A stretch of 64,000 nucleotides of DNA, taken from assembly GCF_035083965.1 (NCBI RefSeq), contig NC_089725.1:25119925-25183924 (forward strand). The letters are read 5' to 3'. The stretch's first letter is position 1, and the number at the start of each line of letters is the position of its first letter. The notes beneath the pieces were generated by a model. It was not told where the DNA came from, did not search any database, and saw only the letters and a list, made by a program, of their open reading frames with translations. The stretch is from Branchiostoma lanceolatum (taxonomy: Eukaryota; Chordata; Leptocardii; Amphioxiformes; Branchiostomatidae). The position numbers were made by a program, and so were the translations under genes. Shown here piece after piece: positions 1-64,000 of this stretch.

Positions 1-2676
1 AATGCTCGCCCTTCCCCGACATCTCCCAGTTTCCAGCTCGGCTTGACTGGGCTGGTTGTCCCGCAGAAGTCGGTCCGACGTCTCGGTGTGGCTGTCTGAG
101 AATGTCCAGCCGTGATGACAGCAGTGAGACACAGCCGAACAGTTCTGTACAACATTGTGGTTGACAGCTTCATTTGTCAGCGAAACTAGAGACTTCGTTA
201 TCATCTACTGAGTTGGAAACTAAAGATTTCCAAACGGTCCATACACCAGTATAAGGGGCCATTGCGGTTGGCGACTTTGTACTAGCCCATGTATGCTAGT
301 TATTATCTTTACACATTTGATTGTAACGTTATATTATGTTTAAGAACAACGCTTCGATTCAATTCGCTGAGGTAACATGGTAATAGATGACAGAAAACCA
401 TATTAACTTTGACTTTCATTGCTTGTTCCTCTCTTGTCGTTTTTCTTCTTTAAACTTAAAAGAAAATGCATAATCGAACAAACAAAAACACACTACAAGT
501 TCCCCGGTAGACTGAAACTCAGCCGCCATGGAGAGATTAGTTGCTGAACATGACACCAGTGGAAACAATGGTCCTCTTTACGAGCACAACAATCCTTTGC
601 ACGATCGCAATCCTGAAACCGAGACGTGTGGCAACCATTAGCGACCGGTCCCCTGTATCGTGTTAAACCTCGGCAGATGCAATGCCTAATTTTGGAGCGC
701 TCACGCCCCTGGCGCTAACTGGACGCCTTCTTCATATAAATAAGGTGTCTGAGCCGCCATGCAGAGATTTTCCAGATATCGGATGCCATAGCAAGTACAG
801 GGTTACTGTAAACATTGTATCCACCAACGGCTAGTTGGTGTGTAGCCTCCATACTAGACCATAGCTATATAGGCGCCGCTGACATAAGCGTAGCATTGTC
901 GGCGCTTTAACATTGCCATTTTGAAAATATGATCACGGTCTATTAAAATAGCTACTCATGTTCCAATGGTCGACATGCTTGAAAACGTAAGACGTTTCAG
1001 ACATCAGTGAGCAGATTGCTTGACATCCATGTGATGAGATGAGTTCGTTCGTTCAAGCCTAGTGGCACATAGCTATAGGACAGCAAAGGTTTCCTTCCTG
1101 TTTCAGTAGTAGGGTATATTTTTACAGGTAGTGGTTTATAACATACACAATACAAAGTCACTCAAGCAACTGGATAAGTTTTGTAAACGGTCAAACGTTT
1201 CAGAAAGCATCCGCTATCCATCGTTAAGATCGCGTCTGTATTGCGCAACAGCGAAACTGAACTGGTGTCACCTTCATAACGAGGTTAAAGGGCACCTGTC
1301 AGGCAAAGCAGAGTGTTTCTACTGCTTCCGGTAGTCACGCCAAGTCACCTGTCATGGAGGGCGACCACATGAAAAATGTTTCCTTGCTGGCAGTCACAAT
1401 GGACATTTAGAGTGTCTACATTATGTTTCATAAACAACATCTAGAAGGTGATCTGTTTGACCCTTGACCTTAATGGCCAGTTTCTCTGCTGCAACAGAAA
1501 GCCACCTGTTTGTGCATTGTTCGGTGTGGCCATGACGTCAGGGTATTCCCCAACTTTTGTCGACGTGGCACAGTTTATATTCGGTCCAAAACTAGATCGC
1601 CTTGTATTGAACACCCAAGGAAGAGCGTTACTTCTTGCAAGGTAAGGGAATTTACTCTGTGTGTTGGTGCTGTAACGATCACCATTCTATTCGTTTTCTC
1701 TTATTTCACTTTTATCGTTTCGTGCAGACAGATATCAAGTAACAGCCAATGCTGCCTAGACTGGCCAAAGACTATTCAAAGCACCAGGAATTGCAGGCGT
1801 TGAGACAGTGACAGATTAGCTACGCAGAGCTAAATGGTAGAAAATTGCAGTCAAAATATATAATATTCAAAATCTACGACTGACGGTCATGTGGGAGTAA
1901 ACTTAAGCAAAATTGTCAGGAATAACCACACACTGATGCCCCTTCCCCGGTCTGTTGCAAGCATATTAAACTCGGCCGGTGGGCGTTCTTGCTTGAAATC
2001 ATCTTTGTGGATGCAGAACGCTAGATATCTGATTCATGGCCCCGTCCCCTCTTCCCCCTTCTTCTTCTTCGTTTATGCGCCAAAGCTCATTAAGTTGAGG
2101 ACTCGGGCAAGGGTAAGGGTACGGGTACAGGTGGCTCAGATGGTTTGGGGTTGGCTGCCTTGTGGGTGGTGGCTTTGGCTCCTCAGTGGGCAGGGGCGCC
2201 ACTCCCTGACCGCCACCCTGACACCCCCGACCCAAACCCAAACCCAAGCCCAAGCCCAAACCCTGAAGAATCGTTATTGCGCAACAGTGAAACTGTGCTG
2301 TATGTGTGTCGAGTGTTATAACTAGGGTGCAGTAAAAAACAATTAAGCAGCTCGTGTTTCAACGGCCTCAATACACGACGGTAGTCATACCAAGTTGTGT
2401 CACATACACAATGGAAATTGCCATTTCATAGTCGGACAGGGGACACGGCGAAATGTTTTATTCTTGGCAGTTACGTAATATGTGTCTATTTTGCTGATTT
2501 AAAAAAAAATCCTTATTTGCACAGTATAAGGATACAACTGGCTGAGAGATCTTTGATGTAAGGATGGTACCCTACACAGGCTATATGTTTGAGTTAGCGC
2601 TTGTGACATTTGGGTGACCAAGCCCGTAAACCATGTATGGCTAACATTACGTTTTTTTAACCCTTTGACGTTACAG
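1..2676. other. Stretch without a supported gene
   Basis: I see no exon set here that gives a recognisable protein. A short reading frame of 37 codons (528-641, +) begins in a strong Kozak-like context (gccgccATGg), but its product matches nothing I know and no continuation is evident; a similar gccgccATG context recurs at about 755 with an early stop. Positions 2215-2265 are a C-rich simple repeat of CCCAAA/CCCAAG type that creates Pro- or Gly-rich open frames on both strands. Upstream exons or the promoter of the EndoU gene starting at 2682 may lie here, but I cannot show them. Confidence 0.5.
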
Positions 2677-2681
2677 ACAAA

Positions 2682-5600
2682 ATGTCCGACATATATTCCA
2701 CTCTGTGGACTCTCGACCATAACCGTCTAAGGAGAGGGGTAGACTATAGGGTAACCCCATGTGTAAGTATTGATATCACTCATTGAATTATGTATTTCTT
2801 GTCATTTTTATCTCCACGAAAAAGGAGATATAGTTTTGGGTGTGTCTGTCTGTGTGTGTGTCTGTCTGTGTGTGTGTGTGTGTGTGTTTGTGTTTCCGCA
2901 CTACTGTAGTCAGCATAACTCAAGAACCTCTTGATGGATAACGATGATATTTGGTATGTGGGCAGGCGTTATGAAGCCGAAAGTCAAGGCTGATTTGCTG
3001 CAGCAGAACTTCAGTTTTTGTATCTTTTGACCTGGACGTGCTATGGTCTTGATTTTCGGGTGGCTGATAGCTTGTGATGTAATAAAGAAGTGGTGTAGGG
3101 TTGGGCCCCCTTGCAGCTTGCTCTGGAACTGCAGGGGCGGTATTGTGAAAATCTTCTAAGGAGAATAACTGAACAAAGGAACGACGGTTTTCCATGATAT
3201 TAAGTCTGCAGGTAGTTTAGACTGAGATGTACTTAATGAAGTGCAAGTTATGCTTATTGGGACTTAATTTGCATAATTAATGAGTAAAATCTATATTTGC
3301 AGTGTTTTCCATGATTTGACTCAAATACATGTAACATATGTAGTTTATGGTAAGTAGATAACAATTATGCAGATAAATACATAATTTGCAGAATTGATGC
3401 AAAAGCGCCACAATTCATCTAATTGGTAGATGATAGGTCTATCAATATTGCGACATGTGTAAGTTGGTTAAAGGTGTTCATGACCAAGCATATATTATGT
3501 AAATGTGTAAGTCATTTGCATAAACAGAATTGTTCATGGAGATATGAGGTCGCGGAACTCTTGTTATTAATGTTTCAGGTATAATTTTACAGACTCTGTG
3601 ATTAGAATGTCATGTTAAATTTGTTTCCATCTGTTTCCAAAAATGGTCGAACCTTGCCGAGTATGCAATTTACATTCATTGTGTGCTTGTCTGTGCGCTT
3701 TCGTGTTTCCGGATTTTTGTAGTCAGCGTAACCATAACTCAAGAACCTCTGAACAGATTACGATGATATTTGGTATGTGGGTAGGTGTTTGAAAGACGAA
3801 GGTCAAGGTTTTGGGCCCCCTGGTATGTGACCTGGGTACTGCAGCAGCTTGCTCTGGAACTGCGGGGGCATTTTTTTCAAAATCTTCCAAAGAGAATAAC
3901 TGAACAAAGGAACGACGGATTTCCATGATATTTAGTATGCCTGATTTGCATAATTAATGCAAAAAGTGCCATATGATTCATCCAAGTGGTAGATGATTGG
4001 ACTGTCAACATTGTGACCTGTGTAAGTCAGTTAAAGGTGTATATAACCAAGCATAGATTATGTAAATGTGGAAGTCATTTTCATAATCAGAATATTTCAT
4101 GGAGATATGAGGTCTCCGAACTCTTTTTATTGCTGGTATTTAGATCATTTGTCACATTTTCCGTGATTTTCGTTTTATCTGCTATTGATATAGGGCGACA
4201 GACTGTTTCGCTTTGTGAACCAAGACACGTTGGAAAATGTCCCAACTTACAGAGGTGAGTGCGAGCGATAGAATGAGAAGTCTTGTGGTCACCAGAAAAT
4301 CACCAAATACAATCTTCATATCGTTGCTTCATATCGTTTGTATGGAAAATAAGTTATCCAATTTGTAGACGTTAGTATATTGTACTAGACACACGCATGA
4401 GATATTCGACAGACCCAGAATATTGCATACTTATGTCCATCATTTTCGGAAAATAAACTGGTCGTATTAAATATTGATACTCTTATTATCATCGACTGTT
4501 GTGCATCTCAATGAATACTAACATAAATAAGGTTTCTGACATTTCCCCATCTTTCGATAACCACAAGATGTTGGTATTCTACCGGCAATACGAAGTCTAT
4601 ATTCTTCTCGTGTTGGTTCCGCAACTTCCTCATTTTTCTAGTTTCTTTCAACAATTGATAATGAGTGGCAGCTTTTAGCATGCTATAAGTATAACGCTTC
4701 CTTACCCATGTTACCTCTCATATTGGGGGGGGGGGGGGGGGGGTCAGTTCATTTCTACAGTCCTGCTGTTCAATGCAAGTACTAGTATATGTGCATGCCA
4801 GGTTATCATGTTAATGTGCATCCTGTGTAGCCTTTCTGAACTTGCTGGACAACTACGAAGCTGACGTCAACAAACCCGAGAATGTGACCGAAAAGGAGAA
4901 GAACGATGCCCGGGCGTTCTTGAACCGTTGCCTGGATACCGAGGTGATGCAGAAGGCGCATAACTTCTTGGCTGAGGAAGGTAAGGTCATCAGATTCATG
5001 AGAGTTAAGATCCAACACAACCGCGAATTCCGGAATTACGACCGTCTTCATGATAAACAAGAGTTCGGAGACCTCAAACCTCCATGAAATATTTAGAGCT
5101 GTTAAAAATCTTATTCAAATGTCTTCCACATTTACATAATCCATGCATGATGATGTTCACGTTTCACTTATTACACAGGTCACAAGTATGAAATTATAAT
5201 TATTTTCCACTCATGAATCATGGCATTCATGTTTTCTAGGATATGCGCCTAAAGGTAAAAAAGGGTTCAAGGACATGTTATACGACATGTGGTTCACACC
5301 CTACACCAGGACTCACAGTGACAAGGCTCAGCGGCAAGTATATTTTTCCAGGGTTGACAAAAGTGCTAATGTGTGACAAGACCGTCAATGTAGACACTAC
5401 GACCTATCATGACCACCAAGCTAGTGTTGATATTTTGTTGTAATTATTGTCGTTGTTGTTGTTTTGCTGTTGTATTTTTTTATGGTTTACACTGAAAGGC
5501 TGTTTGTTGTATATGCTGCCAGCTACAGACAGGTATTGATGTAACGTTACCCTTGTTGAAAACATGACCTTTCTGTCCATGCTAACCTCTACAGATCCTC

Positions 5601-6647
5601 CTCGGCATTTGAGCACACCTTTTTGGGGGAGACGCGCTGTGGTCACGTGATCGGCTTTCACAACTGGCTCCGTCTCTACAGCGAGGAGTGCCTGGGGAAC
5701 ATCCAACACAAGGGCTGCAAGGTGAGATGTTGTTTAAATTTTCAGATCTATTTTGAATAAGATGAAGCTAATTTTTCATGATTGACGATGAACGATATAT
5801 CGCAATGCTGCCAAAGGGAAATATCTGTAATTCATACATTTCCCAATTCAGTGGTGTGATTGCGGTTGTGACGACCGCATCATCTTCACCATTGACTTCG
5901 ACTGGAAAGGCAACAACAAGACCAGGGACAGCTTCTTTGTCGGCACGAGCCCGGAGTTCGAGCTGGCCCTGTACACAGTCTGCTTCCTCGCTGGGGACGG
6001 AGCGAAGACGGAGGTCGTCCTCGGGGGCCAGAGAGTCACGATCACCACTTATAAGCTGAACGGTTATATCGGATCTTGCTATCCTATACTGGAGGTTAGT
6101 AAGGTTTATGTTAATTCCAGAGATTATACCACTGACAAAAATGCTAGTGTGACCATTGGAGATTATGGAAATCTTGACCTCATTTACATAATTGATAAGG
6201 AAAGGCTATAGGCTTAGATGAGATGTTCATGCTCTGAACAACTTGAGTTATTCGGATGAAGAAGATGATCAACTGATATGATTTAAGCACATGAGGACCC
6301 TATTTGCACGTCATGCTTCTACTCAAAGGACACCGTCGCCATGGCAATGTTTTTAAATTACAATTCTTGTTTTAAATTTTGTTTCATGATGTACCCTTTA
6401 GGGCGACAGCGGCGACAACCTGTTGGATGAAGGACTGGACTTCTTGGAGTACCTTGAGAACGAGGACTTTGGTCCAGAGATGGGGAAGAGAAGGCTGAAG
6501 AGGATCTATGAGGAAGACTACACAAAATGTTGTGGGAGGAGGTGCGAGACGGCCTTCTCACAGGTTCTGCGTACGCTCGAGCGGAACGACAAGGTCGAAA
6601 TTTACAGCAACAATCATGGGGTAGACATCGTCACCATCCTGGAGTAG
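2682..6647 (+). CDS. Poly(U)-specific endoribonuclease, XendoU/EndoU family
   Basis: Exons 2682-2762, 4194-4254, 4831-4980, 5240-5333, 5595-5721, 5852-6094 and 6402-6647 join in phase to 333 codons plus stop. The EndoU family cleaves RNA at uridylates in a metal-dependent way. The N-terminus has the family-type stretch LWTLDHNR..GVDY, followed by PTYRAFLNLLDNYE. The two catalytic histidines are H136 (FEHTFLGE) and H151 (GFHNW); the lysine K194 lies at the expected distance before FVGTSPEFELALYTVCF (201-215). Two things are odd. A cysteine-rich insert (C170, C173, C175, C177) lies between H151 and K194. The last exon (253-333) adds an acidic, cysteine-containing tail after the usual YIGSCYP end. 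No signal peptide is seen, so the protein would be cytosolic unless an upstream exon exists. The start ATG at 2682 lies 5 bases after a good acceptor (TTACAG), so a 5' exon is possible. Confidence 0.88.
2840..2893. repeat. (TG)n microsatellite
   Basis: An imperfect TG/TGTC dinucleotide tract lies in the first intron of the EndoU gene, next to the dispersed repeat that follows it. Confidence 0.85.
2898..4140. repeat. Dispersed repeat, two tandem copies
   Basis: Two related blocks (about 2898-3570 and 3690-4140) share the stretch 'aactcaagaacctct...gatgatatttggtatgtggg', then 'ttgggccccc', 'gctctggaactgc', and a 3' half rich in 'tttgcataattaat'. The same family recurs at about 10500-11330 and 36150-36720, and inverted at 57940-58800. 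It has no credible coding capacity. It fills the first EndoU intron. The family is probably a non-autonomous mobile or satellite-like element; I cannot classify it. Confidence 0.7.
4725..4743. repeat. G19 homopolymer
   Basis: A run of 19 consecutive G lies about 90 bases upstream of EndoU exon 3 (4831). Such runs are prone to length error in assembly and can form G-quadruplexes. Confidence 0.9.
5334..5339 (+). other. Non-canonical GC splice donor of EndoU intron 4
   Basis: The exon must end at 5333 (CAG CG) to join the next exon at 5595 (A TCC TCC) in frame and give AQRSSSAFEHTF. The intron then starts with GCAAGT, a strong GC-type donor, and ends at a normal CTACAG acceptor. No GT donor nearby keeps the frame. 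Confidence 0.75.
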
Positions 6648-7872
6648 ATCTTTAAAAAGTCCATGTCTGTGTTCTTGCCTTTCTTCACTTTCCTATATTT
6701 GGAAGAAGCACAGATCAGTTTTATACACAAGGAAGCATATGAAAGAGATTTGTCTACATGGTACGATTCTACAGAATTATACTTTTGAACATAGGTGTAG
6801 AATTGATGCATATTTTTCTACATATTTACTCTAGCTTTTGTACAAGAGAGACAAAATTGCTACATATTACGGCGAGCAGTTTTAAGCCAAAAGGATAGGT
6901 GTCGCCTTGGGGTGGCTCAAATCTGACTTCACATGGTGGATCATGTTATGAGCACGAAGTACGTGGGAATTCAGCAGGTGGTAGTAGGGGCGGTATGACA
7001 GGGCGTGAAATCATGAAACATTACATGTCAGCCAGGTAAAATACCATGAGTAGGACTGTAAATCCCAAAGACGTGTACAAAAAGACGAATCTTTGCCTCA
7101 AAACACTTGGAAATACGTCTAGAAAGATATCTTGTTGGGCGAATGTATGTTGTCAAACGGGGCCAATAACCACACAGGAAAAAACAGCTACGCCAGTCCT
7201 TGATATCTTATCTAATCTGTCGTGCGTCACTCCTAAGCAAAGTCTGTTAGTATTTTCTTACTTAAGTCAGGATGTGTGGCTGTTCTATTTACCAACGCCA
7301 GGTGCTGTTGTTGCTTTGTAAGAAGAGTGGTAATGTAACAGTGACAATATCAATCTGGGTATACGTAATAAAATATTCAGTCAACCAAAAATATTTTAAG
7401 GCTGTTTTACTGGCTTTATCTAGATTTAAGATATAGAAAATGTTCGTGTAAATTCTTGTATCAGTAATCACTAAAAGCTATAGCTGACAGTGATGCTTTG
7501 TGAATTATATCCTGAAAATACACCAGGAAAAAACAGTTTTAACAACGATTTTACTGACGACCTCTGCGCGTGCCTGTTCCAGCCTCAAGCTTCAAGTAGT
7601 GAAGAATACGGAGACGCCATTGACGTCATAGTTGATAAGAAATAACCGCAGTCTTGCGTATGTACTACATGACGGATTTCAAATGGAATGATCATATTTA
7701 CATTAATTGAGTTTGTTTGACATGACTCTGCGTACCGTGCGACATCTTATGTTGATAGTTCAGAGCTTTGTGAACATAAAAGCAGGTGATCTACTGTGAA
7801 CTGTATCTTTTCTTGGCTTCGTAGGTGACCTACTATTACACTTATCGATCTGGTCAAAACATTCAGAGGATA
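6648..7872. other. Intergenic region without a gene
   Basis: This lies between the EndoU stop and the start of the next protease. Open frames of 60-91 codons are present, but none has recognisable content or useful splice signals. I see no RNA gene or mobile element in it. Confidence 0.5.
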
Positions 7873-12952
<5,080 letters not shown>

Positions 12953-13222
12953 AAACCGTCACGATGCACATTTCGCCAAAGTCTTTCCTTCATTGCCATA
13001 TCTGACACCTTTCCGACTTGAATTGGAGAAGTAAAAGCGTTGAATGATTCCTAATAGAACAATTGGGAAAGTCTACCGATATTCTTGATAATAGGCAACC
13101 GTACACTGCATAGCAATGAAGGCAACTGTAACTTAACAACGAAATAGAAGTGTTCTTCTAAGAAGTGTTGTGCTTTTAAGACTTCATGTGTCCCTGTTTT
13201 GTCTCATTTGTTGGTGAAGAAA

Positions 13223-13228
13223 AATAAA
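13223..13228 (+). terminator. Candidate poly(A) signal of the CUB-LDLa protease
   Basis: AATAAA lies 271 bases after the stop codon on the plus strand, at a plausible 3' UTR distance. Confidence 0.5.
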
Positions 13229-13405
13229 GTGTACAGTACATTAAGGACCAGTATTTATTGTCTCTCATTTCCACATGACATTCGACTGTTTGATAAGGAT
13301 GATTAAACATGGAATGCTTTACGTCTTCATACGCTGCAAAAATATCCGCCAAATTGGAAATGCTAATATTTACAGACTCTAGATCGGATATCATGTGTTG
13401 CTGCA

Positions 13406-13411
13406 TTTATT
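13406..13411 (-). terminator. Candidate poly(A) signal of the first kringle protease
   Basis: TTTATT on the plus strand is AATAAA on the minus strand, about 190 bases beyond the stop codon at 13603-13605. Confidence 0.45.
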
Positions 13412-13602
13412 TGCGTGCAAGGCTAGACGTTTGAAGTAAGGCAAGGAAGCCAGTTAAGTTTCACAGTCAGTGATATAGTTATATTGTAAACAAGAACGAG
13501 AGAAAGAAGGCGAGATATAATTCATGACAACACTTATTTCCTGTTTTACAATGGCAATTTTCACGTGTATTATCAGGGTAAATAAAGACAGAAAAATAGT
13601 TT

Positions 13603-16600
13603 TCAGTTATTCTTGATGACGTTGTAGATCCAGTCAGGATACATGGCCACGTTGGTGTAGACACCGGGTTTCTTGGGGCTTCCGCACGGGTTAGGGCCCC
13701 AGCTCACCAGCCCAGCTAGATACCAGCTTCCGTCGGAGTCACGGCACGCCAGCGGGCCTCCACTGTCACCCTGAGTACATAATATTTATGTAAACATGTG
13801 CAGCCGGTTACAGTTCTGTCTATTTGTACCAGACAAACTATCGACATCGCCGAAAACAACGTCAAAGCAAACATTTATGACGGAAGTTAGTTACGCAAGC
13901 TAAGTGATAAATGAAAGAAATTATACCATAGATTCGTGTTTTACGTAAAATCAAGCGTTAAGTGTGCTACATGCATTTAAAAGTCACTTTATCCTCGTAA
14001 CCTTTGAGCTTCTCAATGGGGGGGAGGCGCTTCATGGCTTCATGGTAGTCATGTCTTGATGTGTGCCATTAGCTCTTAAAAACCGCCCCGCAAATCCATA
14101 AGATCATCCATAAAATCATCGGAATAAAATACTTATTTCAACTACAGTATGAGACAAAAGACTGAGCTGCCTACGTTACAGGAGTCCACCCCGCCCTCCT
14201 CGTATCCTGCGCAGATGTTACTGTCCGTGAAGGCCAGGCCGTTGAGGTGGTCTGCAGAGTTACACGTCGTCATGTCCACAACGGGAACCTTTCCCTGCTG
14301 TAGAGCCTCAGCCAAGTGGCCATCATCTAGACAAAATAGACAACAATTTACAAACAGCCAGAACTACCATCGTGCTGTAAGGAAAAATGAAAGCGTCACT
14401 ACACTACATATTGCGAGGCAATGGCACAGAGTTGCATTCGCTAAAGTTTACACATTCTAACGCCAGGAGCACTGGCTATTGGGTTTAGGTCCACACCCGT
14501 GATCACCATCTAGACAAAATAGACAAGCTGTAACCCAAAAACTAGAACTACCATTATGCTTGTTCTACAAAGAGGATCTTGGTATGAGGACACAACAAAA
14601 ATCACTTCATGTATGTAGTGTCGAAGTTGCTTCTTCAAATATCACTGGAGTCTGTAATGCCACATGTGCTCTCTAGCCTGAGTGTCATCCCAGTTAGGTT
14701 ACCAGCAGTTGGTTAGGGGACAGCATGGGAGCTCCTGTAGACTAAATAGGATGGCACACAGGCTACATGTATGTACTCTCACCCGTGGCTCCCCACCCCG
14801 TGGTGTAACAGAACGTCCCGGCAGCAGGCTCGCTCTCTGGCAGACAAGCCACGCCGACGTAGTCGTCCAGCTCTGCCGACCGCGACAGCTTCAGCAGCGC
14901 GATGTCGTTGTCCAGGCCGTTCGTGTAGCCCTCGTGCTGGAAGACTTCCTCTACCGAGATGTCCTGCTGGTTGGGGTCGGCGGTTTGACGACGGTGGCTC
15001 CCGAGGGACACCGTGAACAGCGCGTCGTCGACACTGTGGAGGTATAGACATTACTAAGTTACATCAAGGAGTTTTTTACAAAAAACCTTCATGGTCATAT
15101 CGCAAAACTGTAATCATATAATTCACAAATCGCATTTTGTAAGCGACAGGATATATCTTCGTCTAATTGGCGATGACTCGAGGTTACACTCAATATCAAG
15201 ATGGTTCAATATTTGTCATTGAAATATGAACTGTGTTCAACATTTTCACCCAGCAAACAAAGAGGAAGAATCGATGCCCCTTACCCGTCCACCCGGCCGT
15301 GACAGCCCACCGGGGATGGATGAGGGCGCCGCCGCATACGTGCCAGCGGCCTGTCCCCTGTCTCAAGGATACCTGGACCGAGAAGACCGTCATCAATCCA
15401 CAGGAGTCTCGTCGTACTTAAACATAATGACTACCACGGAGCATTTTCACTCACTTGCAAAATGTTTGTTTTTACTAGATACTTTTCATGGCGTTTTATC
15501 GTGCCTCTACCAGACTCCGTGGGTAGATGGAATCAAAATTGGCCAAATAGGTCTAATGATTTGCAAGAGAAGATTTACCAATAATTGTGGAATTAAGTAT
15601 TCTCCCAGTGAAGCTCATTCCCCCTTCCACTCTATTTCGGACGATTTCTGCACTTTTTTCCAATTCTACAGGGAGGTCTGTTAGAGACTTCATTTTACAA
15701 GGCTGGTTTAGCTGACCGTACGCACCTGCCATGGCCAGCTGCCTGGGATGGCCTCGGTACCGCCAACCACCCGCGTCAGGGTCGGGCTGATGGCGGGGGT
15801 GCCGCAGGTCTCCTGTCCAAGGGTGATTTCTGTGGCGTACAGGGAACGCGTATATCTTTATCCATTACTGGATTAGACATGTTTATACTGCATAAGCATC
15901 AAAAGGTATTAAGTTGATTGAATAAAATGTTATTTTATAGAAATTTGACAAGCGTAGGCCTGCGTCAAGGACAATCATTGGCAAACAAAGTTGTGATCAA
16001 CAAAATTGTTCATTTGCTACGAAAACAATTGCATGGGACTGTTTCGTACGAGAGAAAATCTTGCTGAAAACCATACCACATTTTGGGATGTCGCAATACT
16101 GCCATCTGTACGTGCTGTCTGTTACATAGCACCAAGGGCGCAGGTCCCCGTCCGGATTGCGGCAGTAGTTCCGGTCGAGTTGAACGTCGGGATAGTTCAT
16201 GTAGTTCGCCCAAGGCTCACATGGCAGGCCTCGTCGGGTGGTGGATACCGTGCCTTTGTAGTTAGCGCCGTTACCAGACGTACATACGAAGTCTTCGAAA
16301 ATAGAAAACATAACATTCATGTTGCCATTTGCTTAGTGCACTTCTTTTGCCCTATATAGAGTCACATCATGCTATTCCTGACTACTTTCGAACACAGATA
16401 TTGAGTGATGCAACCATGGTGAACGTGACCTATCTCAGACACACTTAATGTTTTTAAAAAGCGTCTACTACATGAGTACGCTAAGTCAGGAAGTATGCTA
16501 GGAAACAATTTTTATCGAGTTCTTAGGAATGAATGACGATTCTGTAAATCGAATGCATTTTGTCAGATCGTCGTTTAATAATAAGTATTTTCGCCGAATT

Positions 16601-17357
16601 GTTTTTCAAAGCTGTGTTATCGACAAAAATGATATAGCTTGTACATACCGCATGACTGTATGTCGTAGTCCTCCCATCTGACGGCGCTGTCCGTGGTGTA
16701 ACACCAGGGGTTGGTGTGGTTGTCCGGGTTCCTACAGTAGTTCTCCCGCAGGTCGGCCTGGGGCTTGCTCTCGGGTGTGATGGCGTGTTGGTGCGGGAGC
16801 TGGCTGTCCCATCGCTGGCACACCCTCCCCGACACCGTACGGCTGGTGTCACCGCGGTAGGCGCTGTTCAGATAGCATTCTAAAGCAAAGAAGACATCAA
16901 CACGAATGTAACTCTTCTTAATTTTGAACATACTCACTCACTCACTCACTCACTCTCTCCCATAGCTTAGTCAGCCGTCGGGGCACGTAGAGACGATCTA
17001 TACGTCTTGTTGTCCGCGGAAACAGGATTTACACCGTCCTACCGAAGGTAGTTGCACACTACATTGTATGCCATTTTGCGTCCCATAGTCGCGTTTTTAT
17101 ATCCATTAGCGTTAAACGAGCTAAAATGTACGTATGCCTTTGAAAAATTTTAATCGCACAAAAATGTTCTACCCATATCAAAATTGCGCAACGTCCGTTG
17201 GGTTCTAAACCACACTCACCTGAAAAGGCTGTTTGTTGTAAATACTGCCAAACGATTTCGTCGGCACCCAACTAACGATAAAACTGTACCCACCTTTAGC
17301 CACTGAAGCGGCTATTCCTAGCGAAACAATAAGCACTACAGTAGAGATCATTTTCAT
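13603..17357 (-). CDS. Kringle-kringle-trypsin protease, frame broken at catalytic His
   Basis: Exons on the minus strand: 17294-17357, 16649-16879, 16077-16292, 15726-15829, 15285-15372, 14783-15033, 14175-14326 and 13603-13770. They encode a signal peptide ([14 protein letters not shown]), kringle 1 (about 23-98), kringle 2 (102-170), an activation site R190-VVGG and an S1 domain with DNDIAL, VDSCN-GDSGGP (Asp189-type trypsin pocket) and a normal C-terminus. The exon at 15285-15372 reads WAVTAGWT where WVLTAAHC is expected. Its length is 7 bases short of the phase the next exon needs, so the frame shifts and meets TAG at 14951-14953. Restoring seven bases would give 426 codons, like its neighbour. 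Kringle 1 has Tyr in WEDYDIQSC where the conserved YC cysteine is expected. All other exons are clean, so this is a very recent pseudogene, a null allele or an assembly error. A weak alternative donor inside the exon could restore frame but not the histidine. Confidence 0.85.
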
Positions 17358-18908
17358 CAAGTTCTTGTCAAAGCGTCTGATCCTGTTAAGTCCCGTACGT
17401 GGTCTTAGATAATGTCATCGTACTGGCTTGTGTAATACTAATCAAGCTGAATTGTGCCCAGAGAATGTAGTGCGCAACGCAAACAATATCGGGATATTAC
17501 GTCCTGTTGTTTATGTAACCTAGTGCTATATTTGTACTGATTAAGTGTTGTGTGTATTGACTGAGGACATGTCGAAGGTCTCGTCTTCCAGACGAAATTT
17601 TAAACTACACTGTCTTGCTTGCCTAGGAGCAGACAAACTCCTCTTAAGCGAGCTTAAACAGACCCATGCTGCTACTCCAGACAGAATAGTGTGCTTAATA
17701 AAAGGTAAAGGTAGTTCCATAGCCTTTTTAAGCCGTAGGGTCAATGGGATGCTATTGGCTGCACCGTGTCTAGGGCATGGCATTGGAAAGCGGAGCCCAC
17801 CCTCTCCTTCCACCGCCTATCACCTCCCAAACCCAAAGTCAGGTGCTCATTTTTACATTTTGGTCGAGTGAGGTGAACTCATCGCTACTGAATGGCGTCA
17901 GATGTTGTCACATATATATTCAACTTCGAAAGACGCTACACGTGCTTCTGATTGATTATTACATTCTGTTTGAATATGATTGCCATGTCATCATGAACTT
18001 CAATGTACGTCAAACCCTGGAACAAACATGACATCACGGTCAAGAACGTGACGCGCAGAAAATTGAATAAAGAAAACTCATTCCGTTCAGGTTTAATGTC
18101 ATCGCACTGCAGTCACGAGGGCAGTATAGTTATGGGTCAACAGCCGTCATGGAGTGACGTTTTTGTTTTATCTACGTCCATGTTTTCTGCTGCGCTGTTT
18201 ATATTATAATTACATCGGCAAATGTTTGATTCTAAAGTTTGCATTGAGGTAACGTAAGGCACACTTGTGCCTGGAGATGCATGCATCCATGCCAGCGGTT
18301 TTCAACAAACAGGTTCATACCACCTGCGAGTACACGTGCTATCAGAATAATGAGAATACAATGATTCATGATATAAAACGTGTTTATTCGACTGATTTGC
18401 AACATGTCACGATTAACATTGTTTTTCAAGCCTTTCGCGTAAGCAACCGTTATATCTAGTTCTAAGCTATGTCTCATTTATTAGTAACTATTACATTATT
18501 CTCATTGTCTTACAGGGAAGGCTGCTGGTTTATTAACGACGTTAATCGTGTTATGACCGTGATGTGCTAACTTGGTCACTTTTTATTGAAGATATAGCAC
18601 AAACACAACAGCTGAAGAACTATGGCTTCTCTCTCTAAAAGAACACTCGACAAGAACATTGAAACATTACAGACACGATAGGCCAGGTCTTTTTTTCCAG
18701 GAAGCACGTCTAATATTGTGGACTATCGTATATTTATCTGCTGCTTTGCATTTTTCATTTTTCATCTTTTCATATTCATACCTTTACTTTTTTCACTGTA
18801 ACTAGAATGACAAAGTTCGGCCTTTTCGTTGATTATATGCATATGCGCCGTTATTAGGGGTTTAAAATGAACTGATATGAATGAATTAAGAACTGTGCCT
18901 CCTGTACT
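17358..18908. other. Intergenic region without a supported gene
   Basis: This holds the 5' flank of the first kringle protease and the 3' flank of the second, which are in tandem on the minus strand. Open frames up to 108 codons (17545-17871) have no recognisable domain, and their composition resembles the flanking noncoding DNA. I see no element boundary here. Confidence 0.5.
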
Positions 18909-21900
18909 CTAGTTAGTCTCCATCTTGTAGCCGATCCAGTCCACGTAGTTGAAGACCCGTGTGTAGACGCCGGGTTTGCGGGCCTGCGCACAGCCGATCC
19001 CCCAGCTGACCACCCCGGCCAGCTCCCAGGTCCCGTCGGCACGCTGGCACACCAAGGGGCCGCCGCTGTCGCCCTGGGCAGGCGGCAAGATCCATTGTTG
19101 TTAGTGTCGAACTTGTGAAGTTTTGTCAACTTGTTATGCGCTTAAAGTTAGGATTTATTTTGAATAGGATAAGAAATAAGACGACAACAGGAGATAGTAA
19201 GAAATATGGCCAAGCAATTACACGATGATGGTGATGAATCATGTTCTATAAAATTTCAAGTTATGATTTAATTTTGATTAGGCCAAAAAGTAAGACGCTG
19301 TATGTTCTTATGCTTAAGAAATACACATAGAGACTTATGTTGTCTACCTGGCAGGCGTCGACCCCGCCCTGGTCGTACCCGGCACAGATCATGGTGTTGG
19401 TGTCGATGGAGGAGGCGCCAAGGTAACTCACACAGGTGGACGGAGCCACAATGGGCACTTTACCCTGCAGCAATACTTCCGACAGGCCAGACCCTGTGGT
19501 AAAGTCAACGTACGTTAGGTCCTTACATTGTGGCTTTCACAGCCATACTACATGCAGTAACATTTCCAAACCGATGCCCCGCCGAGTAAATAACGGGTTG
19601 GCTTTGTTTGTGCCTTCAGGCCCGTGGGACTACCAGCTATCTAAGGAGCTCGATTGGGCCCCCGGTTGATCTTAATTCGCACTTAAAATCAACCGGGTCC
19701 CGGCGGGAACCCAGTAGATGTATTCACGATTAGGTCACGACTTGAATCCTGTGTATTTCTTATCTGGGACCGGGGATGATTGTACTTGAGAATTCCACCC
19801 CAAGTAAAAACGTTTTTTTAATAAAAGTGTCAGTAAATCAATGTTCCATCATTTTCACAAAGACGCCCTGGTACACTAACCTGTGCTTCCCCAGCCGGTG
19901 GTGTAACACTCGGTCCCGGCAGGTGTGTCCGCCTCAGGTAGACAGGCGGGGCTCACCTGGTCCGTCAAGACCACAGGTGAGCTCAGCTTCATTAGCGTCA
20001 GGTCGTTCTGTACGGTGTTGCTGTTCCAACTCTGTTAGGTAGGTGGGAGAGCAGGGCAAGAACAAATGGCTTGTTAATAGACCTTCGTGCTTGTCCGCAA
20101 CCATACAATTCAGTGACCTGGTATCCAAACCTACTATAGCTGTCGAGTCCTGGTCGTCTTCGGTCTCTTTGCAAATAGATCTCGGCAACTACAGAAGGCT
20201 TGAATGCCAGGCTAACAATTCAGTTTTTCCATGTTTTCACTAATGTGATTTCAGCTTGTGCCGAACTGCTCTGTTCTCAGGAATTTTCACAGTCCCTTCA
20301 GTTTTCAGGGATGATGTAGGATCAATCATAGATGAAGGGCAATGGACTAAAAAGGCTAAAGCTAAAAGTCACATACTGTAGCAGGTAGGCTTTTACTATG
20401 ACGTTTTGGGCGTTTACCTCGTGCACGATAACCTTTGTCACACTGCGGGTCTGCTGTGTTGGGTCCTCTGCGTTGCGGTGTTCTTTCCCGAGGAGGATGG
20501 TCCATGGCTCGGGACTTGCCCTCCTGGAATGTGAGAGAGAAAGCCAAAGAGATGGTTATACACTGATGAAGAAGCTTATTTCATGTTAAGGTTTAGGCAT
20601 CGTTAATCAATGGCAGTGCAATGTATACACGTAGGCTGAAACGGCAAACCTACAAATACAATACGCATGCGTATTTGTTCTGTCTAGCCCGTGAATACTC
20701 TGCGACCACAGGGTAGAAAAAAAGGGGCAATAGTTGTTGGCGACACCTCAGGGGCGAGCCTATTTGGCTTGTTCCCAGAGATACAGACGAAAACACACAC
20801 ATCTAAAAAGGGATCGAACTTGCTCAATGTGTCTTTACATTATTCGACAAACCGAACTAATAACTATTCGTACCCGTCCACGCAGTGCGCGGCGGTGAGG
20901 ACCCAGTCCGGGTGGATGAGGGTGCCGCCGCACGTGTGCGAGCCGCGGTACCGGAGGGAGATCTGCCAGGGCCAGCTGCCGGGCACCGACACGGTCCCGC
21001 CCACCACGCGCGTCAGAGACGGCGGGATGGCGGGGGTGCCGCACGAATCTTCTCCGGCCAGAGGAGCTAGGGGAGAAAGAGAGATCGAATTTTTCTTCTC
21101 TTGAATTAAGACAGCGTGGTCATAGACAGATAAGTTGTCATGTACGGGTATCAGGAGAAGCCAGACTGATGCACAGCGCAGAAGAAAAGCAGATCCGCAG
21201 AAAAGAGCTTTGCAACAAAACTATAGGGCTGTTTAGCCATAGTCGATACTGACCGACGGAGGCCATATATACGGTCAGAGACATCAGTGAAAATGGCCTT
21301 CTTAAGACTTGTGCCCACCACTACCTTGTCATGGTGCAAGATCACTTGGTAGCTGTGAACCTCTGCTTAGTCACAGAACTTGAGTACTATGTAGAGCTTT
21401 ACATTTATAGACTATTTTAGTAATCATCTCTATTCGTGGCTACTGTTCACTAAAGCATGTTTTTAAAAAAAAAGCAAAGAGTATACATTGATTGACGTTA
21501 ATGTAAACATTTATCTAACCGTAACACTGATAGTGTCGTTTTGCGTCCGGACCCATGTCTGGTAAACTGATAGATTTACACATCTACGTGTGTTTGTCGA
21601 TCGTCTGTAATTTGTCTACAGCGATGGTCACCACAGCCAAAGTCAAACACGTTCACCTCCAACACCTGTCCCTTTCCCATAATTTACCACATTTCGGGAC
21701 GTCGCAGTACTCCCATCGCACACTGGGGTCTGTAGTGTAGCACCAGGGCCGGGCGGCGGCGTCAGGGTTCCGGCAGTAGTTGTCCTCCAGTCCCGAGCCG
21801 GGTCCGTCGGCGGGAGAGAAGGCGTGGTTGTGAGGGGCCTGCTGGTCCCATCTCTGACACGTCAGTCCTGAGGACGTCATGTTGACTTCCCCTCTGTAGA

Positions 21901-24455
21901 GTGCTCCCGTGCCAGTATAACAGTCTATGTGTGTGCAATGTGAGAGAGATGTATCAATACAAGGCTGCGTTTTGTTAGCCTGGTATTCAAACCTATCACA
22001 CTGCCGAGTGTCTTCGTCCTCTAACGCGTAAGAGGACGAAGAGACTCAGCAACTATAATACGTTAGGATACCATGCAGGCTAGCGTTTTGTGGGCTGCAG
22101 AAATTTAACCATGGCTGCCCAAGACTTACAACGGTATAGCAGCCAATCAATCACTCATTCAGTGGTGTTAATTAACACATTTCCACATTTTGTGCTCACA
22201 TTATATCAGGGCTCTAGCCAGCCTGAAATTTTATCCCGTAAGCGCTAAAATTTTGTACAAACCTAACATATCGAGCGCCGAAGGCGCGAGGCGTCGCGCC
22301 GTAGGCGCGACAATTCTAGGGGGGTCCGGGGGTATTCCCCCCGGGAAATTTTTAAATCTAGACCCTCTGAAACGCTATCTCCAGCATTTTGAGGGGCAAG
22401 TTTGGGTGAAAAATTAATTGGGCCCTCGTTGTATACAATCGGCAAATAAATGAAATTTAGCACCACAAAACTTTCTTATTTATTTGACAAATATACACGT
22501 GAATTCAAGTCGGCAGAAATAAAACATTTTCAACACCGGTCGACGCGTCGTACCGGTCCCGTTTGCGCCCTGTACTAAATATAGTAGGAAATGAGACACC
22601 CTACTTTGGACAGAACGCCCTAAAGACGTTCAATATTTTCCTTCCGTGTTTTCCATGGTCGATTTCTCCGGTAACTTCCACTTGATTTAATCAAAATTCG
22701 TCGATTCAAGCCCCATCTTCGCACCGAATATCAATTTCTGCTAAAACCTCGCGGATTCGCGCCTCTCGTGAACCGCGAGACTTGTATGTCATTGGTCGAT
22801 TTTCCGTGACGCGGCGTGAACGAACGCTGTTATTGGTAGATGATATCTGATTCTGAGGTCTAAAACTATCAACACTAGTTTTCGCGGGAAGAGTGCGTGT
22901 AACTCGGCGTAAAACTTTAACAATGTTTACCAAAAAATACTGAACGCCTGGTAACTACCGGAGTATTTTTTGTGTGGCTATAACTAGCGGTGAACCGGGG
23001 AAAACAGCCGAAAAAAAAACGTCAGCCCGATGCGACCGGCAAGAATTGTAGTGGGGCACTAGTAGTGGGGAGGGGGGCACACGATGCTGATTTTCTCTCG
23101 GCCCACGAACCACTGGCAACCTCCGCGCCTCCGTTTGTCACCTTATTACCTATAAAGCCACCTTGGGGTTGTCACCTGCCGCCGGCGGAAGATAGAAATG
23201 GCCTGAATCGACCTCGCTTCGAACTTCCGCTTCTTTTCTGGAGATCTTTGCAAAAGTTCAAGCCCTGTCTATATCTTTTCTCCCGATTTTTTTCCGTCAA
23301 GGTTTACGGATTGGTCTTGAATTTTGTCCGTAACACGCAGCAAAGTCCCGTAAATTTACGGCAAAACTGGTGCTGGCTAGAGCCCTGCATTATATAATCA
23401 CTGGCTGACCTACCGCAGGATTTGACGGGACAGTACTGCCAGCGGACGCTAGAGTCCAGGGTATAACACCACGGTCTCTCCGCACCGTCCGGGTTACGGC
23501 AGTAATTCTCCGTCAGGTCGTAAATGTTGTACTCCTGCGTCAGTGTAGAAATAGTGGGGATACTGAATGAAGCCAATATTACTATAAACATCTGAGGAAT
23601 AAATTGAAATGCTATCTTACCAACAAAACTTAATTTTACAGTCATTTTCAATTTTCACGAATACCCTCTTCAGCTGACGGGTCTTACCCTTGACAAAGGT
23701 ATGTTTCACTGACTCTTTACTCCTGTTGAAAGGAAATAATTGGTGCGGACTCGAGCTCACATATCATCATTAGATCACAGAGGATAGATATTTTTACTGC
23801 AGGATAGATATTTTTACTGCACTTTGAGAAAGCATATAGAGATACATTGTGATACTGCAACCAGCGATGGCAGACTTCACCACCTTAATCATAATACTTA
23901 GCAACTTTGCGACTTTGCAACTCTTTAACTCTCATACCAAAATAGGAGAGAGAGAGATGGAGAGAGGGGGAAACCCTACCGAGGTAGGCAGGAACTGGTG
24001 ACCGTGCGGGGTCTGATCGTCCCAGCGCTGGCAGACCAGACCGTCGTCTGTAGTGTTCATCTGTCCTCGGTAGGAGGCACCGTTTCCCACAAAACAGTCT
24101 GGAACAGTACCAAATTTTATTCTATTCTATTACTATTACTATAAAACAGCACTAATAGCATTAAGTTGGTCTTACGAAGAGACTCAAGTACACTGGTAGC
24201 GTAGCAACATGCTACAGTCACAGTCAACGAGTACTGATCTGTCGCAATTAAAATATATGATATACTGCTGCAATTCAAGAAGTTATAGATAGACAGTACT
24301 GATCTTGAATCATGAAGTAGTTAATTTTGGTAAGCATGAAGAGAGAGCTCAGTCAGAGCGAAATGATATTTCAAAATCTTACCATCATCTCCCTGGGCGT
24401 ATGTTGCCGACCAACAAAGGGCCGTGACCAGGGCCAAACTTATCATTATCGCCAT
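18909..24455 (-). CDS. Secreted kringle-kringle-trypsin serine protease, intact
   Basis: Minus-strand exons: 24383-24455, 23980-24098, 23414-23534, 21688-21924, 20874-21066, 20418-20523, 19881-20031, 19348-19493 and 18909-19073. They join in phase to 436 codons plus stop. The order is signal peptide ([16 protein letters not shown]), kringle 1 (26-104, split by an intron), kringle 2 (106-183) and S1 peptidase. Both kringles have six cysteines and the NYCRNPD and PWCYT motifs. Activation would cut R203-VVGG. The triad is H244 (LTAAHC), D293 (QNDLTL) and S385 (GDSGGP); D379 predicts trypsin-like cleavage. Kringles usually bind lysine-containing partners, as in plasminogen and related proteases, so a role in extracellular proteolysis is likely. 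The neighbour at 13603-17357 is its paralogue with a partly different intron pattern. The exon at 23414 was placed at the acceptor ending GACGCAG because this gives a normal kringle length. Confidence 0.92.
22207..23387. mobile_element. Non-autonomous hAT-like DNA transposon
   Basis: The element is 1181 bases long. It starts with CAGGGCTCTAGCCAGC and ends with the exact inverse, GCTGGCTAGAGCCCTG. Both sides are flanked by the same 8 bases, CATTATAT (22199-22206 and 23388-23395). An 8-bp target duplication with CAGGG-type ends is the signature of hAT transposons. The inside has no convincing transposase; its open frames (up to 135 codons) are unrecognised. It sits in the intron between kringle 1 and kringle 2 of the intact protease. 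Perfect ends and target duplication suggest a recent insertion. Confidence 0.9.
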
Positions 24456-24829
24456 GTTGTGGAATATCACCGGGTGAGTTGCTTCTCTTGTCTGATCTTC
24501 AAGTTACAAAGTCCTTCTATATACCTCTCCGCCTGCTGATGACACAAGAAACCAGCCGCAAACATACTCCTCGGAAATGGTATTTCGTAACGCAATGAAG
24601 CAAAGGTAAACAACACAGACGTAATGAGGAACAAACAACGCAATGCTAGATAACAACTCGTTCATTGACCGCAGAACGATTGACACAAATGTGGTGTAAG
24701 TTTTTGCGTCTGTAACGTTAGACCCACCAATTTTCCACGTCTAGATTCAAAGAGCTCGACTAAAATATACCACGTATACCTTAACTTAACATTCACAATG
24801 TTAGAATAAAAACAAATGTATCAAAACAC

Positions 24830-25175
24830 ATGATTTATCGGTTTATTGATGTTGAATATCAGAAATTGTTGCACTTGGATGTCGCAAAATCTTTCAGGTT
24901 AACGTACTCCCTAAATTTAGACATTTGAACCCCTTGTGTAAGGGTACTTCTAAAATTATCACAGCTGAACAAGCGCCGTGTAACAGAGGAACAAATGAAA
25001 ACTTTGCATTCGCAATCCGCAAGAACGTCAGAGATGACGTTTTCTGCCCCGCGACGCCGGTTTGTTGCCCGGGCGTGGGAAGACCAGAGCAGCACTACAG
25101 CTGGGACAGAAAAACAACCTGGTCTCGTGTTTTAGCATTTTAGCACGTGTCAGAGCACACATGTACAAATGTAGC
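24830..25175. repeat. Left outer arm of esterase inverted duplication
   Basis: In reverse orientation this block matches about 35640-36005. Shared landmarks are 'caataaaccgatc', 'gtgcaaca', 'acggcgcttgttcagct', 'cagctgtagtgctgct', 'aacctggtctcgtg' and 'tgacatgtg'. It shows that the duplication extends beyond the 3' ends of esterases A and B. Confidence 0.8.
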
Positions 25176-25429
25176 TTTGACACCTTTGCGGTTTGGGTTT
25201 GGATTATCTAGTACATGTACATGTATTTTGTGGTCAAAGCATTTTGCACAGAGAAACGTCACCTGATGATTAGGTTAGGGTCTGAGCTACATCTTAGTAC
25301 GTAGGTCGCTTCTTTGTACATGTGTAAATGTATGAACAGATCATGTTTCTGATACAAGGGTTGTCTAGACGTAACAAAAACATGAATGTATCCGTTGCGT
25401 TTAGATATTCAAAGTATGGGAATTTCTCA

Positions 25430-25760
25430 TTAATACATTTGAAAAGAAACAATTCTTTCTATATCGTAAAGTTTACAATCTAAAATGAAGTGCCGCTCAT
25501 CTTCTATATGATTTAACTTACAATATTGGCAAAGTATATCTTTTAGAAGCGTGCGGTTGTGCCTTCCTGTTTCAATATGTAATTTGTGACAACTAATCCT
25601 GAATTTAGTGACAGCTACTCTATGCTGTATGTTGCTTATAGATAGATACTCTTCTTCCTTATATAGGGACTTAAACAGTCGATATAAGATTTCTCTCTAT
25701 TATCATTGTGGATTTCGGCTGAGAATGTTTGAGTGTAAATATCTTTCAAACGTTGGCTAA
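25430..25760 (-). mobile_element. LINE (non-LTR retrotransposon) ORF2 C-terminal remnant
   Basis: On the minus strand an open stretch encodes the typical end of a non-LTR reverse transcriptase protein: VTKFRISCHKLHIETGRHN followed by a zinc knuckle CQYC...HFILDC (C-x2-C, H-x4-C) and IEDERH between. A preceding segment reads RLKDIYTQTF in another phase, so the copy is frame-broken. The remaining parts of the element are missing. Confidence 0.75.
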
Positions 25761-25907
25761 TGGAATTGATGATAGGAGCCATGTTTGTTCCCAGGGATGA
25801 TTGGGGGCAAACGAAGGCAAAACCACACCCTTCTGGTATTCAATGAGCACGCAAAATTATGAAAACAAATACTCAATCGAACACTGTATGTTTGGTCAAA
25901 CAGACAT

Positions 25908-25913
25908 TTTATT
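25908..25913 (-). terminator. Candidate poly(A) signal of esterase A
   Basis: TTTATT on the plus strand gives AATAAA on the minus strand, 46 bases beyond the esterase A stop codon. Confidence 0.4.
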
Positions 25914-25958
25914 GATGAGGTCGTTGGCTCCATCATGTTACTACAACGTGATAAGAAA

Positions 25959-28900
25959 CTAACAGTACACAGTGACAAGGTGCAAGACGACCGCCAGTAC
26001 GCAAGCTGTCAAACTCCTCCCCACGATCCCTGGCCGGTTGTATTGTGGCACTCCTGAACCGGTGGCACACGGGACATCATTCATTAAAGCCTCTGCGAGG
26101 AAATATTCAATGCGAAAATTAATCCGCCTACATTATATACAAACAGAACTAAACAGAAAATCCAAAACAGTTTACTCCAATAGTAAATTCATCACTTGTG
26201 ATTGTTTCGTAATGTTATATTTATACAATCTAGTAGAACTAGTTACCTAGAATTCGAGCAACAGTATTCCAGAGACCTAAGAGTCCGTCTCTTACAAGGG
26301 TTCGTATGAAAGTCTAGCAACTATCCGTGAATAGAATCAACTCACCTGTCTTGTTCCATAGGGGCTTTAAGTAGTTGTCCCAGAAAGCACAGTTTTCTGT
26401 GCTCGGGCCGGTCAACATCCGGGGCTCAGACGTGTCCAGCACCATGTACCCTCCATCGGTCGCGTTAAAGGCGCTCCAAACAGCCTCGTCGTTGTTGTTT
26501 GGATTCCTGAGGAAACGTCAATGTTGCATATTGAAATAGAGTTGCAAACATGATAACATACCCGAATAATGCTTAGGTCATAATTCCCAACGCGGGGCCC
26601 GGCCGGGCAGTTTGCGTGAACGACAAGTATGATATAAAAGACAACAAAACACAGAAAAGTTGCAAAAATTAATCATGAGCACCATTTTTATATAAACTTA
26701 ATATGAATTGTATAATTTTCGTTCACGCAAACAGCCCGGCCGGGCCCCGGTTTGGAAATGTGACATGAGACACGGCCTTTCCACCAGAGGCTGCGAATTT
26801 TTGGACGTTTTGTATATTTTGTTGTCTTTTAAATCATACTTTTACATCTTGCATCTTATTCCAATAATGTACGGTCGCTCAGCGATCGCCGTCTAGTGGC
26901 TTAAGAAACTATGCCGGTATCATCCAATATCAGAGATTGCAGAAGATTGCACAGAAATTACATACCCTGTTCTGGCAAAGTTCGCCCAGTGCCGCATCAT
27001 CCTGCGAGCCAGGTCTTTCTCCTCCTCGGTGAACCCGTAGACAGGATCCAGAGGCAGGCCGAACACGAACGGCACCTCATCGGCGTGGACCGCTCCTACC
27101 CAGGCCGGTTGGGGGGAATTCGAGGGGCGGTGGGCAAACCGGTACATGTAGGGCGTTGCTCCATTTCCTAGATGGGCCCGACCAGTGTTGACGTCGGGGC
27201 AGACGAAGGAGTAATCACCGTAAAGATCGTCCATCGCGTCGCGGTACATGGTATCTTGGTCTAGATGCTCCCAATCCGTGTACTGGAAGGCGACGGCATC
27301 AACAGCGAACTCGTTTAATGGTGGAAAATAGTAGTGAATGCACTCTAGAAACTGCTCCTTGGTGATCAGGCTTTCCGAGTCCTCGCTAAAACCAGGATAT
27401 TGGTTGCTAATGAGGAAGAAGGCACCTTCGTCTTCATTAGAACCGAGCAGGAGATCTGCGCTTTTGAACGCTCCACTCTGATAGGCCACTGGTGGGCTTT
27501 CCGGTAGGAAACTGCCGTCTACAACAGCGATGATCGTTGCGTATCCCACGACAGAAGTATCAACAAGTTGTTGTGCGTCCTTTTCCCGAAGACAGGCCAG
27601 CATATCGGCTGAACCTCGGTCCGTTGGACATCCCAAATGGTTGGCAAAGATCACTGTTTTCTCGTAGGCATCAGCCTCAGAGTTGTACCCCCAGGGATTT
27701 AGAGCGGTCCCACTCTGCAGTATCGCGCGGCTGAACAGGTCTCTGCTGCCGGGAGATATCAGGTGGTACCCGATACTGATTCCACCGGCGCTCTCGCCAA
27801 ATAGAGTCACCCTTGCCGGGTCACCGCCAAACGCCGCGACGTTGTCCTGAACCCACCTCAGCGCCAGAACCTGGTCTGTGAGACCGACGTTGCCCGGTGC
27901 GTCCTCGGTGCCGGTGTAGAGGAATCCTAACCCACTGGCCCGGTAGTTGAAGGACACCACGAGAACTCCTTCTGTGGCCGCTAGGTACCTTCCATCGTAT
28001 ACGGGAAGTGACGAGGATCCCCTGATATAAGATAGTGGAGAAGAACAAAATTCTTTCATGCAAAAAGATCATATATAGATGTATGGCAGTTAAACCACAT
28101 CAGCATTTGAACAATCACAAGAAAGTATCAGTATCACTTGATATCTCACATGAAAATGTCATGAGTATGGTCTATTTCCACGCGGATTGTAATGGAGTTT
28201 GTGGTTGATAAAATGGTATCAAGAAAGCCGACCTCCGTCTCTACTGGTAGTTACAGGGATAAAGTTGTGTATCTCAATGTAAGTCTTTTGAAGCAAGTCT
28301 GTGTCCTGGACATCTACAACATACCACTCGAAGTGTCCCCCGTAAATCCAGACCAGCACGGCGGCTCCAGTGGGGACGGGAGTTGGCTGCCACACGTTTA
28401 GGTAAAGACAGTCCTCGCTCTTCGGCGTATTCAATTCCCATAGATTGTATTCACCATCGTATTCACCTACTTCTCTGTTCTGGCTGCATGCATTGGGTCT
28501 CCTGTTGTGGCATTGGAGAACAAAACAGTATGCATTGAGAAAACGACTAGGGCGGAAGAACATTATACATTGCTTTTTGAGAGAACAGGTCAATAATGTG
28601 TGAATATGAATGAATACAGATTATTGTTATATAGCCAGATGACGTAGAGTAGAGTAGAGTAGAGTAGAGTAGAGTAGAGTAGAGTAGAGTAGAGTAGAGT
28701 AGAGTAGAGTAGAGTAGAGTAGAGTAGAGTAGAGTAGAGTAGAGTAGAGTAGAGTAGAGTAGGTTTGAAAAAAAATCGACATGCCAAGATTGCAATGTTA
28801 AGAAATATTTTCTTTGAAATTTGGGTTTCAAAATGAATACTATAAGGTTCTGTACCAAAAGGACAAATGTAAACTTTCAAATGCATTCCTCAAAAAACGG

Positions 28901-29393
28901 ACAAATGTATTTACATGTATAGTATTAGGGGATCTATGCGTCATACAGGAATTTGTTACTCTTATATGGGTCAGTTTGAATAGGCTATATGATAACAATG
29001 TTAATAACCTGCCTATCCTTCGGTGTATATGGTGTCATTTATACATCGGGCGGGTCATTAACCCTTAATTCAAACACATATTCGAACTTAAAAAAATTAA
29101 AATCACAGACATCCTTTGATATGACAAGGACAACAACGGCGGGGACTTCAATTTGACCTTGTTGCGTTGTATATCCCGTCCCATGGCTCCATGGGTTCGG
29201 CCCGTCTGAACCGCCGTTCTCCGACTGGCGGCTGTGCGAACGGGATCCCCAGGAAGGCGTGAACTGTCGTCCCGAGCACGTCCAACTCCAGCCCGAAAAC
29301 TCGTCCTGCCGGCGTCGTCACATCAGCCACGGCTTCTACTTCTGGTGAGGTCAACAACGCAGCAAGGACTGCTATAAGGATGGGATGAGCCAT
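25959..29393 (-). CDS. Cholinesterase-like type-B carboxylesterase A
   Basis: Minus-strand exons 29158-29393, 28325-28501, 26966-28021, 26346-26506 and 25959-26092 join to 587 codons plus stop. The product is an alpha/beta hydrolase expected to cleave esters through Ser215 (GESAGG), Glu336 (GSNEDEG) and His450 ([11 protein letters not shown]). A signal peptide ([14 protein letters not shown]) and a C-terminal hydrophobic exon ([15 protein letters not shown]) suggest an enzyme held outside the cell by a GPI-type anchor. The Trp of the choline site ([13 protein letters not shown]) and the six cysteines of the three cholinesterase disulfides are present. The oxyanion-hole motif reads YGGHF instead of YGGGF, placing His at the position called Gly117 in human butyrylcholinesterase. 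It is the mirror-image partner of esterase B, nearly identical in the large exon 3, but its signal exon is closest to esterase C. The natural substrate is unknown. Confidence 0.93.
26570..26770. mobile_element. MITE copy 1 (GGGGCCCGGCCGGGC family)
   Basis: This 0.2-kb element has long inverted ends containing GGCCCGGCCGGGCagTTTGCGTGAACGA and its inverse, around an AT-rich middle with 'gatataaaagacaacaaaa'. It sits in the intron between exons 3 and 4 of esterase A. The left side shows TAA before TGCTTAGG; the right edge has diverged. Copies at 38156, 59008 and 59356 define the family. Confidence 0.75.
28646..28760. repeat. (AGAGT)23 pentanucleotide microsatellite
   Basis: There are twenty-three perfect AGAGT units in intron 1 of esterase A. 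It is absent from the matching intron of esterase B and creates meaningless open frames of repeated LLYST. Confidence 0.95.
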
Positions 29394-29869
29394 GTCGGAT
29401 GCCCTTGCCTACATTTTAGATGCATGGGAAAATGACAACGTAAGGTAAACAACGAACTGCGATTATGGAAAGGTTTAGAGCTTGTTAGATTTGTTGTACC
29501 CACATGCATTGCATTCGAACATTCCGACAGTGCAGAGTGGTAGCAAATATCTCACAATGTAACAGTAGTGCAAACCCACGACCAATATGAATCAACCATG
29601 AACTTCTTCCCCCTTTAGCTTCAGGCAACACTTCTGAAGACACAACCAGTCAGTTGTTCTTATGGCATTTGACTGCGATGGCCCTGAAATTCAAGCTGCT
29701 CCCCAACTGGCCGCCGGCTGGATTCAAGTTAACGGTAGCTTTTGACCCGACTGACTTTTGACCCCACCGACTCGTGGCCTCTTGTTGTGTATTGTCAATC
29801 AGAAGACACTGGTGCGGAGAGCATGTCTGTCAATTAGTAAAGGCCGAGGGCCCGAGGCTATAAGAATTT

Positions 29870-30045
29870 TTTCTATACTATTGACAGGATGTTACTGACA
29901 ATAGGAATGTTTTGGTACTGTTGACAGGATGTTCCTGTCAATACGAAATTTTGTACTATTGACAGGAAGCAATAAAAAGAAGAATATTTTTGGCACTATT
30001 GACAGTAAGAATTTTTGGCACTATTGATAGGATGTCGATCCCGTG
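29870..30045. repeat. Short direct repeats, 'tactattgacagga' type
   Basis: About five imperfect copies of a 'ttttggYactattgacagga(tgt)' unit lie in tandem in the esterase spacer. I see no coding potential. Confidence 0.6.
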
Positions 30046-30138
30046 TCAGCCCTAACCCAAACTCCTTATACAACCATAACCGTGAGTATGATATTGTAAG
30101 ATGGTGCAAAAAAGACTAACGACCAACATCTGATAACT

Positions 30139-30581
30139 GTCACCCCGACCAATAGATCGCATTGAAACTCAGATTCGAATCAGTCATGACCCGACAAATC
30201 GCTTTCTAAGTTACGTTAACGACTAAATCTGACAAAACAAACTGGCCAGTGAGATGGTGGAAGGTGTCAGCTTTCAAATGATGTTTTCAGATTGACAATT
30301 TTGGCACTTTGGAAGTGATTGAACGTGCCCGCGATTTAACGTTTAAAGAAAAGTAGTAGAAACTATTTTTTGTCTAAACGTTAAATCGCGGGCACATTCA
30401 ATCACTTCCAAAGTGCCAAAATTGTCAATCTGAAAACATTATTTGAAAGCTGACACCTTCCACCATATCACTGGCGAGTTTGTTTTGTCAGATTTAGTCG
30501 TTAACGCAACTTAGAAAGCGATTTGTCGGGTCATGACTGATTCGAATCTGAGTTTCAATGCGATCGATTGGTCGATGTGAC
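30139..30581. repeat. Long hairpin, two 207-bp inverted arms
   Basis: Bases 30139-30345 and 30375-30581 are near-perfect reverse complements, separated by a 29-base loop. Mismatches are few along the arms. It could be a fold-back transposon or MITE, or a source of double-stranded RNA if transcribed. No clear target duplication was found. It lies near the middle of the esterase inverted duplication. Confidence 0.88.
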
Positions 30582-31442
30582 TGTGTGCTACACGAAGCCG
30601 AGGGTTGGACTCTGACCCCAGGGGTCATAAATTAAAGCGGTCTATGTACGAACTTTGAATAGGGTCTCTGTTTTGGGTTTTGTTTGTTAGTTCGAGCATC
30701 ACTCCCGTTTGGCAAACAGGCGGTGACCAGGCAGTGCACTGGTGAAGTGTTTCAAGAAAGATTGTCGCCATTCTGACTGGATATACCAAGGTATGTAGGG
30801 CTGGCGTCATTGTTGAGTTGCGCAGTGGAGTGAAAAAAATGCGAACAACAAGTTTAGTCCCTTCACTAAACTTTTGAAAACCCTTCTTTTTCTTTTAAAA
30901 TTTTGGACCATTTTGGAGACTTTTGGGCTAGAAGGAACAGGTAGGGTCTAAGCTTTCCCAGTTCAAAATTTGTACGTTTCAGTAGTTAGGTTGGCGTAAG
31001 GAGATATCTTAGTGGTTTGGTTTCACATGCTCTGGGTGGACTATTCCAACATAGAAGTAGGTCAAAGTTGAGGTTCGTTTTCTTCTGTCAGCTGTCCCGA
31101 GCGAAGGAGCTGGTCAATTATCTTTTCTTTGCATGATTCTAAAGTAGACAGCTGTGGCTTTCTGGTGCATATGAATTTTTGGGGCGTGCAGTGTCAGTAA
31201 GTACTTTTCTGAGCCCTTGTTTCAGTGCATTACAGCATCACTTCCTATTGGCAAGTCTGAGTCTGGTATATGCCTTGTAACTAGGCATTATGTGTTTCTT
31301 TGAAAGTATTCCACTGGCCGGGTACAAGCACGGGGCACAACGTACGGTATCAGCATGGCAGAAACCGACCAGCAAGCGGTAGCTCTGAGCAGGCCGTCCA
31401 CAATTTCCTCTCCTGGCATCCTTCAAGGAGTCGGCGAGTAAC

Positions 31443-31634
31443 TTAACTTAACCTAGCCTATCAGCATCTCAGGGTCATTTGAAGCCCAAAATTATTTGTT
31501 TACCTTAATACCTTCGATGTGTGATGCCATTCTACAACTGCGCTCTTATATCTCGACTTGATTCAAAGACATCACGATAATGTTGGCTTAAAATGACCCT
31601 GAGATACTCTGCCACATGATAGCTAGGTTAAGTT
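31443..31634. repeat. Small inverted-repeat element
   Basis: The arms at about 31443-31487 and 31584-31634 share 'cttaacctagc.tatca' and 'atctcagggtcattt' in inverted order around an AT-rich centre. The layout is MITE-like; the family is unknown. Confidence 0.6.
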
Positions 31635-32229
31635 GGTTGCACACCGACGTTCCTGAAGGACGCTAGAAGAGGAAAATGTCTACAACCTACTCTGTGGGTA
31701 GGTCGGCTCCGACATTTTGACATTTTTATACTTTCAGTACTACTCATTTCAGACAACAATATCAATGTGTCCGCCTAGTTAGCGTGAGGTTTGATATCAA
31801 GTTTGCCTCAATGAGGCTCTACATTTGCTGATGACCTTGATCTTTAAAAAAATGTAGACTGCCGCCATATCGCATGGTGCGAGCAATCTTTAGAATTCGC
31901 CCTTAGACCCTTTACACTAGACCCTTTACACTAGAAGACGATTGCTGAGCGGCTGTACAGCGACCAAATTGGATTTGTTTGACCCTTGATTTAATATAAT
32001 GGAATATGATGCAATATATAAAAGTGTCATTCAGACAACAAAATATAGGAAAGGTAAAACAAATAGATCTTTATCTGTGACGATCGATCTGTTGAATATT
32101 TTGTGACAGCCACTCGTGGAAGGGGGGTGTTACCTCGGTCATGACCTTAGTCTTAAATCACCCATCATTCAGAATGTAAATATTGTTTTCGGTGTCAACC
32201 ATTATCGCAGGGCACTAACGACATTGGGA

Positions 32230-35016
32230 ATGCTGCTTCAAATGCTAGCTTCAATATGCCTGGTGTCAGGGCTGTTAGACATACAGCAGGTACAGGCAGC
32301 GGCTGATGTGACGACGCCGGCAGGACGAGTTGTCGGGCTGGAGTTGGACGTGCTCGGGACGACAGTTCACGCCTTCCTGGGGATCCCGTTCGCACAGCCG
32401 CCAGTCGGAGAACGGCGGTTCAGACGGGCCGAACCCATGGAGCCATGGGACGGGATATACAACGCAACAAGGTCAAATTGAAGTTCCTGCCATTGTCATC
32501 CTTCAGTTCGAATCTGTTTGAATATTAGATATTAGACATTTAACCTCCTTGAACAAAGTGTATCCATTCACATTCACATGTGCACATTATTGAACCGTTC
32601 TCTCAGTAAAAACAACGTATAATGGACACAGGTTAAAATCAGAAGGGTTCTTCCGTTCTAGACGTTTTCTCAATTCACACTGTTTTGTTCTTCAATTCCA
32701 CAACAGGAGGCCCAATGCATGCATCCAGAACGGAGAAGTAGTGAATGATGAATACAACCTGTGGGGATTGAATACTCCGAAGAGCGAGGACTGTCTGTAC
32801 CTGAACGTGTGGCAGCCAACCCCTGTCCCCACCGGAGCCGCCGTGCTGGTCTGGATTTACGGGGGAGCCTTCGAGGGGTATGTTGTAGATGTCTAGGACA
32901 CTATCTATGCACGCGCCAAGAGACGATACACATGGCATTTGGATCTTTGACTTCATTGAAGAAAATCCATTAGTGAGGTGCCCTAATGCTGTTGCCCTGG
33001 ATGTTCAAATGGTGTGATTTAATTGTCCCACATCTTTAAAAAAGTTTTATGTATGAAGACTTATTGTCCAATATCTTATATCAGGGGATCCTCGTCACTT
33101 CCCGCATACGATGGAAGGTACCTAGCGGCCACAGAAGGAGTTCTCGTAGTGTCCTTCAACTACCGGCTCAGTGGGTTAGGATTCCTCTACACCGGCACCG
33201 AGGACGCACCGGGCAACGTCGGTCTTACAGACCAGGTTCTGGCGCTGAGGTGGGTTCAGGACAACGTCGCGGCGTTTGGCGGTGACCCGGCAAGGGTGAC
33301 TCTATTTGGCGAGAGCGCCGGTGGAATCAGTATCGGGTACCACCTGATATCTCCCGGCAGCAGAGACCTGTTCAGCCGCGCGATACTGCAGAGTGGGACC
33401 GCTCTAAATCCCTGGGGGTACAACTCTGAGGCTGATGCCTACGAGAAAACAGTGATCTTTGCCAACCATTTGGGATGTCCAACGGACCGAGGTTCAGCCG
33501 ATATGCTGGCCTGTCTTCGGGAAAAGGACGCACAACAACTTGTTGATACTTCTGTCGTGGGATACGCAACGATCATCGCTGTTGTAGACGGCAGTTTCCT
33601 ACCGGAAAGCCCACCAGTGGCCTATCAGAGTGGAGCGTTCAAAAGCGCAGATCTCCTGCTCGGTTCTAATGAAGACGAAGGTGCCTTCTTCCTCATTAGC
33701 AACCAATATCCTGGTTTTAGCGAGAACTCGGAAAGCCTGATCACCAAGGAACAATTTCTAGAGTGTATTCGTTACCAATTTCCACCATTTAACGGGTTTG
33801 CTGTTGATGCCGTCGCCTTCCAGTACACAGATTGGGAGCGTCTAGACCAAGATACCATGTACCGCGACGCGATGGACGATCTTTACGGTGATAACTCCTT
33901 CGTCTGCCCTGACGTCAACACTGGTCGGGCCCATCTAAGGAATGGAGCAACGCCCTACATGTACCGGTTTGCCCACCGCCCCTCGAATTCCCCCCAACCG
34001 GCCTGGGTAGGAGCGGTCCACGCCGATGAGGTGCCGTTCGTGTTCGGCCTGCCTCTGGATCCTGTCTACGGGTTCACCGAGGAGGAGAAAGACCTGGCTC
34101 GCAGGATGATGCGGCACTGGGCAAACTTTGCCAGAACAGGGTATGTTATTTCTCTGCAATCTTCTGCAATCTCTGATATTGGACATACTGGCATAGTTTT
34201 TTAAGCCACTAGACGGCCAGCGCTTAGCGACTGTACATAACTTGACTAGAATAAGATGCAAGATGTAAAGGTATGATTTAAAAGACAACAAAATACGCAA
34301 AACGTCCCAAAACTCGTTCTCTATCTATGAAATTCTTTCAGCGATATGTCAAATCGTTGGTCGCTCAGCGGTCGCAGCCTCTGGTGGAAAGGGTGTGTTA
34401 CTCGGGTATGTCATTATGTTGGCAACTCTATTTCAATATACAACATTGACGTTTCCTCAGGAATCCAAACAACAACGACGAGGGTGTTTGGAGCGCCTTT
34501 AACGCGACCGATGGAGGGTACATGGTGCTGGACACGTTTGAGCCCCGGATGTTGACCGGCCCGAGCACAGAAAACTGTGCCTTCTGGGACAACTACTTAA
34601 AGCCCCTATGGAACAAGACAGGTGAGTTGATTCTAATGGTTGCTAGACTTTCATACTCTTGTAAGAGACCGACTTCTTAGGTCGGTAGGATGCTGTTGCT
34701 TGAATCCTAGGTAGCTAGTTCTACTAGATTGTGACATTACAAAACGATCACAATGAACCTTCCATCTCACGGAAGTAATTCATTTATTATTTCTATTGGA
34801 GTAAACTGTTTAGATTTTCTGTTTAGTTCTGTTTGTATATGATGCAGATGGATTGATTTTCGCATTGAATATTTCCTTGCAGAGGCTTTAATGAAGGATG
34901 CCCCGTGTGCCACCGGTTCAGGAGTGCCGCTCTACAACCGTCCTGGGATCATGGGCAGGAGTTTGGCAGCTTGCGTTCTGGCGGTCGTCCTGCACCTCGC
35001 CACTGTGTGCTGTTAG
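32230..35016 (+). CDS. Cholinesterase-like type-B carboxylesterase B
   Basis: Exons 32230-32471, 32707-32877, 33085-34140, 34461-34621 and 34883-35016 join to 587 codons plus stop. The enzyme has the same plan as A: triad Ser215, Glu336 and His450, choline-site Trp100 ten residues before Cys110 (SEDC), and cysteine pairs of the cholinesterase fold. The oxyanion motif is YGGAF, the more usual type after AChE-like YGGGF. The signal peptide (MLLQMLASICLVSGLL) differs completely from those of A and C. The last exon gives [14 protein letters not shown] and a hydrophobic tail ending at Cys, consistent with GPI attachment. The 1056-base exon 3 differs from that of A at only about ten residues, among them Asp351 to Asn and Tyr to Gln near residue 369, whereas exons 1, 2 and 5 differ more. 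Confidence 0.93.
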
Positions 35017-35639
35017 TTTTTTATCACGTAGTAACATTGAGCCAACGACGTCAATACCATGTGCGTTGAACAAACATATAGTGGTCGAATGAGCTCAATT
35101 AATTTTCATCATTCTGCTTGCTCATTGATGACCTGGATGATAGTACAGGGTGGCTGTTTTGTAATGCTAGTTGTGCACACTTATCCGACAAGGCAATCAG
35201 AGATGTCACACCTCACCCTTTTACCTATAATACTTTGTACCACAGTCAAAACTGGACTTCTGTACTACTGATACTACATACCCTTACCCTTACTGCTTTT
35301 GCGATGTATTACTGTTACTAAGAACTAATATACAATAGTTTTTGTGTAGAGGAGCATTGTCATAGCTTGTTATACTGTCCATGTCAAAATTCCAGTGTAC
35401 TGTCTTGTCTTGTCAGCAGGGCTAGCCCTTTGTAATAGCCACAGGCTAGTTGGGCAGCCCTGGCTTTGTGTGCTGAGCAGCCAAACCAATAGATAAATGA
35501 ATACATAAATAGATAGATAAGTAAATAGATGAATAAACAAGAATCAACAATCTACTTACAAAGATGTAGTCCAGACCCGCCAACCTAATCATCAGTGGAC
35601 GTTTTTCTGTGCAAATATACTTAGACCACAAAATAATAG
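35017..35639. other. 3' flank of esterase B, no gene
   Basis: This is the 3' UTR and downstream DNA of esterase B. It contains an ATAGATAAATA-type simple-sequence patch near 35480-35540 and a possible AATAAA near 35532. No gene is seen. Confidence 0.45.
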
Positions 35640-36005
35640 ATAACCCAAACTATACTAAAGATGTCAAAGCTACATTTGTACATGTGTGCTCTGACATGTG
35701 GTATAACACGAGACCAGGTTGTTTTTCTGTCCCAGCTGTAGTGCTGCTTTGGTCTTCCGACGCCCGGGCACCAAACCGGTGCCACGGAGCAGAAAACGTC
35801 ATCTCATCATGCTCAAGTTCTTGCGGATTGCGAATGCAAAGTTTTTATTTGTTCCTCTGTTACACGGCGCTTGTTCAGCTGTCATAATTTTGATACTATA
35901 GGTTCGAATGTCTAGATATAGGGAGTACGTTAGCCTGAAAGATTGTACGACATCTAAGTGCAACATGGTCTAATAGTATTCAACATCAATAAACCGATCA
36001 ATCAT
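35640..36005. repeat. Right outer arm of esterase inverted duplication
   Basis: This is the mirror copy of 24830-25175 (see that entry). The match ends close to 'caataaaccgatcaatcatgtgtttt', just before a GT microsatellite, which probably marks the breakpoint. Confidence 0.8.
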
Positions 36006-36021
36006 GTGTTTTGATACATAG

Positions 36022-36080
36022 CTGTGTGTGTGTGTGTCTGTTTGTCTCTGTGTGTGTGTGTGTATGTGTGTGTTTGTTTG

Positions 36081-36141
<61 letters not shown>
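36022..36141. repeat. (GT)n microsatellite
   Basis: A long GT tract with a few interruptions lies at the end of the right duplication arm. It produces meaningless Cys-Val and His-Thr frames. Confidence 0.9.
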
Positions 36142-36144
<3 letters not shown>

Positions 36145-36149
36145 TGTGT

Positions 36150-36720
36150 GTGCAAAAACCGATAACTCGGGAATACCTGGGTGGGTTGTCTTCGCACTTG
36201 GTATGTGGGTAGGCCTTCCTGATCGATTTTGGGGCCCCCCTAGTAGTTTGCTCTGGTACTGCAGCGGAACTTCCTGGTTTGATATTTCGTGTTCCTGACA
36301 TGCTTTGGTCATAATTATTGAGTGGTAGATAGGTCTTGCCAGTCTTGGGAGGGAAAGTCAGTTGTGTAGATTTTGTACAACTGAGAAAGAGAAATTCTGA
36401 TAGATATCAATCATGCAAATAAATACCTGATTTGCATAATTAATTACAAAAAAACTATAATTCCATTATGGTAAATGATTGGGATTTCATGTTTGCAGAA
36501 TTTGGAATTTAAGTAGATGTGGACATTATCAGACACAAATTATGCAAATCAGGGCCTCATTTACATAATTTATGAGGAAATACTACAATAACCTTCTTTT
36601 GCAAGATAAGACTTTCATACTAGAGAGTAGATGTCCTTATTTTCATAATAAATGGAAAAAAAATTATGACATGCCACTCGAAAAGGCTAGCATCAGTTGG
36701 CGAAGGTATGGGGTCCTGGA
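36150..36720. repeat. Dispersed repeat copy
   Basis: This is the same family as 2898-4140 and 10500-11340, sharing 'ggtatgtgggtagg', 'tttggggcccccc', 'gctctggtactgcag' and a 3' part with repeated 'atttgcataattaat'. Confidence 0.65.
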
Positions 36721-36724
36721 ACTC

Positions 36725-36862
36725 TAGTTCAGAATGTAGATATTGTTGTCGGTGTCAACCATTATCGCAGGGCACTAACGACATTGGAAATGCTGCTTCA
36801 GATACTAGCTAAAATCTGCCTGGTGTCAGGGCTGTTAGGTACAGGCAGTGGCTGATGTGACA
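36725..36862 (+). pseudogene. Relic of esterase B exon 1
   Basis: This segment copies the esterase B leader (compare 32170-32310). It includes 'ggtgtcaaccattatcgcag', a start codon followed by MLLQ-like codons and 'gcctggtgtcagggctgtta', but has a small internal deletion and then breaks off after 'gtggctgatgtgacaacac'. The next bases match the 5' flank of esterase A in reverse. No functional exon follows. Confidence 0.75.
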
Positions 36863-37265
36863 ACACACAACTAGGGTCAAGAGTCAGTGGGTTCAAAAGT
36901 CAGTCTGGTCAAAAGCTAACCTGAACTTGAATTAGCTGGGGGCCAGTTGGGAAGCTGCTTGAATTTCAGGGCCATCGCAGCCAAATGCCATAAGAACAGC
37001 TGACCGTGTGTGTCTGCAGAAGTGTTGCCTGAAGCTAGAGTGGCACTGTGAAAGAAGGTCATGGTTGATTCATGTTATTCGTAGGTTTGCACTACTGTTA
37101 CATGAGATATTTGCTAGCCCTTTGCACTGTCGGAATATTCGTGGGTAATGCATGTGGGTACAACAAATCTAACAAGCTCTAAACCTTTCCATAATCGCAG
37201 TTTGTTTGTTTACCATGCCTTATGTCGTCATCATTTCTCCCTGCATCTAGGCAAAGGGATCCGAC
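36863..37265. other. 5' flank of esterase C, shared with esterase A
   Basis: The block matches 29400-29790 in reverse, with landmarks 'cccaactggc', 'atttcagggccatcgcag', 'aatgccataagaacagctga', 'gtgggtacaacaaatctaac' and 'ctaaacctttccataatcgc'. Promoter elements shared by A and C would be here. Confidence 0.65.
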
Positions 37266-40200
37266 ATGGCCCATCACATCCTTATAGCAGTCCTTGCTGC
37301 GTTGTTCTCCTCACTAGAAGTAGAAGCCGTGGCTGATGTGACGACGCCGGCAGGACGAGTTGTCGGGCTGGAGTTGGACGTGCTTGGGACGACGGTTCAC
37401 GCCTTCCTGGGAATCCCGTTCGCACAGCCGCCAGTCGGAGAACGGCGGTTCAGACGGGCCGAACCCATGGAGGCATGGGACGGGATATACAACGCAACAA
37501 GGTGGTTGTCATTAGTTTCTCTATAGTGACATATGTTCTATTTCTGATATAGCTGGAAGAAGAGGGAATTTATCCCAGTTTATTATAAAAATTATGGGCT
37601 TGGAAGCCGTCATCAATAGTAAAATTCAAGACTAGGATCATTTTTTAATGAAGTGATTTTCCTCTTCTTAGCAAACCAAGTGCTTGCATTCAGGATGTCG
37701 CCTTCTTCGGAAGAAAAGATAGCATCTACAACACCTGGACGCCAGACGGACCAATCAGCGAGGACTGTCTGTACCTGAACGTGTGGCAGCCAACTCCCGT
37801 CCCCACCGGAGCCGCCGTGCTGGTCTGGAGTTATGGAGGGAGTTTCCAAATGTAGGTTTTACACAAGATGATCTTGTATGTATATTGGAATGTTTGATTA
37901 TCATTTCATTGCATTTGCCTATATCATATCACGGAGGTTTTCTTATAAATATCCATTATCCCCCATCAGTGTCTTCTTATAAAATCTGCAAAGGGCGTAT
38001 CTACTGAATCAACTTCCCTTCATTAGATGTGATTATAAATGAATTTTTCAAAAAAATGTCACAAGCTGCTGAAGTTTTCTACTGCGCATTCTAATCGCCA
38101 GCATGTGGGCCATGTCAGTTGTTAATCAACAAATATGCTATCTAATGCTTAGGTCACATTTCCAATCCGGGGCCCGGTCGGGCACCTAGCGGGAACGAAA
38201 AATACGATATAAAAGACAACAAAAGACCAAAAAAAAAACGTTAAAAATTACTCCTAACTACAAATTGTGTATTTTCTTGATATGCGTTTTTTTATTTGGC
38301 TTTTGACTGGGATATTAACCCATACCGGCTTGGGAATGTGACCTAAGCATAAAGCGGGTCAACCGTCGTCACTTCAGACGGAATTGTTTGGCAAGATTTA
38401 TAATACAAGAATCCTGAGTATTTTCTGAGTGAATATTCTTTCAGCGGTGCTTCGGTGCTTGACCTGTACGATGGAAAGTACCTTGCAGCCGCGGAGGGAG
38501 TCGTCGTTGTGACCGTGAACTACCGAGTCAGCACGCTGGGGTTCCTGTACACTGGGACAGAGGGCGCTCCTGGGAACATGGGGCTCACGGATCAGGCCAT
38601 GGCCCTCAGGTGGGTGAAAGAAAACATCGCGTCATTCGGAGGTGACCCCAGATTGGTGACACTTTTTGGTGAAAGCGCAGGCGGGATAAGTATCGGGTAT
38701 CTTCAGATGTCGCTGGACAGCAGAGACCTCTTCAATCGCGGCATCGTGCAGAGTGGAGCCGTGGTGATGCCGTGGGGCCGAGATTCAGCATCGGCTGCGT
38801 ACAACAAAACAATACGCTTCGCAGAAAGTGTTGGGTGCCCACCGGACAAAGGCATGGACGCTATCATCGCTTGTCTCAGAGACAAGGATGGGCAGTATCT
38901 TGTTGACACATCTGTGTTGAGGGATACACGGTTTTTCCCTGTCATCGATGGAAGCTTCCTCGTGGAAAACCCCGGAGATGCCCTCAAAAATGGCAACTTC
39001 AAAAAGATCGACATTCTGATCGGTTCGAACACAAATGAGCCAACGTTATTTCTCATTGAGGATCTTCCCGGATTTAGCAGCAACACAAGCAGTGCCATCA
39101 CCAAGGAACAGTTCATCAAGGGAATCCAATACTACATTCCCGGGTTAAACGAGTTTGCAGTGGATGCCGTTGTCTACCAATACACTGCATATGCATGGTT
39201 ACACCATGAGGAGGAAACCATGTACCGGGATGCATTTGGCCTTCTCTATGGAGACTACTTCAACTTTTGCCCCGATGTAACCACTGCGCATGCTCACGTC
39301 CGACAGGGGGCAGCGACATACATGTACGAGTTTGCTCACCGAGCCTCGAACTCGGCATGGCCTGACTGGATGGGAGTGGTCCACGGCGCGGAGATAGAGT
39401 TCGTGTTCGGCCGGCCCCTGGATGCTGCCTTGGGGTACACCGTGGAGGAAGTGGAGCTGTCTCGCAGGATCATGCGTCACTGGGCAAACTTCGCCAGAAC
39501 GGGGTAACTCCTCTTCAGTTCCATCCAATTTTTGATTTAAAAAAGACAAAACGTTTTTTTTTTTCAAAACATCTCATAGATTCTGTCCGATATTCCGTAG
39601 AGTTATTCGATGGACCGCTCTGTCAAATTTGAAGTCTGTCGGTAATACCAGGTTCATAATTTTGATATTTGATTTATCAATATTATACATCAACATTTGA
39701 CTGCAATACTAACATTAACTCGACTTTGCCCTGATTGTTTTCGTAGCAACCCCAACAACAACGACGAGACGACATGGGGTGCCTTTAACCAGACCGACGG
39801 AGGCTACACGGTGTTGGACACGCATGCTCCTCGCATGAGGATGGGTCCGAGGTTCGCCGCGTGTGACTTCTGGGAGGACTACGTCAATCCGCTCATAGCA
39901 AAGACAGGTCCGTTCAGTCAGATTGTCGCACACTGATCACTTAATAAGCCGGATTAAAGTGGTTTTAGATATTCATTTTCCTTCTGCATCACAGTAAACA
40001 CTCATATTAATGTCAGTTGGTGGATTCACAGACAATTTAAATGATGTTAAATTGCATGACTTATAGATTATACTCGTGTATAGCAAGTACGTACCGTTAA
40101 ACAAACATGAATGAATGCTCGTACATATATATACATACATAGATTCATACAACCATTTTCTTTACGAAACGTAAGCTAAATCCGCACATACCAATGGCAT

Positions 40201-40387
40201 GTCTATGAAGATGTCCATGTACACATGGTTGACCTGTTAAATGTCTATTACAGATGCCCTGATGATGAGTCAGTCCTGCGAACCCGCTACTTCAGACGCC
40301 CGTGCCGACAGCAAAGCTGTGTTTTGGCTACTGCAACTGAGCCTTTATAACCTGGCTGCTGTGTACGTTTTCACTCTGCACGCCTAG
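37266..40387 (+). CDS. Cholinesterase-like type-B carboxylesterase C
   Basis: Exons 37266-37501, 37672-37851, 38445-39503, 39747-39907 and 40254-40387 join to 589 codons plus stop. The signal peptide ([14 protein letters not shown]) is nearly that of A. The nucleophile is Ser216 (GESAGG), with Glu in GSNTNEP and His in VVHGAEIEFVFG. The His motif is closer to acetylcholinesterase than the [10 protein letters not shown] of A and B. The choline-site Trp (NTWTPDGPISEDC) and disulfide cysteines are kept. The oxyanion motif is changed to YGGSF, and the preceding Ile is replaced by Ser. The last exon encodes SCEPATSDARADS and a hydrophobic tail (FWLLQLSLYNLAAVYVF), consistent with GPI anchoring. 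This tail exon is the one that recurs alone at 46321 and 52624. The protein is clearly more diverged from A and B than they are from each other. Confidence 0.92.
38156..38349. mobile_element. MITE copy 2 (GGGGCCCGGCCGGGC family)
   Basis: This 194-base element runs from TGCTTAGGTCACATTTCC to the inverse ending ...GTGACCTAAGCA, flanked by TAA on both sides (38153-38155 and 38350-38352). It lies in the intron between exons 2 and 3 of esterase C. A 3-bp TAA duplication is typical of PIF/Harbinger-type (Tourist) MITEs. Confidence 0.85.
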
Positions 40388-41261
40388 TTATTTTCAAAAG
40401 TACTGTACTGCCTACTCATTCGTCGTGATTAACGACAGACACCAAAAGTTTTGCTTTGCACTGGACATGTATTATGAAAACATATCCCCAGAGTCACAGA
40501 GAAAGAATTGCACAATCACCAAGCGAAATTTTAGTTATGATTTTTGTAAACAGAATTTATCATTTTCATATACAGAAGATATTCTTTGTCTTATCAAAAC
40601 AAATGTGTTAATTTCCTCTGTACATATAGCATTCAGGTTGGACTGTTTTAAATTTGATAGTTCTATGTTCGTTCACATTACAATTGCAATGTACACATGA
40701 CAATTTCTTTTGATTATGCCATCCAAGTTGTTTTGACTACATTTAGCTTGACAACCTACTATTTGTTTGCAACACAAAACTGCATATCGAGCATACTACA
40801 TAAAATTTTCACATATGGATAGGTCTTTAGACGCTTTATAGACAGAAACAATTACTTAACTGCTACATTGTGTGGACGGGACATTAAGATTTACTATCAT
40901 AAACACATCGATCATCGCTACACACCAACTAGTATCTTTTTAAACTGATATACAGTTATACATAGATTCATAAACAACTTGTTACCATGCATTACTATCT
41001 GATTATTTCCATGCATGTGCCCATTGGGAAAGGTGCATTGACTCGGGTTGCAATAATAAAAAGAACTCCTTTTGCCAATTGGATACAGTCTTTGCAACCG
41101 TTAGATCTGCTTGGTGTTTTCATTGATCACAGGCGACAGTTACATCTGTCATTTCTTCATTCGAGGGAAATGGGTGAAAACAAGAGGCGTCAGTTGGAGA
41201 AGGACGGCTACTTCTGGATCTGGAACTTAAAAATAACTAGAAAAAGCTAATATTTGCTGAA
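40388..41261. other. Intergenic region, convergent 3' ends
   Basis: This is 3' flanking DNA of esterase C (+) and of the first NHL gene (-). Similar DNA follows the orphan exons at 46454 and 52757, so it is part of the duplicated unit. I see no additional gene. Confidence 0.5.
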
Positions 41262-44200
41262 TTAATAATGTGAGAATACAGTGACGGTACTGCTTTGATA
41301 GCTTGCTACTACCAGCTGTCCACCCGGTGATACTGCGATGCTGTCAGCTCTGAACATGTCGGAAACGACGCGGCGAACGTACCGCCCGTCTTCTGTAAAC
41401 AGCTCCACCGTCCCGCCTGACCCGGTCGACACGAGAATATTCCCTGAACTGTCCGTACAGACACCTGAGACCTCTCCGGCCTGACCGTCACTGATGTCAC
41501 CAATTTTGTCACCCCCAAAGCTAAAAAGGTAGTGGCCAGTGTTGTCATAGACATACACGCGTGTACCCCCCATGTGGTCGGTAAAGAACAGGTTTCCCTC
41601 CCGTCCCACAGCGACCCGCCCGGGGGACTCCGGGCCCTGCCCCGTCCTAAACTTGCGAACGACCGTGCCATTGCTTACAAAAGAGAAGTCAAACCCTTCC
41701 CTAGTTATAGACAATTACATTTGTATAATTTAGATAAGCAGCTTTTATACCTATTTTGTACACTGTTCTTTTATGTATGTTATTTGCATTTAGCCTTCGG
41801 GCATGAATTTGCAATAAACTTATTAATTAAAATGCAGTAGCTTTACTTCGTCATAATCATCCCAGGACTCTGCCAATGAGGTTGACTCTACTAAAACAAC
41901 AAGACTACGAAGCGTGTCCACCGCCATGCACAACAAAGAACTGCTGTTGAGTGCTTCATAAAGTGTTGCTAGGAGACGTCCCGTTTTCGTATACCGAACA
42001 ATCAACCCTGTCCCCAAGTCATCATTCCCAAGCACCCACAGGTGACCCTCCCCGTCAATTGAAATATCTTCGGGTTCAATCATTCCGGAGTCCTCCCCTG
42101 ATACAATGGTTGGGAACTGGCGGAGGTACGCGCCCGTCATGTTGAAGACTTGAACTCGCCTGTTTAAATAGTCAGCTACAAATATCTCGTTGCTAGGAGA
42201 CACCACAACAGCGCTTGGGTCATCAAACTGGCCCACTTCTTCACCGAACACAATCTTCGATTGTTTGGACTCGTTACTTCCTTTCTCTGAGGATGATTAA
42301 GAGGGAGAAGGGGAAACATTGCTACTTCTGTAGATTACAGAGGACAAAATATTAAGTTTGAGTAAAAAAAACGTACACATTTTGTGTTTTCTATTGCATT
42401 TTGCGTTTAGCAGTACTTTAGCATCTTTGATGGAAATTGTAACATTGTGCACGTCATCAAAATCCATCATCTTGTGTGTATGAACAGGCAGGTGAGAAGT
42501 TCAATTCACGATCCATTCATGATAGAATTTGGAAGATATAACTTAAGAAAGAAAGTGATATCAGAAATAGCAGAGAGTGACATGATTGTGTCCACCTAGC
42601 CAACGTTATGGGTTTTAAACAAGTATCACCTTCAGTGCTGGTCTGCGGAGATGACGTATAGTCCATGTGTTGGGTTACGTCATCTGTGGTTTTACCAATG
42701 AAGGTGGGGTCTGTCCATGTCTGAGTTGGGCAAAGAACGAAATAGTCGTTTTGTAACACATAGGAAGGGATCATGCTAGAATTCACACCTAGAAAATGCG
42801 TGTTTGTTTTAAAAAAAATGTTTATGTTCAATACAACTTAATCGTCATTGAGATTAATAATATTGCTGATGTCGCTGTTTAGTTTTCTGGTGTAGCCGCA
42901 AATGAATAAGACAACTTACCGTTTGCACGGGACTGCCTTGCCTCCCTGACATGAAGGTCGCGATAATAAGAGCTGATAGAACCGTAATTATTGCCGCGGC
43001 CACACCCTTAGTGATGGCACCTGCCAGACACGTTCGAGATACAGCACACCTGTGACCTGTAAAATGAACCACATCGCCGCAGTATGCAAAATGATCTTCA
43101 GTTAAAGGTGCGAACACACACACACACACACAACCAAAAACAATTCCCTCGTCGGAGGTGAATCTCCTTCCTGGAGGGAATTTATAAAGCATTTTATAAA
43201 GTAAGTGTAACAGCGTGGAATTAAGACGTCGACAAAAGTTAGACTTCAAGGTAATGACATACACTAAATAGCAGTTACTCAGGCCACCGGCTATGGTTTT
43301 GCAAAACGTTCAAATTTGCGACCGTTTCCAAAAATCATATCCGGTTGCTTGAGTTACTGCTATTTGGAAGAAACTTAACTTATGTACCCTACCTCCTCCA
43401 GCCCTTGGTTGTACAGCATTTTGGGCGTACATAGGGTTGTGGCGTAATGCGTTCCCACTGTACATGGGGTTTGGGCGCAACGCGTTCCCACTGTACATGG
43501 GGTTGGAAAGTAATCCGTCCGCTTTATCGTCATCAGCCCCTGCAGGCCACATTTAAACAGATGAGAGGTACAAGATGCTTGTCGATTGTCTGTATATTGC
43601 CCCGTTGCCTTTTACGCCTCGATTCCTTAACAATCTGTATCTTTAGGAATTGAGTATGATAAAGGCTTTATATAACCATAAATGTCTTTCCTCAGTAAGC
43701 ATTCCCATTTGGCCTGTTACATTGAGAGAGACAGGTGTAATGGACTAAATAATGATTAAAAGATTTTTTCCGCTCGCGAATATCAAGATACTAATAATTC
43801 CAAACCTCTGAGGATGAAATAATCCGCGAAACAATACCCGATTCCTGTTTTTTTTCACACTAGCTTACATTACAAATGGATAGTAATCATTATCTTGTCA
43901 CTGTGGCAAAGTTAGCTTACCGGAGCTGGTGCCAGCTGCAGGTTGTCCATGGACGCTCTGCGAATGTCCATTCGGTGTTTGGTTCTCATAATGTTCATCC
44001 CGTTCGTCATAGGCAACGGCGTATGGTTGGACGTCTTGTTCACCGTTTGCTTCGCCATCTCGACAATAAGCAGTTGCATATGGACGGATACACTCATTGT
44101 CGGACACGGCTGAGTTTTCTGCTTTAGTCTGATCAAAGCTGTCAGCGTCCTTCGATTGTTTGATGATAGGCACTGGTCGAGTTTCATGCTGTTCGGCAAA

Positions 44201-45037
44201 GGCAATGGCGTACGGTTCGCCGTTTCTTTTGTCATCTCGGTGATAGGCAACTGCATACGGACGGATACACTCATCGTCAGACACAGCTGTCTTTTCCGCT
44301 TTGTTCTGATCACAGCTTTCAGCGTCCTTCGATTCTTTGGTGACAGTATTTGGTCGAGTTTCATCCTGGTTGACGTCTTGTGCTTTGCTGTTTGCATCAT
44401 GGACCTGGACATCTGGCCTGTCCAAAGAGGCATCATCGACATCTCCACCACGTAGGTACGCAGAGGCTGATGCTTCTTTACGAGAGGTGTCCTTCAGCTG
44501 GTATTGCACTACGTAATTGGCGTTACAACCTTTGGTATTGTAGATGTCTTTTGGCGGGGATTCTTCTTTCTCTACAAAGGGATTGTCAACGTAGATTGCC
44601 TTATTCCGTTCAACTTGTGTATTTGGAGTGCACACTGCTGGTAGCGAAGGCCTTTCATCGTAAAGTGTTTGATTCTGTTCAGTTTTGCTGATGTTTATGT
44701 AGGAAGTGCAGGCAGTCGATAATGAGGAACGTTCTTCGCCCTTGTCAGGGCTGCAGCCAAGTCCGTCATCTTTGTTAGAGTATTCAGTCGAAGCGTCGCT
44801 ATGGACGTCCCGCGACCGGTCTTCTGCGTGGCCGGATGAGATATCCTTCTGCTCTCCTGGATTGGTCGGGACCTGGTGCAGCTGGGGTTGCATGTCATGT
44901 TGATCCGCAGGCACTGTTGTAGAGTCAGAAGAGTCACGGATATGAGGCAGGTCTGATTGTGTGTCTTCCATGTTGTTGGGTACTTCATAGCCAGTATCGC
45001 TGGTAGAATCGTCATCTGTCTTGTTCATCGCATCCAT
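41262..45037 (-). CDS. Type II membrane NHL-repeat protein 1, interrupted
   Basis: Minus-strand exons: 43921-45037, 43393-43539, 42920-43056, 42630-42720 and 41262-42286. The first exon encodes a 372-residue acidic, Ser/Thr-rich tail with four PYAxA(Y/F) motifs and a YENQ motif. The second has three NPMY motifs in repeats like NPMYSGNALR. The third has a hydrophobic segment (AAAIITVLSALIIATF) preceded by basic residues, predicting N-in, C-out topology. The fourth is a Thr-rich linker. The fifth encodes NHL propeller blades with N-glycosylation sites. A 156-base insertion (41673-41828) splits the last exon after LLHFN and brings a stop (TAA, 41823-41825), leaving about 651 codons and under half of the propeller. 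Without the insertion the frame closes exactly at 786 codons. The rest of the propeller is still open downstream, so the break looks young. Confidence 0.85.
41673..41828 (+). mobile_element. 156-bp insertion, probable retrotransposon 3' end
   Basis: The two other intact NHL genes read continuously (gtgccattaaaatgc) where this copy has 156 extra bases. The insert ends, on the plus strand, with 'gcatgaatttgcaataaactt' and an AT-rich tail, which looks like the 3' end of a truncated LINE or SINE with a poly(A) signal. Short ATT direct repeats flank it. I cannot name the family. Confidence 0.7.
43113..43133. repeat. Short (CA)n in NHL gene intron
   Basis: About ten CA units lie in the intron between the NPMY and membrane-segment exons. 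The same spot carries about 34 units in the second NHL gene (49232-49301) and about eight in the third (55057-55072). Confidence 0.85.
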
Positions 45038-46320
45038 CAGTAGTCCGGGTCAGACCATACATCTACGCACTAGTAAATCTACAGTGCTTTCTATACGATC
45101 TTGTATCCTTTTGTAATCTTGTCCTTGCGGAAGGAGCCACTGGAAAGATGAAGACCGCACGAAAGACAGTCTGACTGTTTCGACTTTTGTAAAAATCTGC
45201 TATTGACATGTCCATGTTGGCGGAGTGATTAAAATTGGTGACCAGACAATTATTGTGCGGCATTTACAATCGGTTTGTCGTGGTGACGATCACGAAATTC
45301 CTATCAGTCTGGAAATGAAATATATGAAATGCTACAGACGTTATGGCTTACCCGTGACCCACATGATTGTACATTGATCAAAATGGGTCAGCAGACAATC
45401 ATTGTGTGGAATTTACAATATGTTTGTCTTGCTGGCAAAAAACTTCTATCAGTCTGGAAAGAAAATATCTGAAATGCTGCCAGGGCCTACCCTAGACGGT
45501 TCATTGATCAAAATTCACAATCTGGTCGTCCTGCTTGCAAATTAAAATTCCTATTATTCTATCTATCGATGAAATCTTACAACACAGAACGATCATATCA
45601 CACCCGAAAATCAATTAATTTACAAAGGTCCTGTAACTTCTTCATAAGTTTTGGAAAATGGACATGAAATTTGTGTAAATGATTGTATTTGTACACATTA
45701 CCCAAGACCGCAGTGGCGATGTAAAACCCACAATAGGATTACTATGCTGACTGTGGTCTTGATTAAAAGAGATGTGGTGAGATAAGGCATTACAATTCCT
45801 TTTCTGTGTCATTTCAAAAGGGCTGCTGTTTGGTTTGACTTTCAGTGTTGTATTGCATTCCTTATCATGGATTAACACTACTGCTAACAGAAAGGTCTGT
45901 CCTCCATTCGTAAACGTGCTGAAAGAAGATCATTACATCGAATAAGACTTAGTCGAGCTGTTACCTTTGGTGGTGTTTTCTTTAACTGTCAGTGTTTAAC
46001 TTACTATAGGTTAGCCCTACGGCATGCTCAGCATAGAAGTTGAAGCAATACCGGATGGATAGTTGGCAGTGATTAAGGGTGGAAAAAGTACCGTCATGGT
46101 ATTGATCTTATATTTCCTTTTATAGTTGAATGTGTTTTTTGGATGATGCTTGCTCCAGATTCAGCTCCAGATTATACCTACATACGTGCATACAACAAAC
46201 ATTGTCACATACGCTACCAGTTTATTTATGGAACATGAGCTAAATCTTCACATAGCAAGGACATGTCTATGACGATGTCCATGTATACATGCATTGTTGA
46301 CCTGTTAATGTCTATCAAAG
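45038..46320. other. 5' flank of NHL gene 1, repeated across the array
   Basis: This carries two to three imperfect copies of a block of roughly 110-130 bases (45229-45340, 45370-45480, weaker at 45503-45570) with 'gcagacaat.attgtgtgg.atttacaat' and 'tatcagtctggaaa'. The whole flank recurs upstream of NHL gene 2. No gene is seen apart from the orphan esterase exon at its far end. Confidence 0.6.
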
Positions 46321-46454
46321 ACACCCTGATGATGAGTCGGTCCTGCGACCCCGCTGCTTCAGACGCCCGTGCCGACAGCAAAGCTGTATTTTGGCTACTG
46401 CAACTGAGCCTTTATCATCTGGCTGGTGTGTACGTTTTCACTCTGCATGTCTAG
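46321..46454 (+). pseudogene. Orphan copy of esterase C last exon (1)
   Basis: The copy has 134 bases, exactly the length of the esterase C tail exon at 40254-40387, and is still open: DTLMMSRSCDPAASDARADS, a hydrophobic stretch, then TAG. The preceding acceptor has changed from TTACAG to TCAAAG, so splicing is doubtful. No other esterase exon accompanies it. It lies at the edge of the duplicated unit that carries NHL gene 2. Confidence 0.85.
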
Positions 46455-47538
46455 TTCTTTTCAGAAGAAGTAGCATGTACTAGGTACTAGGTAGGTAAGT
46501 AGGTTGCCTGTAGTGCATATTCATCAGTCGTGATTAACCACAGAGGACGCCAAGAGTTTTGCTTTACATTGGACATGGATGGTGAAAAGATATCTCGGGA
46601 GTCACAGAGAAAGAAATGCACAAACACCAAGCGAATTTTCAGTTATCATCTTTGTATTTTCATATATACAGAAGCATTCTTTGTCTCGTCAAAACGAATT
46701 TGTTAAATTCCTTTGAAGCAAAGTTCCCTGGGACTTCGCTCGCACATGGCGCGAAGGAAATAGCCTGTACTGCCTACTCGTCTGTGATGAATAGCGACGG
46801 AAGGATTTTTCTTTGCTTTGGACATACATCGATTTGGAATGTATATCTTCAGAAACATTAAGAAAGAATTGCACAAACACCTAGATTTTTCAAATAGTAA
46901 TTATTGTATTTGTATATACTGAAATATTCTTTGTCTATCGCTAACAAATATGTCAAATTCTTCTTTTACGTAGGAATTCCCGTTGGACTGTATTTACTTT
47001 GATGGCTCTGTGCTTGTCCACATTACGATGTACACATCACTATATATTCCTACGTTCTTTCGAATGTATTTGTATTGACAGCCTAGCTGTTATTTGTTCA
47101 CAGCACAAAACTATACATCAACCATACTGCTCAACCATACGGATGGGTCTACAGACACTAGATGGACAGAAACAATTACTTAAACTGATACATTGTGTGG
47201 ACTGGATATCAGGATCCACTGTAATAAACACATATTAATACATAAGACCAATTAGTATCTTTTCAATTGATAAACGGTGATGCTGTCTGACATTCATAGT
47301 TTATGAACTTATTATCCGTTAATCAAGTTAACATTATTTCCATGTGCCCATTAGGAAAGACGCATTGATGGTAGCTTTGATCCGCCATCCCAGGCTACAG
47401 TTACATGTTCAATATCCACAATCATTTGTCATTTCTTGAACCGAGGGAAATGACGAGAAGGGTCAGTGGGGGGGAGGATGGCTGCTTCTGGAACAAATGT
47501 CACACAGAACTCAGAAACATAAGTGTTAGTTTACTGGA
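46455..47538. other. 3' flank of the NHL gene 2 unit
   Basis: The region is related to 40388-41261 and 52758-53383, with extra sequence. No gene is supported. Confidence 0.45.
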
Positions 47539-49230
47539 TCAATAATGTGAGAATATAGTGACGGTGCTGTTTTCATAACTTGCTACTACCAGCTGCCCAC
47601 CCGGTGCTACTGCGATGCTGTCAGCCCGGAACATACCGGAAACGACGCGGCCAAAATACCGCCCGACTTTTGTAAAGAGGTCCACCGTCCCGCCTAACCC
47701 GTACGCCACGAGAATGTTCCCTGAACTGTCCGTACAGACTCCTGAGACCTCTTCAGCCTGACCGTCGTCGATTTCTGTCTGACCCTCACCAATTTTGTCA
47801 CCTACCAAACTGAAAAGGTAGTGGCCAGTGTTGTTATAGACATACACGCGTGTACCCCCCATGTGGTCGGTAAAGAACAGGTTTCCTTCCCGTCCCACAG
47901 CGACCCGTCCGGGGGACTGCGGGCCCTGCCCCGTCCTAAACTTACGAACGACCGTGCCATTAAAATGCAGTAGCTTTACTTGCCCATACTCAAAGTTCCC
48001 CCATGCATCTTTCCACGACTCCGTTACTACGACAATATCACGAAGTGTGTCCACCGCCATGCCCAACAAAGAACTGTTGGACAATGTTGCCTGAAATGTT
48101 GTTAGAAGACGTCCCACTTTCGTATACCGAACGATAAACCCTGCCCAAGAGTCATCATCCCCAAGCACCCACAGGTGACCCTCCCCGTCAATGGAAACTT
48201 CATTGGGTTCGATCGTCCCGGAGTCGTCCTCTGATACAATGGTTGGGAAATGGCGGAGGTACGCGCCCGTCATGTTGAAGACTTGAACTCGCCTGTTTGA
48301 AAAGTCAGCTACAAATATCTCATTGTCAGGGGACACCACAACAGCGCTTGGGTCGGAAAACTGGCCAACTTCTTCTCCTTCTTTTCCGAAGACAATTTTC
48401 GACTGTTTGGGCTCGCTATTTTCTTTCTCTGAGGAGGATAAAGAAGAAGAAACATTGCTACATCAGCAGATTACTTCAAGACAAAATATTGTGTTTGATT
48501 TAAAAAAAAAAACTTTTACATCATGCATCGTTTTCTGTTACGATTTTTTTACGAATGCTATCGTTAATGAAAATTGCAACATTATGCACGTTATGAATAC
48601 GTATTTGTGTGTATGACCAAGCAATTGAGAATTAGCATTTGGCAACTAAAGATTTAAAAAGAGACAGTGCATGAATCTATCTGGTTAGTTCACTGTTCAG
48701 GGACATTTCAGAGTGAAATGATTGTATCCACCGCCAGCTTAATGGGTATTAAAGAAGTATCACCTTCAGTGCTGGTCTGCGGAGATGACGTGTAGTCCAT
48801 GTGTTGGGTTACGGCATCTGTGGTTTTACCTATGAAGGTGGGGTCTGTCCATGCCTGAGTTGGACAAAGAACGAAAGGGTCGTCCAGAAACACGGGAAGG
48901 GAACATGGTAGAATTCACAGCTAAAAAAACGCGTTTTGGTTTCAAAAAATGTTTATGTCCAATGCTACGTAATCGTCATTGAGAGATGCCTCTGATTTAT
49001 TTATTTAATGTAGCCGGAGGTCAAGACGACAATTTACCGTTTCCATCTGACTGCCTTGCCTCTCTGAAATGAAGATCGCGATAATAAGAGCTGATAGAAC
49101 CGTCAGTATTGCCACGACCACGCCATTAGTGATGACACATGCCAGACACGTTCGAGATACAACACACTTGTGACCTGTAAAATGAACAACATCGCCAAAG
49201 TATACAAAATGATCTTCAGTTATAGGTGCG

Positions 49231-49301
<71 letters not shown>

Positions 49302-51347
49302 CCAAAAACAATACCCTCGTCTGCGGTGAACCTCCTTCCCGGAGGTAATCATTTTATAAAGCAAGTGTAACAACGTGGAAGAACCTCAAGGCGTCGATGA
49401 AGGTTATACATCCAGGGAATGAGACACGCTCATCATCATCATACCTTGTCGCTGTTTCTCTACGCCCGGTCCCGGCAGTGCAGTTTCGTTGGCTTCTGGA
49501 AGGTCCATGTCTGTGCAAGTGGGTGAAAGTCTGCAGCTGTGCATCAGATGTTGTTGGGCTTGGGGGTCTTCACCACAGCTGCAGGATGTACTGTTGGTCT
49601 TCCCCCACCGTATGAGATACGCTAAAGAGCAGTTACTCTAGCAACTGGGTATGGTTTTGGAAAACGTTCAAAGCTGCGACCGTTTCCGAAAATCATCTCC
49701 AGTTTTTTGAGTAACTGCTACTAATATTTGGAAGAATCTTAATCTATAAGAATATAGCATACCTCCACCTGCCCTTGGTTGTACAGCATTTGGGGCGTAC
49801 ATGGGGTTGTGACGTAATGCGTCCCCACTGTACATGGGGTTTGGACGCAGCGCGTTCCCCTGGTTGGGACGTAAGCCGTCCATTTTGCCGCCACCAGCCT
49901 CTGCAGAACACATTTAAACTCTTGTAGCTTCAATTCCTCAACAAGGTGCATCTTTGAGTATGAACTAGTAAAGGCTTTATATAACCATGAATATGTCTTC
50001 CCTCAGTTAGCATTCCTCTGTGGCCTGTTGAGGAGAGCAGGTGATATGGACTAAAAGACAAAATCATTGAAACATTTTTTCCGCTCGCAAATATCCCAAA
50101 CCTGTGAGGATGAAATTATTCACTTTAACAATTCCCGATTCATCATTCAATCTTTCTCCCCACTACATTAGTGGTGGGTATTAATCATCATCTTGTCACT
50201 GTGACAAAGTTTACATACCGGAGCTGGTGCCAGCTGCAGGTTTTCCACGGACGCTCCGGGTATTGTTGACAGAATGTCCAGTCGGTGTTTGGTTCTCATA
50301 ATGTTCATCCTGTTCGTCATAAGCAACGGCGTATGGTTGGACGTCTTGTTCGCCGTTTGCTTCGCCATCTTGGCAATAAGCAGCTGCATATGGACGGATA
50401 CACTCATCGTCTGACACGGCTGAGTTTTCTCCTATGTTCTGATCAGAGCTACCAGCGTCCTTCGATTGCTCGATGACAGGCTCTAGTCGAGTTTCGTCCT
50501 CTTCGTCATAGGCAATGGCGTACGGTTCGCCGTTTCTTTTGCCATCTCGTTGATAAGCAATTGCATACGGACGGATACACTCATCGTCAGACACTGCTGT
50601 GCTTTCTGCGTTGTTCTGATCACAGCTTTCAGCGTCCTTCGATTCTTTGGTGACAGTCTTTGGTCGAGTTTCATCCTGGTTGACGTCTTGTGCTTTGCTG
50701 TCTGCATCATGGACCTGGACATCTGGCCTGTCCACACTGGCAACATCGACGTCTCCACCGCACTGGTAAGCAGTGGCTGATGCTTTTTTACGAGAGGTGT
50801 CCTTCAGATGGTATTGCGCTACGTTATTTGTGTTACAACCTTTGGTATTGTAGATGTCTTTTGGCGGGGATTCTTCTTTCTCTACAAAGGGATTGTCAAC
50901 GTAAATTGCCTTATTCTGTTCAAGTTGTGTATTTGCAGTGCCAACTGCTGGTAGCGAAGGCCTTTCATCGTAAAGCGTTTGATTCTGTTCAGTTTTGCTG
51001 ATGTTTATGTAGGAAGTGCAGACAGTCGGTAGTGAGGAACGTTCTTCGCCCTTGTCAGGGCTGCAGCCAGGTCCGTCATCTTTGTCAGAGTATTCAGTCG
51101 AAGCGTCGCTATGGACGTCCCGCGATGGGTCTTCCGCGTGGCCGGGTGAGATATCCTTCTGCTCTCCTAGATTGGTCGGGACCTGGTGCAGCTGGGGTTG
51201 CATGTCATATCCATCCGCAGGCTCTGTTGTAGAGTCAGAGGAGTCGCGGATATGAGGCAGGTCTGATTGTGTGGCTTCCATGTTGTTGGGTACTTCATAG
51301 CCAGTATCGCTGGTAGAATCGTCATCTGTCTTGTTCATCGCATCCAT
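47539..51347 (-). CDS. Type II membrane NHL-repeat protein 2, intact
   Basis: Minus-strand exons 50219-51347, 49763-49900, 49038-49174, 48764-48854 and 47539-48428 join to 794 codons plus stop. Residues 1-422 are the predicted cytosolic tail, with four PYAxAY motifs (for example IRPYAIAYQRDG and VQPYAVAYDEQD), a YENQ motif of the kind bound by Grb2-type SH2 domains, and two NPMY motifs; a third has become RPNQGN. The membrane segment is about 436-458 (VVVAILTVLSALIIAIF). A Thr-rich linker follows. Residues 499-794 form six NHL blades, with landmarks EIFVADFSNRRVQVFNMTG, GHLWVLGDDD, NLFFTDHMGGTRVYVY and a closing VASYENSTVTIFSHY. N-glycosylation sequons support an outside location. NHL propellers bind proteins or RNA; here a surface protein-binding role is likelier. 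Ligand and partners are unknown. Confidence 0.9.
49232..49301. repeat. Expanded (AC)n microsatellite
   Basis: About 34 AC units lie in the intron before the membrane-segment exon of NHL gene 2. The tract is expanded relative to the same intron of copies 1 and 3. Confidence 0.95.
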
Positions 51348-52623
51348 CAGTAGTCCGAGTCAGACCATATATCTACGAACTAGTAAATCTACAGTGCTTT
51401 CTATACGATCTTGTATCCTTTTGTAAACTTGTCCTTGTGTGAAAGGAGCCACTGGAAAGATGAAGACCGCACGAAAGACAGTCTGACTGTTTCGACTTTT
51501 GTAAAATTCCGCTATTGACATGCCCTGTTGGCGGAGTAATGGGTGAGCAGACAATTATTGTGCGGCATTTACAATCTGTTTGTCGTGGTGACGATCACGA
51601 AATTCCTATCAGTCTGGAAATGAAATATATGAAATGCTACAGACGTTATGGTTTACCCTCGACCCACATGATTGTACATTGATCAAAATGGGTCAGCAGA
51701 CAATCATTGTGTGGAATTTACAATATGTTTGTCTTGCTGGCAAAAAACTTCTATCAGTCTGGAAAGAAAATATCTGAAATTCTGCCAGAGCCTACCCTAG
51801 ACGGTTCATTGATCAAAATTCACAATCTGATCGTCCTGCTTACAAATTAGAATTCCTTTTATTCTATCTATCGATAAAATCTTATAACACAGATTGATCA
51901 TATCACACCCGAAAATCAATTAATTTACAAAGGTCCTGTGACTTCTTCATGAGTTTTGGAAAATGGACATGAAATTCGTTTAAGTGATTGTATTTGTACA
52001 CATTACCCAAGAACGCAGTGATTTGAGGCGATGTAAAACCCACAATAGGATTACTATTCTGAGTGTGGTCTTGATTGATAGAGATGTGGTGAAATAAGGC
52101 ATTACAATTCCATGTCTGTGTCATTTCAAGAGGGTTGGTGTTTGGTTTGACTTTCAGTTTTGTATTGCATTCCTTATTATGGATTAACTGCTAGCAGAAA
52201 GGTCTGTCCTCCATTCGTAAACGTGCAGAAAGAAGGTCATTACATCGAATAAGACTTAGTCGAGCTGATACCATTGGTGGTGTTTTCTTTAACTGTCAGT
52301 GTATTACTTACTATAGGTTAGCCCTACGGCATGCTCAGCATAGAAGTTGAAGCAGTACCGGATGGATAGTTGGCAGTGATTAAGGGTGAAAAAAACACCG
52401 ACATGATATTGATCTTATATTTCCTTTTGTAGTTGAATGTGTTTTTTGGATGATGCTAGCTCCAGATTCAGCTCGGATTATACCTACATACGTGAATACA
52501 AACATTGTCACATACACTACCAGTTTCGTTACGGAACATGAGCTAAATCTTCACATAGCAAGGGCATGTCTATGACGATGTCCATGTATACATGCATTGT
52601 TGACCTGTTAATGTCTATTACAG
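51348..52623. other. 5' flank of NHL gene 2
   Basis: This is a close copy of 45038-46320. The upstream repeat blocks are at about 51535-51645 and 51675-51785. No gene is present before the orphan esterase exon. Confidence 0.6.
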
Positions 52624-52757
52624 ATGCCCTGATGATGCGTCGGTCCTACGACCCCGCTGCTTCAGACGCCCGTACCGACAGCAAAGCTGTATTTTGGCTA
52701 CTGCAGTTGAGCCTTTATAATATGGTTACTGAGTACTTCTTTACTCTGTATGTCTAG
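52624..52757 (+). pseudogene. Orphan copy of esterase C last exon (2)
   Basis: A second exact-length (134-base) open copy of the esterase tail exon, with DALMMRRSYDPAASDARTDS and a hydrophobic stretch ending in TAG. Its acceptor TATTACAG is intact. The cysteine before the tail has become tyrosine. It lies between NHL genes 2 and 3. Confidence 0.85.
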
Positions 52758-53383
52758 TTCTTTTCAAAAGAAGTAGCATGTACTAGGGACTAGGTAGGTA
52801 AGTAGGTTGCCTAGTGCCAAACCTTCATATCAAGCATACTACATAAAATCCGCACATATATGGATAAGTCTTAAGACGCTTCATAGACAGAAACGATTAC
52901 TTTAACTGCTACATTGTGTGGATGGGATATCAAGATTGACCATCATAGACGCACTTTGATATATAACAACCAGTATTTTTTTAAACTGCTTTACAGTTAT
53001 ACATATATTAACAAACAACTTGTCATCATTACTATCAGATTATTTCCATGCACGTGTCCATTGGGAAAGATACATTGACAGTAGCTTTGATGTACATGCA
53101 TGAAATCACAGGCGACAGATACTCCTGTCATCTCTTCATTCGAGGGAAATGGGTCATCTCCAACCAGATCTAACGGCTGCAAATACCATTCACCAACTGG
53201 CAAAAGAAGTCGCAATAAAAACTCCTTTTGCCAGTTGGATACGGTCTTTGCAACCGTTAGATCTGCTTGGAGATTAGGAAATGGGTAAAAACAAGAAGAG
53301 TCAGTTGGAGAAGGATGGCTCCTTCTATATCAGGAGCTAACGTCACGCAGAGCTTACACCAGCAAAAACAAATATTTGGTGAA
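52758..53383. other. 3' flank of NHL gene 3 with a small hairpin
   Basis: No gene is seen. An imperfect inverted repeat at 53158-53208 and 53225-53274 pairs 'ccagatctaacggctgcaaa' with 'tttgcaaccgttagatctg'. The right arm alone occurs at 41065-41120 in the first unit. Confidence 0.6.
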
Positions 53384-56300
53384 TCAGTATTGTGAGAATA
53401 TAGTAACCGTACTGTTTTGAGAATCTGCTACTACTAGCTGCCAATCCGTTGCTACTGCGATGCTGTCAGCTCTGAACATGCCGGAAACGACGCGGCGAAC
53501 GTACCGTCCGTCTTCTGTAAACAGCTCCACCGTCCCGCCTGACCCGGTAGACACGAGAACGTTTCCTGAACTGTCCATACGGACATCTGCGACCTCTTTG
53601 GGCTGACCGTAATCGATTTCTGTCTGACCCTCACCAATTTTGTCACCCCCAAAACTGAAAAGGTAGTGGCCAGTGTTGTTAAAGACATACACACGTGTAC
53701 CCTCCAAGTGGTCGGAAAAGAACAGGTTTCCCTCCCGTCCCACAGCGACCCGTCCGGGAAGATCCGGGCCCTGCGCACGCTGCGTCCTAAACTTGCGAAC
53801 CACCGTGCCATTAAAATGCAAAAGCTTTACTTCTTCATACTTCTCCCAGGACTCTGCCAATATGACAAGATTACGAAGTGTGTCCACCGCCATGCATAAC
53901 ATAGAACTGTTGGAGAATGTTACCTGAAATGTTATTAGATGACGTCCCATTTTCGTATAGCGAACGATAAACCCTGCCAAAAAGGCATCATCCCCGAGCA
54001 CCCACAGATGACTATCTCCGTCGATAGAAATGTCATCGGGTTCAATCATTCCGGAATCTTCCCCCGACACGATGGTCGAGAAATGGCGGAGGTACGCGCC
54101 CGTCATGTTGAAGACTTGAACTCGCCTGTTGTAGGTGTCAGCTATAAATATCTCGTTGCTAGGAGACACCACAATTGCGCTTGGGTAGAAAAACTGGCCA
54201 ACTTCTTCTCCTTCTTTACCGAAGACAATCCTCGATTGTTTGAGCTCGTTATTCACTTTCTCTGAGAAAGATTGAGAGAAAAAAGGAAAACCATTGCTAC
54301 TTCAGCAGATTACTTGAAGGCAAAACATCTAGTCAGAGTTTTTTTTTTTTTTAAACGTACACATTTTATGTTTTCTCTTGCATGTTACGTTAATTTTAGC
54401 AGTACTATCGTTGATGGAAATTGTAACATTATACACGTCATCAAAATCCATCGCCTTGTGTGTATAAACAGGCAGGTGAGAATTTCAATTCACGATCCAT
54501 TCAACAGTGATATCAGAATAGTGAAATGATTGTGTGCACCTAGCCAACGCTATGGGTATTAAAGAAACATCACCTTCAGTGCTGGTCTGCGGAGATGACG
54601 TATTGTCCATGTGTTGGGTTACGTCATCTGTGGTTTTACCTATGAAGGTGGGGTCTGTCCATTCCTGAGTTGGGCAAAGAACGAAAGGGTCGTTCAGAAA
54701 CACCCAGGAAGGGAACATGATAGAATTCACACCTAGAAAATGCGTGTTTGTTTCAAAAAATGCTTATGTCGAATATTACTTAATCGCTATAAAGAGTAGC
54801 AATATTGCCGATGCCTCCGATTTGTTTTCTGATGTAGCCGGAGGTCAAGAAGACAATTTACCGTTTCCATCTGAGTGCCTTGCTTCAGTGACATGAAAGT
54901 CGCAATGATAAGAGCTGATAGAACCGCCAGTATTGCCACGACCACGCCCATAGTGATGACACATGCCAGACACGTTCGAGATACAGCACACTTGTGACCT
55001 GTAGAATGAACCACATCACCACAGTATACAAAATGATCTTCAGTTATAGGTGCGAACACACACACACACAACCAAAAAAATACCCTCGTCTCCGGTGAAC
55101 CTCCTTCCCGGAGGTTATCATTTTATAAAGCAAGTGTAACAACGCGGAAGAACCTTAAGACGTCGATAAAGGTTAGACATCCAGGCAATGCGATACGCTA
55201 AATAGCAGTTACTGAAATAACTGGATATGATTTTGGGAAACGTTCAAAGGTGCGACCGTTTTGCAAAATCGTAGCCAGTTGCTTGAGTAACTGCTATTTG
55301 GAAGAACCTTAATTTATGTACCCTACCTCCTCCTGCCCTTGGTTGTACAGCATTTGGGGCGTACATGGGGTTGTGACGTAATGCGTTCCCACTGTACATG
55401 GGGTTGGAAAGTAGTCCGTCCACTTTGTCATCACCAGCCTCTGCAGAACACATTCAAACAGAGGAGAGGTACAAGATGCATGTCGATTGTCTGCACATTG
55501 CCCCTTTCCTTTGTCGCTTCGATTCCTTAACAATCTGTATCTTTAAAATTGAGTATGATTAAGGCTTTTCACAACCATAAATGTCTTCTATCAGAAAGCA
55601 TTCCTCTGTGGCATATTTCAGAGAGCAGGTGTAATGGACTAAAGCACAAAATGATTGACAGATTTTTTTCTGCTCGCAAATATCCAGACAGTAATAATCC
55701 CAAACCTGTGAGGATGAAATAATCTGCCTTGATAGTGTCCCGGTTAATCATCGAAACAATTCCCGATTCCTGATTTTTTTTCCCACACTAACATTAGATT
55801 ACAAATGGATAGTAATCATTATCTTGTCACTGTGACAAAGTTAATTAACTTACCGGAGCTGGTGCCAGCTGCAGGTCGTCCACGGACGCTCTGTGTTTTG
55901 TTCTCATAATGTTCATCCCGTTCGTCATAAGCAAAGGCGTACGGTTGGACGACTTGTTCGCCGTTTGCTTCGCCATCTCGACAATAAGCAATTGCATACG
56001 GTCGGATATACTCATCGTCTGACACGGTTGTGTTTTCTTCTTCGGTTTGATCAGAGATTTCAGCGTCTCTAGATTGTTTGATTGCGGTCTCTGGTCGAGT
56101 CCCATCCTGGTCAACGTCTTCTGCTTTGCTTTTTGCATCATCATGGCCCTGGACATCTGCTCTGTTGATACTGGCATCATCGACATCTCCACCGCATTGG
56201 TAAGCAGTGGTTGATGCTTCTTTGCGACAGGTATCCTCCAGCTGGTATTGTACTACGTTATCGGCGTTACAAGCTTTAGTATTGTAAATGTCTTCTGGTG

Positions 56301-56802
56301 GTGATTCTTCTGCTTCTACAAATGGGTTTTCAACGTAAAGTTCCTGATTCTTTTCAGCTAAGTCTGCTGCTTGGCCGACGTGTGTATATGAAGTGCACAC
56401 TGCTGGTAGCGAAGGCTTGTCAACGATAAGTGTTTGATTATGTTCAGTTTTTTCTATGTTTATATGGGAAGTGCAGATTGTCGATAGCGAGGAACGTTCT
56501 GCGCGGTTGTAAGGGTTCATGCCAGGTTCTTCATCCCCTTCAGAGTATTCGACCGAAGCGGCTGTAAGCACGTCCCGCGACGGGTCTTCCGCGTGGCCGG
56601 GTGCTATATCATCCTGCTCTTTTAGATTATTCGGGATCCAATAGAGCTGGAGTTGGGTGTCATGTTGATCCACAGGCACTGTTGTAGGGTCAGAAGCCAC
56701 ACGGATGTGAGGCAGATCTGCTTGTGTAGATCCCATGTTGTCGGGTATTTCTAAACCGGTACCGCTGGCAGAATCGTCAACTGTCTTGTTCATTGCGTCC
56801 AT
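53384..56802 (-). CDS. Type II membrane NHL-repeat protein 3, intact, short tail
   Basis: Minus-strand exons 55854-56802, 55327-55440, 54862-54998, 54574-54664 and 53384-54261 join to 722 codons plus stop. The plan is that of copy 2, but the cytosolic tail is about 60 residues shorter: one module with two PYAxAY motifs is missing (only IRPYAIAYCRDG and VQPYAFAYDERD remain). The second exon is also shorter, with two NPMY motifs. The membrane segment is about 367-389. Residues 431-722 form the full six-bladed NHL propeller, with AADTYNRR-type blade motifs (EIFIADTYNRRVQVF), NLFFSDHLEGTRVYVF and a C-terminal VTIFSQY. Copies 2 and 3 are the functional candidates of the array. Confidence 0.9.
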
Positions 56803-57330
56803 CAGTTGCCTGAGTCAGACCATGCATCTACACATCAGTACATCTAGATCTACAATTTCGTCTTTCTATACGATCCTTTATCCGTCTAGTCTTATCTTGT
56901 GAAAGTAGCTACTGAAACATTGACGACTGCACGAAAATCAGTCTGACTGTTTTGACTGCTGTACGACGTTGAGAAATGCTGCTATGACTTACTCTTGACC
57001 ACTCCGTATTGGTTGAGTGATCAAGATGAGTGAGCAGACAATTATTGTGTGGCATTTACAATCGGTTTGTCGTGGTAACGACCACGAAATTCTTATCAGT
57101 CTGGAAAGGAGATACATGAAATGCTACTGACGTTTTTGGTTATCTTTGACCCACATAATTTTACATTGATCAAAATGGGTCAGCAGACAATCATTGTGTG
57201 GAATTTACAATCTGTCTGTCGTACTGACAAAATTTCTATTGGTCTGGAAAGAAAATATCTGAAATGCTGCTATGGCAAATCTGTACCATTCAGCTGATTT
57301 TTCAGCAAGTAGTAGTAGTAAAAGTATATA
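56803..57330. other. 5' flank of NHL gene 3
   Basis: This carries the same upstream repeat blocks as the other copies (about 57015-57125 and 57165-57270), including 'cagcagacaatcattgtgtg'. No gene. Confidence 0.6.
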
Positions 57331-57566
57331 GTGGGGTCGTGTGACGTAGCGACAGGGTTTTCGGGCCAGAGCCCAGCGGTCCCGGGTTCGAATCCCCTGA
57401 CGCCACCGATCTTGTGCCCTTGGGAAAATGGCACTTTACACGACTTTCTTCACTCCAGCTAAGTGTAAAAATAGGGTAAATTATGTGTGTGGGTCACGAC
57501 ATCAGCAATAGCTGCCACGTGTATTGCACTGTGGCAATTCTAATGAAATCAGAATCAAATCAAATA
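57331..57566 (+). mobile_element. tRNA-derived SINE
   Basis: The head (57331-57407) resembles a tRNA gene: an A-box-like 'tgacgtagcgaca', a perfect B box GGTTCGAATCC (57385-57395), and an end CTGACGCCACC that can pair with the start. It continues without a break into a non-tRNA body ('cttgtgcccttgggaaaatggcactttacacg...') and an A-rich tail (AATCAAATCAAAT). That layout is a SINE rather than a working tRNA gene. Confidence 0.75.
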
Positions 57567-57939
57567 TGCAGTTCCGTTTTTATGGTTTTCTTTGTCACTG
57601 CCCATGTGAACTGTTCGTTTGTCAAGAAGCGTAAGATAAAACTCCGTGAGCTAAAACAAGCATAACAAGAGTCTTAGGACCCAAAATCTCCATGAAACTT
57701 TTTTTTGTATTAAACCAGTTCCCCCCATTCTATATCGCTCAATGGTATGACCCCCGGCCACCCGCAGCTGTCGGGGGCTCAGGTTCCACAGTGACCTACT
57801 TTCGCTATCAACACTAACAGCTGTTAGAAGTGCCACAATGGCCAACACTGCAAATATAAATTTTCCCATTACTTAGGCAAATTAAGTCCAATTTGCATAA
57901 TTTGCACTTCATTGTATACATCCCTCTCTAAGCTACCTG
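57567..57939. other. Stretch without a supported gene
   Basis: A minus-strand frame at 57651-57869 starts with MGKFIFAVLAIVALLTAVSV, which looks like a signal peptide, and runs for 72 codons. Without further exons or homology I leave it unassigned. Confidence 0.4.
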
Positions 57940-58800
57940 CCAAGTAAATAACATGAAAATCTGTCGCTCCTTTCTTCAGTTATTCTCCTTTGAAGATTTT
58001 GACAAATACGCCATTACAGTTCCAGTGACACATACCAGAGGGCCCAAAATCGACCTTGACCTTTCTCCTCCCCACACCTACCCACATAATAAATATCATT
58101 ACAATTCATCTACACGTTCTATAGTTATGCTGATTTTACGCATCCGGTGACACATACATACACACACGGTGACACATTCATACACACACGCGCACACACA
58201 CGCAAACACACTAACTTTGCGTGATTTGCACTTCAGTGTGTACATCTCTGTCCAACCTACCTGCGTACCAAATAACATGAAAATCTGTTGTTCCTTTCTT
58301 CAGTTATTCCCCTTTAGAACATTTTTACAAATAGGCCATTGCAGTTCCAGGGACACAAACCAGGGGGCCCAAAATCGACCTTGACCATTCTCCTCCCAGC
58401 GCATACCCACATACCAAATATCATTACAATCCATCTACACGTTCTACAGTTATGCTGACTTTAAGCATCCGACGACACACATGCAAACGATTTACCTCCT
58501 AACTTATGCAAATTCGGTCTCATTTGCATAGTTTGCACTTAAGTGTGTACAACTTGGTCTAACCTACCTGTGTACCAAAGAACATGACGATCTGTCGATC
58601 CACTCTTCAGTTCTTCTACATTGAAGATTTTAACAAATACGCCATTGCAGTTCCAGTCACACATGCCAGGAAGCCCAAAATCGACCTTGACCTTCCTCCA
58701 CCTGACACCCACCCACATACCAAAAATCATTTCAATCCATGTACAGGTTCTACAGTTATGGCGACTTTAAGCGTCCGGTGACACAAACATACACACAGAC
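57940..58800. repeat. Three tandem inverted copies of the dispersed repeat
   Basis: Three units of about 310 bases (about 57940-58150, 58250-58480, 58550-58800) each carry 'aacatgaaaatctgtcg.tcc', 'caaatacgccatt.cagttcca', 'ggcccaaaatcgaccttgacc' and 'cccacata..aaatatcatt'. They are the reverse complement of the family at 2898-4140. Confidence 0.75.
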
Positions 58801-59007
58801 ACCAAACGCAAGCAAAACAGTATCTCATGAAAAAGCCTTTTTTCATGGAGATAATAAAGATTATCAAAAAGTTCGATGATAGGTAATTAATGGCAAACCT
58901 AATTAATTGTGGTGCTTTCAGCTGACTAAATTTCAGTGAATATTGCAGTCCTGTTTCAACACGTTTAAGAATAGGAACGATTCTGATCAATATACCAATA
59001 CAAGTAA

Positions 59008-59205
59008 TGCTTCTGTCCCATTTCCAACGCTGGGCCCGGCCGGGTAGCTTGTGGGAACGAAAAATATGATATAAAATACAACAAAAGACTCAAAACGTGA
59101 AGAAATTACTCCTAACCATATATAGTGTATTTCCTTGATATGCATTTTTTTTTCGTTTGCGGAAACAGCCCGGCCGGGCCCCGGGTTGGAAATGAGACAG
59201 TCGCA
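59008..59205. mobile_element. MITE copy 3 (GGGGCCCGGCCGGGC family)
   Basis: This 198-base element has inverted ends (TGCTTCTGTC...GCA) and TAA on both sides (59005-59007, 59206-59208). The internal 'gatataaaatacaacaaaag' matches copies 1 and 2. Confidence 0.85.
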
Positions 59206-59208
59206 TAA

Positions 59209-59700
59209 GCCATAGTATCATTTCAGATATTTTCTTTCCAGACTGATAGGAATTTTGTGATCGTCAGCACGACAAACCGATTGTAAATTCCACATAATAA
59301 TTGTCTGCTCGCCTATTTTGATCAATGCACCAATACGGAAAAGGGTTACGAGTAGTGCTAGGGTCACATTTCCAAGCCGGGGCCCGGCCGGGCAGTTTGC
59401 CGGAACGAAAAGTACGACATAACAAAAGACATAAGCCTAAAACTGGTTATTCATAAGCATGATCTGTGTATATTTCTTGATATGAATTTTTATTTTACGT
59501 TCCGTCAAACAGCCGGGCCCCGGCATGGATATGTGACCCTAGCATAAGTCATAGCAGTATTTCAGAATTTTTTTCTGTCCAGACTAACAGGAATGTGGTC
59601 AGCACGACAAATCGATTGTAAATTCCACACAATGATTGTCTGCTAACCCACATATATTGAACACTCCATACCAGCATTTCACAAAATATTCTACTGGCCT
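59209..59700. repeat. Inverted NHL upstream repeat blocks, 5' flank of copy 4
   Basis: Two blocks (about 59215-59335 and 59555-59665) are the reverse complement of the blocks upstream of NHL genes 1-3 ('gactgataggaatttt', 'attgtaaattccaca.aat.attgtctgc'). They are separated by MITE copy 4. This shows copy 4 was duplicated together with its upstream DNA. Confidence 0.7.
59356..59544. mobile_element. MITE copy 4 (GGGGCCCGGCCGGGC family)
   Basis: This 189-base element runs from TGCTAGGGTCACATTTCC to ...GTGACCCTAGCA, flanked by TAG on the left and TAA on the right. It lies only about 150 bases from copy 3, inside the 5' flank of NHL copy 4. Confidence 0.85.
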
Positions 59701-59825
59701 TCGTGCGGTCGATCGTCACCTTTTCCATAACTTCTTTTTTACAAAATCTAAATAGACAAAAGATTGTGGGTCGTATTGGGAGACGAAAGTGTAGTGATGT
59801 GTGGATGTATGATCTGACCCTACTG

Positions 59826-62455
59826 ATGGACGCGATGAACAATGACGATTCTGACAGCGGCGCCAGTGATGAGATACCCGACAATATGGAGTCCACACAA
59901 GCAGATCTGCCTCATATCCATGGCCCTTCTGTGGATCAACATGACACCCAACCCCAGCTCCATTGGATCTCGACGACTCCAGAAAAGCAGAAGGATATCT
60001 CTTCCGGCCACGTTCAAAGCGACGCTTCCGTCGGGTACTTTGACCAAGACGCCGGACGTGGCTGTAACCCAGACAACAGAGCAGAACGTTCCTCGCTACC
60101 GGCTGTCTGCACTTCCTGTATAAACATCAGCAAAACTGACCAGAATCAAGCACTTTACGGTGAAAGGTATTCTCCACCGACAGTGTGCACTTCATGTACA
60201 CAAGTCGATCAAGCAGAACAAAATCAAACACTGTACGTGGACAATCGATCTGTAGAAACAGAAGAATCACCACCAGAAGACTTCTACGATACTAAAGCTT
60301 GTAACGCAGATAACGTAGTACAATACCAGCTGACGGATACCTGTCGTAACGAAGCATCAGCCACTGTGTACCAATGCGGTGGAGATGTCGATGATGCCAG
60401 CGTGAACAGGCCAGATGTCCAGGTCCATGTTGGAAAAAGCAAAGCCCAAGACGTTGACCAGGATGGAACTCGACCAGAGACTGCAATCAAACAATACAAA
60501 GCGCTGAAAGCTGTGGTCAGAACAAAGCAGAAAACTCAGCTGTGTCAGACGATGAGCGTATCCGTCCGTATGCAGTTGCTTATCAACGAGATGGCAAAAC
60601 AAACGGCGAACCATACGCCGTTGCCTTTGATGAACAGGATGGACCTCGACCAGAGCCTATTATCAAGCAATCGAAGGACGCTAAAAGCCCTGATCAGAAC
60701 AAAGAGGAAAACACAGCCGTGCCCGACGATGAGTATATCCGTCCATATGCAGCTGCTTATTGCGGAGATGGCGAAACAAACGGCGACCCGCAAGACGTTC
60801 AACCCTACGCCGTTGCTCATGACGAACAGGATGAACATCATGAGAACCAAACACCGACTGAACATTCTATCCGTGGACAACCTGCACCTGGCACCAGCTC
60901 CGGTAAGCTACATGTAACCTCATCACAGTGACAAGATAATGAGTACTGTCCACTTCTACTGCGGTTTGGAATATTAATAGAAAATCATTTTAATTGGGAT
61001 TGTTTCGATAGATAACTGGGACACCATCAAAGCGAATTATTTCATCCTCACAGGTTTGGGATTATTACTGTCTGGATACTTTCTAGCCGAAAAAAATCTT
61101 ATAATTAGTTACAATCATTATATATTAGTTTATATCACCTGCTATGTCACTATTTGTAAAAGGCGTGTAGTAATGTTAATGACTAATCGATAACTACAGT
61201 AATGTTGACTGAGAGAAGATATGTTTATGATTATCCAAAGCCTTTACTATAGTTCATACTCAGGTTCATAGATGCAGTTTAAGCTTGTTCAGGCATTGAC
61301 GCGACAGGATCTAGGAGGAAAATGGCAATATCAAGACAATCGACATCTTGTACCTTTGTTTGAATGCGTTCTGCAGAGACTGCTGACGACAAAGCGGACG
61401 GACTACTTTCCAACCCCATGTACCAGGGGAACGCGCTACGCTCAAACCCCATGTACCGTGGGAACGCGTTACGCTCCAACCCCATGTACGCCCAAAATGC
61501 TGTACAACCAAGGGCAGGAGGAGGTAAGGTTCATTCCTATGAATTAAGGTTCTTCCACTTTGATACACTTCCTTTATTAATTCATTACCTCCGGGAAGGA
61601 GGTTCAACTCAGACGGAGGGTATTGCATTTGGTTGTATATGTTTTTTGCACCAAGACCTGAAGATCTTTTTGAAGGATTTGAATAAATCTTGGTACGTAG
61701 GTAGTTATTGAGGTGCGATTTGGGGCCCCTCTGCAGATACTATAGCTTTACAGGGCAACACCCCCTTCCTAAAAGGAATGTGGTGTAGTTCATGGACAGC
61801 AGGTCAGCCGACTGCCTAGAATGGGGACGACGAATGACCCCTTATGGGAAGGAGATAGCTGGGATAAAGGAGGGGTAGAATAAGGGACGAAGGAAATGGA
61901 AGGATAACTTACATCTGTGATGGCTAGGGCGACGCATCAAGAAATTTCAAAAACTCTAAATATTTCACAGAGATATAGTAGACATTTGATTTCTTGTTGT
62001 GGTGATGTGATTTGAAATGGTTTTTTTACAGGTCACGGGTGCGTTGAATCTCGAACTTGTCTGGTCAATGCCATCACTAAGGGCGTGGTCGTGGCAATAA
62101 TTACGGTTCTATCAGCTCTCATCATCGCGACCTTCATGTCAGGGAAGCAAGACAGGAACGTGCAAACGGTAAATTGTCTTCCTGATTTCCGGCTACATCA
62201 CAAAACTAATCAGAGGCATCAGCAATATTGTTACTCTTGATGGCGATTTAGTAATATTACACATAGACATTTTTGAAGCAAACAAGCATTTTCAAGTAGT
62301 GAATTGTAACATGTTCTCTTTCTTTGTGTTTCTAAACGACCCTTTCGTTCTTTGCCTTACTCAGACATGGACGGACCCCACCTTCACAGGTAAAACCACA
62401 GATGACGTAACCCAACACGTGGACTACACGACATCTCCGCAGACCAGCACTGAAG
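59826..62455 (+). pseudogene. NHL type II membrane protein copy 4, frameshifted, no propeller
   Basis: Exons 59826-60902, 61377-61523, 62032-62168 and 62365-62455 match the first four exons of the other copies, in opposite orientation. The second exon has three NPMY motifs; the third has the membrane segment (VVVAIITVLSALIIATF). Exon 1 loses one base near 60500 relative to its paralogues. The correct frame (CIRPYAVAY type, here DDERIRPYAVAYQRDG) resumes in another phase, and the exon length (1077) is one short of the phase the donor needs. The shifted frame happens to stay open to the exon end. The donor after exon 4 (GGTGAT) is kept, but no NHL exon follows; the next DNA ends in Penelope-like fragments. 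It is therefore a truncated inverted copy, most likely dead, unless a membrane-anchored tail alone is made. Confidence 0.82.
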
Positions 62456-62825
62456 GTGATGAACAGTGAAATGACCAATTATTTCAGGCACTGTCTTCTT
62501 CATGTATTTCATTTACCAAATGCGATCTGAAATTCTTACCTGCCTAGTCATGCACATAAAACCATTGATGACGTGTATAATGTTACACGTTTCATTAACA
62601 ATAGTACAGAGTGGAAGAGATTCATCAGTTACGTGTAATCACAGTTACAAGAGTGTTCTTCAATCAGTGACACTTTTAAAAGTAACAGAACACGTACCTC
62701 CAATTTTTCGACGTCCGCTGAACGTCTTGATCACGGAGTGACCTAGTCTCGCGAGAACACGAGACTAGGTCGAGACTTGCGCCTCCTACAGGGGTAAGTA
62801 GGACTCGGGCAGCTCCCAACCTTCG
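62456..62825. other. Stretch without a gene; perfect 12-bp inverted repeat
   Basis: No gene is seen. GACCTAGTCTCG (62740-62751) and its inverse (62760-62771) form a small perfect hairpin close to the Penelope-like fragment, and might mark its edge. Confidence 0.5.
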
Positions 62826-63256
62826 TTACAGCCGTTCATCCCAGCACGTTCCAACTGGATCGATGTGGACTGCCTCTTTGATCTTTCTGTGGACCTTACG
62901 TGATCCGTGGTCTATGATTTCGATAATGTTCGGGATAGGGCCATCAGTGACTCTATGGCTCGCTTGGAGTTCATGTTGACTGAGCGCGGATTTACCGTCC
63001 TGACGGTCTATGGACTTTTGATGTTCATCAGTCCGTTCACCTAAGGATCTTTCTGTTTCCCCTTCATACACCTCGCCACACTGTTCATACGATATTTTAT
63101 AGATGACACCACACTTCTCACTGGGTAATAACGGGTCTTCGGGGCTAACAAGGGTATTCGGTAGAGTATATCCAGGTTTGGAAAATAGGCGTACGTTATG
63201 TTTGTCGTACGCACGTTTGAGTCTCTGAGACAGACACCTTTTATGTAGGGCAGTAT
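62826..63256 (-). mobile_element. Penelope-like element fragment, GIY-YIG end
   Basis: On the minus strand, across small frame changes, the DNA encodes the C-terminal part of a Penelope-like element: KRCLSQRLKRAYDKHNVRLF, then a GIY-YIG-type core (CGVIYKISYEQCGEVY, GETERSLGER), then HINX-like KIKEAVHIDPVGT. The reverse transcriptase part is missing from this fragment. It meets a second, oppositely oriented fragment at about 63257. Confidence 0.78.
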
Positions 63257-64000
63257 GATGGGCTCCCCATTGTCCCCAGTACTAGCCAACTTATTTATGG
63301 AAGAGTTTGAACGAAAAGCTCTGGACACTGCCCCCACCGTCCCACGTTTTTTGGTTGACACGTAGATGGCACCGGAAAGTGAACCAGCGTGAACATGAAC
63401 AAGAACTCCTTGAGCATATCAACAACCAACATGACAGCATGAAGTTTACCATTGAGGGGGAAGAGGACAGTCACCTCCCTATGCTGGACGTCATGGTGAT
63501 TAGGAATCCTGACAACTCCATCACTACAGATGAGTTCCGCGAAGAGACCCACATCGACCACTATTTACAGTGGTCCTCTAACCACCCGCCCCACCAAAAA
63601 TTAGGCATAGGAAGAACACTTATGCACAGAGCGAACACCCTCATAGAAGACCACACCCTGAGAGCAACAGAGAAGGAAAAGGTAAGAGACGCACTCCGAC
63701 ACTGCGGCTACCCGGAAAGGGCGCTGAAAGAGGGAGACACCAAAACAAGGAGCGACACCCTGCGAGTTATGCCGTACTGTCCTAACGTTACATGAAAAGT
63801 GTTTCTGAGAGACTCAAACGTGCGTGCGCCAAACACAACGTTAGCCTGTTTTCCAAACCTGGATATACTCTACGCAATGCCGTTGTTAGCCCCGAAGACC
63901 CGTTATTACCCGTAGTGTGGTGTCATCTATAAAATATCGTATGAACAGTATAGTGAGGTGTATGTAACGTTAGGGGAAACAGAGAGATCCTTAGGTGAAC
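63257..64000 (+). mobile_element. Penelope-like element fragment, reverse transcriptase plus GIY-YIG start
   Basis: The plus strand starts inside the reverse transcriptase at GSPLSPVLANLFMEEFE, has a stop in place of the catalytic Asp-Asp region (RFLVDT then TAG, where VDDT is usual), and continues in another frame with HEQELLEHINNQHDSMKFT, PMLDVMVIRNPD, HIDHYLQWSSNHPPHQK and LRHCGYPERAL. It then reaches the linker (SVSERLKRACAKHNVSLF) and the beginning of GIY-YIG (ETERSLGE) at the window edge. The copy is broken and cut off by the window. Confidence 0.82.

Follow-up and report, generated by a model that had tools for sequence, protein, structure and literature searches.

A predicted type II receptor family joining a TRIM-type NHL propeller to a tyrosine-motif tail in Branchiostoma lanceolatum

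Extracellular propellers have been described before. According to passages of PMC5851990 and PMC6297184, teneurins are type II single-pass proteins with an intracellular N-terminal domain and an NHL propeller outside. Excerpts from PMC5566180 describe APMAP as a glycosylated type II protein, with an N-terminal anchor and a six-bladed extracellular propeller. In bacterial PknD, going by structure titles, an NHL-type propeller is the extracellular domain. Note that the original prediction, which had NHL propellers otherwise confined to intracellular proteins and secreted enzymes, misses all three. Passages of PMC3503706 and PMC3160408 deal with TRIM and malin genes, those of amphioxus among them, and contain nothing of the architecture considered here. 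The term NHL is absent from the main texts of PMC2575513 and PMC12373286 and, as a whole word, from that of PMC9238270. Each half of the present protein resembles known things. The pairing, of a TRIM-type NHL propeller with an NPMY/PYAxAY tail, was not found described in the titles and starts of abstracts among the matches listed, where motif letters are seldom printed.

Here, we analyse four copies of one gene from a single locus. We think it reasonably probable, judging from sequence, that they represent a lineage-specific family of single-pass type II receptors, in which the propeller faces outwards and a tyrosine-motif tail lies in the cytosol.

Four gene copies and their integrity

The copies lie in the 41-62 kb region of the window (the whole 64-kb stretch of DNA that was analysed). 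They are arranged in tandem, with A (45037-41262), B (51347-47539) and C (56802-53384) on the minus strand and D (59826-62455) on the plus strand. The gene model seen has five exons (four in D), one transmembrane segment and a C-terminal, six-bladed NHL propeller of TRIM type. In all four copies the exon order is acidic tail, NPMY motifs, transmembrane segment and linker; a single NHL exon comes next in A, B and C. Open frames span 305-382 amino acids, and the maximum among 300 base shuffles of each was 145-200. A tblastn search with the B and C proteins found no further convincing copies in the 64-kb window (remaining matches had E values of 1.7 or worse).

In copy B, exon 1 (50219..51347) encodes the acidic, predicted cytosolic tail, which begins MDAMNK and contains YINI, NPF, four PYAxAY motifs and YENQ. 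Exon 2 (49763..49900) carries two NPMY units as well as a degenerate third. Exon 3 (49038..49174) supplies the single transmembrane segment, with juxtamembrane cysteine and basic residues. The Thr/Ser-rich linker, exon 4 of every copy, is at 48764..48854, and exon 5 (47539..48428) encodes an intact NHL propeller. Copy C has a shorter tail with two PYAxAY motifs (exon 1, 55854..56802), two NPMY motifs (exon 2, 55327..55440), the transmembrane segment (exon 3, 54862..54998), the linker (exon 4, 54574..54664) and an intact NHL propeller, the structure of which was modelled (exon 5, 53384..54261). Both copies have GT/AG splice sites and matching phases at all introns, and give open products of 794 amino acids (B; 2385 bases) and 722 amino acids (C; 2169 bases).

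Copies A and D are damaged, leaving two of the four intact. In A, exons for the tail (43921..45037), three NPMY motifs (43393..43539), the transmembrane segment (42920..43056) and the linker (42630..42720) precede an NHL exon (41262..42286) broken in its middle by a stop-rich insert of around 150 bases. The insert, at 41670-41824, occurs once in the window. In D, the tail exon (59826..60902) is frameshifted. Exons for three NPMY motifs (61377..61523), the transmembrane segment (62032..62168) and the linker (62365..62455) follow, with no NHL exon after them in the window. A tblastn search found no match for such an exon in the rest of the window, which ends soon after copy D. Likeness to intron 4 of the other copies stops near 62607, and the NHL exon of D may sit past the window end. 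Open frames lie at the expected site, 62826-63795; they match no Pfam family above cutoff and, from their GIY-YIG-like letters, are presumably a Penelope-type retroelement. Because of the insert in A, and the frameshift and missing NHL exon in D, the earlier description of four copies with six NHL blades was too strong. The order of tail, NPMY motifs, transmembrane segment and linker stands for all four; the propeller does not.

Such damage would be expected if the array were mostly decayed, consisting of duplicated pseudogenes with the functional family elsewhere. The same reading draws on the lack of a polyadenylation signal in the 1200 bases following each of A, B and C, and on the moderate constraint of the tail. 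Here, pN/pS was 0.60 for B-C (P 0.0009), 0.63 for A-C (P 0.004) and 0.63 for A-B (P 0.05), in pairwise comparisons of A, B and C that, here and below, are not independent. However, B and C are open throughout, and nonsynonymous divergence between them is significantly below synonymous divergence in the NHL exon as well as in the tail. For the NHL exon, pN/pS was 0.46 for B-C (P 5e-6), 0.54 for A-C (P 0.0007) and 0.67 for A-B (P 0.04). The transmembrane exon showed no constraint (1.2-2.7 in three pairs, none significant), and nothing was significant for the linker exon. We regard general decay of the array as unlikely. Copies B and C are probably a functional gene pair within a partly decayed array.

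Several other features of the window can be recorded. Each of the four copies is preceded by two occurrences of a stretch of around 100 bases (45226-45478, 51538-51783, 57018-57268 and 59214-59650), with a mean column identity of 75% across the eight aligned; it could be a promoter or 5' leader. Three carboxylesterase genes (COesterase) lie at 26794-39507, two of which, in inverted orientation, share 94.6% identity across 1.3 kb (26794-28113 and 34316-33002). CUB, kringle and trypsin exons occur on both strands at 8389-22045, suggesting multidomain serine-protease genes. There is also an XendoU endoribonuclease fragment (4815-5087, E 1e-13) and a perfect GTAGA tandem repeat of 23.8 copies (28644-28762).

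Joining of the tail to the propeller

Each copy might instead comprise two genes, one for the tail and transmembrane segment, ending after the linker exon, and another for the NHL part. The NHL part is one exon, and reading through into intron 4 would give short C-termini of 37, 18 and 29 amino acids in A, B and C. Conversely, the NHL exon lacks a start codon where a separate gene would need one. Its frame extends upstream by only 4, 12 and 14 residues in A, B and C (counting the split codon) before meeting a stop, and contains no methionine in this extension. The first methionine is residue 49, 52 and 52, respectively, which in the copy C model is inside the first blade. Hence, a separate NHL gene would have to start within the propeller. 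The acceptor of the NHL exon, and the phase that it needs, also match the end of the linker exon. Two genes per copy are thus very improbable. Given that no in-frame methionine precedes residue 49-52 of the NHL exon in A, B or C, the tail, transmembrane and NHL exons very probably form one transcript. Separate transcripts, which the original prediction had named as its refutation, are argued against by the exon phase and the startless NHL exon.

A TRIM-type NHL propeller is present by both sequence and fold. Against a Pfam NHL cutoff of 20 bits, the exons of B and C score 54.1 and 39.9 bits, and the two pieces of the interrupted A exon score 31.4 and 21.8 bits. The broader SGL propeller family is above its own cutoff (26.3 bits) beside NHL, at 29.7 bits in B and 37.3 bits in C. 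The best PDB sequence match was TRIM71 for copy B (1.2e-30) and Thin for copy C (8.5e-33). AlphaFold gave five models, two of them poor (pLDDT 42). The copy C model is a six-bladed propeller, and its top fold matches are TRIM-NHL propellers, among them those of Brat, TRIM2 and TRIM71. By sequence, copy B matches teneurin-2 at E 0.03-0.22 only, and teneurin was absent among the best 50 matches of each of two fold searches. At E values of 1 or below, the NHL exons of B and C matched no strictosidine-synthase-type Pfam family; in one piece of the A exon, SSL_N appeared at 0.076, under its cutoff. Viral contigs yielded six pattern matches for NHL relatives, none confirmed. The A, B and C tails have no Pfam family above cutoff, RING and B-box included, and the same is true for exons 2, 3 and 4 in B and C.

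The gene probably came about through the joining of two parts by a phase-1 intron: an N-terminal exon set, for the tail and transmembrane segment, and a TRIM-type NHL propeller encoded by a single exon. Tandem duplication would then have enlarged the family, while the tail motifs varied in number, the orientation changed once and two copies were damaged.

Predicted topology and role of the tail

Five codons upstream of MDAM, the reading frame of A, B and C is closed by a stop, so that these proteins most simply start at MDAM. For copy D, there is no in-frame stop within 30 codons upstream of the start. The N terminus of A, B and C, from MDAM, has no hydrophobic stretch, which bears out the earlier statement that a signal peptide is lacking. 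Copies B and C have one transmembrane segment, and no other 19-residue window exceeds 1.4. Net charge beside this segment is +2 on the N side and -2 or -1 on the C side; the positive-inside rule is the established basis for assigning type II topology. Since there is no signal peptide, a single hydrophobic segment and this charge balance, we predict type II topology, with the tail cytosolic and the propeller outside.

N-glycosylation sequons only lean towards a propeller outside. Five occur in each propeller of B and C, more than in composition shuffles (P 0.019 and 0.013). In copy C, three of these are in c-d turns, one is in a d-a loop and one in a b-c loop. They are weak evidence of topology because the predicted cytosolic parts of B and C also hold five and four, which is the chance level (P 0.35 and 0.31). 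Several points count against our preferred explanation, such as the transmembrane exon that shows no constraint, the damage to two of the four copies and the two poor models. In addition, the propeller clade is known mainly from intracellular proteins and, since one cysteine follows the transmembrane segment in each of B and C, there can be no disulfide within the propeller.

We propose that B and C would encode plasma-membrane receptors, as A and D may once have done; the top-face loops of the propeller would bind ligand outside. Among A, B and C, residues differ at 37 of 76 top-face loop positions versus 12 of 53 bottom-face positions (P 0.003; the faces are named by the usual propeller convention). 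Loops and strands overall did not differ significantly (P 0.12). At the codon level, there was an excess in top-face loops for C-A (1.16, P 0.007 against the rest), a pair that includes the damaged copy A, but not for C-B (0.41, P 0.85). Diversification of these loops is a lead, not a demonstration.

All six reading frames of the window were scanned for the tail motifs. NPMY occurred ten times, with three in each of A and D and two in each of B and C; PYAxA[YFH] occurred 14 times, with four in each of A, B and D and two in C. All of these lie on the coding strand of the four copies, and none elsewhere in the window. Between NPMY and the transmembrane region there are 24 residues in B and 35 in C. 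Both A and D have tandem 33-base units in the NPMY exon, and both B and D have 177-base units in the tail. The copy B tail had no PDB sequence match at E up to 1. A search for relatives of the tail in collections of prokaryote and viral contigs gave 19 and three pattern matches, respectively, of which none was confirmed.

Links from NPMY and tyrosine motifs to adaptors are established for other receptors. By analogy, the NPMY motifs may recruit PTB-domain or clathrin adaptors, leading to endocytosis, and the tail tyrosine motifs, if phosphorylated, may recruit SH2 or PTB proteins. We infer possible phosphotyrosine signalling by the tail in this way. The original prediction was of a surface receptor family with such signalling. 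A type II protein with the propeller outside is still the best reading; the signalling part is suggested by short motifs.

The tail may rather be mainly an endocytic or adaptor scaffold. The proteins would have the same architecture and act as scavenger-like receptors, taken up through NPMY and with no phosphotyrosine signalling. We rate this as a serious candidate falling slightly on the improbable side, a judgement that concerns the role of the tail and takes the fusion as real. NPMY units lie between tail and transmembrane segment in every copy, and their exon has the lowest pN/pS among all exon pairs (A-C 0.15, P 0.004; A-B 0.41 and B-C 0.37 were not significant). The NPF tripeptide, which is linked to EH domains, is found in the A, B and C tails. 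Of 13 gap-free tyrosine columns in the long tail, 10 are unchanged, compared with 190 of the 295 with other residues (Fisher P 0.55). Hence, special constraint on the tail tyrosines is unsupported. However, PYAxAY is kept in all four copies, partly within the 177-base repeats of B and D, and endocytosis alone does not explain this.

Presumably, the PYAxAY/NPMY tail resembles predicted lancelet proteins, and similar tails, as we assume, occur on other ectodomains in cephalochordates. This would make the tail itself less new. It is also the basis for a more speculative suggestion, which we hold to be doubtful: that tail and transmembrane segment form a self-contained, lineage-specific signalling cassette, shuffled through phase-1 introns onto different ectodomains. 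Here, a TRIM-type propeller would have moved from the cytosol to the surface, its top-face loops diversifying as a recognition surface.

If the receptor reading is right, a propeller of the intracellular E3 ligase type has gained a new use as the head of a receptor, through its union with a tail and transmembrane exon set. The locus would then be a simple, testable case of receptor birth through exon shuffling, with an uncharacterised tyrosine-motif tail.

Comparison with known systems

In sequence and fold, the propeller is like those of the TRIM-NHL proteins (TRIM71, TRIM2/3, Brat, Thin and Mei-P26). Unlike these, the copies have a transmembrane segment instead of a RING or B-box, neither of which was found in the tails, and the propeller is predicted to be outside. 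Teneurins have the type II layout with an NHL propeller outside that is predicted for our proteins from the start, transmembrane segment and charges. However, in B and C, 48 residues separate the transmembrane segment from the propeller, and a stop comes right after the propeller. Hence, there is no room for EGF repeats, an FN-plug or a YD shell; the linker exons of B and C have no Pfam match. APMAP, too, has the type II layout predicted here, with a six-bladed propeller outside. Its propeller is strictosidine-synthase-like, and it is not known to have an NPMY/PYAxAY tail. The propeller of bacterial PknD is outside, as predicted here, and a cytosolic kinase is at the PknD N terminus. Finally, the NPMY motifs, ten across the four copies, would correspond to the juxtamembrane motifs of NPxY receptors bound by PTB proteins if, as predicted, they lie on the cytosolic side.
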